64,000 nt of DNA from an uncultured Clostridia bacterium (GTDB lineage: Bacteria; Bacillota; Clostridia; Oscillospirales; Ruminococcaceae): NCBI GenBank assembly GCA_947631455.1, contig CANRLH010000001.1, forward strand, positions 248,001 to 312,000. The letters run 5' to 3'. Numbering within the stretch: position 1 is the stretch's first letter; each line of letters opens with the position of its first letter. The notes beneath the pieces are model-generated. The model saw only the letters and a program-made list of their open reading frames with translations, had not been told where the DNA came from and ran no database searches. This document shows positions 1-64,000 of this stretch, piece after piece. The translations under genes and the position numbers were made by a program.

Positions 1-1
1 A

Positions 2-613
2 TCTTTGATAATCGCAGCACCATTGGGAATATTCTGCGCCATATACCTTGTTGAGTATGCAAAAAGGGGCAATAAAGCGGTAAAGCTTATAAGGCTTACG
101 ACCGAAACGCTTTCGGGAATACCTTCGATTATATACGGAATCTTCGGAAACCTGTTTTTTGTTCTTGCACTTAAATGGGATTATTCGATAATGGCGGGAG
201 CCTGGACTCTGTCTATCATGGTGCTTCCGCTGATAATCCGCTCCACGGAAGAGGCGCTTAAATCGGTTGACGACAGCTATCGTGAAGGAAGCTTTGGACT
301 GGGCGCAGGAAAGCTGAGGACGATTTTCGTGATAGTTTTGCCGAGTGCGATAAGCGGCATATTATCGGGAGTTATTCTTGCGATAGGACGTGTTGTAGGT
401 GAAACCGCAGCGCTTGTATTTACATCGGGAACCATTGCACAGCTTGCAGGACTTTTTGATTCGTCAAGCACGCTTGCAGTACATATGTATACACTTTCCA
501 GCGAAGGGCTTTATATGGATGAGGCCGCGGCAACGGGAGTTGTTTTAATGGTATCGGTGCTGCTTTTAAACTTTCTTGCTTCCTTTATAGCAAAGAAATT
601 TAAGAAGGGCTGA
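2..613 (+). CDS. pstA: Phosphate ABC transporter permease PstA, 5'-truncated
   Basis: Inner-membrane permease of the high-affinity phosphate importer, working with PstC, PstB and the phosphate-binding PstS. The gene enters from outside the window, so only about the last 203 residues are present. Visible are at least four hydrophobic segments and the cytoplasmic coupling region with the [16 protein letters not shown] pattern (about residues 80-102) that docks the ATPase, as in PstA/PstC and related permeases. It is followed 55 bases later by pstB and then phoU in the usual Pst order. Family assignment is firm; the true start is not visible. Confidence 0.95.
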
Positions 614-668
614 ACACTGCCTATCTGAAACACGCTTAATAAAAATAAAACTGAAAGGACATGTATCA

Positions 669-1430
669 ATGGATAATACAAAAGTCAAATTTGATATTAT
701 TGGAATGGATTTGTATTACGGGGATTTTCACGCGCTTAAAAACATAAATCTTAAGGTCAAAGAGCATGAGATCACGGCATTTATCGGGCCTTCCGGATGC
801 GGAAAATCCACACTTTTAAAATCGCTTAACAGAATGAACGATCTGGTTGAGGGCTGCAAGATAACAGGCTCTATTAAGTTTGACGGCTATGACATTTTTA
901 AGGAGATGGAAGTAACCGAGCTTAGAAAAAGAGCAGGTATGGTTTTTCAAAAGCCGAATCCGTTTCCGATGAGCATTTACGATAACATTGCGTTCGGGCC
1001 GAAAACACACGGCATAAAGAAAAAATCTCAGCTCGATGAAATAGTAGAGACATCCTTGAAACAGGCTTCGATCTGGGATGAGGTAAAGGACAGACTCAAA
1101 AAATCGGCACTTGGGCTTTCGGGCGGGCAGCAGCAGAGACTGTGCATTGCGCGGGCGCTTGCCGTAAAGCCGGAGGTTATTTTAATGGATGAGCCTACTT
1201 CGGCGCTCGACCCGATATCCACTATCAAAATTGAGGAGCTATGTGAGCAGCTTAAAAAGGATTTTACGATAATCATAGTTACACATAATATGCAGCAGGC
1301 GACAAGAATAGCCGATAAAACGGCATTCTTCCTGTTGGGAGAAATCATTGAGTTTGACAAAACGGAGAAAATCTTCTCAGACCCGGGTGATAAGCGTACG
1401 AGAGATTATATAACCGGACACTTCGGTTAA
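669..1430 (+). CDS. pstB: Phosphate ABC transporter ATP-binding protein PstB
   Basis: ATPase that powers phosphate import through PstA/PstC. The 253-residue length is typical. In order it shows Walker A (GPSGCGKST, about residues 41-49), the PstB-specific run [10 protein letters not shown] just after it, the Q-loop region ([14 protein letters not shown]), the ABC signature [15 protein letters not shown], Walker [14 protein letters not shown], and the H-loop in THNMQQA. The ATG is preceded by GAAAGGA at good spacing. It lies between pstA and phoU and is surely co-transcribed with them. Confidence 0.97.
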
Positions 1431-1454
1431 ATTCTTAAGAAAGGAAGCGGTAAT

Positions 1455-2114
1455 ATGAGAGAGAACTTTGACAAGCAGATAGAGAACATAAATCTTCATA
1501 TAATGAAAATGGCGGCGATGGTCGAAGAGATAATCGGGCTTTCGATAAAATCTCTTCAAGAAAAGGACGAGGAACTTGCAAAAAAAGCAATAAAGCTTGA
1601 CCCTGAGATAAATAACGCCGAGAGAGAAACACAAAGGCTTTGCGTAAACCTTCTTTTAATGCAGCAGCCGGTGTTTGCGGACGATCTGAGAAATGTTTCC
1701 GCGACCTTGAAAATCCTGACCGACCTTGAGCGAATGGGAGATCAGGCAAGGGATATAAGCACGCTTAATATCGAGCTGTTGCACGGATTCGGTGTGTGGA
1801 ATATAGAGCTTATTTCTAAAATGGCGGAAAAAGCTGCGGCGATGGTTTCGCTTTCTGTTTTTAGCTATGCACAAAAGAATACCGAGCAGGCAAGAAAGGT
1901 CATTGCCGCAGACGATGAGGTGGATAAGCTGTTTTATATGGTTAAGGAGCAGCTTATAGATTATATAATTTCTAAAAAGGATAAGTCCGTTGGGATAAAC
2001 GCCTTGGATACGTTGATGATTGCAAAGTATTTTGAGAGAATCGCAGATCATGCACAAAATATTGCAGAGTGGGTTATATATTCGGTAACAGGTAAAAATA
2101 AATACGAGTACTGA
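1455..2114 (+). CDS. phoU: Phosphate transport system accessory protein PhoU
   Basis: A 219-residue PhoU, the cytoplasmic helical protein that restrains Pst uptake and links it to the PhoR-type sensor kinase. Two homologous three-helix repeats are visible, each with the metal-binding E/DxxxD pattern: DLERMGDQARD in the first and KYFERIADHAQNIAEW in the second. The start is supported by AAAGGAAG a few bases upstream. It is the last gene of the pst operon and a terminator follows within 10 bases. Confidence 0.95.
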   Translation: MRENFDKQIENINLHIMKMAAMVEEIIGLSIKSLQEKDEELAKKAIKLDPEINNAERETQRLCVNLLLMQQPVFADDLRNVSATLKILTDLERMGDQARDISTLNIELLHGFGVWNIELISKMAEKAAAMVSLSVFSYAQKNTEQARKVIAADDEVDKLFYMVKEQLIDYIISKKDKSVGINALDTLMIAKYFERIADHAQNIAEWVIYSVTGKNKYEY

Positions 2115-2118
2115 TTAA

Positions 2119-2146
2119 AAATGGCCGGTTGATTTCGGCCGTTTTT
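2119..2146. terminator. Bidirectional terminator between phoU and spoIIP
   Basis: AAATGGCCG pairs with CGGCCGTTT around an 8-base loop (9 pairs, one G-U), with a T run on the plus side and A-rich sequence on the other. It lies between convergent genes. Confidence 0.8.
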
Positions 2147-2148
2147 GT

Positions 2149-3339
2149 TTATAGAGAGAGCAGCAGCTTTGACAGCGATTTTCCCAAAAGCTCCCCGGTG
2201 TAAAAGGCTTCGTCAAGAGAATTTCCATGACTTCCTATCTCGATAAGAAGCGCGCCGGGAGAAAGACTCTGGTTGTAGTTCCGGTAATCGAAAAGCACCG
2301 GTCTTGCGAGGTCAGGGTAATCTTTCTCAAGCTGCGACTGAAGAGCAGAGGCAAGATGGAAATTTTTTATGTAATCGGGAACATATCCGCTTCCGTCATC
2401 TGCACAGGAAATTATCATAAGCTGAGCGGCGCTTTTTCCGTCGACCTCGCATACGGGAGCGATCCTTGTTCCGTCGGAGCGCTCAATGGCGTCTCGGTGT
2501 ATATCCAGTACCACTTTTATGGTGGGGTACTCCTCGAGAATAGACGATACTGTCGCATAACTTAAATCGTAAGCGGAGTTGTAATCAGGGTAGTCGTGTA
2601 TCGTTTTTGCGTGCACATAGCCTATACCGTTTTTGCCAAGTTCTTCGCAGATCCTTTCACCAACTTCAACCATATTCTTTTTCTCATCCGTAGTCTTTGA
2701 GTAAAATACGGTGTCATAAAAATCACGTGTATAAGGCTCATAACTTTCGGTGGTGTGGGTATGATAAATTAGAACCTGCGGAGCGTCTGTGTTTTTATCT
2801 ATTTCAAAATCAGGAGATTTGCGGCTTTCTTCCAAAAGATAGTCGTTTGTAAGATCGGTGCAATTTCGTATCTGACCACCGCTGTCGAGAGTGAGAAAGC
2901 TTGGGTCTGTGTAAACTCCGTAGGTCGCCCGCTCGATAGGGCCGCAGTTTTCATCCTGAGGATCTGGGTACGGGATGGGGTTTTCGAGCGCAACGCCGTC
3001 GTCCTTGTAGATCTTAAGCGGAGCTTTGTCGGTATTCGTCTGTGCCTGAGTTTCATTAGGCGCCATGTCAATTGCAATGGGTGAGTTGTTGTTTATCTTT
3101 ATGCTTCCGTAATCGTTAGACGGAGTGTTTATAACCTTTTGATTTATGACGCTGCTTATCTCTTTGAAAACTGCCGTGTTATCTCCAAAGCTCAGTACTG
3201 CGGACGAACGGCAGGCATCTGCAAAAGCATCGGCAAATCCGGGCAGAATATTTATTTTTCCAAAAATTATTGCCGGAAGGCAAACTGCACTTAGTGTGAT
3301 AGCCACAGCCTTTACGGCGTACTTTTTAAGGTTGTCCAT
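2149..3339 (-). CDS. spoIIP: Stage II sporulation protein P (SpoIIP)
   Basis: Membrane-anchored peptidoglycan amidase/endopeptidase of the SpoIIDMP engulfment machine. The 396-residue protein starts with a basic tail and one hydrophobic anchor (about residues 10-28), then a low-complexity linker, and the SpoIIP domain from about residue 185. The domain shows the family signature LIYHTHTTESY, with the likely zinc-binding histidine, followed by DIHRDA and ALLIEIGSHGN blocks. The ATG has AGGAGA upstream. A lone spoIIP is usual, often sigma-E/F dependent, but I could not see a convincing sporulation-sigma promoter. It supports an endospore former. Confidence 0.93.
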   Translation of the reverse strand: MDNLKKYAVKAVAITLSAVCLPAIIFGKINILPGFADAFADACRSSAVLSFGDNTAVFKEISSVINQKVINTPSNDYGSIKINNNSPIAIDMAPNETQAQTNTDKAPLKIYKDDGVALENPIPYPDPQDENCGPIERATYGVYTDPSFLTLDSGGQIRNCTDLTNDYLLEESRKSPDFEIDKNTDAPQVLIYHTHTTESYEPYTRDFYDTVFYSKTTDEKKNMVEVGERICEELGKNGIGYVHAKTIHDYPDYNSAYDLSYATVSSILEEYPTIKVVLDIHRDAIERSDGTRIAPVCEVDGKSAAQLMIISCADDGSGYVPDYIKNFHLASALQSQLEKDYPDLARPVLFDYRNYNQSLSPGALLIEIGSHGNSLDEAFYTGELLGKSLSKLLLSL

Positions 3340-3399
3340 ATTTATCTCCTTATTTGTGTTTGATAATATTTATGCGCCAACTAAATAAAGTATTCGCGG

Positions 3400-3428
3400 T
3401 TGACATGTTAAAAAAAGTGTGGTAAAAT
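3400..3428 (+). promoter_or_regulatory. Sigma-A promoter for the small membrane peptide
   Basis: TTGACA at 3400-3405, 17-base spacer, TAAAAT at 3423-3428, about 45 bases before the start of the 49-residue gene. Confidence 0.75.
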
Positions 3429-3472
3429 GAATTTACATAAAGATATATGGGCAAGCGAGAGGAGAATTTATT

Positions 3473-3622
3473 ATGGAGAACAAAATCGATAAGGGCTTCT
3501 GGACGATTATGGGTGCACTGGTTTTGGTCGTTGTTTCTGTTTCCCTGTTTGTATATAAGCTTATGAGCAACAAGGCTTATTATGAAAAGTGGAAGGATTA
3601 TGACGAGTGCGGTATTATGTAA
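3473..3622 (+). CDS. 49-residue single-span membrane peptide
   Basis: I do not recognise a family. It begins MENKIDKGFW, then has one hydrophobic span (about residues 11-30), then a charged, aromatic tail ending YDECGIM. Everything needed for expression is present: a consensus promoter at 3400-3428, an AGAGGAG ribosome site seven bases before the ATG, and a strong terminator at 3644-3669. This makes a monocistronic real gene likely although it is short. The topology is probably N-in with the C-terminal tail outside, which is inference. Function unknown. Confidence 0.7.
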   Translation: MENKIDKGFWTIMGALVLVVVSVSLFVYKLMSNKAYYEKWKDYDECGIM

Positions 3623-3643
3623 AAGCGTGGTAAAACTTTTTAT

Positions 3644-3669
3644 GAGGTCGGTGCTCCGGCCTCTTTTTT
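3644..3669 (+). terminator. Terminator after the small membrane peptide gene
   Basis: GAGGTCGG and CCGGCCTC form an 8-pair stem (one G-U) with a TGCT loop followed by six T residues. Confidence 0.85.
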
Positions 3670-3679
3670 AACGTCTGAG

Positions 3680-3787
3680 GTGTATTATGACAAAAAGGAA
3701 AAAGTTGCAGGTATGATTGCACTAGTGCTTCTTGTCGTTTGTGCGCCGGTGTATTTATTATATTGTTACGCTAAATCGCATTATTGA
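3680..3787 (+). other. Possible short ORF, maybe a decayed copy of the preceding peptide
   Basis: Reading from a GTG at 3680 gives 35 residues with a hydrophobic core (MIALVLLVVCAPVYLLY) that resembles the span of the peptide encoded at 3473-3622 and is in the same frame as it. There is no convincing ribosome site, and a terminator sits just upstream. The rest of the gap to 3900 holds no gene I can support. It may be chance or a remnant. Confidence 0.2.
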
Positions 3788-3902
3788 CTTGACGAGGCAA
3801 GGCTATAAAGCGGAGTTATTTTCACATGGTATGGTCAGCCTTTTTATTTGTTTCTGGAATCGGTCGCATATCTGCTTTGCTCTTTAGGCGCGGTGTTTAC
3901 CA

Positions 3903-3931
3903 TTGACATAAGTTTTAAAAAGATGTATAAT
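3903..3931 (+). promoter_or_regulatory. Perfect-consensus sigma-A promoter of the ilv operon
   Basis: TTGACA at 3903-3908, exactly 17 bases, TATAAT at 3926-3931. The leader to the ilvB start is only about 32 bases and has no room for a T-box or leader-peptide attenuator. Confidence 0.88.
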
Positions 3932-3969
3932 ATTAAGGATATTATTATGATAAAAGGAGGCGGCTTTTA

Positions 3970-5589
3970 ATGGCGGAAAAAATCAAGGTCTGTAAAGCTA
4001 TGGTGGAGTGTTTACAGGCAGAGGGCATTAAGGTCGTCTTTGGATACCCGGGCGCGGCTATCTGTCCGTTTTACGATGAGCTTTACAACAGCAACATTAA
4101 AAGCGTTCTTGTAAGACATGAGGCAAACGGTGGCCACGCGGCAAACGGCTATGCCAGAATTACCGGCAAGCCTGCTGTGTGTATAGCAACAAGCGGACCG
4201 GGTGCGACAAACCTTCTTACCGCTATAGCAACAGCTTATGCCGACAGCGTTCCTATTGTCTGTATAACAGGTCAGGTAAACTCAGAACAGATCGGCTCCG
4301 ACGCATTTCAGGAGGCAGATATTACCGGTTCAGCAGCGCCTTTTATTAAGCACACGTATTTGGTAAAGGACGGCTTACAGATAGGCAGGATTTTTAAAGA
4401 GGCGTTTTATCTTGCCGGTTCCGGCAGACCGGGTCCGGTGCTTATAGATGTGCCGATGGATGTTCAGAACCAGATGATAGAGTTTTCATATCCGAAATCG
4501 GCTGAAATCAGAAGCTATAAGCCAACAAGCAGGGGAAACGCTCTTCAGGTAAAGCGCGTTATAAAAGAGATAAAGGAAGCTCGCAAGCCGCTTCTGTGCG
4601 TAGGCGGAGGAGTTTTTCTTTCAAATGCTCAGAAGGAGGTCAGAGATCTCGCAAGGCGTTTTGATCTGCCGGTTGTAACGACCATGATGGGCATATCGGT
4701 CTTTGAGTCGGACGATGAAAGATTTTTTGGAATGCTCGGTATGCACGGCTGTAAGACTGCAAACAGGGCTGTATCAGAGTGTGATGTTTTGCTACTTGTA
4801 GGCGCGAGAGTTGGCGACAGAGCAATATCAAACCCTTCATTTGTTGAGAAGAACACCAGGATAATACATATAGATATAGATCCCGCTGAAATAGGCAAAA
4901 ACATTAAGGCGGATATCCCTCTGGTCGGGGATGTTAAAACTGTAGTTTTGCAGATCTTAAAGGATGCCCCTGAGATGAGCCATGCCGGTTGGATAGGCGA
5001 GATCAAAGAATTTGATAAACAACCGAAGTTTAAAAAGCCGGAAAAGGGCAGAGTTAATCCAAAAGAGTTCATCAGCCGTTTAAGCGATGTTATGGGAGAA
5101 AACACGCATGTTGTCGCAGATGTTGGTCAGAACCAGATATGGACGGCAACCTATTACAAAATAAAAAAAGGACGCTTTCTCACAAGCGGCGGAATGGGGA
5201 CTATGGGATATGCTGTCCCTGCTGCGATAGGAGCAAAGCTTGCCGACAAAAAGTCAGAGGTTTTGGCGGTGTGCGGCGACGGAAGCTTTCAGATGTCATT
5301 TATGGAGCTTGCCACGGCCGTTCAGCACGGAGTCGATATAAAGGTGATTGTTATGAAAAACAATTACCTCGGCATGGTGAGAGAGGTTCAGGATAAGGCT
5401 TACGGAGGCAGACTTATTGCGGTGTCTCTTGAAGGATCGCCGGATTTTATCAGACTGGCAGAGGCTTACGGCATCAAGGGCGTAAGGGTAAGCGACGAAG
5501 AGAGTATGGATAATGCTTTTGAGCTTATTAAGCAAAGCGGACCGTGCGTTATTGAGTGCGCGGTGGACGATTTTGAAAGCACGCTCTGA
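3970..5589 (+). CDS. ilvB: Acetolactate synthase large (catalytic) subunit
   Basis: Thiamine-diphosphate enzyme joining two pyruvates to acetolactate (or pyruvate plus 2-ketobutyrate) as the first common step to valine, leucine and isoleucine. The 539 residues show the N-terminal TPP domain with the catalytic Glu in RHEANGGHAANGYAR, the central FAD-type domain (residues about 190-330), and the C-terminal TPP-binding motif GDGSFQMSFMELATAVQ...KNN. It is slightly shorter than the usual 550-600. AAAGGAGG precedes the ATG. The regulatory subunit follows 18 bases after the stop, and ilvC after that. Confidence 0.96.
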   Translation: MAEKIKVCKAMVECLQAEGIKVVFGYPGAAICPFYDELYNSNIKSVLVRHEANGGHAANGYARITGKPAVCIATSGPGATNLLTAIATAYADSVPIVCITGQVNSEQIGSDAFQEADITGSAAPFIKHTYLVKDGLQIGRIFKEAFYLAGSGRPGPVLIDVPMDVQNQMIEFSYPKSAEIRSYKPTSRGNALQVKRVIKEIKEARKPLLCVGGGVFLSNAQKEVRDLARRFDLPVVTTMMGISVFESDDERFFGMLGMHGCKTANRAVSECDVLLLVGARVGDRAISNPSFVEKNTRIIHIDIDPAEIGKNIKADIPLVGDVKTVVLQILKDAPEMSHAGWIGEIKEFDKQPKFKKPEKGRVNPKEFISRLSDVMGENTHVVADVGQNQIWTATYYKIKKGRFLTSGGMGTMGYAVPAAIGAKLADKKSEVLAVCGDGSFQMSFMELATAVQHGVDIKVIVMKNNYLGMVREVQDKAYGGRLIAVSLEGSPDFIRLAEAYGIKGVRVSDEESMDNAFELIKQSGPCVIECAVDDFESTL

Positions 5590-5607
5590 TTTTGGGAGGA
5601 ACATATA

Positions 5608-6114
5608 ATGAATGAAATGAAACACACGATCTCTGTTTTGGTGGAAAATCACGCAGGAGTTTTATCAAGGATATCGGGGCTGTTTTCACGCAGAGGCTTT
5701 AACATCGACAGCCTTGCTGTGGGAGTAACGGACGATCCGGAAATATCAAGAATAACAATTATCGTCTCGGGGGACGAGCATACGGTCGAGCAGGTCGAAA
5801 AACAGCTCAACAAGCTTGTCGAGGTGATAAAGGTAAAGACTCTTAAGAAGGGCGAAAAGCTGGAGCGTCAGCTTGTTTTGATAAAACTGTCCGTTCCGCT
5901 GGAAAAGCGAAGCGAGATACTTACTATTGCGGACATTACGGGCGCCAGCGTTATAGATATTTCTCAGACAACTATGACGCTTCTTCTTGCCGATACATAC
6001 CCCAACGTATTGAGATTTGAGGAGATAACCAAGCCATATGGCGTTCTTGAAGAGGTGAGAACGGGAACGATTGCCATTCAAAAGGGCGCGGAAACTATGA
6101 CGTTTAAAAAATAA
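5608..6114 (+). CDS. ilvN: Acetolactate synthase small (regulatory) subunit
   Basis: A 168-residue ACT-domain protein that activates IlvB and gives valine feedback control. The N-terminal ACT domain begins HTISVLVENHAGVLSRISGLFSRRGFN, the hallmark of this subunit, and the C-terminal half matches the ALS_ss C-terminal domain. Size is typical of the bacterial short form (ilvH/ilvN). Its GGGAGGA site lies just after the ilvB stop, so it is translated from the same message. Confidence 0.95.
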   Translation: MNEMKHTISVLVENHAGVLSRISGLFSRRGFNIDSLAVGVTDDPEISRITIIVSGDEHTVEQVEKQLNKLVEVIKVKTLKKGEKLERQLVLIKLSVPLEKRSEILTIADITGASVIDISQTTMTLLLADTYPNVLRFEEITKPYGVLEEVRTGTIAIQKGAETMTFKK

Positions 6115-6169
6115 GTAATGATTATTCACAAATTGTAAACATAATGCTTGTAAAATATTAAGTTGATGT

Positions 6170-7239
<1,070 letters not shown>

Positions 7240-7250
7240 TCATTATAAAT

Positions 7251-7288
7251 TCAGGGCGCGGTAAATTCTGCACCCTGAGTTTTTTATT
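7251..7288 (+). terminator. Terminator of the ilv operon
   Basis: TCAGGGCGCGG pairs with CTGCACCCTGA with G-U pairs, followed by GTTTTTTATTTT. Confidence 0.8.
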
Positions 7289-7337
7289 TTGTTTTTGAAA
7301 AATCAGATTTATAAAGATAAGGCAGGGAAGTGATTTT

Positions 7338-7661
7338 TTGACAAAAGACGAGCTCATTGATTACTTTAACACATTTGAAAATTCGTCGGTGGACTGTCCG
7401 TTTGAAGATGACGACAGCGTTGTTGCAAGACACAAATCAAATAAAAAGTGGTATGCTCTTATTATGTGCTTGAACGGTAAGTATATAGTTAATCTAAAGT
7501 GTGATCCGCTGCAATCTCAGTTTTTAAGGGATAACTACAAAAGCATCTATCCGGCATATCATATGAATAAGGTGCATTGGAACACCGTGGAGCTTCAGGG
7601 TGATGTCTCTGACGAGCTTATAAAAAACCTTGTAAATCATAGCTTTGAGTTGACAATATAA
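7338..7661 (+). CDS. MmcQ/YjbR family protein
   Basis: A 107-residue protein of the MmcQ/YjbR (CyaY-like fold) family, often labelled DNA-binding though its role is not settled. Family hallmarks are the KPFEDD-like CPFEDDDSVVARHKSNKKWYAL segment and the NLKCDP...YPAYHMNKVHWNTV block. The start is TTG at 7338 with GGGAAG upstream; no ATG fits better. It stands alone between the ilv terminator and the convergent htpG. Confidence 0.85.
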   Translation: MTKDELIDYFNTFENSSVDCPFEDDDSVVARHKSNKKWYALIMCLNGKYIVNLKCDPLQSQFLRDNYKSIYPAYHMNKVHWNTVELQGDVSDELIKNLVNHSFELTI

Positions 7662-7700
7662 ACCAGGAAAAGCAAAGAGTGATAAAAGAGTAATAATTAA

Positions 7701-7762
7701 AATCCCCATTATCAGACGTTTGTGGCGTATTTATTACACCTCATTGTCTGGTAACGGGGATT
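7701..7762. terminator. Large inverted repeat between mmcQ-like gene and htpG
   Basis: A 16-17 base arm at 7701-7717 (AATCCCCATTATCAGAC) matches the complement of 7746-7762 with two mismatches, around a 28-base interior. T-richness downstream is better on the minus strand, so it may end htpG transcription or both convergent transcripts. Confidence 0.5.
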
Positions 7763-7785
7763 ATTTAGCTTTGTGAAAAACAAGA

Positions 7786-9663
7786 CTAGATCATCAGTGA
7801 GCAGATCTTATTTGAAAAGTCAAGCGGATTTTCAATGTCTATTCCCTCGATAAGAAGTGCCTGATTGTAAAGAAGCTCGGTATAAAGATCAAGCTTGTCC
7901 TTATCGCTTTCAAAAAGTGATTTAAGCTTTTCAAATATAGGGTGATCCGGATTTATCTCAAGCGCCTTTTGGCTCTTAATGTTTGCATCGGCATTGGGCA
8001 TCGTATTTAATACTTTTTCCATCTCAAGAGAAACCTCTCCGTCTGCCGTAAGGCAAACAGGATGTGTTTTCAGCTTGTTTGAAAGCCTTACGTCACAAAC
8101 CTTTTCGCCTAGGAATTTTTTCATGTGCTCAAACATTTTCTTTGAGTCTTCAGATTTTTTCTTGGCCTCTTCTTTTTCGGTTTCGGTCGAGAGATCAAGG
8201 TCGCTTGCGCTTATCGACTTAAACTCCTTCTCCTTGTATTTTCCAAGCATTTTTATCGCAAACTCATCAACATCGTCGGTGAAGTATAAAAGCTCATAGC
8301 CCTTGTCCTTTACCGCCTCTGCCTGCGGAAGCATATCAATTCTTGCCGTACTGTCACCGCATGCGTAATAGATGTACTTTTGATCCTGCGCCATTCTTGA
8401 AACGTATTCAGACAGAGTAACAGGTTTGTTTTCAAAAGATGAAGTGAACATCAGAAGATCTTCAAGGGTGTCCTTAGCAGCACCGAACGACTGATAAATC
8501 CCGAATTTAAGCTGAAGCCCGAATTCTTTAAAGAACTTTTCATAGTCCTCACGGCGGTTTTTAAGCATTTTTGAAAGCTCGTTTTTTATTGACTTTTCAA
8601 TATTTCTGGCAATGATTTTAAGCTGTCTGTCATGCTGGAGCATCTCTCTGGATATATTGAGCGACAGATCCTGCGAATCGACCAGACCCTTTACAAAACT
8701 GAAATAATCGGGAAGAAGGTCAGCACAGTTCTCCATAATCATAACGCCGCTTGAATAAAGCTGAAGACCCTTTTCGTAATTCTTTGAATAGTAGTTGTAC
8801 GGCGCTTTTGACGGAATAAACAAAAGAGCATCATAAGTAGCTGCGCCTTCATTCTTTGAGTGAATGTGAGAAACAGGCGGCTGATAATCCATAAACTTGT
8901 CGGAGTAGAAAGCGTTGTAGTCCTCTTCCTTAAGCTCCGATTTGTTTTTCTTCCAGATAGGTACCATGCTGTTTAAGGTCTTGATCTCTTTAGTGTAAGT
9001 AGTTTCTTTTCCCTCTTCAAAGTGAGGCGTTTCAACCTCCATTTTAATTGGGAACCGAATATAATCAGAATACTTTTTGACAAGCGATTCGATTTTGTAC
9101 TGCTCTAAAAACTCGTCGTAGTTCTCGTCTTCGGTATTGTCCTTGATTTTAAGGGTGATAACCGTTCCGGCATCGGATTTTTCACAGGCGTCTATCGTGT
9201 AGCCCGAAACGCCCTCTGATCTCCATACATGCGCTTCGTTTTCGCCAAACGCCTTGCTTTTCACCTCAACCTCCTTTGCTACCATAAAAGCTGAGTAAAA
9301 GCCAACGCCAAACTGTCCGATTATATCAACATCTTCGCCCAGCTCGTTATCGGACTTAAACGAAAGAGAGCCGCTCTTTGCTATCGTTCCAAGGTTGTTT
9401 TCAAGCTCCTCCTTGGTCATTCCTATTCCGTTGTCACTTATCGTAAGAGTGCGGTCGTTCTTGTCAAGAGTGATAAATATTTCAAAGTCGTCTTTTTTAA
9501 GTCCTACCGACGAATCTGTAAGTGATTTGAAGTAAAGCTTGTCAATAGCGTCACTTGCGTTTGAAATAAGCTCACGCAGAAAAATTTCTTTATGAGTGTA
9601 AATTGAGTTTATCATCATCTCAAGAAGTCGTTTCGATTCCGCTTTAAATTCCTTAGTTTCCAT
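7786..9663 (-). CDS. htpG: Molecular chaperone HtpG (Hsp90)
   Basis: ATP-dependent cytosolic Hsp90 chaperone, 625 residues from the ATG at 9663. The N-terminal GHKL ATPase domain shows [25 protein letters not shown] and the lid with [15 protein letters not shown]; the middle domain has SGVMIMENC...[23 protein letters not shown]-type sequence split by short gaps; the C-terminal dimer domain follows. I chose the ATG at 9663 because GGAAAGGA lies just upstream; an in-frame TTG eight codons earlier lacks a ribosome site and falls inside the operator. Expression should be heat-inducible via the CIRCE element. Confidence 0.96.
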
Positions 9664-9687
9664 TTTTTCTATTTCCTTTCCGTGCAA

Positions 9688-9714
9688 TTAGCACTCGGCT
9701 TAGTTGAGTGCTAA
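9688..9714 (-). promoter_or_regulatory. CIRCE operator (HrcA-binding) upstream of htpG
   Basis: TTAGCACTC, nine bases, GAGTGCTAA: a perfect match to the CIRCE consensus. It lies between the htpG -10 box and the ribosome site, where HrcA would block transcription until heat shock. Confidence 0.95.
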
Positions 9715-9718
9715 TTAC

Positions 9719-9746
9719 ATTATAACGCCGCAGTCATAAAAATCAA
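9719..9746 (-). promoter_or_regulatory. Sigma-A promoter of htpG
   Basis: On the minus strand TTGATT (9741-9746), 16 bases, TATAAT (9719-9724), immediately upstream of CIRCE. Confidence 0.75.
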
Positions 9747-9849
9747 GTATTTGCCTAAAAAGTACACACTTTATTTACAATTTAGTCACATTTACATCTT
9801 ACATAGAGTATAAAATAAATTTATTGATATGGAAAGGATTGAAACGGAT

Positions 9850-10716
9850 TTGAAAATATCATCATTGTTTAATGACAAAAAAACTGTTTTTTCACTAGAG
9901 GTTTTTCCTCCGAAAAAAACTTCTGAGGATATAAGCACTATTTACAAAACGCTGGAAGGAATAAAGTCTGTTAAGCCCGACTTTATATCGGTGACATACG
10001 GCGCGGGCGGCAACAAAGCGGATTTATCTACCTTTGAAATATGTAAGATAATAAAGGAAAAATATGATACGCCCGCTATTGCTCATCTTACCTGTGTCAA
10101 CTCACAAATGAAAGATATCGACTATATTCTTAATAAGCTTGAGGAGATCGGTGTTGAGAATATTCTTGCCTTAAGAGGAGACAAAAATGAAGACGCTGGC
10201 GTTAAAGGCGATTTTAAGTATGCAAGTGATTTGATCGAATATATAAAAAACAGCGGATACAGCTTTGAAATAAGCGGTGCGTGCTATCCTGAGGTCCATA
10301 CCGAGGCTGAAGGCCCTGTTGAAGATATTTTGGCACTAAAGAAAAAAGTCGATGCCGGAGCACAGCACCTTATATCTCAGCTTTTCTTTGACAACAGTGC
10401 ATTTTATACTTTTCTGGAGCGTGCGAGAATAGCTGGAATAGAAGTTCCGATCGAGGCGGGGATCATGCCGGTAGTGAATATCAGCCAGATCGAGCGTATG
10501 GTTTCAATGTGCGGAGCAAGCTTGCCGAGAAAATTTACGAAAGTCATGAGTAGATTTGCAGATAACCCTCAGGCGCTTTTTGATGCCGGAATAGCATATG
10601 CGGTTGATCAGATAGTCGATCTTATTTCAAACGGGGCAGACGGTATACATTTATATACAATGAATAATCCGTTGGTCGCAAACAGGATTTTTTCTGCTAT
10701 CGACTCAATGAGGTAA
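9850..10716 (+). CDS. metF: 5,10-methylenetetrahydrofolate reductase
   Basis: Flavoprotein making 5-methyl-tetrahydrofolate for methionine synthesis (or one-carbon metabolism). The TIM-barrel protein shows FSLEVFPPKK, VTYGAGG, NILALRGD, SGACYPEVH and SQLFFDN, all MetF hallmarks. I prefer the TTG at 9850, giving 288 residues starting KISSLFNDKK: GGAAAGGA at 9831-9838 is correctly spaced for it and the alignment to the family begins there. An ATG at 9829 in frame has no ribosome site. The next gene begins six bases after the stop. Confidence 0.93.
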   Translation: MKISSLFNDKKTVFSLEVFPPKKTSEDISTIYKTLEGIKSVKPDFISVTYGAGGNKADLSTFEICKIIKEKYDTPAIAHLTCVNSQMKDIDYILNKLEEIGVENILALRGDKNEDAGVKGDFKYASDLIEYIKNSGYSFEISGACYPEVHTEAEGPVEDILALKKKVDAGAQHLISQLFFDNSAFYTFLERARIAGIEVPIEAGIMPVVNISQIERMVSMCGASLPRKFTKVMSRFADNPQALFDAGIAYAVDQIVDLISNGADGIHLYTMNNPLVANRIFSAIDSMR

Positions 10717-10722
10717 CGCGGT

Positions 10723-11745
10723 ATGGATTTTTACAATAGCTCTCAGCTGTCTCCCAAGGATATTGAAAAGCGTGGGCTGAAAATAAATGCTTCAAAACTC
10801 GGGATACTGCTGATTTTATACGATCTTATCTTTATGACATATGTAAAAAAAGCGTTTTTGTATGTGTATTACTGGATAAGAACTTCAGATTTTACATTTG
10901 ATGCTGCAAAGGTAAACGCTTTTTTAACAAATAAGGATAACTTTTCGTCATATACCTCGTTTTCTATGCTTTATTCTTGCTGCGTAATTGCGGCGGTTTT
11001 AGTTCTGACCATTATCACGGCAAGGCTTATGGGAATAAAGCTTTTCAGCACACTTAAGGTGGAGGATAAGAGCTGCGCGAAAGGTGCATTGCTGGCTTTT
11101 CCGGCAGTGTTGGTTTTAAACAACATAATAACAACTATTATAAACTACATTACTGATTTTTTCTCTAAACAGGGAACGGTTATACCTCAGGCGGATTTCT
11201 CAATAGACAATCCGACGGTATCGGCGGTGGCTTTTGAGATACTTTATCTGCTTATAGTTGCCCCGATAGCGGAAGAACTCATTTTCAGAGGGCTCGTTTT
11301 AAAAACAATTGCTCCTTATGGAAAAAAGCTTGCTATTGTTGTTTCCGCCGCACTATTCGGGCTTATGCACGGAAATCTTAATCAGTTTTTAGGCGCGTTC
11401 GTTTGCGGGATAGTATTTGCAGCAATAGATGTAAAATACGAATCTGTCTTGCCATCTATAATAATTCACATGCTAAACAACTCCCTGCCGCTTATTTTAA
11501 ACATCGGAAATGCGCTTGACTCAAAAATAATAACAGTGATTTATTTTGTACTGCTTTATTCCATTTTGCTGATAGGTGTGTTTGTCATAGCAAAAAATCT
11601 GTACTCATTTAAGATTCAGGAGGAAAGCCATGAGCTTAGCTATTACGAAAGGATAAAGACTGTTGCGCTTAACATTCCGTTGCTTTTGTTTACGGTGTAT
11701 CTGATTTATAAATTGATATACGCAATAGTTGCGGCAAACAAATAG
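10723..11745 (+). CDS. CPBP family intramembrane metalloprotease
   Basis: A 340-residue polytopic membrane protein of the CAAX-protease/bacteriocin-processing (Abi) family. About eight hydrophobic segments are visible. The catalytic motifs are all there: EELIFRGLV (motif 1, Glu-Glu and Arg, near residues 187-195), GLMHGN (motif 2 His), and IIHMLNNS (motif 3 His and Asn). It follows metF with a 6-base gap and may be translationally coupled. Substrates of this family in Clostridia are mostly unknown, so a specific role cannot be given. Confidence 0.88.
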   Translation: MDFYNSSQLSPKDIEKRGLKINASKLGILLILYDLIFMTYVKKAFLYVYYWIRTSDFTFDAAKVNAFLTNKDNFSSYTSFSMLYSCCVIAAVLVLTIITARLMGIKLFSTLKVEDKSCAKGALLAFPAVLVLNNIITTIINYITDFFSKQGTVIPQADFSIDNPTVSAVAFEILYLLIVAPIAEELIFRGLVLKTIAPYGKKLAIVVSAALFGLMHGNLNQFLGAFVCGIVFAAIDVKYESVLPSIIIHMLNNSLPLILNIGNALDSKIITVIYFVLLYSILLIGVFVIAKNLYSFKIQEESHELSYYERIKTVALNIPLLLFTVYLIYKLIYAIVAANK

Positions 11746-11810
11746 GATACAAAACTCATATAAAGTCTTTAAGAGGCATTTATAACGTCAAACAACTGTA
11801 TATTTGATAA

Positions 11811-11847
11811 AACCGCAGAAGTATAAATCACGCTTCTGCGGTTTTTT
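11811..11847 (+). terminator. Terminator of the metF operon
   Basis: AACCGCAGAAG and CTTCTGCGGTT form a perfect stem, followed by a T run. Confidence 0.88.
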
Positions 11848-11851
11848 AACA

Positions 11852-11892
11852 GCAAAACACATCCGAGTCATTAAAACCCGAATGTGTTTTGC
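11852..11892 (-). terminator. Terminator of the amt-PII gene
   Basis: GCAAAACACATCCGAGT pairs with ACCCGAATGTGTTTTGC with two internal mismatches. It lies downstream of the minus-strand amt gene and back to back with the metF-side terminator. Confidence 0.7.
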
Positions 11893-11953
11893 CATAATTT
11901 ATAAGTGGGATGGGGGCTTGGTTTAATAGTGTAAAAATCCCTTGTACTTATGT

Positions 11954-13723
11954 TTAGTCGTCCTGCAAAGCGTCGTATCCTACTTCGCCGGTCCTTACCT
12001 TTACAACCTCATCAACAGGGTATACAAATATCTTACCGTCGCCGATATGACCGGTATAAAGAGCCGACTTGGCAGTATCGATAACCTTCTGAACAGGAAC
12101 CTTGCAGATTACCACCTCTACCTTTGTCTTAGGAAGCAGATTTGCTTCTACCTCAACTCCACGGTAGTATTCCGGCTGTCCCTTCTGCATACCCATACCA
12201 AGTACATTGGTTACCGTAACGCCAGTTACAGAGATGGACTCAAACGCCGAAAGCAGAGTGTTAAGCATCTGATTCTTGCATATAACGACAACTTTTGATA
12301 TCTTATCGCTGCCCGGAGCAACATAGCTTTCAACCTCAACAGCCTTCTCAACTGGAACCTTCGGCTTTGGCGGAATTGAAGGCTCAGGGATAGAGGAGGT
12401 ATGCTCAATGGTCGCAGAAGTGATCTCAACCGCCGGTGCAAAGTCAGCATAAGATGATGCAAGACCGTGCTCGGTAGCGTCAAGACCGATGATCTCCTCT
12501 TCTCTTGAAGCGCGGAGACCTACCGTTGCTTTGATTGCAAAGAAAACGATGATCATAGTGATGGTTGCCCAAGCACCAACTGTAAGTACGCCCAGAGCCT
12601 GCTTTCCTAATAGCTCAAATCCTCCGCCATAGAAAAGACCTTTAATATCAAGGCTGTATCCAGGAGTTGTACCTGTTGCGAAAAGTCCTACTGCAAGTGT
12701 ACCCCAGATACCGTTCATCATATGAACCGCAACCGCGCCTACCGGGTCGTCTACGTGGAAAACATAGTCGAGCAGCCAAACGCCGAATACTACCAGCAGT
12801 CCTGCGACCGCTCCGATTATAAACGAACCTGTTGCGTCCACTACATCGCAGCCTGCGGTAACAGCTACAAGTCCTGCGAGCGATGCATTCAAGCACATTG
12901 AAACGTCAGGCTTTCCGTATTTAATCCAAGTGAAGATCATGCAGGTTACCGTTGCAACTGACGGAGCAATTGTGGTGGTAACAAAGATGGAGCCTAACTG
13001 ATCTACACTGGTTGCGGCAGCACCGTTGAATCCATACCAGCCGAGCCACAGAATGAACACGCCCAAAGCGCCTATCGTAAGATTGTGTCCGGGAAATGCG
13101 TGAACCTTTATCTTTCCGTCCTTACCTTTTGTAAACTTGCCAATACGCGGGCCGAGAATTGTCGCACCAACTAAAGCGGCGATTCCGCCTACCATATGGA
13201 TCGCGCAGGAGCCTGCGAAATCATGAAAACCGAACTCTGAAAGCCAGCCGCCGCCCCAGATCCAGTGAGCCTCGATCGGGTAGATAAGTCCTGAGATGAC
13301 GGCTGAGTATACACAGTAAGAAAGGAACTTTGTTCTTTCCGCCATGGCTCCCGAAACGATAGTTGCTGTAGTAGCGCAGAAGACCAGGTTAAATACGAAA
13401 TTTGACCAGTCAAAGTCCTTATAGTTTGTCAGGATATCAAATCCCGGCTTTCCGATAAAGCCGACCAGATCTTCGCCAAGCAAAAGGCTGAAGCCGATGA
13501 TGATGAACATGACAGTACCTATACAAAAGTCCATCAGGTTCTTCATAATAATGTTTCCGGCGTTTTTTGCTCTGGTGAAACCTGTTTCTACCATCGCAAA
13601 GCCCGCCTGCATCCAGAAGACGAGTGCTGCGCCGATCAGAAACCATACGCCGAATATCGTTCCGTCGATCTGTTCGATCAGCTCTGACACGCCTTCAAGA
13701 ACGTTGTCTGCAAATAGTGTCAT
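11954..13723 (-). CDS. amt: Ammonium transporter fused to a PII signalling domain
   Basis: One 589-residue protein carrying an Amt/Mep/Rh ammonium channel (about residues 1-420, eleven hydrophobic spans, motifs WFLIGAALVFWMQAGFAMVE and GHNLTIGALGVFILWLGWYGFN split across helices) and a C-terminal GlnK/GlnB domain (about residues 475-585). The PII part has the T-loop region GMQKGQPEYYRGVEVEA, with the Tyr-Arg-Gly core, and the ATP-binding TGHIGDGKIFVYPV. A proline-rich linker joins them. PII normally blocks Amt in trans, so here the gate is tethered. The start at 13723 has AAAGGGAGAG upstream. It lies downstream of glnN. Confidence 0.93.
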   Translation of the reverse strand: MTLFADNVLEGVSELIEQIDGTIFGVWFLIGAALVFWMQAGFAMVETGFTRAKNAGNIIMKNLMDFCIGTVMFIIIGFSLLLGEDLVGFIGKPGFDILTNYKDFDWSNFVFNLVFCATTATIVSGAMAERTKFLSYCVYSAVISGLIYPIEAHWIWGGGWLSEFGFHDFAGSCAIHMVGGIAALVGATILGPRIGKFTKGKDGKIKVHAFPGHNLTIGALGVFILWLGWYGFNGAAATSVDQLGSIFVTTTIAPSVATVTCMIFTWIKYGKPDVSMCLNASLAGLVAVTAGCDVVDATGSFIIGAVAGLLVVFGVWLLDYVFHVDDPVGAVAVHMMNGIWGTLAVGLFATGTTPGYSLDIKGLFYGGGFELLGKQALGVLTVGAWATITMIIVFFAIKATVGLRASREEEIIGLDATEHGLASSYADFAPAVEITSATIEHTSSIPEPSIPPKPKVPVEKAVEVESYVAPGSDKISKVVVICKNQMLNTLLSAFESISVTGVTVTNVLGMGMQKGQPEYYRGVEVEANLLPKTKVEVVICKVPVQKVIDTAKSALYTGHIGDGKIFVYPVDEVVKVRTGEVGYDALQDD

Positions 13724-13745
13724 AAAAATCTCTCCCTTTTGTGTG

Positions 13746-13804
13746 ATTAAAATAAAAGTGCAAATCCCGTAAAAGGCAATAGTCTGCCTTGGGGATCTGC
13801 ACTT
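13746..13804 (-). terminator. Leader terminator between glnN and amt
   Basis: On the minus strand AAGTGCAGATCCC pairs with GGGATTTGCACTT, enclosing a second small stem (AAGGCA/TGCCTT), and is followed by TTTATTTTAA. It sits upstream of the amt ribosome site, so it must be read through for amt to be expressed from glnN transcription. Confidence 0.8.
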
Positions 13805-13813
13805 CATTGTACA
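13798..13813 (-). promoter_or_regulatory. Candidate ANTAR hexaloop hairpin, amt leader
   Basis: On the minus strand TGTAC pairs with GTGCA (one G-U) around the loop AATGAA, which has A at position 1 and G at position 4. Its 3' arm is part of the 5' arm of the terminator at 13746-13804, so the two structures exclude each other. Confidence 0.5.
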
Positions 13814-13840
13814 TTGTTTATTAAGTTATCTGTACGATTT

Positions 13841-15922
13841 TTATACGTAGAACAGCATTTTTCCGTATGTCGGATACGGCCAGTACTTTTCTCCGCAGAG
13901 CTTTTCCGCCTCGTCTGCGGGAGCTCTCAACTCGCCCATTGCGGTAAACACTTCATCGTGATAGAAGTTTGCCTTATCCTGAATATCGGTAATGCCCGCT
14001 GCGTCTGCCGTGATTGTCTCAAGATTTGTAAGCTTTTCATAGATCTCGCTTTCAAGTGCTGAAAGCTTCTTGACAACCTCGACCTCAAACTTAGCCTCGG
14101 CGCCGCATTCCTTAGCAAGCTTTGCGGTCTTGCCAAGCTCCTTAACATAGGTAGAGATAGCCGGAAGAATATCCTTTTTGGCCATATCTATCATTGTCAG
14201 AGCCTCTATATTAAGAATCTTTACGTACTCCTCAAGAAGTATCTCAATGCGGGAGTGTATCTCAGTTTCGGTATAAACTCCGTGCTTTGTGAATACCTTT
14301 ACGTTTTTGGGATCTGCAAAGTGCGGGATTGCCTCCGGAGTGGATCTGAGATTCAACAGCCCTCTCTTTTCTGCAAGAACAGGCCATTCTGCACTGTATC
14401 CGTCGCCGTTAAAGATTATGTTCCAGTTTTCATTTATTGTCTTCTTGATAAGCTCATGAAGAGTGGTGTTAAAGTCATCAGCGTCTTTCAAAACCTCATA
14501 AAACTCATCAAGAGCCTCTGCAACTATTGTGTTAAGTACGGTGTTTGGGCCTGCGATAGAAAGCTTTGATCCCGGCATTCTGAACTCAAACTTATTACCG
14601 GTGAAAGCAAAAGGCGAGGTTCTGTTTCTGTCGGTGTTGTCGATCGGGAAGCTTGGCAAAACATCTACGCCTATCTGCATCTCGCCCGAACCGTGTTCAG
14701 CATACTGCTTGTCATCTTTTATTGCCTCCAGAATAGCTGTAAGCTCATCGCCGAGGAACATTGAGATGATTGCCGGAGGAGCTTCGTTAGCACCGAGACG
14801 GTGGTCGTTTCCCGCAGTTGCAACAGAGAGACGAAGCAGATCCTGATATTCATTTACTGCCTTGATAACTGCAACGAGGAATGTTAAGAACTGAGCGTTT
14901 TCAGCCGGGGTTTTTCCCGGTTCAAGAAGGTTTACGCCCGTATCGGTTGAGATCGACCAGTTGTTGTGTTTACCTGAGCCGTTTACGCCTGCAAAGGGTT
15001 TTTCGTGCAGCAGGCACTTGAATCCGTGCTTTTTTGCGACCTTTCTCATAGCCTCCATCATAAGCTGGTTGTGGTCGGTCGCAATATTTGTGGTCGAGAA
15101 TATAGGCGCAAGCTCATGCTGAGCAGGAGCAACCTCGTTATGCTTGGTCTTAGCCATGATGCCCAGCTTCCAAAGCTCTTCGTCAAGATCCTTCATATAT
15201 GCCGAAATTCTCATTTTTACAGAGCCGAAGTAGTGATCCTCAAGCTCCTGACCCTTTGGTGCAGGCGCGCCGTAAAGGGTTCTGCCCGTATATATAAGGT
15301 CTTTTCTCTTTGCGTAGTCTTCTCTTTCTATTATAAAGTATTCCTGCTCTGCACCGACTGTCGAAGTCACTCTCTTGGCGTCGCTGCCGAAAAGCTTTAA
15401 AATCTTAAGAGCAGATTTATTTACTGCCTCCATAGAACGCAAAAGAGGAGTTTTCTTGTCAAGCGCCTCGCCGGTGTATGAACAGAAAGCCGTAGGTATG
15501 CACAGCGACCCGTCCTTAATAAATGCGTATGAAGTCGGATCCCACGCCGTATAGCCTCTTGCCTCAAATGTAGCTCTCAGTCCTCCGGACGGGAAAGAAG
15601 AAGCGTCAGGCTCACCCTTTATAAGCTCTTTACCCGAAAATTCCATGATCACCTGACCGTCAGCCGATGGTGAAATAAAGCTGTCGTGCTTTTCAGCCGT
15701 GATACCCGTCATCGGCTGGAACCAGTGAGTAAAGTGGGTAGCTCCTTTTTCAATAGCCCAGTCCTTCATAGCATTTGCCACTACATTTGCCACGTTGGTG
15801 TCAAGCGGAGTGCCGTCCTCAATAGTTTTTTTAAGAGCTTTGAATGTTTCTTTCGGAAGACGTGCCTTCATAACCTTAAGGTTAAACACGTTTTCTCCGA
15901 ATATCTCCGGAATGTTGCTCAT
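13841..15922 (-). CDS. glnN: Glutamine synthetase type III
   Basis: ATP-dependent synthesis of glutamine from glutamate and ammonia. The 693-residue length is that of the large GSIII (GlnN) class rather than the 440-470 of GSI. Recognisable blocks are [22 protein letters not shown] near residue 130 (split here by description only), the GAEQEYF metal-binding motif, [14 protein letters not shown], the [13 protein letters not shown]/glutamate loop, and the [11 protein letters not shown] and [16 protein letters not shown] segments typical of GSIII. GGAGGA lies before the ATG at 15922. The gene has its own consensus promoter and a terminator in its leader, so control is probably by antitermination. 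Confidence 0.96.
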
Positions 15923-15950
15923 TGCTAAGTCCTCCATTCGTTTATAATTA

Positions 15951-15991
15951 AATAAAAAGGCACTGCGAGCACTTGGTTTGCTCACAGCGCC
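15951..15991 (-). terminator. Attenuator-like terminator in the glnN leader
   Basis: On the minus strand GGCGCTGTGAGCA and TGCTCGCAGTGCC make 13 continuous pairs (two G-U) with loop AACCAAG, followed by TTTTTATTT. It lies between the promoter and the glnN ribosome site. Confidence 0.88.
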
Positions 15992-15999
15992 TTTGCTGT
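15984..15999 (-). promoter_or_regulatory. Candidate ANTAR hexaloop hairpin, glnN leader
   Basis: On the minus strand ACAGC and GCTGT flank the loop AAAGGC (A1 and G4). The loop end and 3' arm are also the first bases of the terminator stem, so forming this hairpin prevents termination. Confidence 0.6.
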
Positions 16000-16010
16000 T
16001 TACAATACTT

Positions 16011-16039
16011 AGTATATTCTCAAGCTGTCAATTTGTCAA
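16011..16039 (-). promoter_or_regulatory. Sigma-A promoter of glnN
   Basis: On the minus strand TTGACA (16034-16039), 17 bases, TATACT (16011-16016). The predicted start near 16004 puts the hexaloop hairpin almost at the 5' end of the message. Confidence 0.82.
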
Positions 16040-16189
16040 GACTTTTTTTCCTTTTTTCAGAGATTTGTAGAAAAAGCATAACAATCAAAACATACGGTTG
16101 AAGGATTTGCTACAAATTCGCCAAAAACAAGCGCCTTGTTAGTTCATTTTATGCGTGCGCGAAAGATATTATTCATATATACATATATT

Positions 16190-16220
16190 TTTTGCAAGAG
16201 TTGAAAAAAATCTTGCAAAA
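16190..16220. repeat. 10-base inverted repeat between the divergent glnN and glt promoters
   Basis: TTTTGCAAGA, 11 bases, TCTTGCAAAA is an exact inverted repeat. No T run follows on either side, so a terminator is unlikely; an operator is possible. The remaining sequence 16040-16290 is AT-rich and holds no gene I can see. Confidence 0.5.
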
Positions 16221-16299
16221 TTCTCGGCGAACACATAATGAATATGCCAAGAATATAACGAAAAATGAATTATAAAGACAAATTTTATGCAAATAAGGG

Positions 16300-16328
16300 T
16301 TGACAACAAAAGTTATTTATGATAATAT
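16300..16328 (+). promoter_or_regulatory. Sigma-A promoter of the glutamate synthase operon
   Basis: TTGACA at 16300-16305, 17 bases, TAATAT at 16323-16328. The leader to the first gene is about 180 bases. Confidence 0.78.
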
Positions 16329-16365
16329 ATTCTAGACGCGTGATAGCGTAACAAATAACTTGTGA

Positions 16366-16379
16366 GAACAAAGGCGTTC
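16366..16379 (+). promoter_or_regulatory. Candidate ANTAR hexaloop hairpin, glutamate synthase leader
   Basis: GAAC and GTTC flank AAAGGC, the same six-base loop as in the glnN leader (A1, G4). Upstream at 16336-16349, ACGC and GCGT flank another six-base loop, GTGATA, in the position of a first hairpin but without the A1/G4 bases. The 3' arm overlaps the terminator that follows. Confidence 0.6.
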
Positions 16380-16483
16380 ATAAAAGGCTTTTTGCCTCCG
16401 CATATTTTATCAGTATCAGGTATACTATTTATAAAATGGCGGAACGGGCAGGGAGCTTTTGGTGAACGCACTTTTTATTTTGC
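16371..16483 (+). terminator. Long attenuator-like terminator in the glutamate synthase leader
   Basis: The outer stem pairs AAAGGCGTTCAT (from 16370) with GTGAACGCACTTT (16462-16474, one bulge), followed by TTATTTTG. Inside, CCGC and ATTTTAT (16397-16410) pair with ATAAAAT and GCGG (16431-16442), and AGTAT/ATACT caps it. It ends about 35 bases before the first gene. Confidence 0.65.
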
Positions 16484-16517
16484 AAAAGATCACATAATTT
16501 ATAAGGAGGAGAGAGTA

Positions 16518-17615
16518 ATGCTTAAAGAGGGACAAGTGAGGATCCCGTCAGGCTGCGCTATTTCGGGAGTTATCTCAAAAAGCGGAAAGAAGATAAACGG
16601 AGAGAGAATTGTCAAAAGCATTGCAACTATGCACGACCGTTCCAACGGTCTGGGAGGAGGTTTTGCGGGCTACGGCATCTATCCACAGTACAAGGATCTA
16701 TACGCCTTTCACGTTTTTTACGACTCAAACAAGGCAAGAGAGGAATGCGAAAGATTTCTTGACCGCCATTTTGACATCATAAATCTGTCGAAGATACCTG
16801 TAAGGCCCAGCAGCAAGATAACGGCAGAGCCGCTTATATGGAGATACTTTGTAAATCCGCTGCCCACCAAGCTTACTGACAGTCATCTTGACGAAAAGGA
16901 ATTCGTATCCAGAAGCGTCATCAGGATAAATTCGCAGATAGACGGCGCTTATGTTTTCTCATGCGGAAAGAATATGGGCGTGTTCAAGGCAGTAGGATAC
17001 CCGGAGGATGTCGGAGATTATTTCAGGCTCGAGGAATACGACGGATATGCCTGGACTGCTCACGGAAGATACCCGACCAATACTCCCGGCTGGTGGGGCG
17101 GAGCTCATCCGTTTGCGATGCTTGATTACTCGATAGTTCACAACGGAGAGATATCAAGCTACGACGCTAACAGAAGAGATATTGAGATGTATGGATATAA
17201 ATGTACTCTTCAGACCGATACCGAGGTTATCACTTACATCATAGACTATTTGCTCAGAAAGCAAAAGCTTTCTTTAAGCGATGCCGCAAGCGTTATTGCA
17301 GCGCCGTTCTGGTCAACGATTGAAAATATGCCGAAAGCGCAAAAGGAGAAGCTTACATATTTACGAAGCGCTTTTCCGGGACTTTTGATAACAGGGCCGT
17401 TTTCGATAATTCTGGGCTTTGAGGGCGGACTTATGGCTCTTAATGACCGGCTTAAGCTCAGATCAATGGTTATAGGTGAAAAGGACGATATGGTATATAT
17501 GGCAAGCGAGGAATGTGCGATAAGAATTATTGAGCCTGATCTTGATAAGCTCTGGTCGCCCAGGGGCGGAGAGCCTGTGATAGTTACACTCGATTCGCTA
17601 AAAAGCAGTAAGTAA
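16518..17615 (+). CDS. Glutamate synthase, class II glutamine amidotransferase subunit
   Basis: A 365-residue protein matching the N-terminal glutaminase domain of glutamate synthase as a separate polypeptide (archaeal-type GltB1/GlxB). It releases ammonia from glutamine. The nucleophile would be Cys13 in the run SGCAISGVIS, which implies removal of a 12-residue propeptide; E. coli GltB also has one. Further motifs are the GRYPTNTPGWWGGAHPF Arg/Asn-Gly region, VHNGEISSYDANR and the TDTEV turn. The ATG at 16518 follows AAGGAGGAGAG; upstream in-frame codons fall inside the leader RNA. It is the first gene of a five-gene operon. Confidence 0.9.
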   Translation: MLKEGQVRIPSGCAISGVISKSGKKINGERIVKSIATMHDRSNGLGGGFAGYGIYPQYKDLYAFHVFYDSNKAREECERFLDRHFDIINLSKIPVRPSSKITAEPLIWRYFVNPLPTKLTDSHLDEKEFVSRSVIRINSQIDGAYVFSCGKNMGVFKAVGYPEDVGDYFRLEEYDGYAWTAHGRYPTNTPGWWGGAHPFAMLDYSIVHNGEISSYDANRRDIEMYGYKCTLQTDTEVITYIIDYLLRKQKLSLSDAASVIAAPFWSTIENMPKAQKEKLTYLRSAFPGLLITGPFSIILGFEGGLMALNDRLKLRSMVIGEKDDMVYMASEECAIRIIEPDLDKLWSPRGGEPVIVTLDSLKSSK

Positions 17616-17630
17616 AGAGGAGAAAAAATT

Positions 17631-19136
17631 ATGGCTATTGATTTTTTATATCCTGAATACGAAATAAAAAGGGATAGGGATAAATGTATATGCTGCCGTG
17701 TGTGTGAAAGACAGTGCGCAAACGAGGCTCACTGGTACGACGCGGAGCTTCAGATGATGATGTGCGACAGCGCAAAGTGCGTCAACTGTCACAGATGCGT
17801 TTCGCTTTGCCCGACAAGGGCGCTTAAGATAGTGAAAACCGACCACACCTTCAAGGAAAACGCAAACTGGACAGGCGAGCATATTGCCGAGATATACCGT
17901 CAGGCAGGTACGGGAGGAGTTTTGCTTTCTTCAATGGGAAACCCGAAGAAGTATCCTATTTACTGGGATAAGATGCTTATAAACGCGTCTCAGGTAACAA
18001 ATCCGCCTATTGACCCGCTGAGAGAGCCGATGGAGACAAAGGTGTTTTTAGGAGCAAAACCCGGCAGGGTGGAGTTTAACGCAAAGGGAGAGATAAAGAA
18101 CAATCTTTCCCCACAGCTTAAGCTTGAGGTTCCTATCATGTTTTCGGCGATGAGTTACGGTTCTATAAGCTATAACGCTCACGAGTCTCTGGCAAGGGCC
18201 GCCAAGGAACTGGGAACCTTTTACAACACCGGTGAGGGCGGACTTCACGAGGACTTTTACAAGTACGGTGAAAATACGATAGTTCAGGTGGCATCAGGAA
18301 GATTCGGTGTACATAAGGATTATCTTAATGCAGGCGCTGCCATTGAGATAAAAATGGGACAAGGTGCAAAGCCCGGAATCGGCGGACATCTTCCGGGAAT
18401 AAAGGTCAGGGAGGACATTTCAAGAACCAGAATGATCCCGGAGGGATCTGACGCTATATCGCCTGCGCCGCACCACGATATTTATTCTATTGAGGATCTG
18501 AGGCAGCTTGTTTATTCGCTCAAGGAAGCTTCAGACTATAAAAAGCCGGTGATCGTAAAGATAGCAGCAGTACATAACGTAGCAGCAATAGCTTCAGGTA
18601 TAGCAAGAGGCGGAGCTGACATCATCGCGATAGACGGCTATCGCGGAGGTACGGGAGCAGCGCCGACAAGAATACGAGATAATGTTGGAATTCCGATAGA
18701 GCTTGCCTTGGCGGCGGTTGACCAGCGCTTAAGAGAAGAGGGAATAAGAAATAACGTATCTATCGTTGTCGGAGGTTCCATTCGATCCTCAGCAGACGTC
18801 GTTAAGGCGATAGCGCTTGGCGCGGACGCGGTATATATAGCAACAAGTGCGCTTATGGCTCTTGGCTGTCACCTTTGCAGAAGCTGTCAGAAGGGCAACT
18901 GCAACTGGGGAATCGCCACACAGCGGCCGGAGCTTGTAAGGCGGCTCAACCCGGATATCGGATATAAGAGATTAGTAAATCTTGTTACCGCATGGAATCA
19001 CGAGATAAAAGAAATAATGGGCGGCATGGGAATCAACTCAATTGAATCGCTCAGAGGCAACCGCCTTATGCTAAGAGGTATCGGACTTACCGAAAAAGAA
19101 CTGTCGATACTGGGAATCAAGCACGCAGGCGAATAA
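17631..19136 (+). CDS. Glutamate synthase, FMN/ferredoxin central subunit
   Basis: A 501-residue synthase subunit (archaeal-type GltB2) that reduces 2-oxoglutarate plus ammonia to glutamate. The N-terminus holds two ferredoxin-type cluster motifs (CICCRVCERQC and CVNCHRCVSLCP, residues about 17-65). The FMN-binding TIM barrel follows with GQGAKPGIGGHLPG, the VKIAAVHNVAA strand, and DGYRGGTGAAPTRIRD. CHLCRSCQKGNC near residue 420 is the 3Fe-4S site. It differs from the long proteobacterial GltB in being a separate chain with its own ferredoxin domain. The gap to the previous gene is 15 bases. Confidence 0.92.
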   Translation: MAIDFLYPEYEIKRDRDKCICCRVCERQCANEAHWYDAELQMMMCDSAKCVNCHRCVSLCPTRALKIVKTDHTFKENANWTGEHIAEIYRQAGTGGVLLSSMGNPKKYPIYWDKMLINASQVTNPPIDPLREPMETKVFLGAKPGRVEFNAKGEIKNNLSPQLKLEVPIMFSAMSYGSISYNAHESLARAAKELGTFYNTGEGGLHEDFYKYGENTIVQVASGRFGVHKDYLNAGAAIEIKMGQGAKPGIGGHLPGIKVREDISRTRMIPEGSDAISPAPHHDIYSIEDLRQLVYSLKEASDYKKPVIVKIAAVHNVAAIASGIARGGADIIAIDGYRGGTGAAPTRIRDNVGIPIELALAAVDQRLREEGIRNNVSIVVGGSIRSSADVVKAIALGADAVYIATSALMALGCHLCRSCQKGNCNWGIATQRPELVRRLNPDIGYKRLVNLVTAWNHEIKEIMGGMGINSIESLRGNRLMLRGIGLTEKELSILGIKHAGE

Positions 19137-19156
19137 TTCAAGGGAGGGGAAGGCTT

Positions 19157-19588
19157 ATGAAGCGTATTTATGTAAATGAAAAATGGTGCCTTGGGTGCCA
19201 CCTTTGCGAATATTACTGCGCCTTTGCAAATTCCGGAAAGGACAGCATGGTAAAGGCACTCAAGAATGTCACTATAAATCCGAGGATAAGGATAGAAGAA
19301 AGAGGCGGGATCTCATTTGCGGTTTCCTGCCGCCACTGTGAAGAGCCTTTATGCACAAAAAGCTGTATTACAGGAGCTTTAACTGTAAACGACGGCGTTA
19401 TACAGATCGACAAGGACAAGTGTGTGGGCTGTTATACCTGTATCCTTACCTGTCCGTACGGAGCTATCGTGCCGTCTGAAACAGGTGCTATTCAAAAGTG
19501 CGAGCTTTGCATGAACAACTCCGCCGGAAAGCCCGCCTGTGTTGCCGGATGTCCTAATAAGGCGATAGTTTTTGAGGAAAAAGAATAA
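19157..19588 (+). CDS. Four-cluster ferredoxin-like electron transfer protein
   Basis: A 143-residue protein with four cysteine groups: CLGCHLCEYYC, CRHCEEPLCTKSC, CVGCYTCILTCPYG and CELCMNN...CVAGCP. This is the pattern of the HycB/DMSO-reductase beta-subunit family, which carries several 4Fe-4S clusters. Placed between the synthase core and a flavin oxidoreductase, it most likely wires electrons from NAD(P)H or ferredoxin to the FMN subunit (inference from context). GGGAGGGGAAGG precedes the ATG. Confidence 0.88.
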   Translation: MKRIYVNEKWCLGCHLCEYYCAFANSGKDSMVKALKNVTINPRIRIEERGGISFAVSCRHCEEPLCTKSCITGALTVNDGVIQIDKDKCVGCYTCILTCPYGAIVPSETGAIQKCELCMNNSAGKPACVAGCPNKAIVFEEKE

Positions 19589-19602
19589 GGGGGCGAAAGA
19601 GT

Positions 19603-20829
19603 ATGTCAAAATACGTTATCATAGGAAACTCGGCTGCGGCTATAGGCTGTGTTGAGGGAATAAGACAGGTGGATCAAAAGGGAGAGATAACTCTTATAGC
19701 GTCAGAACCGCACCACACATATTCAAGACCGCTTATTTCTTATCTTTTGTACGGAAAGACCGATGAGCAGAAAATGAAGTATCGCCCAAACGACTTTTAT
19801 AAGAAAAACAAGGTTATAAAAAGGCTTGGCGAAACCGTAACTGAAATAGACAAAAAAGAAAAGACGGTAACTCTTAAAAACGGAGAAAAAATACCGTATG
19901 AAAAGCTTTTGGTAGCTACCGGCTCTAATCCGTTTGTTCCTCATATGGAGGGATTGGAAAGCGTAAAAAACAGATTCAGCTTTATGACTCTTGACGATGC
20001 AAAGGCACTTGATAAGGCGCTTAAAAAGGATACCAGAGCACTGGTTGTCGGAGCGGGACTTATCGGACTTAAATGCGTAGAGGGAATTTTGGACAAAGTA
20101 GCAACAGTCAATGTAGTTGACCTTGCAGACAGGATCTTACCTTCTATTCTCGATGAAACGGGCTCGGGCCTTGTAAAGAAATTTCTTGAGTCAAAGGGAG
20201 TTGAATTTCATCTCAGGGACAGCGTAGAAAGGTTTGAAAAAAATAAGGCGGTGCTTAAAAGCAAAAAGACCATTGAGTTTGATGTAGTGGTAATTGCTGT
20301 GGGAGTTCGTCCGAATATTTCCCTGGTAAGCGACATAGGCGGAAAATGCCGCAGAGCGATTATTACTAACAACAAGTGCGAAACATCAATAAAGGATATC
20401 TACGCTGCGGGCGACTGTACAGAGTCGGCAGACTGTGCAACGGGAGATATGAAGGTTATGGCGCTTTTGCCGAATGCTTATATGCAGGGAGAAACCGCTG
20501 GAATAAATATGGCGGGCGGCACAAAGCTTTACGAAAATGCCATTCCGATGAACGCGATCGGATTTTTCGGATATCATATGATAACAGCTGGAGACTATAT
20601 CGGTCAGACCTATGAAACGCTTGAGGGAGAAAACTATAAAAAGCTGTTTTATAAGGACAACCGTCTTATGGGCTATATAATGATAGGCGATGTTATGAGA
20701 GCCGGGATTTATACAAGCCTTATAAAAAACAAGACCGATCTTGCGACTATCGACTTTGAGCTTATAAAAGAAAAGCCACAGCTTATGGCTTTTTCAAAGA
20801 AGAAAAGAAGCGAGTTTCTGGCGAAATAA
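19603..20829 (+). CDS. FAD-dependent pyridine nucleotide oxidoreductase of the glutamate synthase operon
   Basis: A 408-residue two-dinucleotide-binding-domain flavoprotein like NADH:rubredoxin or ferredoxin reductases. Motifs are the N-terminal FAD fingerprint VIIGNSAAAIGCVEGI, the ATG motif KLLVATGSNPF, the NAD(P) fold VVGAGLIGLKCVE near residue 145, and the second FAD motif IYAAGDCTE. It probably supplies electrons to the split synthase through the ferredoxin encoded just upstream, taking the role of the GltD subunit though it is not a close GltD homologue. Inferred from gene order. Confidence 0.87.
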   Translation: MSKYVIIGNSAAAIGCVEGIRQVDQKGEITLIASEPHHTYSRPLISYLLYGKTDEQKMKYRPNDFYKKNKVIKRLGETVTEIDKKEKTVTLKNGEKIPYEKLLVATGSNPFVPHMEGLESVKNRFSFMTLDDAKALDKALKKDTRALVVGAGLIGLKCVEGILDKVATVNVVDLADRILPSILDETGSGLVKKFLESKGVEFHLRDSVERFEKNKAVLKSKKTIEFDVVVIAVGVRPNISLVSDIGGKCRRAIITNNKCETSIKDIYAAGDCTESADCATGDMKVMALLPNAYMQGETAGINMAGGTKLYENAIPMNAIGFFGYHMITAGDYIGQTYETLEGENYKKLFYKDNRLMGYIMIGDVMRAGIYTSLIKNKTDLATIDFELIKEKPQLMAFSKKKRSEFLAK

Positions 20830-20844
20830 GGAGATGGGGAAAAT

Positions 20845-21567
20845 ATGAAGATAACAGCGGGAGAAATGCACTTTCAATTGCTTAACAAAAAGATAAAGGC
20901 TTGCAAAAAGGAGCCGGTGACGATAGACAATTGCCTTGGCCAGAGATATATCGCCGCAGGAAGAAATGGCACGGATGTAACAATAAACGGCACACCGGGA
21001 AATGCGCTCGGAGCTTATCTTGACGGCTGCAACATAACCGTAAACGGCAACGCTCAGGACGCGACGGGAGATACGATGAACGACGGTGTAATAACGATTT
21101 ACGGTTCTTCCGGAGACGCCACGGGATACGCAATGAGAGGCGGAACTATTTATGTTCGTGACAGCGCCGGATACCGCGCGGGGATACATATGAAAAGCTA
21201 TATGGATAAAGTTCCTGCGCTTATTATTGGCGGAAAGGCGGGAAGCTTTCTTGGCGAATATCAGGCGGGCGGATATATAGTCGTTTTAGGGCTTGGTTAC
21301 GAAGGCGAAAGCATTGTAGGCAATTTCTGCGGAACCGGAATGCACGGCGGAAGGATATACTTAAGGACGGATAAGCTGCCGCATGACCTTCCGAAGCAGG
21401 TCAAGGCAGAGGAGGCAACTGCCGAGGATTTGGCACAGATAAATAGTTATATTACTACATTTTGCAGAAAATTCAAGGTTAAAAAGCAGGATGTGATGAA
21501 CTCAAAGTTTTATGTTTTGACTCCTGACACAAAAAATCCTTACAAACGGCTTTACACGGCCAACTAA
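20845..21567 (+). CDS. Glutamate synthase GXGXG-domain subunit
   Basis: A 240-residue right-handed beta-helix protein corresponding to the C-terminal GXGXG domain of GltB (archaeal-type GltB3/GlxC), thought to scaffold the glutaminase and synthase domains. The repeated pattern is clear: GNALGAYLDGCNITVNGNAQ, DATGDTMNDGVITIYGSSG, DATGYAMRGGTIYVRDSAG and later GGRIYLR. GGAGATGGGG precedes the start. It completes the three-part split synthase, with the electron-transfer genes inserted between parts two and three. Confidence 0.9.
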   Translation: MKITAGEMHFQLLNKKIKACKKEPVTIDNCLGQRYIAAGRNGTDVTINGTPGNALGAYLDGCNITVNGNAQDATGDTMNDGVITIYGSSGDATGYAMRGGTIYVRDSAGYRAGIHMKSYMDKVPALIIGGKAGSFLGEYQAGGYIVVLGLGYEGESIVGNFCGTGMHGGRIYLRTDKLPHDLPKQVKAEEATAEDLAQINSYITTFCRKFKVKKQDVMNSKFYVLTPDTKNPYKRLYTAN

Positions 21568-21607
21568 ATATGGTAAAATATTATTGACCAGAAATTTTGC
21601 CATCATA

Positions 21608-21657
21608 TGTATCACAAAATACAGGGGATTGGTTTTTTAATCACTCCCCTTATTTTT
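21608..21657 (+). terminator. Terminator between the glt operon and glnA
   Basis: AGGGGATTGGTT (21623-21634) pairs with AATCACTCCCCT (21639-21650) with one mismatch, followed by TATTTTT. It ends 17 bases before the glnA start. A TGTAT/ATACA hairpin with the six-base loop CACAAA (21608-21623) overlaps its first base. It can serve both as operon terminator and as an attenuator for glnA. Confidence 0.78.
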
Positions 21658-21674
21658 AAGTATAGGAGGTTAGT

Positions 21675-22991
21675 ATGATTTACACAGAAACGGATGTGCT
21701 TCAGTACGTTGAGGAAAACGACGTTAAGTTTGTGAAGCTTCAGTTTTCAGATGTTTTCGGCTTTCAGAGGAATATTTCCTTAAACAGCTCAGAACTTGCA
21801 AAAGCGTTTGCTGAGGGCTTTTCTATCGACGCTTCTTATCAGAGGGGGCTTTTGTGCCCGGAGGATGATCTTCTTCTGATGCCCGATGCTTCCACGCTTT
21901 CTATCCTGCCGTGGAGACCTCATCACGGTGGAGTTGCAAGACTCATATGCGACATTAAAAATGCGGACAAGAGCAGGTTTGCCGCCTGTTCGAGGGATAT
22001 TTTGAAAAAAGCGGTAGATTACGCTTCAAAGAAAGGGATCACCTTTGAGTTCCAGACCTCCTGCGAATTCTATCTGTTTAAGTGCGACGATGAGGGGAAC
22101 CCGACGAAAATCCCTCATGACAATGCCGGATATATGGACGCTGCGCCCCGTGACAGAGGGGAAAACATACGCCGTGAAATATGTCTTGCATTAGAGCAGA
22201 TGGATTTTTCTCCTGACTCCTCGCGGCATGAGGGCGGTCCCGGACACAATGAGATCGACTTTCAGTTTGCGCCGCCATTAAAAGCGGCGGACAACTTTAT
22301 AACCTTTAAGTCGGTTGTAAAAAACATCTCAGACAGAAACGGCCTGTATGCTACTTTTATGCCAAAGCCGTTTGACGACAAGCAGGGCAGCGGGCTTCAC
22401 ATAAGCATAAAGGCTTATAAGGACCGCAGTAATATTTTTAAAAGCTTTGCGCCTGAGAAAAACCGTTTGCAGGCAAATATTATCGCCGGAATTCTCAACA
22501 GAATAAAGGATATGACTGTTTTTGCAAACCCGACCGTAAACAGCTATAAGCGTTTCGGAGCGTTCAAAGTTCCGAAGTATATTTCTTGGAGCACAAAAAA
22601 TCTGGCACAGCTTATACGTGTTCCGGTATCGGCAGACGGGTCTGCAAAAATAATTCTTCGTTCTCCTGACTGCGCTTGCAACCCATACATTGTGCTCGCA
22701 CTTATCATTTATGCGTGTGTGGAAGGAATTGAAAATGACGAGGAGCTTATGGGCCCTGTAAATGTGGATGTTCAGAAGTCCTCAAAACAAAGCTTAGTTG
22801 AGTTTGACGAATTTCCTGAAAATCTGACTCAGGCGGGAAAGCTTGCGGCTGAAAGCAGCTTTATAGGCAGATATCTTGACAAAAGGGTCATCGACGCTTA
22901 CGTCGATATAGGTGCTGAGCAACAGGAAAAATATGATGAGGCTGAGGATAAGGAGCTTTTTGAAACGGAGAATTATTTTTATAAGCTTTGA
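21675..22991 (+). CDS. glnA: Glutamine synthetase type I family protein
   Basis: A 438-residue GSI-class protein. The N-terminal beta-grasp domain and the catalytic domain are both visible: DASYQRGLLCPEDDLLLMPD (GS usually has FDGSSI), the E-containing FEFQTSCEFYLF strand, RHEGGPGHNEIDFQF, GSGLHISIKAYKD and the ATP/Arg segment LRSPDCACNPYIVLAL. The active-site outline is kept, so it may be active, though divergence suggests a minor or sensory role. Its position after the glt operon and directly before an ANTAR regulator is a clue that it could report glutamine status (inference). AGGAGG precedes the ATG. Confidence 0.88.
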   Translation: MIYTETDVLQYVEENDVKFVKLQFSDVFGFQRNISLNSSELAKAFAEGFSIDASYQRGLLCPEDDLLLMPDASTLSILPWRPHHGGVARLICDIKNADKSRFAACSRDILKKAVDYASKKGITFEFQTSCEFYLFKCDDEGNPTKIPHDNAGYMDAAPRDRGENIRREICLALEQMDFSPDSSRHEGGPGHNEIDFQFAPPLKAADNFITFKSVVKNISDRNGLYATFMPKPFDDKQGSGLHISIKAYKDRSNIFKSFAPEKNRLQANIIAGILNRIKDMTVFANPTVNSYKRFGAFKVPKYISWSTKNLAQLIRVPVSADGSAKIILRSPDCACNPYIVLALIIYACVEGIENDEELMGPVNVDVQKSSKQSLVEFDEFPENLTQAGKLAAESSFIGRYLDKRVIDAYVDIGAEQQEKYDEAEDKELFETENYFYKL

Positions 22992-23097
22992 TTTTACCCG
23001 GATTGTATTATTTTGGCGTAAAGCATAAGTAAGGTCGCTTGGTGAAAGCGTATGACCAAGGAATAAATAAAAAATTTAGATCGGGAGGTGGTGCGAA

Positions 23098-23667
23098 TTG
23101 GAGAGCGTATTGATCGTATCCAGCAATGAAAAAGCGGCGGATTCTTTGATTCCTATGCTGAGAGAACTTGGACATGTAAGCGTGTCGATGGCAAAGAGCG
23201 GCGCAGATGCAAAGCGTGCTCTTGCAAAAAATGAATACGATCTTGTTCTTATAAACGCACCGCTTACCGATGAGTTCGGTTTTGAGCTTGCAGAAATTGT
23301 CACAAGGGATTGTGTTTCAAGCTGCCTTATGATCGTAAAGGCGGATAACTTTGACGATGTAAGCGCAAAGCTTGAGTCGATAGGCGCGCTCAGTGTTTCA
23401 AAGCCCGTAAACAGGTTGCTTTTCGCGCAGTCGCTAAGATGCATAAGCGCCACAAGGAACAGGCTTTTAGGACTTAAACAGGAAAATAACAAGCTTCAGA
23501 AAAAAATAGAAGAAATGAGAGTTATCAACAGAGCAAAGTTTGCGCTGATGCAGTATTTAAGTTACAGCGAAGCACAGGCACACAGGTATATCGAGAAGCA
23601 GGCGATGGATAAAAGAGTAACAAAATATCAGATCGCAGTGCAAATTATAAAAACTTACGAAAATTAA
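23098..23667 (+). CDS. ANTAR-domain RNA-binding antiterminator with degenerate receiver
   Basis: A 189-residue response-regulator-like protein. Residues 1-120 look like a receiver, but the acidic pair is missing (VSSNE after the first strand) and the phosphorylatable Asp is Asn53 (DLVLINAPL). The Lys of KPV is kept. A coiled-coil linker follows, then an ANTAR domain (about 130-186) with the family pattern INRAKFALMQYLSYSEAQAH...AM. ANTAR proteins bind paired hexaloop hairpins and prevent termination (known for EutV, NasR, AmiR). The start is TTG at 23098 with GGGAGG nine bases upstream. It follows glnA by 106 bases. Confidence 0.9.
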   Translation: MESVLIVSSNEKAADSLIPMLRELGHVSVSMAKSGADAKRALAKNEYDLVLINAPLTDEFGFELAEIVTRDCVSSCLMIVKADNFDDVSAKLESIGALSVSKPVNRLLFAQSLRCISATRNRLLGLKQENNKLQKKIEEMRVINRAKFALMQYLSYSEAQAHRYIEKQAMDKRVTKYQIAVQIIKTYEN

Positions 23668-23678
23668 CAGATTTTTTA

Positions 23679-23707
23679 CAGACAAACTGAAAAATATGTT
23701 GTATAAT
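23679..23707 (+). promoter_or_regulatory. Promoter of the carA operon
   Basis: CAGACA (23679-23684), 17 bases, TATAAT (23702-23707). Confidence 0.6.
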
Positions 23708-23762
23708 AAATAAGATAACATTAAAGCTTTATGATTTTGATTTAAGGAAAGGGGATTTTCTC

Positions 23763-24839
23763 GTGCAGAAAGCGTACTTGATACTTGAAAACGGGACTAT
23801 TTTCGAGGGAAAAAGCTTTGGAAAAACCGGTGAGACTGTTGGAGAAATTGTTTTCACAACGGCTATGACAGGATATTTAGAGACTTTGACAGACCCAAGC
23901 TATTACGGGCAGATCGTTGTTCAGACATTTCCTCTTATCGGCAATTACGGAGTTATTCCTTCCGATTTTGAAAGTGCCCGTCCGTATGTTAAAGGATATA
24001 TTGTCAGAGATTGGTGTCAGGAGCCTTCAAACTTTCGTTGTGAGGGAGATCTTGACACTTTTTTAAAGCAGTCGGGAATTGTCGGACTATACGGAATAGA
24101 CACACGGGCGCTCACGAAGATCGTACGTGAATCAGGTGTTATGAACGGAAAAATAGTTATGGAGGGTACTACTGATTTCGGTATGACCGAACTTAAGAGT
24201 TACAGGATAATAAATGCCGTTGAAAACACCACCTGCAAGGAGGAAACGGTCATGCCTGCGGTAGGGGATACAAAGCGCAAAGTTTGCCTTATGGATTACG
24301 GCGCAAAGGCGAACATCTGCCGTGAGCTTCAGAAAAGAGGGTGCGAGGTAACGGTGCTTCCGGCTTCTACTCCTGCAAGCAGAGTAAAAGAGCTTTCTCC
24401 GGATGGCATAATGCTTTCAAACGGACCGGGAGACCCTGCTGAAAACACCGATATAATAAACGAGCTTAAGGAAATGCTAAAGCTTAACATTCCCACCTTT
24501 GGAATTTGTCTCGGACATCAGCTTATGGCGCTTTCCCAGGGGGCGAGGACCGAAAAGCTAAAGTACGGCCACAGGGGAGCAAATCAACCGGCATCATATA
24601 AGGATACGGGCAGGGTTTATATTACCAGCCAGAATCACGGATATGCAGTAGTATCCGATACACTTCCGGAAGGTGCCTGCGAAAGCTTCTTTAACGCAAA
24701 CGACGGAACCTGCGAGGGTGTAGAATATGAATATATGCCGGCATTTTCAGTTCAGTTTCACCCCGAGGCTTGCGGAGGACCGCTTGATACGGGATTTCTG
24801 TTCGATAAATTCATGGAAATGATAGACGCTAATAAATAA
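23763..24839 (+). CDS. carA: Carbamoyl-phosphate synthase small (glutaminase) subunit
   Basis: Hydrolyses glutamine and passes ammonia to CarB for carbamoyl phosphate, the precursor of pyrimidines and arginine. The 358 residues show the CarA-specific N-terminal domain (GTIFEGKSFG..GETVGEIVFTTAMTGY) and a class I amidotransferase domain with the nucleophile in FGICLGHQLMALSQG and the His-Glu pair in FHPEACGGP. The start is GTG at 23763 after AAGGAAAGGGG. The large subunit gene begins 37 bases after the stop. Confidence 0.96.
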   Translation: MQKAYLILENGTIFEGKSFGKTGETVGEIVFTTAMTGYLETLTDPSYYGQIVVQTFPLIGNYGVIPSDFESARPYVKGYIVRDWCQEPSNFRCEGDLDTFLKQSGIVGLYGIDTRALTKIVRESGVMNGKIVMEGTTDFGMTELKSYRIINAVENTTCKEETVMPAVGDTKRKVCLMDYGAKANICRELQKRGCEVTVLPASTPASRVKELSPDGIMLSNGPGDPAENTDIINELKEMLKLNIPTFGICLGHQLMALSQGARTEKLKYGHRGANQPASYKDTGRVYITSQNHGYAVVSDTLPEGACESFFNANDGTCEGVEYEYMPAFSVQFHPEACGGPLDTGFLFDKFMEMIDANK

Positions 24840-24876
24840 TCCTTAAAGGAAATTTTTATCAGAAAGGAAATGGATT

Positions 24877-27800
24877 ATGCCTTTAAATAAAGACCTGAAA
24901 AGAGTGCTTGTGATCGGTTCCGGACCGATAGTTATAGGACAGGCGGCGGAGTTCGATTATGCGGGAACTCAGGCTTGCCGCGCACTCAAGGAAGAGGGGC
25001 TTGAGGTAATACTTATAAACTCAAACCCGGCAACTATAATGACGGATAAGGCAATGGCGGATAAGATTTACATAGAACCGCTCACGCTTGAAACGGTAAA
25101 AAGGATCATTAAAAAAGAGCGTCCTGACAGTCTGCTCTCTACGCTGGGAGGTCAAACGGGACTTACCCTGTCTATGGAGCTTGCAAAGGAAGGCTTTCTC
25201 GATGAGTACAACGTCAAGCTTTTAGGAGCAAGACCCGAAACGATAGACAAGGCTGAAGACAGACAGATGTTTAAGGATACCATGGAGTCTATCGGTCAGC
25301 CGTGCATTCCTTCAAAGGTTGTAAACACCGTTGAGGACGCAGTTGAATTTGCGAACGAGGACGGCATAGGCTATCCGCTTATAATACGTCCGGCTTTTAC
25401 GCTTGGCGGAACGGGCGGTGGAATCGTAAACAATGAAACAGAACTGAGAGACATCACAAGAAACGGACTGTATCTTTCTCCAATTACGCAGGTGCTTGTG
25501 GAAAAGTGCATTGCGGGCTGGAAGGAAATAGAGTTTGAGGTGATGAGAGACAGCAAGGGGAATGTTATCACTGTCTGCTCAATGGAGAACTTTGACCCGG
25601 TAGGAGTACATACGGGAGATTCGATAGTTATAGCGCCTACGGTAACACTTGCAGACAAAGAATATCAGATGCTGCGTTCTGCGGCGCTTAAGATAATTGA
25701 CGCTCTTGAGGTAGAGGGAGGCTGCAACTGTCAGTTTGCGCTCAACCCGGACAGCTTTGAGTATGCGGTGATTGAGGTAAACCCGAGAGTTTCCCGTTCT
25801 TCGGCGCTTGCTTCAAAGGCCACCGGATATCCAATAGCAAAGGTTGCGGCAAAGATCGCAATAGGCTATACGCTAGATGAGATAAAAAATGCGGTAACAG
25901 GAAAGACATATGCCTGCTTTGAGCCGGCACTTGACTATGTTGTAGTAAAGCTTCCAAAGTGGCCGTTTGATAAGTTCGTTTACGCAAAGAGAACTCTCGG
26001 AACCCAGATGAAGGCCACGGGAGAGGTCATGGCGATAGGCACTACCTTTGAGCAGGCTATTATGAAGGCGGTAAGAGGAGCAGAGATAGGGCACGACAGC
26101 CTGTTGAGCGAACCGCTTATGGTGCTTTCAGACGAAGAGGTAAAGGAGAGGCTTGGTAACTGCAACGATGAAAGGCTGTTTGTGGTATTTGAAAATCTTC
26201 GCAGAGGAGTTTCGCCTGAGTACATACACGATATAACAAAGATAGATCTCTGGTTTTTAAATAAGCTTTTAAAAATAATAGACGTTGAAATGGAGCTTCG
26301 TGCAGGCGTTTTAACACAAGAACTGTATCTTAAAGCCAAGAAAATAGGTTATCTTGATAAGGTTATCAAAAAGCTTTCCGGCTGTGAGATAGAAAAGCCG
26401 AAAAGCGCATCCTTTAAAATGGTTGACACCTGTGCTGCGGAGTTTGCCGCGCAGACACCTTATTTCTACTCCACCTTTGATGATGAGGACGAGGCAGGCA
26501 AGCATATTAAAGCGTTAGGCTCTGAAAACAAAACGGTTATTGTATTCGGCTCAGGCCCTATAAGAATAGGTCAGGGAATAGAGTTTGACTATGCTTCCGT
26601 TCAGTGCGTCTGGGCGCTTAAGCGTCAGGGCTTTGACGTTGTGATAGTAAACAACAACCCTGAAACAGTTTCGACCGACTTTGATACTGCCGACAGGCTT
26701 TACTTTGAGCCGCTTACCAACGAAGACGTTATGAACATAATAAACGTCGAAAAACCGTACGGAGTGGTTGTTGCATTCGGCGGACAGACGGCAATCAAGC
26801 TTACAAAGCATATGGCGGCAAATGGGGTGAACATTTTAGGAACCCCGCCGGACAGCATAGACGCCGCTGAGGACAGAGAGCGCTTTGACGAGCTTTTGGA
26901 GCTTCACGGCATAAAGCGTCCGCAGGGCTTTACGGTTATGACGACCGAAGAGGCGCTTGAGGTCGCAAACAGATTGCACTATCCTGTATTGATGCGTCCG
27001 TCGTACGTTTTGGGCGGTCAGAATATGATAATCGCCTTTAACGACGATGATATAAAAGAATATATGGCGATAATCCTTGCACAGGAGATAGAAAATCCGA
27101 TACTTATTGACAAATATCTTTCCGGCCCTGAGCTTGAGGTCGATGCCATATGCGACGGTGAGGATATACTCATTCCCGGAATTATGGAGCACGTTGAGAG
27201 AGCGGGAATACATTCGGGTGACTCGATAGCCGTTTATCCCGCATGGAATCTGCCGGACGAAATGGTAGAGAGGATCGTTGAGTGCTCAAAGAATCTGGCG
27301 GTCTCCTTAAAAACAAAGGGACTTGTTAATATCCAGTACCTTATCTATCACGGAGAGCTTTACGTGATAGAGGTAAATCCACGTTCATCAAGAACCATTC
27401 CGTATATATCAAAGGTAACTGGAGTGCCTATGGTAGAGCTTGCAACGCGTGCTATGCTCGGAGAAAAGCTCAAATCAATGGGCTACGGAACCGGACTTTA
27501 TCCGCATTCTCCGTATATGGCGGTAAAGGTTCCTGTGTTCTCGTTTGAAAAGCTTATTGATGTTGACAATCACTTAGGCCCTGAGATGAAGTCGACTGGA
27601 GAGGTTCTGGCGCTCGCAAATACCCTTGAGGAGGCGCTTTACAAGGGACTGATCGCGGCGGGCTACACCCTTGAGAAAAACGGCGGCGTGTTTATAACGG
27701 TAAGAGATTCAGATAAGCCGGAAATTTCAGAGGTCGCAAAGAAGTTTGCCGATCTTGGCTTTAAGATATACGCCACCCGCGGTACAGCAAAAACTCTTGA

Positions 27801-28926
27801 GGAAAACGGGATAACAGCACAGGTAGTTGATAAGATCCACGAAGGAGAAAACAACACCCTAAAGCTTATTGAAAGCGGAGAGATCCATTATGTTATCTCC
27901 ACCTCTTCAAAGGGAAGAATGCCTTCAAGGGACTCGGTCAAGATAAGAAGAAAAACAGTGGATAGAAACATTCCGTGCTTAACGTCTATTGATACGGCGA
28001 ACGCTATCGTTTCAAGCATTAAGAGCAAATACTCAGAGCAGTCTACTGAGCTTGTGGATATAAACGATATGAGAACGCAAAAGCAGAAGGTAAAGTTTTC
28101 AAAAATGCACGGCTGCGGAAACGATTACATTTACTTTAACTGCTTTAATCAGAGAATAGACAATCCTGAAGGCTTGTCTATACGTCTTTCTGACCGCCAC
28201 TTCGGAATCGGCGGCGACGGCGTGATACTTATATGCCGTTCAAAGGTAGCAGACGGAAAAATGAGAATGTTCAACCTCGACGGAAGCGAAGGAAAAATGT
28301 GCGGCAACGGAATAAGATGCGTCGCAAAGTTTATGAGAGACAACGGGCTTGTCGATAAGGATAAGTTTACTATCGAAACGCTTTCGGGAATTATCGGAGT
28401 TGAGCTTATGCGCCATTACGGAGAGGTCGTAGGCGCAAAGGTCGATATGGGAAAAGCTATACTTGATCCTAAGCAGATCCCCGTAAATCTTGAGGGAGAA
28501 AAGATCGTAAACCGCACCGTTAAGGTTTTAGATAAGGATTGGGATATAACCTGTGTTTCTATGGGCAATCCCCACTGCATTGCGTTTGTTAAAAATGTAG
28601 ATACCTTTGATCTTGAGAAGTACGGACCTGAATTTGAAAATAATCCTATGTTCCCTGAAAGAGTAAATGCAGAATTCATTCAGATAGTTGATAAGAATAC
28701 GCTCAAGATGAGAGTATGGGAAAGAGGCAGCGGTGAGACATGGGCTTGCGGAACAGGCGCGTGTGCAAGTGTTGTAGCTGCCTGTGAGAACGGCTTATGC
28801 AACAGAGACGAGGATATTACCGTAAAGCTTATCGGAGGGGATCTGACTGTTCGTTACACTTCAGACGGAGAGGTGTTCCTGACAGGAAATGCCGTAAACG
28901 TATTTGACGGTGAAGTTATTATCTGA
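24877..28926 (+). CDS. carB: Fusion of carbamoyl-phosphate synthase large subunit and diaminopimelate epimerase
   Basis: One uninterrupted 1349-codon frame. Residues 1 to about 1064 are a full CarB: two ATP-grasp halves, each starting with a dinucleotide-like strand (KRVLVIGSGPIVIGQAAEFD and KTVIVFGSGPIRIGQGIEFD), and an MGS-like allosteric domain (about 920-1050). Residues from about 1069 on are a full DapF with both catalytic cysteines, in EGKMCGNGIRCVAK and TWACGTGACASV. DapF turns LL- into meso-diaminopimelate for lysine and cell wall. The only candidate internal start is ATG at 28069, without a ribosome site. dapL follows 22 bases later. Confidence 0.93.
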   Translation: MPLNKDLKRVLVIGSGPIVIGQAAEFDYAGTQACRALKEEGLEVILINSNPATIMTDKAMADKIYIEPLTLETVKRIIKKERPDSLLSTLGGQTGLTLSMELAKEGFLDEYNVKLLGARPETIDKAEDRQMFKDTMESIGQPCIPSKVVNTVEDAVEFANEDGIGYPLIIRPAFTLGGTGGGIVNNETELRDITRNGLYLSPITQVLVEKCIAGWKEIEFEVMRDSKGNVITVCSMENFDPVGVHTGDSIVIAPTVTLADKEYQMLRSAALKIIDALEVEGGCNCQFALNPDSFEYAVIEVNPRVSRSSALASKATGYPIAKVAAKIAIGYTLDEIKNAVTGKTYACFEPALDYVVVKLPKWPFDKFVYAKRTLGTQMKATGEVMAIGTTFEQAIMKAVRGAEIGHDSLLSEPLMVLSDEEVKERLGNCNDERLFVVFENLRRGVSPEYIHDITKIDLWFLNKLLKIIDVEMELRAGVLTQELYLKAKKIGYLDKVIKKLSGCEIEKPKSASFKMVDTCAAEFAAQTPYFYSTFDDEDEAGKHIKALGSENKTVIVFGSGPIRIGQGIEFDYASVQCVWALKRQGFDVVIVNNNPETVSTDFDTADRLYFEPLTNEDVMNIINVEKPYGVVVAFGGQTAIKLTKHMAANGVNILGTPPDSIDAAEDRERFDELLELHGIKRPQGFTVMTTEEALEVANRLHYPVLMRPSYVLGGQNMIIAFNDDDIKEYMAIILAQEIENPILIDKYLSGPELEVDAICDGEDILIPGIMEHVERAGIHSGDSIAVYPAWNLPDEMVERIVECSKNLAVSLKTKGLVNIQYLIYHGELYVIEVNPRSSRTIPYISKVTGVPMVELATRAMLGEKLKSMGYGTGLYPHSPYMAVKVPVFSFEKLIDVDNHLGPEMKSTGEVLALANTLEEALYKGLIAAGYTLEKNGGVFITVRDSDKPEISEVAKKFADLGFKIYATRGTAKTLEENGITAQVVDKIHEGENNTLKLIESGEIHYVISTSSKGRMPSRDSVKIRRKTVDRNIPCLTSIDTANAIVSSIKSKYSEQSTELVDINDMRTQKQKVKFSKMHGCGNDYIYFNCFNQRIDNPEGLSIRLSDRHFGIGGDGVILICRSKVADGKMRMFNLDGSEGKMCGNGIRCVAKFMRDNGLVDKDKFTIETLSGIIGVELMRHYGEVVGAKVDMGKAILDPKQIPVNLEGEKIVNRTVKVLDKDWDITCVSMGNPHCIAFVKNVDTFDLEKYGPEFENNPMFPERVNAEFIQIVDKNTLKMRVWERGSGETWACGTGACASVVAACENGLCNRDEDITVKLIGGDLTVRYTSDGEVFLTGNAVNVFDGEVII

Positions 28927-28948
28927 CATATGAAAGGAAGCGTTAAAA

Positions 28949-30151
28949 ATGGCAACTATCAACGAAAATTACTTAAAGCTTGAAAAGAACTATCTCTTTA
29001 TAAATATTGCCAAAAAGGTGAATGAGTATAAAGAGGCTCATCCGGACGCCGACATTATCAGAATGGGTATCGGAGACGTGACTTTGCCTATTGCAAAGTG
29101 CGTGGTCGACGCTATGAAAAAGGGCGCCGATGAAATGGGAGTTAAGGAAACCTTTAGAGGCTATGAGGACAGCGGAACAGGATATGATTTTTTGAAGGAG
29201 GCTGTTTCCGGATATTATGAGAGCTTTGGTGTAACAGTAAAGCCTAGCGAGATAAGAATAAACGACGGCGCAAAGTCTGACTGCGGAAATATAGTTGACA
29301 TTTTCGGCGATGACAATATAGTTCTTATCACAGACCCCGCATATCCGGTTTATGTTGACACTAACCTTATGAGCGGAAGAAAGGTCATCTATGCCGATTC
29401 AAACGAAGAAAACGGCTTTGCGGCAATGCCTGATGAAAGCGTTCACGCAGACCTTATATATCTGTGTTCGCCTAACAATCCTACCGGCTCTGCGTACACA
29501 AAGGATCAGCTAAAGGTGTGGATAGACTACGCAATAAAGAACAACGCTATTATCATATACGACGCCGCATATGAGGCTTTTATAACTGATGAGGCAATAC
29601 CGAGGAGCATATTTGCTGTTGAGGGCGCAAGAAGGTGCGCAATAGAAATGTGCTCGCTTTCTAAAACTGCCGGTTTTACCGGAATGAGATGCGGATATAC
29701 GGTTATCCCCGATGAGCTTACTGTCACCGCAAGCGACGGCACAGTGGTTTCGATATCTCAGCTTTGGGGAAGGAGAGAGGGCTCAAAATTCAACGGAGTT
29801 TCCTATCCTGTTCAGTGTGCCGCTGCGGCAGTATTTACAAAAGAGGGATACGAGCAGACCAGAGAGAACATAAAGTATTATCAGGAAAATGCAAAGGTAA
29901 TTGCCGCAGCTATGGACGAAATGGGAATAAAGTACACGGGCGGAAAGAACTCACCGTATATCTGGCTCAAGTGTCCGAACGGAATGAAGAGCTGGGATTT
30001 CTTTGACAAGCTTCTTACCGAGGCAAATGTTGTCGGAACTCCCGGCGCGGGCTTTGGCAAAAACGGCGAGGGCTGGTTCAGACTAACGGCGTTTGGCGAC
30101 AGCGAAAGAACAAAGGAAGCGTGTGAGAGAATTAAAAAGCTTAAGTTTTAG
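28949..30151 (+). CDS. dapL: LL-diaminopimelate aminotransferase
   Basis: PLP enzyme converting tetrahydrodipicolinate straight to LL-diaminopimelate, bypassing the succinyl or acetyl intermediates. The 400 residues match class I/II aminotransferases with DapL-specific features: the N-terminal NENYLKLEKNYLF, MGIGDVTLPI, RGYEDSGTGYDFL, CSPNNPTG and the PLP lysine in SLSKTAGFTGMRCGY. It takes the product to the DapF half of the protein encoded upstream, so the two steps are co-expressed. AAAGGAAG precedes the ATG. Confidence 0.95.
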   Translation: MATINENYLKLEKNYLFINIAKKVNEYKEAHPDADIIRMGIGDVTLPIAKCVVDAMKKGADEMGVKETFRGYEDSGTGYDFLKEAVSGYYESFGVTVKPSEIRINDGAKSDCGNIVDIFGDDNIVLITDPAYPVYVDTNLMSGRKVIYADSNEENGFAAMPDESVHADLIYLCSPNNPTGSAYTKDQLKVWIDYAIKNNAIIIYDAAYEAFITDEAIPRSIFAVEGARRCAIEMCSLSKTAGFTGMRCGYTVIPDELTVTASDGTVVSISQLWGRREGSKFNGVSYPVQCAAAAVFTKEGYEQTRENIKYYQENAKVIAAAMDEMGIKYTGGKNSPYIWLKCPNGMKSWDFFDKLLTEANVVGTPGAGFGKNGEGWFRLTAFGDSERTKEACERIKKLKF

Positions 30152-30192
30152 CAAGTCCAATAAGATGAATCAGAATTCGGAGTGAGAGCCAT

Positions 30193-30516
30193 ATGATAGG
30201 TGACATTGTTACAGTTACTGTCGACAGACCTTTAGGCAGTTATCACCCGGAGTATAAGGATATGTATTATCCGATAAACTACGGTTATGTTGAAAACATT
30301 ATTGCGCCGGACGGAGAAGAACAAGACGCATATGTGTTGGGCGTAAATGAAGCAGTTGAAAAATTCACGGGAAAAATTATTGCTGTGATCCACAGGTTCG
30401 ATGATGTTGAAGAGAAATGGGTAGTGTGTCCCGAAAATATATCTTTTAGCAAGGATGAAATTTTAAAACAAGTTGAGTTTCAAGAAAAGTACTATCAATC
30501 TGAAATTATAATGTAA
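30193..30516 (+). CDS. Small inorganic pyrophosphatase-like protein
   Basis: At 107 residues this is far shorter than the 165-180 of a family I pyrophosphatase, but the core is recognisable: VTVDRPLGS, YYPINYGYVENIIAPDGEEQDAYVLGV (compare the YPVNYGYIP...DGDPLDVLV of the enzyme) and a C-terminal HRFDDVEEKW that could hold the later Asp/Lys residues. Of the usual Asp triplet the middle one is Glu. It may hydrolyse pyrophosphate or another phosphoanhydride; activity is uncertain. GGAGTGAG precedes the ATG and it closes the carA operon before a terminator. Confidence 0.7.
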   Translation: MIGDIVTVTVDRPLGSYHPEYKDMYYPINYGYVENIIAPDGEEQDAYVLGVNEAVEKFTGKIIAVIHRFDDVEEKWVVCPENISFSKDEILKQVEFQEKYYQSEIIM

Positions 30517-30564
30517 TTTATAGTTTAAAAGAAAATACTTTTACACAATAGTGCTAAAACAAAT

Positions 30565-30601
30565 AACCGCCGCCGAGGAAATTTTCCTCAGCGGCGGTTT
30601 T
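30565..30601. terminator. Strong bidirectional terminator
   Basis: AACCGCCGCCGAGGAAA pairs with TTTCCTCAGCGGCGGTT with one mismatch, with T residues on the plus side and A residues opposite. It separates convergent operons. Confidence 0.9.
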
Positions 30602-30611
30602 GTGTATTTAG

Positions 30612-31298
30612 TCAAATAATGCTTTTGTCAAAAAACAAAGAGATGAATGCAGCAAGCAAAAACAAAACTGAAAACAAAGCGGCTTTAAATCCCAAAAAGT
30701 GCGTTATCACAGTTCCTATAACAGCGCCAAGGATAAAGACCGATATTATACCGAAGTAAAAAATCGCTTTGTTGCGATAGGTCTTGTCCTTGGTTTCAAA
30801 ATAAAGGTACAGGCTTTCAGAGCCGCTTCTTAAGTTCCCCGTACACATGGTAGATGCAAACGACTGTCCTCTGAGACGGTTAAACGCTTCGTATTGTAAC
30901 GCGCTCACCAGTGATATAAGCACTATTGCAGCAGCATTTGTGTATTTTCCGTAGGGAATAAAACAAACAGCCGTCACTATAACGGATTCAAGTAAAACAA
31001 CTATCTGCCGCCAGAGTCTTCCGTGAGCGGAGAATTTTTTTCTAAGCCACAGCGCGGTAAAAACTCCGAGTATAAAAGTGATTATCGGTATGAGATACAA
31101 AAGCGCACGCAGGTAGTTTGTTTTTCCAAGATTTATGCTCATTAAAACAATATTTCCCGTCTGGGCATAAGCAAATACCTCGTCTCGCGTCAGATAGGTA
31201 TATGCGTCTATAAATCCGCCCGAGAACGCTAAAAGCATACCTATAAAGTATGAGTGCGCCATTTCCGTTTCGTGAGACCTTGAAAATTTAATAGCCAT
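30612..31298 (-). CDS. YoaK/DUF1275 family membrane protein
   Basis: A 228-residue protein with about six hydrophobic spans, of the YoaK (DUF1275) family of unknown function. Hallmarks are GGFIDAYTYL, the AYAQTGNIVLMSINLG motif and the QSFASTMCTGNLRS motif near the fifth span. I place the start at the ATG at 31298, after GGAG; it overlaps the stop of the upstream transporter gene (ATGA), which indicates translational coupling. Third gene of the degV operon. Confidence 0.82.
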   Translation of the reverse strand: MAIKFSRSHETEMAHSYFIGMLLAFSGGFIDAYTYLTRDEVFAYAQTGNIVLMSINLGKTNYLRALLYLIPIITFILGVFTALWLRKKFSAHGRLWRQIVVLLESVIVTAVCFIPYGKYTNAAAIVLISLVSALQYEAFNRLRGQSFASTMCTGNLRSGSESLYLYFETKDKTYRNKAIFYFGIISVFILGAVIGTVITHFLGFKAALFSVLFLLAAFISLFFDKSII

Positions 31299-31942
31299 CA
31301 CTCCTGTGTCTTGTTTCCGCAAAGCTTCAAAAGTACGGGAATAATAAACGAACCGACAGAGTTTCCGAGCGTCATAACCACAAGGTACAAAAGTGTTTTT
31401 AAGCTGAATGAATAGGATATCCAGAAGTAAAACATATTCGCGACACAGTGTTCAAAGGAGCACAGGATAAACACCACCACGCATATAAAAGTAGCTATGT
31501 ATTTTTGTCCGGAGTTTTCACCGTATTTAAAGTTATATGCCGCTATGTACATAAGCATTCCGCAGAAAACCGCGAGAATGAAGATTGAAAGAAGATCATC
31601 ATTAAGCTTTATCTCGCACATTTTCTGAGCTGTTTTTGAAAGTGCCTCAGAAACTCTTGTAAACCTCAGCCCCAGCCCTACAAGGCCTGTTCCAATGATG
31701 TTTCCTATCCAGATAAGAACTAAGTCGGCGGAAAATTTAAGCTTGTTTTTCTCATTTATCAGAAAACCGACCTTACCGGTGTAAAGGTTAAATCCGAATG
31801 AAAATATGCAAAACAGTCCTATCGCGAACAAAAGCGAGCCGATGTATCGGTTGTCTACCGATAAATACAGAGCGCCGCCGGTTCCTATCATAATTCCTGC
31901 AAGAATAGCTTTGATTATAACTTCTTTTATGTGTGATATCAT
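31298..31942 (-). CDS. Formate/nitrite transporter (FNT) family protein
   Basis: A 214-residue six-span membrane protein of the FocA/NirC family, which conducts formate, nitrite, hydrosulfide or similar small anions. The repeat-type motifs are visible: AGIMIGTGGALYLS early and GNSVGSFIIPVL at the end, with NLYTGKVGF and FEHCVANMFYF (the family His in the second half). The ATG at 31942 follows GGAGGG, 24 bases after the degV stop. The substrate cannot be told from sequence alone. Confidence 0.82.
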   Translation of the reverse strand: MISHIKEVIIKAILAGIMIGTGGALYLSVDNRYIGSLLFAIGLFCIFSFGFNLYTGKVGFLINEKNKLKFSADLVLIWIGNIIGTGLVGLGLRFTRVSEALSKTAQKMCEIKLNDDLLSIFILAVFCGMLMYIAAYNFKYGENSGQKYIATFICVVVFILCSFEHCVANMFYFWISYSFSLKTLLYLVVMTLGNSVGSFIIPVLLKLCGNKTQE

Positions 31943-31965
31943 TTCTTTACCCTCCGATGTTATTT

Positions 31966-32823
31966 TCAGCTTTTGGTCATAAAAAGAACTCCCAGTGTGT
32001 CCGGGCCGCAGTGACATGAAATAGTGCAGCTTGCTTTGGTGACATAGATGTTTTTAAATGACGTGTTTTCCAAAAGATACTTTTTCACAGCGTTTATATA
32101 ATCGCTGCTTGTTCCTGAATGAGTTATGAAGACTGTTTCATCATCATAGTCTGGGTATTTTGCGATCACGTCCTCTGCATAGCTTAACAATACTTTGTCA
32201 AATTTACCGCGGTATTTTTTCCCTACGCTCATCCTTCCGCCGTCACGGTTATCCACTGTTATGGACGGCTTTATTCCCAGAAGATTTGCGCCGAACGCCG
32301 CAACTGCGGAGCATCTTCCGCCTGCTCTCATAAATTCAAGCGTGTTTAAAACAAAGCTTGCGTGAGAATACGGTGTAAGTGTTTTGAGTTTATCTGATAT
32401 TTCTTTTGCAGAAAGTCCTTCGTTTGCCATTTTGCAAGCTTTAAGCACCAAAAGTCCCGTGCCGGTTGAAAGGTTTTGAGAGTCGACCGGATAAACCCCG
32501 TCAAGCTCACCTGCTGCTATAAGCGCGTTTTGGTGAGATGCAGACAGCGCCGAGCCTAGGTTTATGTGAACCACCTCACATCCCTCGTCGGTAAACTGTT
32601 TGAAATATTCAATGTATTCGCCCGCGTTGATCGCGCTCGTTTTCGGAAGAGCTTTGCGCTCACGATAAGCGGCATACAGATCGTCAGGGGTAATAGTTAC
32701 ATTATCAAGATAATCCTTGCCCTCTGAGTTTATGTGATATGGAAAGTAATGAATTCCCCATTTTTCCTTGAGCTCATTGCCAAGATCACAAGTGCTGTCA
32801 GCTGAAATAACAACTTTTTTCAT
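31966..32823 (-). CDS. DegV family fatty-acid-binding protein
   Basis: A 285-residue DegV protein. Members bind a fatty acid and in some Firmicutes present it to the FakA kinase (FakB role); no fakA is seen here. Recognisable parts are VVISADSTCDLG at the N-terminus, LPKTSAINAGEY, VVHINLGSALSASHQNA, the DSQNLSTGTGLLV loop, GGRCS and SCTISCHCGPDTLGV near the end. First gene of the operon with FNT and YoaK-like genes. The message has its own promoter and a hairpin in its leader. Confidence 0.9.
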   Translation of the reverse strand: MKKVVISADSTCDLGNELKEKWGIHYFPYHINSEGKDYLDNVTITPDDLYAAYRERKALPKTSAINAGEYIEYFKQFTDEGCEVVHINLGSALSASHQNALIAAGELDGVYPVDSQNLSTGTGLLVLKACKMANEGLSAKEISDKLKTLTPYSHASFVLNTLEFMRAGGRCSAVAAFGANLLGIKPSITVDNRDGGRMSVGKKYRGKFDKVLLSYAEDVIAKYPDYDDETVFITHSGTSSDYINAVKKYLLENTSFKNIYVTKASCTISCHCGPDTLGVLFMTKS

Positions 32824-32840
32824 ATTCCTCTCCGTTTCTT

Positions 32841-32866
32841 TTGATAAGGAGTATGTTCCTTATCAA
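32841..32866 (-). repeat. Perfect inverted repeat in the degV leader
   Basis: TTGATAAGGA, six bases, TCCTTATCAA: ten exact pairs, lying between the degV promoter and its ribosome site. It could act as an operator or as a 5' stabilising hairpin; no T run follows. Confidence 0.6.
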
Positions 32867-32925
32867 GAATTTTTGCATATGATTCCATATATCTTCATGA
32901 GATATGTAAAAAACTTCATACCTAT

Positions 32926-32954
32926 ATTTTAGTATTTATATATCTTCTTGTCAA
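32926..32954 (-). promoter_or_regulatory. Sigma-A promoter of the degV operon
   Basis: On the minus strand TTGACA (32949-32954), 17 bases, TAAAAT (32926-32931). Confidence 0.78.
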
Positions 32955-32963
32955 TAGAAAAAT

Positions 32964-33001
32964 AAAAACATCCCAGCGCACTGAAACGCTCGGATGTTTT
33001 T
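32964..33001. terminator. Terminator-like hairpin between divergent degV and polymerase genes
   Basis: AAAAACATCC-C-AGCG pairs with CGCT-C-GGATGTTTTT (one C-C mismatch). T runs follow on both strands. It lies between two divergent promoters, an odd place for a terminator. The rest of the 379-base gap holds the two promoters and LexA-like boxes listed separately. Confidence 0.6.
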
Positions 33002-33135
33002 ACTAAGAAGGAGTTTTTTATGAGAATTTAAGTTGTTTTTTATTTTATGATTTGATTTTAATTTATTTAGGTGAGAATATCATATATATTTGTTGATAAT
33101 TGCGTGAAAAACGCAGAAAAAATTTTTTATAAACT

Positions 33136-33200
33136 CAAACAAATGTTCTTGACAAACGCTTGTTCTTATGGTATCATTATAAATAGAGAACAGATGTTTT
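33136..33200 (+). promoter_or_regulatory. Three LexA-like (SOS) boxes around the polymerase promoter
   Basis: CAAACAAATGTTCT (33136-33149), CAAACGCTTGTTCT (33153-33166) and AGAACAGATGTTTT (33187-33200) match the Gram-positive LexA/DinR consensus CGAACRNRYGTTYG at 12, 11 and 12 of 14 positions. They flank and overlap the promoter. Confidence 0.65.
33149..33177 (+). promoter_or_regulatory. Sigma-A promoter of the Y-family polymerase gene
   Basis: TTGACA (33149-33154), 17 bases, TATCAT (33172-33177), interleaved with the LexA-like boxes. Confidence 0.75.
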
Positions 33201-33217
33201 AAATGGATGGTGAAAAA

Positions 33218-34495
33218 ATGAAAAGCATATTTGAAGAAAGAGTTATACTTCACGCAGACATAAATAACTGCTATGCTTCAATTGAATGCAGAATGAACCC
33301 GTCGCTTAGAGAAAAGGCGGTTGCAGTTGCGGGAAGCATAGAGGATCGTCACGGAATAATACTTGCAAAAAACGAAAAGGCAAAGGCAATGGGCGTTAAA
33401 ACCGGAGAGGCGATATGGGAGGCGCGTATCAAATGTCCCGATCTGGTACTGTGCAAGCCGCACTATGATCTGTACCTTAAGTTTTCAAAGGCGGCAAGAA
33501 AAATTTACAGTGATTACACCGACAGGATCGAGCCGTTCGGTCTTGATGAAGCGTGGCTTGACATAACGGGGCTTTTCAGAAACGGAAGTCAGGCAAGCGG
33601 AGAGGAAATAGCGCATGAGATCAGAAATCGTGTGAAAAAAGAGCTTGGGATCACCGTTTCCATCGGTGTAAGCTTTAACAAGATTTTTGCAAAGCTCGGC
33701 TCAGATTTAAAAAAGCCCGATGCCGTTACGGTCATATCCAGAGAAAATTTCCGCGAAAAGATATGGGGCCTTAACGCAGATGAGCTTATATATATCGGAA
33801 GGCACACACGTGAGCGGCTTAAAAATCGGGGAGTAATAACGATAGGTGATCTGGCGCGCGCGGATGATAAAATGCTTGCCTGTGCTTTGGGAATAAACGG
33901 ACTTAAGCTTAAGCGCTTTGCTTTGGGTGAAGACAGAAGCCCGGTCGCGTTCGACGGTGAAAAATCCGCAGTAAAGTCGGTGAGCAATTCCACTACTTCC
34001 CATAGAGATCTTTGCAACGATGCCGATGTAAAGGTGGTTTTGTATGCGCTTGCGGAAAGCGTTGCTATGCGGCTTCGCGATATGAAGGTAAAGGCTCAGG
34101 TGATCACGGTGAGCGTGAGAAGCAAGACGTTGTATACCTATTCACGGCAGCGGCACACGCATTTCCCTACAAACGACGCAAAGGATATAGCAAAAACCGC
34201 CTTTGAGCTTTATAAGGAATCGTTTTTAAAAAGCGGCGGACAGCCGATAAGAAGCATAGGAATACACGCAGGGGAACTCACAGGAGAAGACTCCTGCGAG
34301 CAGCTGACCCTGTTTGAAAGCATAGAAAATAGCATTAAGAAAAAAAGCCTTAACGCGGCGGTGGATAACTTGAGAAAAAGATACGGGTATCTTTGTGTTA
34401 CAAGAGGAATAATTTTAAGCGACGATGATTTTAAAAGCTTTTCGACAAGAATTCAAAACGAAGTTCATCCCGTGGGTTTTATGAAATCGGTGTGA
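33218..34495 (+). CDS. dinB: Y-family DNA polymerase (DinB/UmuC-like)
   Basis: Error-prone translesion polymerase, about 425 residues. The palm motifs are ILHADINNCYASIE (first metal Asp) and PFGLDEAWLDITG (catalytic Asp-Glu); VSIGVSFNKIFAKLGSDLKKP is the family block that follows, then helix-hairpin-helix and little-finger domains. I prefer the ATG at 33218, spaced after GGATGGTG; an in-frame ATG at 33203 has no ribosome site. The promoter carries LexA-like boxes, so SOS induction is likely. No beta-clamp motif could be named with certainty, though ...QLTLFES near the C-terminus fits one. Confidence 0.9.
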   Translation: MKSIFEERVILHADINNCYASIECRMNPSLREKAVAVAGSIEDRHGIILAKNEKAKAMGVKTGEAIWEARIKCPDLVLCKPHYDLYLKFSKAARKIYSDYTDRIEPFGLDEAWLDITGLFRNGSQASGEEIAHEIRNRVKKELGITVSIGVSFNKIFAKLGSDLKKPDAVTVISRENFREKIWGLNADELIYIGRHTRERLKNRGVITIGDLARADDKMLACALGINGLKLKRFALGEDRSPVAFDGEKSAVKSVSNSTTSHRDLCNDADVKVVLYALAESVAMRLRDMKVKAQVITVSVRSKTLYTYSRQRHTHFPTNDAKDIAKTAFELYKESFLKSGGQPIRSIGIHAGELTGEDSCEQLTLFESIENSIKKKSLNAAVDNLRKRYGYLCVTRGIILSDDDFKSFSTRIQNEVHPVGFMKSV

Positions 34496-34512
34496 AAATT
34501 TTGTGAAATTAG

Positions 34513-34552
34513 TTGACTTTATAAAATGTTCCTTTATAATAATGTTAAAGGA
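34513..34552 (+). promoter_or_regulatory. Promoter and likely operator of the MarR gene
   Basis: TTGACT (34513-34518), 16 bases, TATAAT (34535-34540). An exact inverted repeat TCCTTTA, nine bases, TAAAGGA (34530-34552) covers the -10 box, as expected for an autoregulated MarR gene. Confidence 0.6.
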
Positions 34553-34584
34553 TAGAGACGTTATTTTAGAAAGGAGCATTTTAT

Positions 34585-35019
34585 ATGCCGAAAAAAGAAA
34601 AAACAAAGCTCACGGCTAAAATCAACGACGTTTCAAAGCTCTTTAACGACGAGCTTAATAAAAAGTGTGCAGGGATAGATATATCTCCGGCGACAAGAAG
34701 AATATTGTTTTATTTGTCCGGCAAGGATCAGGTGAATCAGCTTTATATAGTCAGGCAGACACGGCTTAAAGCGCCTACAATTTCGGTGTCTCTGAGCAGA
34801 CTTGAGAAAAAAGGAATAATCTCAAGAAGAACCAGTGATACAGATATGAGAAATATGGAGGTTTCGCTTACCGAAAAGGGAGAAGAGATCGACAAAAAGA
34901 TAAGGTCGTTTTCCGACAGTATCGATAAGCGTATGATGAAGGGGATTACCGAGGAGGAAATTGAAACCTGTTTAAAGGTGCTTAAAAAGCTTCAAAACAA
35001 CATGAAGGAAGGCAAATAA
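34585..35019 (+). CDS. MarR family transcriptional regulator
   Basis: A 144-residue winged-helix regulator. The recognition region is QLYIVRQTRLKAPTISVSLSRLEKKGIISR, with the wing RRTSDTDMRNMEVSLTEKGEE, the typical MarR layout, between N- and C-terminal dimer helices. AGAAAGGAGC precedes the ATG. It is monocistronic with its own terminator, and there is no obvious neighbouring target. The inverted repeat over its promoter suggests autoregulation; the ligand is unknown. Confidence 0.88.
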   Translation: MPKKEKTKLTAKINDVSKLFNDELNKKCAGIDISPATRRILFYLSGKDQVNQLYIVRQTRLKAPTISVSLSRLEKKGIISRRTSDTDMRNMEVSLTEKGEEIDKKIRSFSDSIDKRMMKGITEEEIETCLKVLKKLQNNMKEGK

Positions 35020-35025
35020 AACCTG

Positions 35026-35056
35026 AGCCGTGCTGATTTAAAAACCAACACGGCTT
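35026..35056 (+). terminator. Terminator of the MarR gene
   Basis: AGCCGTG and CACGGCT close a hairpin followed by TTTATT. Confidence 0.75.
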
Positions 35057-35118
35057 TTATTATAAACACAAACATTCCGAAAAAGTTTTAAAAATTGACA
35101 AACAATCCTTTTTTGCTA

Positions 35119-35147
35119 TTGCAATTTAATTAGTTTTTTGGTAAAAT
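35119..35147 (+). promoter_or_regulatory. Promoter of pyrG
   Basis: TTGCAA (35119-35124), 17 bases, TAAAAT (35142-35147). The short leader shows no terminator, so CTP-sensing attenuation as in Bacillus pyrG is not evident. Confidence 0.65.
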
Positions 35148-35166
35148 AAATTTAATGTTATTTTAA

Positions 35167-36789
<1,623 letters not shown>

Positions 36790-36820
36790 TATAGCTATTT
36801 TATAATTGTCAATGACCGAT

Positions 36821-36855
36821 AAACCCCGTCGCCTGATATGACGACGGGGTTTTTG
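36821..36855 (+). terminator. Terminator of pyrG
   Basis: AAACCCCGTCG and CGACGGGGTTT form a perfect stem followed by more T residues. Confidence 0.9.
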
Positions 36856-36906
36856 TATTTAATAAGCCTTTATGTTTTAAGAGACGTACATCTTTTTTGA
36901 TTTTGG

Positions 36907-37998
36907 CTAAAGCTTTGTTTTGTATAGGTATAAGTCAACAGGCGAGTATCTTTCAAAAAGGTATCCGCTTATCGGAGCTTTTAAATTTGTTGTCGGTTTG
37001 CATGTCGGAATCCTGAGCGTAAACGTGGTTCCCTCGTTCTTTTTTGTCGTGTAAGTAAGAGATGATGAAAACCTGTCGCAGAAAAGTTTTACTATGGTAA
37101 GTCCAAGCCCCTCATTGTACTTAGTCATATCGGACGATGAGAACGGAACAAATAAAAGCTTTGCGGTATCGCTGTCAATTCCCACACCGTTGTCAGTTAC
37201 TGAAAGAGCGGCGCTTTCCCCTATATTTGAGAGCTTTATATATATGTCCTTTTCCTCGCTTATGTTGTATATTATTGCGTTAGACACAAGATTTAATATC
37301 ACTCTTAAAAGCCGTTCAAAATCAAGCTTGGCGGTGATGTCCTCCTCAATATCATACCTTATTTTGATGCCGCTCTGACTGACCTTGGGTATTATAGCGT
37401 GAATTGTGTTTTCAACAAATTCGGAAAGCGAGGCTGTCTGTATGTTAAAGTCATTTGATGAATAATTTATAAGTTCTTCAAGGTTTGCGATGGAGGACAT
37501 TGCCTTATATGATGATTCTGATAGAGAATTAGCGTTGTTTGCAAGATCATATTGCTCGGCGCGCTCAAGCTCATTTTTGAGCAATTCACTTGAAAATGCA
37601 ACAGCGCTTGAGATTTCTCTTACCAGGGAAATGTATTTGTTAAGACCTATTGCCGAGTAGGATGAGTTAAGCTTTGATATTGCCGTAAGAACATCAACGG
37701 ACTCAACTATAAACCCGATCGGCAGGTTCTGTTCAAAAAGAGGAACGACCTTTACCGGAACAACGCTTTGCTCAGTATGCATAAGCATTTGCTCTTCACT
37801 TTTTATTCCCTTTATACCGACTGTTCCTATGACACCGATAGAATGAATATCAGGGGTATAAAAGCTCGTATTTTCAGTATGAGCAAAGAGACCGTTGTCA
37901 TTCGACCACATAAGATTTACATTTTGGTCAAACACAGCAGCTTTTGTGCTGGTGCAAGAATATATTTTTTTTATAGTTTCTATCATAACGGTTTTCAT
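36907..37998 (-). CDS. Cytosolic histidine-kinase-like protein without a visible phosphoacceptor His
   Basis: A 363-residue protein with no membrane span. An N-terminal sensor-like region (about 1-130, PAS/GAF-like by layout) leads to a helical dimer region and a clear C-terminal HATPase domain (about 220-335) with the N box NLVSNAI, G1 DNGVGID, F box FVPF and G2 GLGLTIV. The dimer helices, where an H box with His should be, read SSYKAMSSIANLEELINYSS and contain no His. It may regulate as an ATPase or partner rather than autophosphorylate. There is no response regulator next to it and no clear ribosome site. Confidence 0.75.
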   Translation of the reverse strand: MKTVMIETIKKIYSCTSTKAAVFDQNVNLMWSNDNGLFAHTENTSFYTPDIHSIGVIGTVGIKGIKSEEQMLMHTEQSVVPVKVVPLFEQNLPIGFIVESVDVLTAISKLNSSYSAIGLNKYISLVREISSAVAFSSELLKNELERAEQYDLANNANSLSESSYKAMSSIANLEELINYSSNDFNIQTASLSEFVENTIHAIIPKVSQSGIKIRYDIEEDITAKLDFERLLRVILNLVSNAIIYNISEEKDIYIKLSNIGESAALSVTDNGVGIDSDTAKLLFVPFSSSDMTKYNEGLGLTIVKLFCDRFSSSLTYTTKKNEGTTFTLRIPTCKPTTNLKAPISGYLFERYSPVDLYLYKTKL

Positions 37999-38106
37999 AT
38001 CAATACCCCGTACCCGAATAAAGGATTGCTACTTAATGACATTTTAACACATTTTTATTAAAAATACAACAAATTTTTTAAGTTATTTTCTAATAGTTAC
38101 TCACTC

Positions 38107-38135
38107 TTGACTTATCGTAAAAATTGTATTAAAAT
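38107..38135 (+). promoter_or_regulatory. Promoter of the YebC-family gene
   Basis: TTGACT (38107-38112), 17 bases, TAAAAT (38130-38135). Confidence 0.75.
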
Positions 38136-38173
38136 ATTAAAGATAGGTAAACAGAAAAGGAGTTAAAAGTTTT

Positions 38174-38905
38174 ATGTCAGGACATTCAAAATGGGCTAAC
38201 ATTAAAAGAAAAAAAGAGGGCAATGATGCTGCTAAGGCCAAGATTTTCACGAAAATAGGCAGGGAAATTATGGTGTGCGTCAAAGAAGGGGGACCTGATC
38301 CCGCTAATAACGCCAGGCTGAGAGATCTTATTCAGAAAGCCAAGAGCAACAATGTTCCCAATGACAATATTGACAGAATGATAAAAAAAGCGGCGGGAGA
38401 GGGAGATAAGAATAACTATGAAACTCTCGTCTACGAGGGCTATGGCCCTAACGGCGTTGCGGTTATAGTCGAGTGCCTTACCGATAACAAAAACAGAACC
38501 GCTGGCGATATTCGACACTATTTTGACAAGTTCGGCGGAAACCTCGGTACGACCGGATGTGTTTCGTTTATGTTTTCGCAAAAGGGAGTAATTTTGCTGG
38601 ACGCACAAGGCGTTGACGAGGAAAAGCTGATGGAAGACGTTTTTGAGGCCGGAGCGTCTGATTTTGATATCGACGGAGACGAGGCTGAGATAACTACAGA
38701 GCCGGCGGATGTATTTAAAGCGGCAGAGGCTCTTAAGGAAATGGGCTACAACATAATATCTGCTGAAGCGGCTCAGGTGCCTTCAACGTATACTCAGCTC
38801 ACTGACGAGGATTCCATCAGGAAGATGAACCTTCTGCTTGACACGCTTGAGGAAAATGATGATGTTCAGCAGGTTTTCCACAACTGGGAGATGCCAGAGG
38901 AATAG
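38174..38905 (+). CDS. YebC/PmpR (TACO1) family protein
   Basis: A 243-residue YebC family member starting MSGHSKWANIKRKKEG, the family signature, with NVPNDNIDRMIKKAAGE and the YEGYGPNGVAVIVECLTDNKNRT block. The family is annotated as transcriptional regulators; recent work ties it to translation of proline-rich stretches. AAAGGAG precedes the ATG. It is monocistronic here rather than next to ruv genes. Confidence 0.92.
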   Translation: MSGHSKWANIKRKKEGNDAAKAKIFTKIGREIMVCVKEGGPDPANNARLRDLIQKAKSNNVPNDNIDRMIKKAAGEGDKNNYETLVYEGYGPNGVAVIVECLTDNKNRTAGDIRHYFDKFGGNLGTTGCVSFMFSQKGVILLDAQGVDEEKLMEDVFEAGASDFDIDGDEAEITTEPADVFKAAEALKEMGYNIISAEAAQVPSTYTQLTDEDSIRKMNLLLDTLEENDDVQQVFHNWEMPEE

Positions 38906-39031
38906 TCTGTTTAAAATGAATTTTGTTGTAAGCCAAGCTGCATTTTATAACAGCTTATGGACAATACTTTGTTGTATTGCGCGTGATTTTTGGCTTGAGA
39001 TATGAATTTCTGAATGTTTGTGAGATTAAAC

Positions 39032-39060
39032 TTGCAATTTATTGAAAATGGGTGTATAAT
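39032..39060 (+). promoter_or_regulatory. Promoter of ilvE
   Basis: TTGCAA (39032-39037), 17 bases, TATAAT (39055-39060). Confidence 0.75.
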
Positions 39061-39099
39061 GTATCCATCAGATAAAATATCAGGAAAGAAGGATTAAAG

Positions 39100-40173
39100 A
39101 TGCTTGAAATAAAATACGAGCTGTCTGAGAATTTAAAGGAAAAGCCTAAGGATGAAACCAAGCTTGGCTTCGGCCACATCTTTACCGACCACATGTTTGT
39201 GATGAATTACGATGAGGGAAAGGGCTGGAACAACGCGAGAATTGTTCCGTTTGGAAATGTTGAGCTTTCACCGGCTGCTATGTGTCTTCACTATGGTCAG
39301 GAAATTTTTGAGGGACTTAAAGCTTACAGAACTGCCGATGGCAGCGTCCAGCTTTTCAGACCTGATGAGAATTTCAAGAGAATGAACGTTTCTGCTAAGA
39401 GAATGGTTATTCCACAGATAGATGAGGAGTTCTGTCTATACGCTTTGAAGGAGCTTTTAAAAATAGAGGAGGAATGGGTTCCGCATACTGAGGGTGCGGC
39501 GCTTTACATAAGACCCTTTATTTTTGCAACAGATCCGTACGTTGGAGTTAAACCGGCTGATCACTATTTGTTCATGATTATTCTTTCTCCTTCGGGCGCT
39601 TATTATTCAACGGGACTTAATCCCGTTAAAATCTACGTTGAAAGCAAATATGTAAGAGCAGTAAGAGGCGGAACAGGATTTGCTAAAACAGCTGCTAACT
39701 ATGCTATTTCTCTAGCGGGTCAGGAGGAGGCTCATCAACAGGACTACGAGCAGGTTCTCTGGCTTGACGGAGTTGAGCAGAGATATGTTGAAGAGGTAGG
39801 CTCAATGAACATATTCTTCGTTATCGACGGAGAGGTCGTTACTCCGCTGCTTACCGGTTCGGTACTGCCGGGAATTACAAGAAAATCCGCTATTGAGATC
39901 TGCAAGAAAAAGGGACTTAAGGTTTCTGAGAGAAAAATAGCGATAGATGAGATCGCAAAGGCTTACGACGAAGGAAAGCTCGATGAAGTTTTCGGTACGG
40001 GAACAGCCGCGGTTATTTCTCCTGTCGGACACTTAAAGTGGGGAGACAAGATCATGACGATAAACGACAACAAGATCGGAAAGATCTCTCAGATGCTCTA
40101 CGATACCATGACGGGTATGCAGTGGGGAAAGATTCCGGATGAGTTCGGTTGGATCGTACCTTTAAAGGATTGA
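39100..40173 (+). CDS. ilvE: Branched-chain amino acid aminotransferase
   Basis: PLP class IV transaminase for the last step of valine, leucine and isoleucine synthesis. The 357-residue protein is the longer BCAT type. Motifs include LHYGQEIFEGLKAYR, LYIRPFIFATDPYVGV, the lysine in GFAKTAANYAISLAGQ region, the EVGSMNIFFV strand and FGTGTAAVISPVG for phosphate binding. It lies far from the ilvBNC operon and has its own promoter. The ribosome site is GGAAAGAAGG. Confidence 0.95.
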   Translation: MLEIKYELSENLKEKPKDETKLGFGHIFTDHMFVMNYDEGKGWNNARIVPFGNVELSPAAMCLHYGQEIFEGLKAYRTADGSVQLFRPDENFKRMNVSAKRMVIPQIDEEFCLYALKELLKIEEEWVPHTEGAALYIRPFIFATDPYVGVKPADHYLFMIILSPSGAYYSTGLNPVKIYVESKYVRAVRGGTGFAKTAANYAISLAGQEEAHQQDYEQVLWLDGVEQRYVEEVGSMNIFFVIDGEVVTPLLTGSVLPGITRKSAIEICKKKGLKVSERKIAIDEIAKAYDEGKLDEVFGTGTAAVISPVGHLKWGDKIMTINDNKIGKISQMLYDTMTGMQWGKIPDEFGWIVPLKD

Positions 40174-40191
40174 TGTCAAGGTTTTAATTTC

Positions 40192-40223
40192 AGCGGTGCA
40201 GGCGAGTGCTTGTGCCGCTTTTG
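40192..40223 (+). terminator. Terminator of ilvE
   Basis: AGCGGTGCA and TGTGCCGCT pair (two G-U) and are followed by TTTTG. Confidence 0.7.
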
Positions 40224-40261
40224 TATTATCTTGAGAAAAGTCTTTATTATTTATTAAAAAC

Positions 40262-40300
40262 AAAAATGTCTCCTGCCCATTGTTGGTAAGAGACATTTTT
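40262..40300 (-). terminator. Terminator of the hybrid sensor kinase gene
   Basis: AAAAATGTCTC and GAGACATTTTT form an exact 11-pair stem around a 17-base loop, just past the minus-strand stop. Confidence 0.8.
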
Positions 40301-40304
40301 GGCT

Positions 40305-42869
40305 TTATTTTATATATTTTTTAAGCGTGCGGGCAACTTCCTTTACATCGATCGGCTTTGCAATGTGAGCGTTCATTCCGATGTCAAGACACTTTTTGAT
40401 ATCTTCTGAAAAAGCGTCCGCAGTCATAGCTATAATAGGTATGTCTGAGTAAGAGCTTTCAAGCTTTCTAATCGCTTCGGTTGCTTCATATCCGTTCATG
40501 ATCGGCATACGAATGTCCATAAGAATGGCCTTATACTCATCAGGCTCTGCGCTTTTAATCATATTTAAGCAAACCTGTCCGTTTTCTGCGTGCTCAACTT
40601 CAAGGTTAAGCTGAGATAACAGCTCATATGCGATTTCCCAGTTCAGGTCGTTATCCTCCGCGACTAATATCTTTGTTCCGCCGAAATCATATCTGCGCTC
40701 CTCTTTTATATCCTGATGTTGCTCGGCACTGCCGTTGTCAGTGTAATGCTTAAGTCCGTAATACAAGGTTGACTTGAACAGAGGCTTAGAAATAAATCCG
40801 TTTACGCCAGCTTCTTTAGCGGCTGATTCTATTTCGCTCCAGTCGTATGCCGATATAAGAAGAATAGGAATGTCGTTTCCTAATTCGTTTCTTATTCTTC
40901 TTGCGGTTTCGATTCCGTCAATGCCGGGAAGTTTCCAGTCGAGGAGTATTATTTGATAATCGTTGTGGATTTCGTGGCGTTTCTTTACCATTTTGATCGC
41001 GCTTTCACCGTCCATTGTCCAGTCAGCTGTAACACCGATCTTCTTGAGCGAATCCACAGTGCTCAGGCAAAGCTGTTCGTCGTCGTCAACAACCAGCATA
41101 TTCCAGTTGGGAAGGATCATATCCTCTTCCAATATATTTGACTTTTCAAAGTCGAGAACCAAGTGGAATTCGCTTCCTTTTCCAAGCTCGCTTTCAATAT
41201 TGATCGTACCACCCATGGCATCAACTATATACTTAGTTATTGCCATACCCAGGCCTGAGCCCTCCGTGCGCTTGACGCGCTTGCTGTCCTCACGGGTAAA
41301 GGAGTCAAATATCTTTTCCTTAAACTCAGGAGTCATTCCTATACCTGTATCCTTTACAATTATGTGAGTTCTTACGTATGCTTCTCCGACAGGAGATCCT
41401 TCCTGATACATTGATACGGTGATGCATCCGCCATCGGGTGTGAACTTGATAGCGTTGGATAAGAAGTTTAATAGCACCTGATTGAACCTTACACTGTCGC
41501 AGAAAACATTTTCCGAATCAATATCGTGGATAAATACATCAAACTTCTGATTTTTGATTTTCACCTGGGGCTGGACAATGCTTACTATGCCGTCCATTAC
41601 CTCCCTAAGAGAAATCTGATCCATATTCAAGGTGAGCTTTCCGCTTTCTATCTTGGACATATCCAGAACGTCGTTTATTAGGCCAAGAAGATGTTTGCTT
41701 GAAACGCTGATTTTTTTCAGGCAGTTTTGTATCTGCTGTTTGTCGTCAATATTGGCAGTAGCAATGGCTGTCATTCCGACGATGGCGTTCATAGGTGTGC
41801 GTATGTCGTGGCTCATATTAGACAAAAATTCACTCTTTGATTTATTCGCTCTGATAGCATCTTTGCGGGCGATCTCAAGTTCGCGGATCTGGCGCTGAGT
41901 CATTCTCATATATATTGTGAATATAATTACGAACGTTGTAAGTATGAAAATCAACGAGATAATGAGAATGTAGAATCTTTGAGTTCCAAGACCATCAATG
42001 GTTTTATCCAAAGCACCGTACGGCATAACTGTTATAAGATACCATTCAGAATATGAAAGATCTGTACAGTATACATGCCTGCGCTCATTTTCGGCGACAA
42101 CAATGGTGGAATAGTCCTCATTTTCTTCCATTGCAGCTTTAAGCTCATTTATATAATCGTCTGCACTTTTGCCATTGTTTTCTGACACGACGGCTTTCAG
42201 TCGGTCAAAGTAGTTTTTATCATCACCGGTGTTCGTATTTCTTATAACGTATCTTCCGTCACGTATGATGATATCAGAAAAGGTAAGCGAATCGTCGTTG
42301 TTGAGATTTTCAAGTCCAAGGATTCCATTAAAGTAATCTGAGGACAATCCGGCAACCAGCGCCGTACAGTTTTCGTTGTTTGACATCGGATAAGTTGTTG
42401 AGATGCCTATCATAACCGTATTTTCGCCCGACTCAGTCTGAGCAAGCGTCACCTTTTTTTCGTTGTTGTTAAGAGATTTTAAAAATGGCTTGGGATCGTA
42501 CAGTTTGCTTGGCTCTCCGTATATCATTTCGAAATCGCCGTCATGACTCAATAATGCAAGAGAGTCAAAGCCGCTCAGCTTACCTCCGGCCTCAAGATCG
42601 TTTAGCATTTCTTCTGAATAAGTATAATTCTCCGGAGGATTGTTTTCTATAATGGTCTCAACCATAGAAAGACGAAGGTCAATAGTAGTCTGAAAATGCT
42701 TTGAGATCTTCTCGTTCATACTTGCCATATATATATTTCCTATTTTACTGATCGCGTCTTCGCTTTTATTGCTCATAGTTATTGCGAAAAAGGACATTAC
42801 ACTTACGCATACTATAACTATTATGATCAGGCTTGTTGTCAGAAACAGCATTGTTTTTTTCTTTGTCAT
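40305..42869 (-). CDS. Hybrid sensor histidine kinase with two receiver domains
   Basis: An 854-residue membrane sensor. Order: membrane span (about 8-30), extracytoplasmic Cache-like region (about 35-295), second span (about 300-322), HisKA with SEFLSNMSHDIRTPMNAIVG, HATPase with NFLSNAIKF, DTGIGM and GSGLGMAITKYI, receiver 1 (about 595-715, Asp in ILLDWKLPG) and receiver 2 (about 735-852, Asp in ILMDIRMPIMNG). There is no HPt domain, so any phosphorelay output must come from elsewhere. The signal is unknown. GAGGTTG precedes the ATG; the gene stands alone. Confidence 0.92.
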   Translation of the reverse strand: MTKKKTMLFLTTSLIIIVIVCVSVMSFFAITMSNKSEDAISKIGNIYMASMNEKISKHFQTTIDLRLSMVETIIENNPPENYTYSEEMLNDLEAGGKLSGFDSLALLSHDGDFEMIYGEPSKLYDPKPFLKSLNNNEKKVTLAQTESGENTVMIGISTTYPMSNNENCTALVAGLSSDYFNGILGLENLNNDDSLTFSDIIIRDGRYVIRNTNTGDDKNYFDRLKAVVSENNGKSADDYINELKAAMEENEDYSTIVVAENERRHVYCTDLSYSEWYLITVMPYGALDKTIDGLGTQRFYILIISLIFILTTFVIIFTIYMRMTQRQIRELEIARKDAIRANKSKSEFLSNMSHDIRTPMNAIVGMTAIATANIDDKQQIQNCLKKISVSSKHLLGLINDVLDMSKIESGKLTLNMDQISLREVMDGIVSIVQPQVKIKNQKFDVFIHDIDSENVFCDSVRFNQVLLNFLSNAIKFTPDGGCITVSMYQEGSPVGEAYVRTHIIVKDTGIGMTPEFKEKIFDSFTREDSKRVKRTEGSGLGMAITKYIVDAMGGTINIESELGKGSEFHLVLDFEKSNILEEDMILPNWNMLVVDDDEQLCLSTVDSLKKIGVTADWTMDGESAIKMVKKRHEIHNDYQIILLDWKLPGIDGIETARRIRNELGNDIPILLISAYDWSEIESAAKEAGVNGFISKPLFKSTLYYGLKHYTDNGSAEQHQDIKEERRYDFGGTKILVAEDNDLNWEIAYELLSQLNLEVEHAENGQVCLNMIKSAEPDEYKAILMDIRMPIMNGYEATEAIRKLESSYSDIPIIAMTADAFSEDIKKCLDIGMNAHIAKPIDVKEVARTLKKYIK

Positions 42870-43011
42870 TGCACAACCTCATTTATTAAATAGAATTGAT
42901 CATTTGAATTAACTAATCAATTTTACCATACTTTTATTCAAAAATCAACTTACGATTTTCGTTTTTAACCTCTAATCCTATATGTATAATATTCGTGGAC
43001 GTGTATATTGT

Positions 43012-43052
43012 GCATAATAAAAACGTCTGCACAAGCCAAAGTGCAGACGCAA
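43012..43052 (-). terminator. Terminator of the SDR gene
   Basis: CGTCTGCAC and GTGCAGACG pair exactly with an 8-base loop; on the minus strand TTTTTATTATG follows. Confidence 0.85.
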
Positions 43053-43057
43053 TTGTT

Positions 43058-43777
43058 TTACATTACCATTCCGCCGTTTACGCTTATAGTAATGCCGTTT
43101 AAATACGACGAATCATTACTCGCTAAAAACCGTATCACAGAGGCGACCTCTGACGGTAAGCCGATTCTCTTAAGCGGGATATCGTTTGTCAAAAAGGATA
43201 AAGTATCCGGTTCAAGCTCTTTATTCATATCGGTGTCAATAACGCCGGGGCTTACGCAGTTTACTCTTATTCCGCTCATTCCGACTTCTTTTGCGAGAGC
43301 CTTGGTAAAGCCGATAATTCCCGCCTTTGAAGCCGAATATACCACTTCACAGGAGGCGCCGTCCTCTCCCCACATGGAAGCTACGTTTATTATTATGCCG
43401 CTGTGTTTTTTTATCATGTCAGGCAGGGCGTATTTTGTGCATAAAACCGCGCCTTTTAAGTTTATGTCAAGCACTCTTGCAATCTCTTCATCGCTCATTA
43501 GCTGAAACACGCCGATGTGTGAAACTCCGGCATTGTTTACAAGAATATCTGTGCCGCCGAATCGTTTACGGACATAGTCAAACATTGCTTTAACGTCATC
43601 GGCCTTTGAAATGTCTGCTTTATAAGGATATGCTTCTTTAAGTGAATCTGCCAGAGCATTCGCCTTTGACTCGGAATGCAAATAGTTTATTATAACACGG
43701 TACCCTGCATCGGAAAGGGCTTGTGCCGCTTTGCTGCCTATTCCCCGGGAAGCCCCCGTTATCACCACTGTCTTCAT
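43058..43777 (-). CDS. Short-chain dehydrogenase/reductase (FabG-like)
   Basis: A 239-residue classical SDR. The cofactor motif is TGASRGIGSKAAQAL, followed by VNNAG, the catalytic Ser in NVASMWG and the YSASKAGIIGFTKALAKE Tyr-Lys motif, then RVNCVSPGVIDTDM. It is closest in pattern to 3-oxoacyl-ACP reductases, but with no fatty acid genes around, the substrate is not determined. AAGGAG precedes the ATG. A small gene lies 38 bases upstream on the same strand. Confidence 0.88.
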   Translation of the reverse strand: MKTVVITGASRGIGSKAAQALSDAGYRVIINYLHSESKANALADSLKEAYPYKADISKADDVKAMFDYVRKRFGGTDILVNNAGVSHIGVFQLMSDEEIARVLDINLKGAVLCTKYALPDMIKKHSGIIINVASMWGEDGASCEVVYSASKAGIIGFTKALAKEVGMSGIRVNCVSPGVIDTDMNKELEPDTLSFLTNDIPLKRIGLPSEVASVIRFLASNDSSYLNGITISVNGGMVM

Positions 43778-43815
43778 AAAAAAACTCCTTATTGTGTCTT
43801 AAAGATATTTTACAT

Positions 43816-44034
43816 CTATTTGTGATTTTCGTCAACCCAATGCTTTGACAGCTTTATGTTTTCGTCGTCATGATTGTAAACGTTTCCGTCATCTGCCGTA
43901 TAATTGTCAGTAACGACATATGTTTCAAACACCGGGGTGATGTTCTTGGGGTCGTATATTTTTACATCTCCATCAAATTTTACTTCTCTTGTGTGCCTAG
44001 GAAAACGTCTTAAATTTTTTTGATCGCTCATCAT
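43816..44034 (-). CDS. Small hydrophilic protein of unknown function
   Basis: A 72-residue soluble protein starting at one of two tandem ATGs (MMSDQKNLRRFPRHTRE) after GAGGTG. It is rich in Asp, Asn, His and Tyr and contains TDNYTADDGNVYNHDDENI. I do not recognise a family. It is probably co-transcribed with the SDR gene that follows 38 bases later. Confidence 0.6.
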   Translation of the reverse strand: MMSDQKNLRRFPRHTREVKFDGDVKIYDPKNITPVFETYVVTDNYTADDGNVYNHDDENIKLSKHWVDENHK

Positions 44035-44119
44035 TTTCACCTCTTTTATTATTTATTAATGTAAAAATATTTTCCCCGTGATACACAAAAACTATTAAAT
44101 AAAATCTTTTGAAAAATTA

Positions 44120-44148
44120 TTGTATTATTTTGAAAAATCGTGTATAAT
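44120..44148 (+). promoter_or_regulatory. Promoter of the four-span membrane protein gene
   Basis: TTGTAT (44120-44125), 17 bases, TATAAT (44143-44148). Confidence 0.7.
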
Positions 44149-44219
44149 GATAAAAGCGTTAAGTTGTTTTTTCAATATTTTCTTTATCGATTGCGCCTGT
44201 TATAAAGGAGAGGGTCTAT

Positions 44220-44807
44220 ATGGATATCAAGAAAAAGAGCTCGCTTAAAGTTCTGTTAAAGGTTCTTACCGCTGACTTTATGTGCCTTGTGCTTCTTTTG
44301 TTTTATATGGTTTTTTATCGCTCATTCTGGCTTGTGAACAACATTGTATTCGGCATATGTGAGATTCTGGTGATGCTTATGCTGCTGGCTGACTATGCTA
44401 TGAAGCAGGGAAGCTTTTTACGCTCTCAGGTGAACTTTCACGGCCTTGATGAATGCGAAAACTTCGGTTTTACGATAGGTCTTATAAGTACAGTTCCAAG
44501 CTATTTATCTATCGTGTTTTTGCTTTTGGGAAAGCTTAAAATACTCGGAAACACGGTTGCGGTTTACTATCTTACCAACACCTTTTTTGCACCGATATTC
44601 AATCTCTTCAGCCTTAACTTTAATCCGCCTGAGAAAAATGCAAGTGTTGCTTCCGCAGTTGCAGCAAACACAACGTGGCTCTCCATTATAGTAGCTTTGA
44701 TACTGCCGTTTTCGATGATTTTGGTCTGCTACTATTTCTTTAAAATCGGTTACAACAATGTTGACTTAAAGTCTTTGCTGGTTTATAAGCGCAGCAAGAA
44801 AAAGTAA
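44220..44807 (+). CDS. Polytopic membrane protein of unknown function
   Basis: A 195-residue protein with about five hydrophobic segments (roughly 15-33, 38-58, 85-105, 112-130 and 150-173), a basic N-terminus (KKKSSLK) and a basic C-terminus (YKRSKKK). Topology by the positive-inside rule would leave both ends near the cytoplasm. I do not recognise a family. It has a consensus promoter, AAAGGAGAGGG before the ATG and its own terminator, so expression as a single gene is well supported. Confidence 0.75.
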   Translation: MDIKKKSSLKVLLKVLTADFMCLVLLLFYMVFYRSFWLVNNIVFGICEILVMLMLLADYAMKQGSFLRSQVNFHGLDECENFGFTIGLISTVPSYLSIVFLLLGKLKILGNTVAVYYLTNTFFAPIFNLFSLNFNPPEKNASVASAVAANTTWLSIIVALILPFSMILVCYYFFKIGYNNVDLKSLLVYKRSKKK

Positions 44808-44824
44808 GTTTTAAGTATTACTTT

Positions 44825-44861
44825 GAGGGAATCGGGTTTTATATCCGGTTTCCTCTTTTTA
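44825..44861 (+). terminator. Terminator of the membrane protein gene
   Basis: GAGGGAATCGGG pairs with TCCGGTTTCCTC (with G-U and one mismatch) and TTTTT follows. Confidence 0.75.
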
Positions 44862-44888
44862 ATTTGAAAAACAGAACAGCAGGCTTAT

Positions 44889-46262
44889 TTATGCCTGCTG
44901 TAATTTATATGTTTTGACGTTCGTCAGTGATGGTACAAATGCAAAACTGATAATAAAATTAAATTCGTTGTCTTTCTCGTAAAAGTCCGTTGATGCATTG
45001 TATTTGTCAGCTATATCTTTGACGATTTTAAGTCCTAAGCCGTGTGAAAGTTTATCGTTTTTCGTTGTCAAAAGCCCAGGATTGCTTTTTGTGACCGAAT
45101 TATCAATAGAATTTGAAATCTGAATTGTCAGCCGACTTTCGCTTTGTATTGCTTTAAAGCCCAGCTTCTTTTCATCGCTTTGCTTTGCTGCACAAACTGC
45201 GTTGTCCAAAAGATTTCCTATCAGATGACACAAGTCATAACTGTCTATATCTCCGAAATCTGATACGGAAAGTGCTGTAACTTTTATGCCGGCTGCCTGC
45301 GCTGCGCTGAGCTTTGTATTTACTACGGCGTTTACTATATCGTTGTTCGTTTTTATAAAGGTGTTTATCTTTCCTATTTCCTCAGCGCTTTTATCAATGA
45401 ATTCTATAGCTTTGTCTGTTTTTCCGCTGATGATAAGTGAGCGCAATACAGAAAGACTAGATTTTGAGTCGTGCCGAAGCTTTCGTATCTGTTCGTGCTG
45501 AACCTTTATCTCTTCATAATGCTTTTCACGGTATTCGTTTTCTATCTTAAGCATTTCGTTTTCACTCTCAATACGATTTTGCATGCTTATTCTGTATATA
45601 AAATAATAAAGCAAAATGTTGAAAAGTATAATCGCAACCAGACACGCTATAAGATATATCTTTACAGCGAAAGTAAACTGTTCGCTGTACCTGTAGAAAA
45701 TCGACAAAACTATTGCTGAAGTAATAGAAGATATGATAAATGATATAACTATCGCTATAAGCTCAGTGCGTTTTATTTTTGAGATGATATGTTTTTTATT
45801 TACTATCTTTATTAACAGATAAGCAGCTAAAAGATATATTGCATTTACAACAATACAGGATATATAATGCGTGGGCGTGTTTCCCATTATTTCTTCGACA
45901 GGTACGCTGAAAAGTATTGTCTGTGTGTACATACTTATGTATGATATCAGTATCATAATTAAGTTTGTTAAAAAGCTTATAATCAACTTTTGAAAAGCGC
46001 TTCCTTTACAGAAAATAAACGAATAGATAAGGGCTGTTGCCATTCCCTCAAAAATTGAAACAAAGCCTGAAACGGTACTTGCTATATCATAAAATAAGTA
46101 TGACACAATCCAAACTGAAATATAAAATATTATTGTTCCCGGAGTAAAAAAACGCCCCTTCTTTGCCCCTAAAATTCCGTATGAAGGCAGTGTTACTGTC
46201 AGCATAAAGCATCCGTTTATCAATACATATTCATACAGAAAACTCAAGATTTTTGCAAGCAT
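44889..46262 (-). CDS. GHKL-domain sensor kinase (AgrC/VirS-like)
   Basis: A 457-residue membrane sensor with about six or seven hydrophobic spans in the first 215 residues, a short coiled coil, the H box KLRHDSKSSLSVLRSL and a GHKL ATPase domain with DLCHLIGNLLDNAVCAA and GLGLKIVKDIADKY. This is the layout of peptide-sensing kinases such as AgrC and VirS. No agrB, agrD or other peptide gene is visible nearby, so the signal is unknown. It is 13 bases downstream of its response regulator gene and both are on the minus strand. Confidence 0.9.
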   Translation of the reverse strand: MLAKILSFLYEYVLINGCFMLTVTLPSYGILGAKKGRFFTPGTIIFYISVWIVSYLFYDIASTVSGFVSIFEGMATALIYSFIFCKGSAFQKLIISFLTNLIMILISYISMYTQTILFSVPVEEIMGNTPTHYISCIVVNAIYLLAAYLLIKIVNKKHIISKIKRTELIAIVISFIISSITSAIVLSIFYRYSEQFTFAVKIYLIACLVAIILFNILLYYFIYRISMQNRIESENEMLKIENEYREKHYEEIKVQHEQIRKLRHDSKSSLSVLRSLIISGKTDKAIEFIDKSAEEIGKINTFIKTNNDIVNAVVNTKLSAAQAAGIKVTALSVSDFGDIDSYDLCHLIGNLLDNAVCAAKQSDEKKLGFKAIQSESRLTIQISNSIDNSVTKSNPGLLTTKNDKLSHGLGLKIVKDIADKYNASTDFYEKDNEFNFIISFAFVPSLTNVKTYKLQQA

Positions 46263-46275
46263 ATTTCACATCCCC

Positions 46276-47007
46276 CTACACTGTTGTGCGTATGTGTATC
46301 TTGTATGCCATCTCAGTTTGCTTTTTGTATGTCCTCGAAATCGGCAGCTTTGTTCCGTTTTTAAGTATTACCTGATCGTATTGATTGTCAAGCAGCCTTA
46401 TCGACTTTATATTGACCAGATACTTGCGGTGTATTCTTACTATGTCTAAGCTCTTTAAGTATTCCTCCCGCTCGCTTATGTTCGCGCGCTCACGCAGTGG
46501 ATGATCTGATACACTCGTGTAATAGTTTAAATAGTGCTTGTCGTTCTCTATATAGTATATCTCACGGGATGAGACCTCAAATGTGTCTTTGCTTTCATCA
46601 AATAACTCAAAAATCACATCTTTCTTTTTATGATCTATTAGCCGCGTTACCGTCTTCTTCAAAAGATATGTTTCTTTATATAAATCGTCTTTTGTCAAAA
46701 ACTGAAACGGCGCGTAGTCAAACGAGTCGTATACCAGATCATTATGGTGTGTTACAAATATTATGTATAACTCGTTTTTCATATCCCGAAGCTTCTTTGC
46801 TATTTCAAATCCGTTTTGCTCCGGCATTACTATGTCTAAGAACAATACATCAAACTCATTATTCTTGAGCGCTTTAAAAAATTCTTCGCTTTTCGTAAAA
46901 CAACTTGCTTTGATACGTACATGAATTTCGCTGAATGTATTGGTGAGGTGATATAATATCTCCTCAGAATCTTCCGGACTGTCATCCAAAATTGCTACCT
47001 TATACAT
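46276..47007 (-). CDS. LytTR-family response regulator (AgrA/LytR-like)
   Basis: A 243-residue regulator with an N-terminal receiver (DDSPED acidic pocket, Asp in DVLFLDIVMPEQNGFE) and a C-terminal LytTR DNA-binding domain (about residues 140-240, with YYIENDKHYLNYYT, REEYLKSLDIVRIHRKYLVN and the LPISRTYKK end). It pairs with the GHKL kinase encoded next. AGGAGGAAAAA precedes the ATG. The divergent 230-base region contains repeated TTCGTGC-type sites in front of the large dockerin gene, the likely target. Confidence 0.92.
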   Translation of the reverse strand: MYKVAILDDSPEDSEEILYHLTNTFSEIHVRIKASCFTKSEEFFKALKNNEFDVLFLDIVMPEQNGFEIAKKLRDMKNELYIIFVTHHNDLVYDSFDYAPFQFLTKDDLYKETYLLKKTVTRLIDHKKKDVIFELFDESKDTFEVSSREIYYIENDKHYLNYYTSVSDHPLRERANISEREEYLKSLDIVRIHRKYLVNIKSIRLLDNQYDQVILKNGTKLPISRTYKKQTEMAYKIHIRTTV

Positions 47008-47074
47008 TTTTTCCTCCTAAATTAATATTACACACATGTGTCGCTATTTGCCGACAATATCATTATAATATATA

Positions 47075-47142
47075 TTCGTGCCGAATTAGTTAACAAAAAA
47101 TGAACAACTTTTCGTTTCGTGCTGCAATTTCTTCCTTTGTGC
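47075..47142 (+). promoter_or_regulatory. Direct repeats, candidate LytTR operator
   Basis: TTCGTGC at 47075, TTCGTGC at 47116 and TTTGTGC at 47136, spaced 41 and 20 bases (same helix face); the last ends nine bases before the -35 box. A fourth partial copy, TTCGTGT, is at 47191. Confidence 0.45.
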
Positions 47143-47150
47143 CAAAACGA

Positions 47151-47178
47151 TTGACGGACAAATTTTTTTATTTATAAT
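47151..47178 (+). promoter_or_regulatory. Promoter of the dockerin LRR gene
   Basis: TTGACG (47151-47156), 16 bases, TATAAT (47173-47178). Confidence 0.7.
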
Positions 47179-47236
47179 GAATACTGTAAGTTCGTGTAAC
47201 ATACTTAAAATCTTATCTTTAGGAGGTCTATTTTTT

Positions 47237-50200
47237 ATGAAATTTAAACGAATTCTTAGCGGACTATTAGCAGCGGCAGTTGCTGCTTCTTCACTTGCCG
47301 TCACGTCAATTACATCGTACGGCGCGGAAGTAGCTAACGGCTCCTGCGGCACAGGTGCGACATGGTCGCTTGACAGTGACGGAGTATTGACAATATCCGG
47401 CACAGGTGAGATAACAGCGGATAATGACATGAAAGGGTATAGTGATCAGATAAAAGAAGTAATCGTAAACGATGGCATTACTAAAATTGGAGATTTTATG
47501 TTTCAATTGTACGATTCGCTTATGAAAGTAACACTTCCTGATACGCTAACCGAAATCGGAAAATCAGCATTTAACGGTTGTCATTTTGAGGAAATAACGA
47601 TTCCTGAAAATGTTACAACAATCGGTAGAAACGCTGTGGCATCTGAAGAATTAAATAACATTATTATAAAAGCAAAGGAAATTACATCTGTTTCATCAAG
47701 TTCTTTTAGAGGTGCTCAAACACAAACATTTCATGTATACGAAGGTAGCACAACAGAAACAACTCTTAAAAATGCAGGCATACTAACTGACAGTAATACG
47801 GAGTATATTGTAGAAGAATCGGATGTTGTAGTGAGTGGTGATTGCGGCCCTGATGCAAAATTTACTATTGACTCAAACGGAAAAATGACAATAACAGGTA
47901 CTGGAGCTGCTGATACTAACGAAAACATCCCATTCGAATATAAAAATTCTTTAATAAAAGAAGTTGAGGTAAAGGAAGGAATAACATCAATTTCTAATGT
48001 TTGTGACACCATAAGAGAACTTACTAAGGTTACGCTCCCGACAGGTCTCACAGAGATAGGAAACAAAGCGTTTTATTGTTGCGTTAAACTTGAAAGAATC
48101 AGTATTCCGGAAACTGTAACGAAATTAGGTGAAAATGCATTTGGACTTTGTACAGTGCTTACAGAGATTGAGATACCGAGCGGTGTAACAGAAATACCTA
48201 AAAACACCTTCAAATCTAGCAGCGCATTAACGGAAATAGTTATACCAGAGAATGTAACTACTATAGGTGATGGTGCATTTTATGGGTGCAGAAGTTTAAA
48301 TAAGATATACTTTGAGGCAAAGGAAGTTTCAAGCGTTCCTTCTTCATCTGGTATTTTAACAAATGCGTTTGGCAGGATTGCAAGCGACGCAAAATATCAT
48401 GTATATAAAGACAGCACAACAGAAAAATCCTTGACGGATGCAGGATATTTAACTGCGGATAATACGGTTTATATAGGTGAAGAACCTGAGCCTGAGCCGT
48501 CATCAGATGTATACACTTGGACAGGTACATGGACAAGACAAAAGGGTCTTGAGGACGCCGGAACAGCAACAGGCGGAATGACAGTTGCAAATGCAGGCGG
48601 CGGCTGGCAGATGGTAGTAAAGAATGTTGACATTTCAAAAATGGTACAGCCGGTACTTGTTGCAGAATGCACACAAAATAAGATCCAGGTATGGAAAGGC
48701 GAGGGCGCAGTTTCAGCAAACCTTATCACAAACGGCACAGACCCGGGTGTTGAAATAGCTCTTGAGGATAAAACATCAACAGCATTTACACTAAGCCTTA
48801 CAAATACCGGAAGCATTACAAGCATAAAGATCTATGACGCAGCTTATAAGGAGCCTGTGGTAGAGCAGAAGTGCGGTGAAAATGTTACCTGGACTTTTGA
48901 TGAGAAGACAGGCGTTCTTACGATTTCAGGACAAGGTCCTATGTATGAAGTCAGCGAGTACTCTGATGCGTCTGCCTGGGAATATTATAAGCATAAGGAC
49001 GATGTTAAAGAGGTAGTTATCAATGACGGAGTAACCGAGATAGGAAACTACGCATTCGGCAGCACATATAGAACGGAGTACCCAAATCTTACAAAAGTAA
49101 CTCTTCCCAAAACTCTTACTAAGATAGGAAAAGCGGCATTCGAAGTTGTCAATGCGGATATAAGCATACCCGAGAGTGTAACAGATATAGGCAATGACGC
49201 ATTCAACGGTACAAAAGTTTCTTCAGTAACGCTTAAAGAGGGAATGACCCTAGGCGGACAAGCATTTGCCAACTGTACAATGCTTACAACTTTAACAATA
49301 CCTAAGGGAATTAATTACGGATATGTTAATGACGGAAGAGGACACTGGTCATCACAGCAATTTGCGTGGTGTACAGCTCTTGAAACAGTTGTAATCGAGG
49401 GCGGCGGAAATGATATTCATGCCGGCAGTTCAAATGCCATAAAAAATGTCATAGCAAAGGGTATGTTCAACGGATGCATCGCACTTAATACCGTAACGAT
49501 CAAGGACGCTGAAACAATAGAAGAGGACGCATTTTATAACTGCTCAGCTCTTAAGACGGTAACAATAAACGGCTCTTCATTAAAGACTGTTGAGAGAGAA
49601 GCATTTAAGGGCTGTACAAAGCTTGAGACGATCACTATTGATTCAGAGATACTTGAAAGTGTTGAAAAAGCAAACGACGCTTACTGTTCATTTGATATGA
49701 CAAACAAGCCGACCTTTAAGTTTAAGGAAGGAAGCAAAACAGAGACAACGCTTGACGAGGCAGGATATCTCGTATCTTCAGCCGATATGACAAAGCTTAA
49801 CGAAGCTATTGAAAAGGCAGAGGCAGTAAACAGCGAGGAATACACAAGAGAGACATATGAAGCTGTCGCAAAGGCGCTTGACAAGGCAAGGGAAGTTTTA
49901 GGAAACTACAAGTCTACTCAGGACGATGTAGACGCGGCAGCAAAGGCACTTGAGGAAGCTATTGCGGCACTTGAAGAAATGCCTGAGCCTCCGACAGATG
50001 CAGACCCTGAAGTTGACCCGGCAGCAGAGCCATTCATCAAGGTATATCCAAGCACAGGAGCGATTGCAAAATCTGCAACTTTGTTAAAGGGAAAAGCAGA
50101 TGAAGGAATAGCAGGTGCAGTGAAAGTAAGAGTAACCTTTGACTGTGCAAGCGATGTAAGCTACAACACAAATGCGTCGATAGAGCTGAATGCAGAAGTA

Positions 50201-51292
50201 AACGGCACTAACAGCTACGAGAAGTTTATGGGAACCGATACAAGCTACAAGAACGGAGCAAAGGGATATATTGTATCGCTTCCGCTCAAGTATGCGATAA
50301 ACAGCGGTGAAAGTGTTGACATAACAGCATTTACATATTCTTGGACAAACGCCAAGGATTATGTATACGGCATCACGAGAATAGAGTATCTCGGAGCAGA
50401 CGGAAGCATTTTGAGAACAGTGATAGCAAATCCTGATGACTTAGACACAGCGGCACTCGAGGCGGTCATAGCAGAAGGATCAGCGCTAATAGAAGAGCAT
50501 TCTGATGATTACACAAGAGATACCAGAGTAAAGCTTGCTAGTGCGATCCTTACGGCGACGCAGATACTTGAAGGTGCAAAATACGGCGAGGTTACACAGT
50601 CAGAGATTGACGACGCCGCAGAGACGGTTAGGTATCATATTGATAATCTTGTAAAGGTAGACAAGCCTGTTGATTTCACAGCGTTGAACGATGCGATCAG
50701 CAAGGCAGAGGCTATCAAGCCGGAAGGCTACACAGCGGATTCGTATGCTGCACTCACTTCTGCAATAGAAGAAGCAAAGAAAGTAGCTGCAAATACAAGC
50801 GCAACTCAGGAACAGGTAGACTCGGCTGCACAAGCGATAGAGGATGCTGTTGCGGCGCTCGTATCGATCGGCGGAGGTTTAACAGGAACTGTGACAACAC
50901 CGGGAACAGATGCGGCAGTTACGGTTACTGTAACAAATTCAGACGGAGATATAATTGCTGAAACGGTTGCACAAAACGGCGGGTATTCGATATCAGTCAT
51001 TGAGGACGGAGATTACATTATCTGGTTTGCAGCTGAGGGTTGTGCAGCCAGAAGCTATGAAGTTGTGATTGTGGATGGTAAGGCAGTTTGCGAAGCTAAG
51101 ATTCATCTTTACGGCGACATTAACGGCGATGGAGAAATAACTACTGCGGATGTAGGTCTTGCCAACTCACACGCAAGAGGAGTATCAATGCTCGAAGATT
51201 ACGATTTTGCAGTAGCAGACATAACTGGCGACGGTGAGGTAACAACTGCGGACGTTGGATTTATCAACTCTATTGCACAGGGAATAAACTAA
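47237..51292 (+). CDS. Secreted BspA-like leucine-rich repeat protein with FIVAR and dockerin domains
   Basis: A 1351-residue exported protein. Signal peptide: about 1-30 (KFKRILSGLLAAAVAASS). Three BspA/LRR_5 blocks start near 33, 204 and 544, each opened by a CG...GxLTISGxG strand (for example SLDSDGVLTISGTGE). A beta domain lies at about 430-540 and another at about 930-1060. FIVAR-like three-helix modules are near 853-914, 1073-1140 and 1148-1210. A Cna-B/carboxypeptidase-regulatory-like module (1214-1290) precedes a C-terminal type I dockerin with two calcium loops, GDINGDGEITTADVGLANS and ADITGDGEVTTADVGFINS. It should attach to a cohesin scaffold or surface. AGGAGG precedes the ATG. 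Confidence 0.93.
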   Translation: MKFKRILSGLLAAAVAASSLAVTSITSYGAEVANGSCGTGATWSLDSDGVLTISGTGEITADNDMKGYSDQIKEVIVNDGITKIGDFMFQLYDSLMKVTLPDTLTEIGKSAFNGCHFEEITIPENVTTIGRNAVASEELNNIIIKAKEITSVSSSSFRGAQTQTFHVYEGSTTETTLKNAGILTDSNTEYIVEESDVVVSGDCGPDAKFTIDSNGKMTITGTGAADTNENIPFEYKNSLIKEVEVKEGITSISNVCDTIRELTKVTLPTGLTEIGNKAFYCCVKLERISIPETVTKLGENAFGLCTVLTEIEIPSGVTEIPKNTFKSSSALTEIVIPENVTTIGDGAFYGCRSLNKIYFEAKEVSSVPSSSGILTNAFGRIASDAKYHVYKDSTTEKSLTDAGYLTADNTVYIGEEPEPEPSSDVYTWTGTWTRQKGLEDAGTATGGMTVANAGGGWQMVVKNVDISKMVQPVLVAECTQNKIQVWKGEGAVSANLITNGTDPGVEIALEDKTSTAFTLSLTNTGSITSIKIYDAAYKEPVVEQKCGENVTWTFDEKTGVLTISGQGPMYEVSEYSDASAWEYYKHKDDVKEVVINDGVTEIGNYAFGSTYRTEYPNLTKVTLPKTLTKIGKAAFEVVNADISIPESVTDIGNDAFNGTKVSSVTLKEGMTLGGQAFANCTMLTTLTIPKGINYGYVNDGRGHWSSQQFAWCTALETVVIEGGGNDIHAGSSNAIKNVIAKGMFNGCIALNTVTIKDAETIEEDAFYNCSALKTVTINGSSLKTVEREAFKGCTKLETITIDSEILESVEKANDAYCSFDMTNKPTFKFKEGSKTETTLDEAGYLVSSADMTKLNEAIEKAEAVNSEEYTRETYEAVAKALDKAREVLGNYKSTQDDVDAAAKALEEAIAALEEMPEPPTDADPEVDPAAEPFIKVYPSTGAIAKSATLLKGKADEGIAGAVKVRVTFDCASDVSYNTNASIELNAEVNGTNSYEKFMGTDTSYKNGAKGYIVSLPLKYAINSGESVDITAFTYSWTNAKDYVYGITRIEYLGADGSILRTVIANPDDLDTAALEAVIAEGSALIEEHSDDYTRDTRVKLASAILTATQILEGAKYGEVTQSEIDDAAETVRYHIDNLVKVDKPVDFTALNDAISKAEAIKPEGYTADSYAALTSAIEEAKKVAANTSATQEQVDSAAQAIEDAVAALVSIGGGLTGTVTTPGTDAAVTVTVTNSDGDIIAETVAQNGGYSISVIEDGDYIIWFAAEGCAARSYEVVIVDGKAVCEAKIHLYGDINGDGEITTADVGLANSHARGVSMLEDYDFAVADITGDGEVTTADVGFINSIAQGIN

Positions 51293-51326
51293 ATTAAGAT
51301 ATCTTCCAGATAAGTTACACATACGG

Positions 51327-51364
51327 AAAAGCGGCAGGCTTATTTTGTAAGCTGCCGCTTTTTC
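51327..51364 (+). terminator. Terminator of the dockerin LRR gene
   Basis: AAAAGCGGCAGGCTTA pairs with TAAGCTGCCGCTTTT (one bulge), followed by T residues. Confidence 0.88.
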
Positions 51365-51512
51365 GTTTAGCATAGTGATATGTTTATTTGTTCAATGATT
51401 ATAAGGTTAATTGTATAAAAAGTCATCCTGGATGCGCTATGCGGTTATTGATTTAATCCTATCAAAAAATTAAGAGTTATATAATTTTATAGATAAAGAT
51501 AGCTGTCCGGTA

Positions 51513-51541
51513 TTGAAAATAAATAATATTAGTGATATAAT
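51513..51541 (+). promoter_or_regulatory. Promoter of the 5'-nucleotidase gene
   Basis: TTGAAA (51513-51518), 17 bases, TATAAT (51536-51541), giving a leader of about 157 bases. The stretch 51365-51512 is AT-rich and I see nothing else in it. Confidence 0.72.
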
Positions 51542-51554
51542 ATATAAATGATTA

Positions 51555-51650
51555 AAGCCAATTTCGTATGAACATAGCATCAGGGAAAATGCTTCGGGTA
51601 AAAATGAGCATATCCTCATTTTTAGAGATAAGTCTGAAGTGAAACTGGTT
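51555..51650 (+). ncRNA. Possible folded leader RNA upstream of the 5'-nucleotidase gene
   Basis: The ends AAGCCAATTTC (51555-51565) and GAAACTGGTT (51641-51650) pair with a bulge. Inside are AGCAT/ATGCT with loop CAGGGAAA (51576-51593) and a 9-pair stem AAAAATGAG/CTCATTTTT with loop CATATC (51600-51623), plus a weak AGA/TCT hairpin. This is a multi-branch fold, but it fits no riboswitch class I can name. Confidence 0.35.
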
Positions 51651-51704
51651 ATAATGTGTTCTTTGGTCGGGCGATTGATCATTTTGGAAGAAGGGATTTA
51701 AACT

Positions 51705-53987
51705 ATGTCAATTTTTAACAAAAAAGTTTTTCGCGGTGTTGTTTCTGCGATAACTGCTTCAGCGGTGACGTTATCCTCACTTGTATTTATCACATATGCC
51801 GAGGAGGCGCAAACGCCGGGTGATACTGTTACTGTTTTTACCACTAACGACATACACGGTGTGGTCGGCGGAGATGGTACAGTAGGTATGGATACACTCG
51901 CCGCCGTAAAGGCTTCTACATCAAATTCTTTGCTGGTGGATGCAGGAGATGCAACACAGGGTGCGTCTTTTGCCACCGTTTCTCTGGGAGAAGATGTTAT
52001 ACGCGTGATGAACGCGGCGGACTATGATCTTATGGTACCGGGAAATCACGAGTTTGATTATGGTATCGATCAACTTCTGGCAAACGATAATGCCGCAGAC
52101 TTTGATTTTATTTCGGCAAATGTTACTTATAACGGCGACCCGTTGTTCACAGGCAGCAAGGTGTTTGATGTAAACGGTCATTCGCTGGGATTTATTGGGC
52201 TGACAACCGCCGATACCGCAACCTCAACAAACCCAACTCAGCTTAATGGCGTAGAGTTTACCGATGAGGTAAAGGCGGCGGAAGAAGCCATTGCGCAGCT
52301 TGCCGATAAGACCGATGCGATAATTCTTGTAGGTCATATGGGAAATAACAGCAACATCGATTCTTATACATCAGAAGAATTGCTGGACGGTTTGTCCGCA
52401 GAGTCACTTTCCGAGGTCACTGCATTTGTTGACGGACACAGCCACACCGTAGAAGAAACAGTATTTGAAAAGAACGGAGCAAAAGTTCCTGTTGTTCAAA
52501 CGGGAACGGGCTTTGTCAATATGGGAAAGGTAACTGTTTCATTTGATGAAAACGGGGTAGCGTCCGCTGATGTGGATGTGCTTACCGCTGAGGAGGTCTC
52601 TGAGTATCCGCTTACTGATGAGGGCAAGGCTAAGGCAGACGAGGTCAATGAAGTTCTTGCTGAGATAAACGGTAAGCAACAGGAGATACTTGGCAAAGAA
52701 TTGTGTCAAAACGACACACCGCTTTGGGGCGGATATGTATATTATGATTATGCCGAGCCGCGTATTGTTGAGACAAATTACGGTGATTTTGTCACCGATG
52801 CATTTGCCTCTTATGGCAGACGGTATGCCGAGAAGCAGAATCTCGATATGCCTGTTATCGGTGTAGAAAACGGCGGAGGTGTTTCTTCTACTCTGCCTTA
52901 TGGAACCGTGACCAGAGGAGATGTGCTTAACGCATTTAATCACGGAAACACCGTAACTGTTTTGCAGGTATCACCGTATGAGCTGTTTTTGGCTCTGGAG
53001 AGCGGTCTTGCAATGACCGGACAGGACGAGACCGGGCTTTTGATACGTGAGAAAGTAAGCGGAAGCTTTTTACAGGTAAGCGGTCTTGTGTATACCTATG
53101 ATCCCGCCGGAGAAAGTAACAGAAAAGTAACAAGCGTTGTTTTGGATGACGGTACAGTTTTAGACCGCAACGATAATGAGCATAAGCTTATACTTGTCAC
53201 CAATAGCTATGTTGCGGCATGGTTTGATGCTGAGGATAAGCTCGGCGAGCTTGGAGGAGAGGATTATATTGTCGAGAGATATCTGCTTGAACTTACAGAG
53301 GACGGCACCAAGCCTTTAAGCGTGCCCACTGATGGCGGTCGCATAAAGATAGCTAATGACAAATCCCCCGACACTTATGAACTGTCTGTACCTGTCTATG
53401 ATGCATCGACTTTGACAGCGACCCCGGGCGGTACCGTAACAGAGGAATCGAAGACACTTGCCGGACGCATAGTAAATGTAAGGATAGATGACGCATCGGC
53501 AGTGGAATATGTCACAGATCAAAACGGAATGATAAACCTGATCCTTGCTAAAGGGCCTCATACATTGTACCTTGAAGAATCTGCCGACGATCTTCCGGTG
53601 TATGTGAACAACTATTCAGGCTCCGGCGTAAGTGTTACCGCTGAAGGTTATTTCCGACTTGGTTTTGCAGCTTCTGCCGACCTGCCTGTATATGAGAAGC
53701 CGACTGAGCCCGACGGCTCTGAAAACGGTTCACAAGAGACAGAAAAACCCCAAACAAATACATCTGAGGCAGACGGTGATGAGAGTTCTGCGCCACAGAG
53801 TGATACTACTATGACGGACACACCCAAGACGGATGCTTCAGGTAGTGGTGCTCCTGCTGCAAAAGCCTCGGCGAATGTCAACACTTACGGCGACAACCCT
53901 AATACCGGAGCAGGTGCGTCAATATCACTGTCAGCGATATTAGTGGCTGCTTTCTGCGGGCTGCGGGCTGCAAAGAGACGCAAATAA
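51705..53987 (+). CDS. Wall-anchored 5'-nucleotidase / metallophosphoesterase
   Basis: A 760-residue exported UshA/YfkN-type enzyme that releases phosphate from nucleotides or UDP-sugars outside the cell. Signal peptide about 1-29. The calcineurin-like domain has TTNDIHG, DAGDATQGA, GNHEFDYG and VDGHSHT; the 5'-nucleotidase C-terminal domain follows (about 330-545, with GVENGGGVSSTLPYG and FNHGNTVTVLQ). A Ser/Thr/Pro-rich stalk leads to NPNTG (731-735), a hydrophobic span and RRK, a sortase-type anchor. GAAGAAGGG precedes the ATG. It may salvage phosphate or nucleosides (inference). Confidence 0.92.
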   Translation: MSIFNKKVFRGVVSAITASAVTLSSLVFITYAEEAQTPGDTVTVFTTNDIHGVVGGDGTVGMDTLAAVKASTSNSLLVDAGDATQGASFATVSLGEDVIRVMNAADYDLMVPGNHEFDYGIDQLLANDNAADFDFISANVTYNGDPLFTGSKVFDVNGHSLGFIGLTTADTATSTNPTQLNGVEFTDEVKAAEEAIAQLADKTDAIILVGHMGNNSNIDSYTSEELLDGLSAESLSEVTAFVDGHSHTVEETVFEKNGAKVPVVQTGTGFVNMGKVTVSFDENGVASADVDVLTAEEVSEYPLTDEGKAKADEVNEVLAEINGKQQEILGKELCQNDTPLWGGYVYYDYAEPRIVETNYGDFVTDAFASYGRRYAEKQNLDMPVIGVENGGGVSSTLPYGTVTRGDVLNAFNHGNTVTVLQVSPYELFLALESGLAMTGQDETGLLIREKVSGSFLQVSGLVYTYDPAGESNRKVTSVVLDDGTVLDRNDNEHKLILVTNSYVAAWFDAEDKLGELGGEDYIVERYLLELTEDGTKPLSVPTDGGRIKIANDKSPDTYELSVPVYDASTLTATPGGTVTEESKTLAGRIVNVRIDDASAVEYVTDQNGMINLILAKGPHTLYLEESADDLPVYVNNYSGSGVSVTAEGYFRLGFAASADLPVYEKPTEPDGSENGSQETEKPQTNTSEADGDESSAPQSDTTMTDTPKTDASGSGAPAAKASANVNTYGDNPNTGAGASISLSAILVAAFCGLRAAKRRK

Positions 53988-54009
53988 TGCCTTACAAACT
54001 GATCGCTTA

Positions 54010-54039
54010 CAAAGTCCTCAATTGAGGGCTTTGTTTTTT
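54010..54039 (+). terminator. Terminator of the 5'-nucleotidase gene
   Basis: CAAAGTCCTC and GAGGGCTTTG pair (one G-U) around AATT, followed by six T residues. Confidence 0.88.
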
Positions 54040-54220
54040 GCTGATAATCAATTACACATTGATCTAGTGAGTTATTATGATCAGGCAGAATAATGGTATT
54101 AAGTATATAAGTCGTTGGGATGATAAATAAAATTTAGTGTGATCAGTTTGATTTTTGATATAAAAGAAAGTATTCCTTACCGATTGGTTATTTATTATAA
54201 TAAAGATAGATAAAACGAAA

Positions 54221-54248
54221 ATGCACCCGAATATAAATCCGGGTGCAT
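54221..54248. terminator. Terminator of the iron alcohol dehydrogenase gene
   Basis: ATGCACCCG and CGGGTGCAT form an exact stem with a 10-base loop; on the minus strand TTTTCGTTTT follows. Confidence 0.8.
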
Positions 54249-54279
54249 AATTTTATACTTGGTTTTTGCCGATTTAATT

Positions 54280-55452
54280 TTATAGGCACATTCTGTAAAT
54301 ATTCTCTACATCTTCAGGTGTAAGATTTTTAGGACCGGTTATTACAGAGCCCATGCAGGCGTGTTCAGCCATTGCTTTAAAATGTTCGTCGTTTATGCCA
54401 AGCTCAGTGAGAGTGCTCTTGAGTCCGAGCGTTTCAAAACAGAATTTTGAGAGGGCATCAATGGCACTTTTTGCACCTTCTTGAGCAGGCATACCTTCCT
54501 TTACTCCGAAGACTTTAACGCCAAGTCGATAAATAGCAGGTGCAGTTTTATCGTTTAGGATATAGGTGAGCCAGCGTGGCGTGACGATAGCAAGACCGTG
54601 ACCGTGAGTAATATCGTAATATGCTGAAAGCTCGTGCTCCATAGCGTGGCAGGCGCAGCCGTGAACTGTTCCTGCATCAAGCACCGTGTTCAGTGCCATT
54701 GAGGAAGCCCACATAAGATTCGCTCTTGCTTCATAGTTGTCAGGCTCTTTCATTGCGATAGGCGCCCATTTTACAACGGCGCGCATTACTGCCTCCTGCA
54801 TATCAAGGATCATATCAAAGGTGGCGTCACCCGCAAGATAATAGTTATCAAGAACATGATTAAAGATGTCAAACGAGCCACAGGCAGTCTGATAGGTTGG
54901 CAGCGTATAGCTGTACTCCGGGTTTTCAAAAGCAACCTTGGGAATAAGCGCGCTTCCGCCCAGACCGATTTTTTCGTTGGTATCCATATTGGAGATGACC
55001 GCCCACGCGTCCATTTCCGAACCTGTTGCGGCATTTGTGAGGACCGCAATAACGGGCAATGCTTCGGTGATCCACTTTCCGCCGGATACCAGAGGCCACA
55101 CATCGCCGTCATCTGTGACAGCCGCTGCGGCAACTCCCTTTGCACAGTCGATGGTCGATCCACCGCCTACTGCAAGGATAACATCGATTTTTTCTTCCTT
55201 GCAGATCTGAGCGCCCTTATTGGCGGTGGTATGGCGTGGGTTCGGTTCCACACCGCTCAGCTCATACAGCTTAATACCGTTTTTGTGAATCAGCTCCGTA
55301 ACAGTATCGTATAGACCGTTTTTCTTAATTGATCCGCCGCCGTAAACAAGCAGCACTTTTTTGCCATATTTTAAAAGCTCATCAGGCAGATTATTGATCT
55401 GGTTTCGACCAAAATAAACCTTGTCGGGGTTGTGAAAAATAAAATCGTTCAT
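54280..55452 (-). CDS. Iron-containing alcohol dehydrogenase (butanol dehydrogenase type)
   Basis: A 390-residue group III alcohol dehydrogenase of the YugJ/BdhA type, reducing aldehydes with NAD(P)H at the end of fermentation. The nucleotide-binding domain has VLLVYGGGSIKKNG and LAVGGGSTIDCAKG; the metal site is made by Asp and His in GSFDIFNHVLDNYY and the HGCACHAMEHELSAYYD-THGHG region. Sequence through PNPRHTTANKGAQICKEEKID is typical. AGGAGTG-type sequence precedes the ATG. It is monocistronic; substrate range is not visible from sequence. Confidence 0.93.
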   Translation of the reverse strand: MNDFIFHNPDKVYFGRNQINNLPDELLKYGKKVLLVYGGGSIKKNGLYDTVTELIHKNGIKLYELSGVEPNPRHTTANKGAQICKEEKIDVILAVGGGSTIDCAKGVAAAAVTDDGDVWPLVSGGKWITEALPVIAVLTNAATGSEMDAWAVISNMDTNEKIGLGGSALIPKVAFENPEYSYTLPTYQTACGSFDIFNHVLDNYYLAGDATFDMILDMQEAVMRAVVKWAPIAMKEPDNYEARANLMWASSMALNTVLDAGTVHGCACHAMEHELSAYYDITHGHGLAIVTPRWLTYILNDKTAPAIYRLGVKVFGVKEGMPAQEGAKSAIDALSKFCFETLGLKSTLTELGINDEHFKAMAEHACMGSVITGPKNLTPEDVENIYRMCL

Positions 55453-55568
55453 TAAAATACACTCCTTCCATAATTTATTATATCACCTTTAAAATAAAAA
55501 ATCAAATAAGGTAAGTAGTTTCATATTTTTTATAAGCTTTGACAATGTAAATATCAAGCATACTGAAC

Positions 55569-55597
55569 TTGAAAAACCTCTGCAAATGTGGTAAAAT
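55569..55597 (+). promoter_or_regulatory. Promoter of cwlD
   Basis: TTGAAA (55569-55574), 17 bases, TAAAAT (55592-55597), giving a leader of about 125 bases. Confidence 0.6.
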
Positions 55598-55670
55598 GAT
55601 TCTATGATTGATGATCCCAAAAACAAAACGAACCGTGCGGATAAAAAGTACAAGCAAGGGCTGTATTAAA

Positions 55671-55726
55671 AAGGCTTTTTCCTCATAAGATTACATAAGA
55701 TATGAAATCAAAAAAGGGGAAAAGCC
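55671..55726 (+). promoter_or_regulatory. Leader stem that may mask the cwlD ribosome site
   Basis: GGCTTTTTCC (55673-55682) can pair with GGGAAAAGCC (55717-55726, one bulge), which contains the Shine-Dalgarno of cwlD. Confidence 0.35.
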
Positions 55727-55728
55727 AT

Positions 55729-56469
55729 ATGAGGAATAGTTTAAAAAAGATAACCGAAGCGGGACTTACTCTCGTAGTAGTAAGTGTGTTTGTATTATGC
55801 TATTACGTTGCAAAGGATATCAACGCAGTGGTAACTGATAATGCGGCCGTGGCTGTTTCTTCAGCGTCAAATGTGCTTCCGGAAATTTTGCTTGATGCCG
55901 GACACGGCGGCTTTGACGGCGGCTGCGTAGGAATAGGCGGAGAGCTTGAAAAGGATATAAATTTAAGCATTACGAAAAGTCTGTATTATCTTTGCGATAT
56001 ATTCGGCTATGAAACGAAAGCCACACGGCTTAAGGATATAGCCATAAACGACAGTGGATTAAAGGGCATTTACGATATGAAGCAGTCAGATATGAAAAAC
56101 CGTCTTGAGTTTTTTAAATCAAGCGATAATGCAGTGTGCGTGTCTATTCATCAGAATCAGTTTACAGACGAGAAATATTCCGGAGCCCAGATGTTTTTCA
56201 GCAATAAAAATCCGCTGAATGAAAGGCTGGCAACTGAGATCCAGCAGAGTATCGTAAGCCTTACACAAAAGGAGAATACCAGAGAGATAAAGCACGCGGA
56301 TGATATGTTTTTGCTTACAACGGAAAACCCTTCGGTGATGGTAGAATGCGGATTTTTGTCAAATTCAGAGGAATGCAAAAAGCTAAGCGACAAGGGCTAT
56401 CAGAAGAAAATGGCTTTGTCGGTGTTTTTGGGACTTAATAAATTCGTAGCAGAAAACTACAGCGCTTAA
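55729..56469 (+). CDS. cwlD: N-acetylmuramoyl-L-alanine amidase (CwlD-like)
   Basis: A 246-residue amidase_3 enzyme with one N-terminal membrane span (about 12-32). The zinc site is made by His in ILLDAGHGGFDGG, Glu in the EKDINLSI region and His in CVSIHQNQF; the catalytic Glu lies in VMVECGFLSN. The short, single-span form with no SPOR or SH3 domain fits CwlD, which trims spore cortex peptidoglycan to muramic lactam. I choose the ATG at 55729, after AAGGGG; an in-frame ATG nine codons earlier has no ribosome site. Next to radA, as a separate unit. Confidence 0.87.
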   Translation: MRNSLKKITEAGLTLVVVSVFVLCYYVAKDINAVVTDNAAVAVSSASNVLPEILLDAGHGGFDGGCVGIGGELEKDINLSITKSLYYLCDIFGYETKATRLKDIAINDSGLKGIYDMKQSDMKNRLEFFKSSDNAVCVSIHQNQFTDEKYSGAQMFFSNKNPLNERLATEIQQSIVSLTQKENTREIKHADDMFLLTTENPSVMVECGFLSNSEECKKLSDKGYQKKMALSVFLGLNKFVAENYSA

Positions 56470-56520
56470 TATTGCAAAAAGAAAGATAAGTTAATAAAAA
56501 GGATCGTTAAAGGAGTTAAA

Positions 56521-57897
56521 ATGGCAAAGGTTTCAAGAGTTTATGTATGCTCACAGTGCGGATATGAAAGTGCAAAATGGAACGGAAAATGTCCGGGCTG
56601 CGGTGAGTGGAATACGCTTGAGGAGGGTGTAGCCGTAGGCAAAACACAGACGGCTTCAAGAACAGTCAGAGCGGTAGCAGACATAACAGGTGCGATCTCT
56701 TCGCTTTCGTCTGTTGACACCAGATCAAACGAGATCAGATATAAAACCGGGCTTAAGGAGCTTGATCGTGTACTCGGAGGAGGACTTGTCAAGGGCTCGC
56801 TTGTCTTGCTGGGCGGAGAGCCGGGCATAGGAAAGTCGACTATACTTTTGCAGATCTGTGAGTATCTTGGTCAGGATAAAACAATCCTTTATGTCTCGGG
56901 GGAGGAATCGCAAAGGCAAATAAAGCTCAGGGCAGACAGACTTAGGGTGTTTACAGAAAACCTGTATCTTCTGGCATCTACCGATGCAGAAGCAGTGTGT
57001 GATGCTGTCGTTCGTGAAAAGCCGGATATAGTCATAATCGACTCTATTCAGACAATGAGCATTTCAGCGCTTTCCTCGGCACAGGGAAGTGTGACACAGG
57101 TTAGAGAATGTGCCAACCTTTTTATGAAGACCGCAAAGGGCGAGGAGATACCCTTCATAATCGTAGGACATGTAAATAAGGACGGCGCAATCGCAGGGCC
57201 AAAGGTCATGGAACATATCGTAGACGCTGTTCTTTACTTTGAGGGGCAGAGAAATATGTCTTATAGGCTTTTGCACGCAGCGAAAAACCGTTTCGGGCGA
57301 GCTACTGAGATAGGCGTTTTTGAGATGACCGATAAGGGATTGCTTGAGGTCGAAAATCCATCCATGATGCTTCTTTCCGGCAGACCTATTGATGTTTCGG
57401 GCTGCTGCGTTGCCTGCTGTATGGAGGGAAGCCGCCCGATCCTTGCGGAGGTTCAGGCACTAACTGCCAAAAGCGGGCTTGCTGTCGGCAGAAGGACCTC
57501 CACTGGATTTGATTACAACCGTTTGTCGATAATCATAGCGGTTTTGGAAAAGCGCATAGGGCTTCACCTATCAAGCTTAGATGTTTACGTAAGTGTTGTA
57601 GGAGGACTTCGTCTTGACGAGCCTGCGGCAGATCTGTCTATTGCACTTGCGATATATTCGTCAGTTACTGACAAGATAGTTTCGGACAAGCTGCTCGCGT
57701 TTGGAGAAATAGGTTTGGGCGGAGAAATAAGAAACGTTTCATACGTGTCACAAAGACTTGAGGAGGCACAGCGTCTGGGATTTGAAAAATGTATAGTGCC
57801 GAAGGCTTCGTTAAAGGGAATTGACAAGTCGAGGTTTTCGATGAAGATAGTCGGGGTAACAAGTTTAAAACAAGCCTTTTGCGAAATGTCAGAATAA
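56521..57897 (+). CDS. radA: DNA repair protein RadA (Sms)
   Basis: A 458-residue RecA-like ATPase that drives branch migration in recombination. Order: C4 zinc finger (CSQCGYESAKWNGKCPGCGEW), Walker A GGEPGIGKST, Walker B VIIDSIQTM, the RadA-specific KNRFG motif (AAKNRFGRATE) and a C-terminal Lon-like domain with DVYVSVVGGLRLDEPAADL. Size is standard. AAAGGAG precedes the ATG. It starts 51 bases after cwlD and is probably read from the same transcript. Confidence 0.96.
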   Translation: MAKVSRVYVCSQCGYESAKWNGKCPGCGEWNTLEEGVAVGKTQTASRTVRAVADITGAISSLSSVDTRSNEIRYKTGLKELDRVLGGGLVKGSLVLLGGEPGIGKSTILLQICEYLGQDKTILYVSGEESQRQIKLRADRLRVFTENLYLLASTDAEAVCDAVVREKPDIVIIDSIQTMSISALSSAQGSVTQVRECANLFMKTAKGEEIPFIIVGHVNKDGAIAGPKVMEHIVDAVLYFEGQRNMSYRLLHAAKNRFGRATEIGVFEMTDKGLLEVENPSMMLLSGRPIDVSGCCVACCMEGSRPILAEVQALTAKSGLAVGRRTSTGFDYNRLSIIIAVLEKRIGLHLSSLDVYVSVVGGLRLDEPAADLSIALAIYSSVTDKIVSDKLLAFGEIGLGGEIRNVSYVSQRLEEAQRLGFEKCIVPKASLKGIDKSRFSMKIVGVTSLKQAFCEMSE

Positions 57898-57921
57898 TTG
57901 TAAATTTTCTGTTAATTGTTG

Positions 57922-57950
57922 TTGACTTAGCATATTATGTATGATATAAT
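57922..57950 (+). promoter_or_regulatory. Promoter of the rplU-prp-rpmA operon
   Basis: TTGACT (57922-57927), 17 bases, TATAAT (57945-57950). Confidence 0.82.
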
Positions 57951-57956
57951 ACTTAA

Positions 57957-58063
57957 GCCGCTTATTGACGGTAATTATAAAGTTGATTAAATTGGGCATA
58001 TCTGTGCTTTTTAGTCACACCGAACAGTAGCGAGATCATGTAAAAAGAGAGGTGCATTTTAAG
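57957..58063 (+). ncRNA. Long 5' leader of rplU, position of an L21 leader
   Basis: A roughly 107-base untranslated leader lies before rplU, the position where Firmicutes carry an L21 autoregulatory leader. I could not verify the consensus structure by eye, so the call rests on position and length. Confidence 0.35.
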
Positions 58064-58372
58064 ATGTACGCAGTAATTGAGACCGGCGGAAAGCAGTATC
58101 AGGTAAACGAGGGTGATGTTATCTTCGTAGAAAAGCTTAACGCTGAGGCTGACGAAACGGTTACATTTGACAAGGTTGTAGCGGTCAGCGCGGACAGCCT
58201 TACGGTAGGCACTCCTTATGTAGAGGGCGCGTCCGTTTCGGCAAAGGTTTTGAAAAACGGTAAGGGCAAGAAGATCAATGTGTTCACTTACAAGCCTAAG
58301 AAGGGCGAAAAGAGAGCAATGGGACACAGACAGCCCTACACACAGGTAAGAATCGAATCTATCAAGGCATAA
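58064..58372 (+). CDS. rplU: 50S ribosomal protein L21
   Basis: A 102-residue L21 starting [14 protein letters not shown], the family N-terminus, and ending with the [21 protein letters not shown]-type basic tail. I use the ATG at 58064, which matches the canonical start; an in-frame GTG four codons earlier lies inside the ribosome site GAGAGGTG. First gene of the L21-Prp-L27 operon. Confidence 0.97.
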
Positions 58373-58689
58373 TGATAAAGGCTGATTTTTTTAAAAATTC
58401 AGACGACAAGCTGTTGGGCTTTTCTGTTTCGGGTCATGCCGATTATGGTGAAGAGGGCTTTGACATAGCTTGTGCAAGCGTATCAAGCGCGGTTATGCTT
58501 ACTGCGAACTCTATAACCGAGGTGTTTAAAATCAGCGCAAAGGTAAGGGTTTTGCAGAATGAAATTTTATTAAAGCTCCCTAAGGAAGACGATGAGGCGG
58601 ATAAGCTTTTACTTTCGCTTTTAACTCATCTTTATGAGATCAGCTCACAGTTTCCGGGGAGTATGAAGATCACGGTTTACGACCGATAA
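58372..58689 (+). CDS. prp: Ribosomal-processing cysteine protease Prp
   Basis: A 105-residue YsxB/Prp protease. Prp removes the N-terminal extension of ribosomal protein L27. The catalytic pair is at the same numbers as in Staphylococcus aureus: His22 in SGHADYGEEG and Cys34 in DIACASVSSAV. The ATG overlaps the last base of the rplU stop (TAATG), so translation is coupled. The L27 gene that follows has the matching cleavage motif. Confidence 0.94.
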   Translation: MIKADFFKNSDDKLLGFSVSGHADYGEEGFDIACASVSSAVMLTANSITEVFKISAKVRVLQNEILLKLPKEDDEADKLLLSLLTHLYEISSQFPGSMKITVYDR

Positions 58690-58732
58690 GCCGTGAAGCG
58701 AAAGACGGATCAGAAAGGAATGGTAACCAGTT

Positions 58733-59014
58733 ATGATTAGAATCAGTATGCAGTTCTTTGCTCATAAAAAGGGAATGGGTTCGACCAAGAACGGCCGTGA
58801 CTCAGAGTCCAAGCGTCTTGGCGTTAAGAGAGCTGACGGACAGTTCGTACTTTCCGGAAATATTCTTGTTCGCCAGAGGGGAACTAAGATTCATCCGGGA
58901 AATAATGTAGGAAGAGGCTCGGACGACACGCTTTTTGCAATGGTAGACGGCGTTGTAAAGTTTGAGAGAATGGGAAGAGACAGAAAAAAGGTTTCTGTTT
59001 ATCCGGAGAACTAG
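58733..59014 (+). CDS. rpmA: 50S ribosomal protein L27 with Prp-cleaved extension
   Basis: A 93-residue L27. Mature L27 of most bacteria begins AHKKG; here the precursor is [17 protein letters not shown], with the QFF-A site cut by Prp in Firmicutes. The N-terminal tail reaches the peptidyl transferase centre, so cleavage is needed for function. The start at 58733 has AAAGGAATGG upstream. A strong terminator follows. Confidence 0.97.
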
Positions 59015-59031
59015 TTTATAAGTGCTAATTG

Positions 59032-59060
59032 ACCCCGAGAATTATAACTCGGGGTTTTAT
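59032..59060 (+). terminator. Terminator of the rplU operon
   Basis: ACCCCGAG and CTCGGGGT pair exactly, followed by TTTAT. Confidence 0.9.
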
Positions 59061-59172
59061 TTATGTCTCTATACTTAAATTTGGGTAATCGGGTATATAC
59101 GAAGAAAATAGGAAGTTGAGCATATTGTTATAAGAAAGTTAAAATACAGAAACTATACGATAGTTCGTTCAT

Positions 59173-59217
59173 TTGACATAAAAAACACTCTATGGTAAAA
59201 TATTCATAGGGTGTTTT
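59173..59217 (+). promoter_or_regulatory. obg promoter inside a terminator-like inverted repeat
   Basis: TTGACA (59173-59178), 17 bases, TAAAAT (59196-59201). AAAAACACTCTATG (59181-59194) is complementary (one G-U) to CATAGGGTGTTTTT (59205-59218), so the -10 box lies in the loop of a 14-pair hairpin. Confidence 0.65.
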
Positions 59218-59259
59218 TGTTGGATTTTACATAACCTACCGATAGAACGGAGGAGTTTT

Positions 59260-60534
59260 ATGTTTGTAGATATAGCGAGAATTTTTGTTAAAGCGGGCGA
59301 CGGAGGGGACGGCGCCGTATCATTTCATCGGGAAAAATATGTAGCTGCGGGAGGTCCTGACGGCGGCGACGGCGGAAAGGGCGGAGACATTGTTTTTGTT
59401 GCCGACAGCAATATGTCAAATCTGATAGACTTTAAATACAAGAAAAAGTTTATCGCCCAAAAGGGCGAAAACGGAAGCAAAAACAGATGCTTTGGAAAAA
59501 ACGCTCCAGACCTTATCGTAAAGGTTCCGATAGGTACCGTGGTTTTTGATGATGATACAGGAAGAATACTTGCGGATATTTCCGACGATGAGCCAAAGGT
59601 AATCGCGATAGGCGGAAAGGGCGGAAAGGGAAACGCTCATTTTGCTACATCAACGAGGCAGGTGCCTAAGTTTGCGAAGCCGGGCTTTAAAGGAGATTCT
59701 TATAACCTTCGTTTGGAGCTTAAGCTTATTGCGGATGTGGGACTTGTCGGGTTTCCGAATGTCGGAAAAAGTACGCTTATTTCCGTTGTTTCTGCGGCAA
59801 AGCCAAGGATCGCAAACTATCATTTCACGACATTGACGCCGGTTTTGGGAGTTGTAAAGGCAAAGGGCGAGTCTTTTGTTATGGCGGATATTCCGGGACT
59901 TATAGAGGGAGCAAGCGAAGGAGTAGGACTGGGACATGAGTTTTTGCGCCATGTTGAAAGGTGCAGGCTTATAGTGCACATAGTTGATGTTTCCGGCTCG
60001 GAGGGGAGAGACCCTAAGGAGGATTATGAGATAATATCTAGGGAGCTTAAGAATTTTAACGAGGAGCTTGCGGATGCGCCGACTATTGTTGCCGCAAATA
60101 AGTGCGATATTGCGACCGATGAACAAATAAAGGAATTTAAGGAATATATAAGCAAAAAGGGCTTAGAGGTGGTGGAGATTTCTGCGGCTACCACAAAGGG
60201 AACCGACATACTCGTTGATAAAATCGCAGAGGCTTTATCTAAGCTTCCGCCGGTAAAAAGGTACGAGGCGCAGCCGCTCACAAAAGAGGAGCTTGAGAGC
60301 AAGCTTACTTCAAACCGCGAGTTCAGTGTTACCGAAGAAGACGGAATTTTCTTTGTCGAGGCAGATTGGCTTTACGATATTCTTAGGGTCGTCAATATGG
60401 ATGATTATTCCTCGCTTCAGTATTTTCAGCGTGTTTTACAGACAAGCGGAATTATTGACAAGCTTGAGGAAATGGGAATAAACGAGGGCGACACGGTTGC
60501 GATTTTTGATTTTGAGTTTGAGTATATGAGATGA
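59260..60534 (+). CDS. obg: Obg GTPase (CgtA)
   Basis: A 424-residue ribosome-assembly and stress GTPase. The glycine-rich Obg fold is at 1-158 (GDGGDGAVSFHREKYV, GGPDGGDGGKGGDI), the G domain at about 159-330 with GFPNVGKST, DIPGLIEGA and NKCD, and the OCT C-terminal domain at about 345-424, present in Firmicutes. CGGAGGAG precedes the ATG. The common rplU-prp-rpmA-obg order is kept, but obg here has its own promoter. Confidence 0.97.
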   Translation: MFVDIARIFVKAGDGGDGAVSFHREKYVAAGGPDGGDGGKGGDIVFVADSNMSNLIDFKYKKKFIAQKGENGSKNRCFGKNAPDLIVKVPIGTVVFDDDTGRILADISDDEPKVIAIGGKGGKGNAHFATSTRQVPKFAKPGFKGDSYNLRLELKLIADVGLVGFPNVGKSTLISVVSAAKPRIANYHFTTLTPVLGVVKAKGESFVMADIPGLIEGASEGVGLGHEFLRHVERCRLIVHIVDVSGSEGRDPKEDYEIISRELKNFNEELADAPTIVAANKCDIATDEQIKEFKEYISKKGLEVVEISAATTKGTDILVDKIAEALSKLPPVKRYEAQPLTKEELESKLTSNREFSVTEEDGIFFVEADWLYDILRVVNMDDYSSLQYFQRVLQTSGIIDKLEEMGINEGDTVAIFDFEFEYMR

Positions 60535-60563
60535 CAAAAGCTTTGGAGGAGTTAAAATAGTCA

Positions 60564-60968
60564 ATGGACAAAAGAGAAGCAAAACAATACAGCCCATTAG
60601 CTCTTGCGTATCTTGGTGATGCGGTGTATGAGAGACTTGTGCGGAAGATGCTGGTGAAAAGTGCCAATATGTCTGCGGGAAAGCTTCACAAAAAGGGGGT
60701 TCATCTCGTAAACGCACATTATCAGGCGATCTGCGCAAAAGTCTTAGAGAGCCGCCTGACCGAGGAAGAATCGGATATTTTAAGAAGGGGAAGAAACGCA
60801 AAAAGTCTCACTGTTCCCAAAAATGCGGATGTGATCGAGTATAAGCTTGCGACCGGTCTTGAGGCGCTTTTCGGATATTTAGAGCTTATTGGTGACGAAG
60901 AGAGAATTAACGATATTTTTGATATTTGTATGGGCACAACTGACAGCGGAGGAAATGAAAATGCTTAA
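60564..60968 (+). CDS. mrnC: Mini-ribonuclease III
   Basis: A 134-residue RNase III-like catalytic domain without a dsRNA-binding domain, which matures 23S rRNA ends. Motifs: SPLALAYLGDAVYERLVR (the Asp of the active site), NAHYQA, and ATGLEALFGYLELIGDEERI, the second acidic helix. GGAGGAG lies upstream at 12-base spacing. Its stop overlaps the start of the next gene by eight bases. Confidence 0.94.
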   Translation: MDKREAKQYSPLALAYLGDAVYERLVRKMLVKSANMSAGKLHKKGVHLVNAHYQAICAKVLESRLTEEESDILRRGRNAKSLTVPKNADVIEYKLATGLEALFGYLELIGDEERINDIFDICMGTTDSGGNENA

Positions 60969-61410
60969 AAAATACAAAATCGGGTTTGACGTATGGGCGC
61001 TGTGGATTTTCGCAGTGATAATGCTTCCCAATATTGTCTGGCTGATATATTCAGGTCCGGATGACCTATTTTACAAAGAAACAGTTACGCCTAAAGTTGA
61101 CTTAATGGCTAACATATTTAGGTGTCTGATGCTGGTGTCGCTTTGCTTTATAAGAAATAAGACGGCAAACCGTTCGATAAAAAGTTCTCTTCCGGCAATT
61201 TCTGGAGCGTGTTGTATGTTTTACTACTCTGCGTGGATATTTTATTTCTGTGGAGAGGCAAGCAATTTGATAATAATATCGCTTTGCATTTTTCCGTGCC
61301 TTGCTTTTTTGATTTTTACTGTGTTTCGGAAAAATCCTTTGGCATTCATATTTGCAGCAATATTTACTGTACTTCATATTATATCAACGACTGTAAACTA
61401 CATAATGTAG
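60961..61410 (+). CDS. Polytopic membrane protein of unknown function
   Basis: A 149-residue protein with about five hydrophobic spans starting MLKKYKIGFDVWALW. I pick the ATG at 60961 because GGAGGA at 60948-60953 is correctly spaced for it; an ATG at 60955 is too close. It overlaps the end of mrnC and is translationally coupled. The aromatic, cysteine-containing spans (GACCMFYYSAWIFYFCGEA) do not match a family I know. Confidence 0.75.
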   Translation: MLKKYKIGFDVWALWIFAVIMLPNIVWLIYSGPDDLFYKETVTPKVDLMANIFRCLMLVSLCFIRNKTANRSIKSSLPAISGACCMFYYSAWIFYFCGEASNLIIISLCIFPCLAFLIFTVFRKNPLAFIFAAIFTVLHIISTTVNYIM

Positions 61411-61416
61411 CATACG

Positions 61417-61457
61417 AAAAATGTCTTCCGTCATTTTAGTGGCGGGAGACATTTTTG
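61417..61457 (+). terminator. Terminator after the mrnC operon
   Basis: AAAAATGTCT and AGACATTTTT pair exactly, with an inner TCCGTC/GGCGGGA stem. Confidence 0.82.
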
Positions 61458-61552
61458 TAATCAGTGCAAAAGACGATTTTCTTTTGACTTCTCGTTGCAT
61501 ATTCGCCGTACATATCCTAGTTGATTTTGAGGTCGCGCCTTAAAAACAAAAG

Positions 61553-61586
61553 TCCGTCGAAGAGAAACTCTTCGGCGGATGTTTTT
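61553..61586. terminator. Terminator of the small hydrophilic protein gene
   Basis: TCCGTCGAAGAG pairs with CTCTTCGGCGGA (one G-U) around AAA, with A/T runs on both sides. Confidence 0.8.
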
Positions 61587-61862
61587 TTAAAGATCCTGCA
61601 AATCGGCAAATGGGATGTCATTTTCAATATTATCCCTTGCCAGATCATTGTCGATTACGGGGTATACGTCAGACACAGGCTTTTCAGTTTTTTGCTTATG
61701 GGGCGTATCATGAAAAACCTTTTGAGCAGGAGCGTGAGTTCCTGAAATTATCGGTCTAGCGTGCTCCTTTGAGTGCTTGGCTTTCCCCTGAATCTCAGGA
61801 ACGGGAGCAGTGTCGTTGTGCGAGTTCGTCACATCCGGACGCTTCATACCTTGCTTTGCCAT
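61587..61862 (-). CDS. Small hydrophilic protein of unknown function
   Basis: A 91-residue soluble, probably disordered protein rich in Lys, His, Asp and Pro, starting MAKQGMKRPDVTNSHNDTAP and with VPEIQGKAKHSKEHARPI. No domain or membrane span is seen. AAAGGGG precedes the ATG and a terminator touches the stop, so expression is credible. It has the look of small spore or stress proteins, but I cannot assign it. The 306-base gap upstream of it (61863-62168) is AT-rich and otherwise holds only the weak promoter before the next gene. Confidence 0.65.
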   Translation of the reverse strand: MAKQGMKRPDVTNSHNDTAPVPEIQGKAKHSKEHARPIISGTHAPAQKVFHDTPHKQKTEKPVSDVYPVIDNDLARDNIENDIPFADLQDL

Positions 61863-62103
61863 ATAAAACCCCTTTCAAAAATTTAGTTTGTATTAGCGTT
61901 TCACGTTTATTTTCCCCTTTAAGTGTTTGCATATCCGCAAATTTATCAAACAAGTGATGGAAAACAAAAAAGACTGTGAGAATATTTTGTGATATCTTAT
62001 ACCAGAGATAACCGATTTACAAATTACAGCAGCTGTATAATTTGTAAAATATTTCCTATTGTTGTATATTAAGTAAACTTTTTATAAACTTCATCATTAT
62101 ACG

Positions 62104-62133
62104 TTGCCCGTTTGGTTTTTTATGTGATAATAT
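62104..62133 (+). promoter_or_regulatory. Weak promoter before the ComEA-like gene
   Basis: TTGCCC (62104-62109), 18 bases, TAATAT (62128-62133). Confidence 0.4.
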
Positions 62134-62168
62134 AAGTTATCGACATTTTTCGACAAGAGGTGACGGCA

Positions 62169-62981
62169 ATGAAGATAAGCGAGAACGGAATAATAGCGCT
62201 TATATCATCTGCCGTTTTACTTTTTTCGGGGATCGTTTATCTTGCGGCCTCGGACAAGCCAACGGATAACAGAATAATTATAACTCCCAACGATTCTGGA
62301 TCGACTCAAAGAGCTTTTGATAACCAATATGAAAATGAAACTGATAGCACAAAATCAGAAAAAAGCACAGCCTCAACCACGACTGTAAAGACAACAGTGG
62401 TTAAAACGCCACAGACGACCGCAACAAGCTATATCTTTCCCGCAGACATAAACAAAGCTGATAAAGGCATGTTGTGTGCGGTGTCGGGAATTGGTGATAA
62501 GCTTGCGGATAATATACTTAATTATAAAAGCCGGTACGGTGATTTTAAAAGTATGTACGAGCTACTAAATGTGGACGGTATCGGCGAAGGAAAGCTTGGC
62601 ATTTTGATGAAACATTTTTATGTTGTCAACGATATTGGAAGTCAGCCGCCACAAAGCGTAAGGAATACAGATGCCAAAACGGTGCAAACGACTTCAATAA
62701 TTTCTACCACAAACTTTACTACAACGTCATACAGCTCTGCTAAAACTACTACTGCTGCAACTGAGCCGCAGCCGGTTACTTCTGCAAGGAGGAAGGTAAA
62801 CATCAACACGGCAAATGCGGATGAGATACGCGATGCTCTTTTGATAGATGACGAGCTTGCAGCAGAAATAGTAGAGATAAGAGAGATGATAGGCAGTTAC
62901 ACCAATATCCGTGAGGTGCTTATGGCGGACGGCTTTTCTCAAGAGTTGCTTGTTGAGCTGGACGAGTATATTGATATTTAA
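62169..62981 (+). CDS. ComEA-like helix-hairpin-helix protein
   Basis: A 270-residue protein with a single N-terminal membrane anchor (about 8-27), a Ser/Thr-rich linker, a ComEA-type HhH DNA-binding domain (about 95-155, with DINKADKGMLCAVSGIGDKL and VDGIGEGKLG), a second Thr-rich linker, and a second degenerate HhH-like unit (about 210-268, VNINTANADEIRDALLIDDE). ComEA binds DNA at the outer face of the membrane in competence; no comEB/comEC is seen next to it. The ATG at 62169 follows AGAGGTG. Two HhH units rather than one is unusual. Confidence 0.85.
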   Translation: MKISENGIIALISSAVLLFSGIVYLAASDKPTDNRIIITPNDSGSTQRAFDNQYENETDSTKSEKSTASTTTVKTTVVKTPQTTATSYIFPADINKADKGMLCAVSGIGDKLADNILNYKSRYGDFKSMYELLNVDGIGEGKLGILMKHFYVVNDIGSQPPQSVRNTDAKTVQTTSIISTTNFTTTSYSSAKTTTAATEPQPVTSARRKVNINTANADEIRDALLIDDELAAEIVEIREMIGSYTNIREVLMADGFSQELLVELDEYIDI

Positions 62982-63065
62982 GCGACTTAAAATAAATATT
63001 TATCATTCGGTACTTGTATTATTGCTTTTAGTAGCCTCATAATATTTTAGTTACACGGTATTGCA

Positions 63066-63477
63066 TTACACAGAGTTATTACTTGTAATAATAAAAACGG
63101 GATACAACTCAATGTATCCCGAATTCGTACAGCGCTCGGCTGTATGGAAGGGTACTACTTCTTCTGGAGAGAAATAGTCGCAGGCACTGTGTATTCTTGT
63201 GGTGTTGTAGAATGTGTCTATGTATTCAAATATGAGCCTGCGGGCATGATCCATATTGCGGATTATAAATCTGTTGAGCCATTCGCGCTTTATCAGCGAA
63301 TGAAATGATTCTATGCAGGCGTTGTCCCACTTTTTTCGCTGTTTCAGATGGTTTTCTTCCCACAAAATCATAATATCCGCTTTTGGACAGCCCAAGTTTT
63401 TTGAGTACCCCGTTGACGGAAATATCCTGTCCTGACAGCTTTTCATGCTCTATTTGGCTGTACAATTTTCCCGTCAT
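63066..63477 (-). pseudogene. IS3-family transposase OrfB, deleted and frameshifted
   Basis: The N-terminal part from 63477 has an HTH_21-like region (SVNGVLKKLGLSKSGYYDF), then at about 63323 the frame changes into the C-terminal end of the integrase core (KKWDNACIESFHSLIKREW, with the catalytic Glu, then ACDYFSPEEV). The stretch with the first two catalytic Asp residues, about 150 codons, is missing. The start overlaps the OrfA stop (ATGA), as is normal for IS3 elements. Confidence 0.8.
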
Positions 63478-63767
63478 TTGCTCAGGATACCCATAGCTTT
63501 TTTTAATATTTCAAGTGCGTCCTTTGTATCTTTCAATTCCTTTTTAAGCCTTGCGATCTCTTTAGCTTCATCGCTTGAATAATTTCCCGAACCACGCATG
63601 ACGACCTTTCCTTCCTTATCCCGAGCCTCACGCCATCTGTGCAGCGATGAGTGATATACCCCTAAATTCTTTGAGCATGCCTCTAATGACAATTCTGGAT
63701 GCTCCCTGCGGTAATTCACCGCATCTTGCTTAAATTCCTGTGTGTACTGTTTTTGATGACTCCCCAT
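63474..63767 (-). CDS. IS3-family transposase OrfA
   Basis: A 97-residue helix-turn-helix (HTH_Tnp_1) protein: MGSHQKQYTQEFKQDAV, the recognition region SLEACSKNLGVYHSSLHRWR and a C-terminal leucine-zipper-like helix (IARLKKELKDTKDALEILKKA). GGAGGAAAAA precedes the ATG. It is intact, but its partner OrfB is broken. Confidence 0.88.
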   Translation of the reverse strand: MGSHQKQYTQEFKQDAVNYRREHPELSLEACSKNLGVYHSSLHRWREARDKEGKVVMRGSGNYSSDEAKEIARLKKELKDTKDALEILKKAMGILSK

Positions 63768-63873
63768 TGCTTTTTCCTCCTGTGTTCTTTTTACTTATTA
63801 TATCACTTGTTTGTTCACTTTAGGGTGTCCGGGTTTTATTCTAGCACTAGACGCTGCCGGTGAAGGCGGCGAA

Positions 63874-64000
63874 ATGACAGAACCCAATCAGACAGAAACG
63901 AAGAATCATCAGCCTCATAAAAACAATCGGAGCAGGCAGCCGAAACCTCTTCCCGAGCAAGCTGATAAAGACGGCAAAAAGGGCGGCTCTCAGTCATCGC
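63874..64000 (+). CDS. Partial gene running off the window, hydrophilic start
   Basis: An open frame continues to the end of the window: MTEPNQTETKNHQPHKNNRS and then a Lys/Pro/Gln/Ser-rich stretch. A weak GAAGGCGG lies before the ATG, but the frame is also open upstream to the end of the IS, so the IS may sit in or just before this gene. No family can be named from 42 codons. Confidence 0.35.
   Translation, partial: MTEPNQTETKNHQPHKNNRSRQPKPLPEQADKDGKKGGSQSS

Follow-up and report, generated by a model that had tools for sequence, protein, structure and literature searches.

Organisation of the carB-dapF locus

The window, a stretch of 64,000 nucleotides from an uncultured Clostridia bacterium, carries on its forward strand a single open reading frame (24877..28926) that runs from ATG to TGA with no internal stop and encodes a carB-dapF fusion of 1349 amino acids. 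The CarB part (24877..28032, residues 1-1052) contains both ATP-grasp halves and the MGS-like allosteric domain, and residues 4-1046 gave a full-length match of 1451 bits (cut-off 1027) to the NCBIfam profile for the CPSaseII large subunit. A linker (28033..28092, residues 1053-1072) leads into the DapF part (28093..28923, residues 1073-1349), where the NCBIfam DapF profile was matched over its full length at residues 1073-1347 with 290 bits (cut-off 114.65). Cys1142 (codon 28300..28302) and Cys1291 (codon 28747..28749) correspond to Cys73 and Cys217 of H. influenzae DapF, and the window copy retains both of these catalytic residues together with the contact residues. The reading frame, the profiles and these residues confirm the sequence-only reading of the locus as a complete CarB fused in frame to a complete DapF with both cysteines.

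The genes around the fusion lie on the same strand. A glutamine synthetase gene (21675..22991) and a gene for a response-regulator/ANTAR protein (23098..23667) are followed by carA, encoding the small subunit of carbamoyl-phosphate synthase (23763..24839; 449 bits, cut-off 307), just upstream of the fusion. The gene order is carA, carB-dapF, dapL, and the LL-diaminopimelate aminotransferase gene dapL (28949..30151), which had been proposed as the neighbour of the fusion, was matched by TIGR03542 with 513 bits. No Rfam match reached the gathering level in the window. In the near-complete genome from which the window comes, the fused gene is the sole CarB and the sole DapF found, and no meso-diaminopimelate (meso-DAP) dehydrogenase (Ddh) was found; the window protein is therefore probably bifunctional, with both activities live. 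ArgF is also present in this genome, along with a weaker carbamoyltransferase match that is probably PyrB.

As a CarB (TIGR01369, PRK05294), the fusion has the full-length match, the ATP-site residues and an adjacent carA, and it differs in that an entire DapF follows the usual CarB C-terminus. At the positions that we take to be the ATP sites of the two CarB halves, 16 of 17 residues are as in E. coli in all 96 fused CarBs; at the 17th (E. coli H754), the fused proteins have K, Q or A, and 23/23 close unfused CarBs have K. The UMP-site residues are largely kept in the fused proteins, and the usual control of CarB thus need not have been replaced. E892 and Y1040, presumably ornithine contacts, are changed to V and mostly to C, respectively, and close unfused CarBs share both changes. 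The possibility that DapF has taken over from the effector sites of CarB itself was considered and is consequently unsupported.

Junction and distribution of the fusion

The linker had been described as only a few residues, but it spans about 20 (1053-1072) and is homologous to the stretch with which unfused CarBs terminate (ELVDINxMR). In close unfused CarBs this tail reads EMVDINTIR or resembles ELVDITKI, and both kinds align with the linker, whose spacing is almost constant among fused proteins. These data demonstrate that the two genes were joined end to end, with the natural CarB tail running into the DapF start.

An error in the sequence, hiding a stop or frameshift near the junction, or a separate DapF made by internal initiation was considered as an alternative, and the window does have an ATG at 28069 (residue 1065). 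Relatives from many assemblies, including the one-contig genomes G487 and G512, show the same open frame, which excludes a local sequencing error. At the position equivalent to residue 1065, 67 of 96 fused relatives have Met, 27 have Leu and 2 have Lys, and a Shine-Dalgarno-like motif precedes the position in none of the 96. The absence of a ribosome site before the DapF part therefore extends from the window to its relatives, and the internal translation at 28069 that had been entertained is unlikely because Met is not universal and the motif is missing throughout. Altogether, error or internal initiation is a very improbable account of the locus.

The suggested survey of related genomes found the fusion in the genus, the family, the phylum and Treponema. 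Within the genus, 14 of 15 genomes have it, and a contig end interrupts the gene in the fifteenth; it was also found in at least 43/297 family genomes, 19/398 phylum genomes and 36/79 Treponema genomes; Ruminococcus albus is among the bacteria that have it. The fusion is old and widespread, and it occurs also in Spirochaetota and, if the names of the metagenome-assembled genomes are right, in Synergistota and Fibrobacterota. In a CarB tree, all 96 sampled fused proteins fell on one side of a single branch with support of 100, and an IQ-TREE run on 81 rows, made after 23 near-identical fused rows had been removed, again required one fused/unfused change. These data demonstrate that the fused CarBs form one group, of which the CarB part of the window protein is a member. 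The DapF tree needed five fused/unfused changes. A viral source was also considered, and a scan of the 100-aa junction against viral_contigs found no relatives.

Catalytic cysteines and ligand site of the fused DapF domains

Compared with DapF as known (TIGR00652; solved relatives 2otn and 1bwz), the window copy is full-length with both cysteines and the contact residues; in contrast to that family, it is fused, and Cys73 is often replaced in fused proteins and never in 83 standalone DapFs. With identical sequences dropped from the set, 41 of 111 distinct fused domains had another residue in place of Cys73; Cys217 was retained in 36 of these 41 and lost as well in the other 5. In further Treponema fused copies, Cys73 was Ala in 35/35 and Cys217 was kept in 35/35, and the two-cysteine signature of DapF is thus not a family-wide property of the fused domains. 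Standalone DapFs had both cysteines in every case (45/45 in the main set, 10/10 in Treponema and 28/28 more). The contig-cut congener L019 was omitted from the 45-row count, and L296 and L298 were omitted from the 28-row count because contig ends interrupt both and they may not be standalone; genome G727 may contain another fused gene, divided between two contigs.

The residue replacing Cys73 differs across lineages (Gly, Ala, Ser or Phe). On a tree of live fusions and dead ones (catalytic cysteine lost), from which L049 was left out since its DapF is identical to another row, the distribution required 14 changes, 6 of them forced, or 16 changes when only losses were allowed; the IQ-TREE version gave 13 changes, 5 of them forced. 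These data show that cysteine loss was repeated inside one fusion family. Among loci with enough flank, carA lies upstream of 49/50 live and 35/39 dead fusions, and dapL lies downstream of 24/49 live and 0/36 dead fusions.

Many of the genomes whose fusion has lost Cys73 have another source of meso-DAP. Standalone DapF was searched for in 27 live-fusion genomes and in all 41 Cys-lost genomes, and a clear intact copy was found in 29 of the latter, with two more cut by contig ends, versus 6 of the 27 live genomes; genomes were treated without regard to phylogeny in the Fisher and hypergeometric tests. Ddh was found in 6 other Cys-lost genomes, and a further 3 Cys-lost genomes are Treponema. Ddh occurs also in 4/8 live genomes tested; hence Ddh is not special to genomes with dead fusions. 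A PLP-dependent DapF2 has been described (PMC9026213), and some of these genomes could obtain meso-DAP from such an enzyme.

The dead domains have nevertheless been kept. The reading frame continues through a full-length DapF in 41/41 dead copies. At ten positions that we take to be DapF ligand contacts, all residues are intact in 33/41 Cys-lost fused domains and in 32/35 further Treponema copies; N11 is altered in 6 of the 41, and several ligand residues are lost in L119 and L124. Of the 277 columns, 58 show conservation of at least 95% in the dead set, and nine of the ten positions are among them. The dN/dS of dead DapF parts was 0.03-0.21 (10 of 15 pairs computable), and the same range held for live DapF parts in 9/11 pairs; dN/dS was higher in the DapF part than in CarB in 10/10 computable dead pairs. 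These data demonstrate that purifying selection persists on dead DapF parts. Taken together, loss of a catalytic residue, conservation of the ligand site and purifying selection, which mark a pseudoenzyme, are all found in relatives, the window copy excepted.

Role of the fused DapF domain

Because the DapF parts of many relatives are without a catalytic cysteine yet under selection, provision of an epimerase cannot explain the fusion in general. A second enzyme that is dead but kept in many relatives suggests an additional role, which may be that of a sensor. Our preferred reading, to which we assign a probability of about 0.5, is that the fusion is one bifunctional CarB/DapF polypeptide whose DapF module also acts non-catalytically on the synthetase, most likely by sensing DAP. 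UDP-linked cell-wall precursors require both uridine nucleotide and DAP. The DapF module would bind LL- or meso-DAP beside the CarB allosteric domain, and bound DAP would tune carbamoyl-phosphate output to DAP supply; we infer the binding, the regulation and its sign. Many relatives have a further source of meso-DAP, and their fused modules are without Cys73 yet retain most ligand-contact residues. More tentatively, the group may be a CarB family with a built-in DAP sensor derived from DapF, which would have been joined in active form, brought the synthetase under DAP-dependent control, and repeatedly lost catalysis wherever meso-DAP came from another source, while spreading to further phyla; the window module would both make and sense DAP.

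The domain could instead be the product of a plain co-expression fusion of operon neighbours, with no coupling, in which DapF decays slowly as a relic wherever meso-DAP comes from elsewhere. The carA-carB-dapF-dapL order in the window, the unfused carB-dapF tandems in genomes G295 and G732, the association of cysteine loss with another DapF in the genome and the faster evolution of dead DapF parts relative to CarB are all consistent with this; however, a relic would not be expected to keep dN/dS far below 1 and within the live range, to read through at full length in every dead copy with its contact residues mostly retained, or to hold Cys217 in every further Treponema copy despite the loss of Cys73, and we consider a relic unlikely. 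The DapF part could also serve as a scaffold that stabilises or oligomerises the synthetase, ligand binding being incidental. DapF functions as a dimer, and both the near-constant linker spacing and the retention of catalytically dead domains would suit such a role, but a scaffold has no need of the ligand-contact residues that are so strongly conserved in the dead set, and this is the less probable of the two. Between them in likelihood, and also doubtful, is new chemistry, in which the Cys73-less module would still be a one-base enzyme using Cys217, for example for an elimination or another amino-acid reaction. The frequent retention of Cys217, in Treponema as in the 36 of 41, hints at leftover chemistry; among cofactor-independent relatives, replacing Cys by Thr yields a dehydratase, and glutamate racemases with a single Cys are capable of elimination (PMC8142540), and DapF-fold enzymes with other substrates exist, such as HisR (PMC11602996). 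The variation by lineage in the residue that replaces Cys73 argues against new chemistry.

The proposed DAP-sensing module has parallels in known systems. CAD and Ura2 are carbamoyl-phosphate synthases fused to further enzymes, and fungal Ura2 retains a dead dihydroorotase domain; their partners share one pathway, whereas the fusion described here is bacterial and its DapF comes from lysine and cell-wall synthesis. HisZ and the HisRS-like part of GCN2 are enzyme domains turned regulators, and their loss of catalysis with retention of the ligand site is the model proposed for the fused DapF; in contrast to them, the loss in the fused DapF recurs many times inside one fusion family. HisR and O-ureidoserine racemase, similar to the dead fused domains, have the DapF fold with an altered role; however, HisR catalysis depends on two cysteines, and the passages cited here do not present the enzyme as a fusion (PMC11602996); dead fused DapFs have one catalytic cysteine or none. 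Among the matches listed from the open-licence full-text literature, no title or abstract start described the fusion or a pseudo-DapF.

If the proposed sensing is correct, it would be a direct connection between the entry step to pyrimidine and arginine synthesis and the availability of an amino acid of the cell wall, in a set of bacteria to which Ruminococcus albus belongs. The recurrent loss of a single cysteine within one fusion family is a natural series for the study of the passage from enzyme to regulatory domain, and Cys-less fused DapFs should not be annotated as epimerases in reconstructions of the lysine and peptidoglycan pathways.

A carB-dapF fusion shared by many genomes

By profile matches, the open reading frame at 24877-28926 (+) encodes a complete carbamoyl-phosphate synthase large subunit that continues, with no intervening stop, into a complete diaminopimelate epimerase, as the sequence-only reading had proposed; the neighbouring dapL that it described was also confirmed, lying directly after carB-dapF at 28949-30151 (+). 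Directly before the fusion is carA (23763-24839, +), which follows a split glutamate synthase, a glutamine synthetase and an ANTAR protein in a nitrogen-assimilation cluster (16362-24839). Further along the window, a 1371-aa open reading frame (47177-51292) carries BspA-type leucine-rich repeats and FIVAR domains. No second CarB or DapF and no meso-DAP dehydrogenase was found in the window's genome (1.92 Mb, 19 contigs; completeness 99.99, contamination 2.15). Because an ornithine carbamoyltransferase is encoded there together with a weaker match of the same family, probably aspartate carbamoyltransferase, the single synthetase appears to supply both pathways.

A survey of related genomes located the fusion in genus, family and phylum samples and in Treponema; DapF is in frame in so many relatives that sequencing error was ruled out as its source. 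Within the genus, own genome included, DapF lies in a frame of 1350-1376 aa in 14 of 15 genomes, and a contig end cuts the fifteenth. The fusion was present in at least 43 of 297 family genomes (frames of at least 975 aa among the matches listed), and a junction-spanning match was obtained in 19 of 398 phylum genomes from nine families. In the genome-contig scan the best 80 loci among the matches listed were all fused (80/80); L085 (1564-6610), where one frame (1-1347) is followed immediately by a second, standalone dapF, was counted as fused although the scan had marked it separate owing to that second gene, and both of its DapFs keep both cysteines. Records named Treponema, Synergistaceae and Chitinispirillia also carry the fusion; most are MAGs, and those of Treponema include one strain genome (C6A8). 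Among 79 genomes of that genus, 36 have DapF in a frame of at least 792 aa. Two MAGs, G723 and G729, hold two fusions each (extra loci L302 and L303, also Cys73 to Ala), and these bins may be mixed. Among the titles and opening abstract lines listed by full-text searches of open-licence literature, no description of a CarB-DapF fusion was found; automatic database names for it may exist.

In a tree of 136 CarB proteins, the 96 fused ones form one side of a single branch (support 100), and IQ-TREE on 81 rows again set the fused CarBs apart by a single branch. Unfused rows were drawn from 30 genomes picked for having no fusion, plus second CarBs and tandem cases, and the fused rows are mostly near relatives of the window's protein, so an unsampled exception may exist. 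In unfused CarBs, whose identity reaches 72%, the C-terminal tail resembles ELVDITKI (EMVDINTIR in locus L177); at that place fused CarBs read ELVDINxMRxxK and run straight into DapF, with a spacing of 20-22 in nearly all fusions (29 in L094) and Glu1058 invariant (96/96). CarB and DapF were joined end to end. The DapF tree is less clear-cut: it needs five fused/unfused changes, and a few standalone DapFs fall among the fused ones. These may be later copies or reflect weak resolution, and L019, counted with them, is a fused gene cut by a contig end. At L224 (G295:C2, minus strand, junction just above 2496), an unfused CarB of another lineage precedes dapF in the same frame, with only one TAG and a GGAGG site between them, and G732:C8 has, besides that genome's fused gene, an unfused carB (39817-42951) shortly before dapF (43060-43839).

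Cysteine loss and conservation in the fused epimerase

In known DapFs the two cysteines take part in catalysis: PMC11602996 describes them as a thiol-thiolate pair, and Cys73, His159, Glu208 and Cys217 are listed in PMC3581254. Cys73 is replaced in 41 of 111 distinct fused domains (Gly 17, Ala 13, Ser 10, Phe 1), hereafter dead; all 41 lack Cys73 and only five also lack Cys217, an asymmetry, and this His and Glu are invariant (111/111). Where Ser replaces Cys73 it might in principle retain a weak acid or base function; the residue is Gly, Ala or Phe in 31 of the 41. Neither cysteine is lost in standalone DapFs (0/45), and both are kept in 28 of 28 further ones. In Treponema (L227-L271), Ala replaces Cys73 in 35/35 further fused copies, and standalone copies retain both cysteines (10/10). 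On the CarB tree (95 rows), the live/dead state requires 14 changes, six forced by well-supported branches, or 16 if only losses are allowed; IQ-TREE gave 13, five forced.

The dN/dS of the dead DapF part was 0.03-0.21 (10 of 15 pairs, the remainder being saturated), exceeding that of CarB in each computed pair, and live pairs also gave 0.03-0.21 (9 of 11). Ten residues taken as the DapF ligand contacts, and placed by motif, are all unchanged in 33 of 41 dead domains and 32 of 35 Treponema fused copies. In the dead set, 58 of 277 columns show at least 95% conservation, and nine of these ten positions belong to them (hypergeometric 4e-6, phylogeny ignored).

Other meso-DAP sources and gene neighbourhoods

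Among the 41 Cys-lost genomes, 31 have another DapF outside a fused frame: 29 of these DapFs are clearly standalone with both cysteines, and those of G727 and G733 are truncated by a contig end. Gln occupies the Asn64 position in seven standalone DapFs from genomes with a dead fusion (L279, L281, L284, L286, L291, L292, L293). The remaining ten Cys-lost genomes comprise six with meso-DAP dehydrogenase above the cut-off, three Treponema records and one Synergistaceae MAG; since four of eight live-fusion genomes tested also have the dehydrogenase, it does not force cysteine loss. Standalone DapF occurs in 29/41 Cys-lost genomes, whereas it occurs in 6/27 Cys-intact ones tested (Fisher p 0.00015, phylogeny ignored). 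The 79 Treponema genomes searched divide into 36 with fused DapF, nine standalone, one in fragments and 33 with none, and no genome among those listed has fused and standalone DapF together; DapB was present in 59/59 checked (57 above cut-off). Spirochaetales peptidoglycan is reported as ornithine-based (PMC3726837).

Among fused loci with enough flank, neighbours differed between live and dead copies: downstream, dapL (24/49 live, 0/36 dead) and pyrG (23/49, 3/36); upstream, argF (0/50, 9/39) and an ANTAR homologue (25/50, 3/39). In 20 Cys-lost genomes, the surroundings of the standalone dapF gave a clear dapL next to the gene in five (49-55% identity) and a weaker aminotransferase match in two. 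In E. coli CarB, E892 and Y1040 contact ornithine; in fused CarBs (the window's at 24877-28032) these positions are V and mostly C, and close unfused CarBs also lack both contacts.

A putative second task for DapF

Taken singly, the CarB and DapF halves of the window protein are ordinary representatives of their families, and enzyme fusions and pseudoenzyme regulators are already known kinds. The simplest reading of these sequences is that the fused DapF does two things: it would serve as epimerase where another meso-DAP source is missing, probably as in the window, and its module would exert a non-catalytic role on the synthetase. One-base chemistry by the Cys73-less module is a live rival, in that most dead copies retain Cys217. 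The DapF part may instead be a scaffold on the synthetase. For the putative non-catalytic task, ligand sensing is favoured because the ligand site persists after loss of a catalytic base, and DAP is the likely candidate ligand. Carbamoyl phosphate, through the uridine carrier, and DAP, through the stem peptide, enter the same wall precursor, which would give DAP control of the synthetase a purpose.
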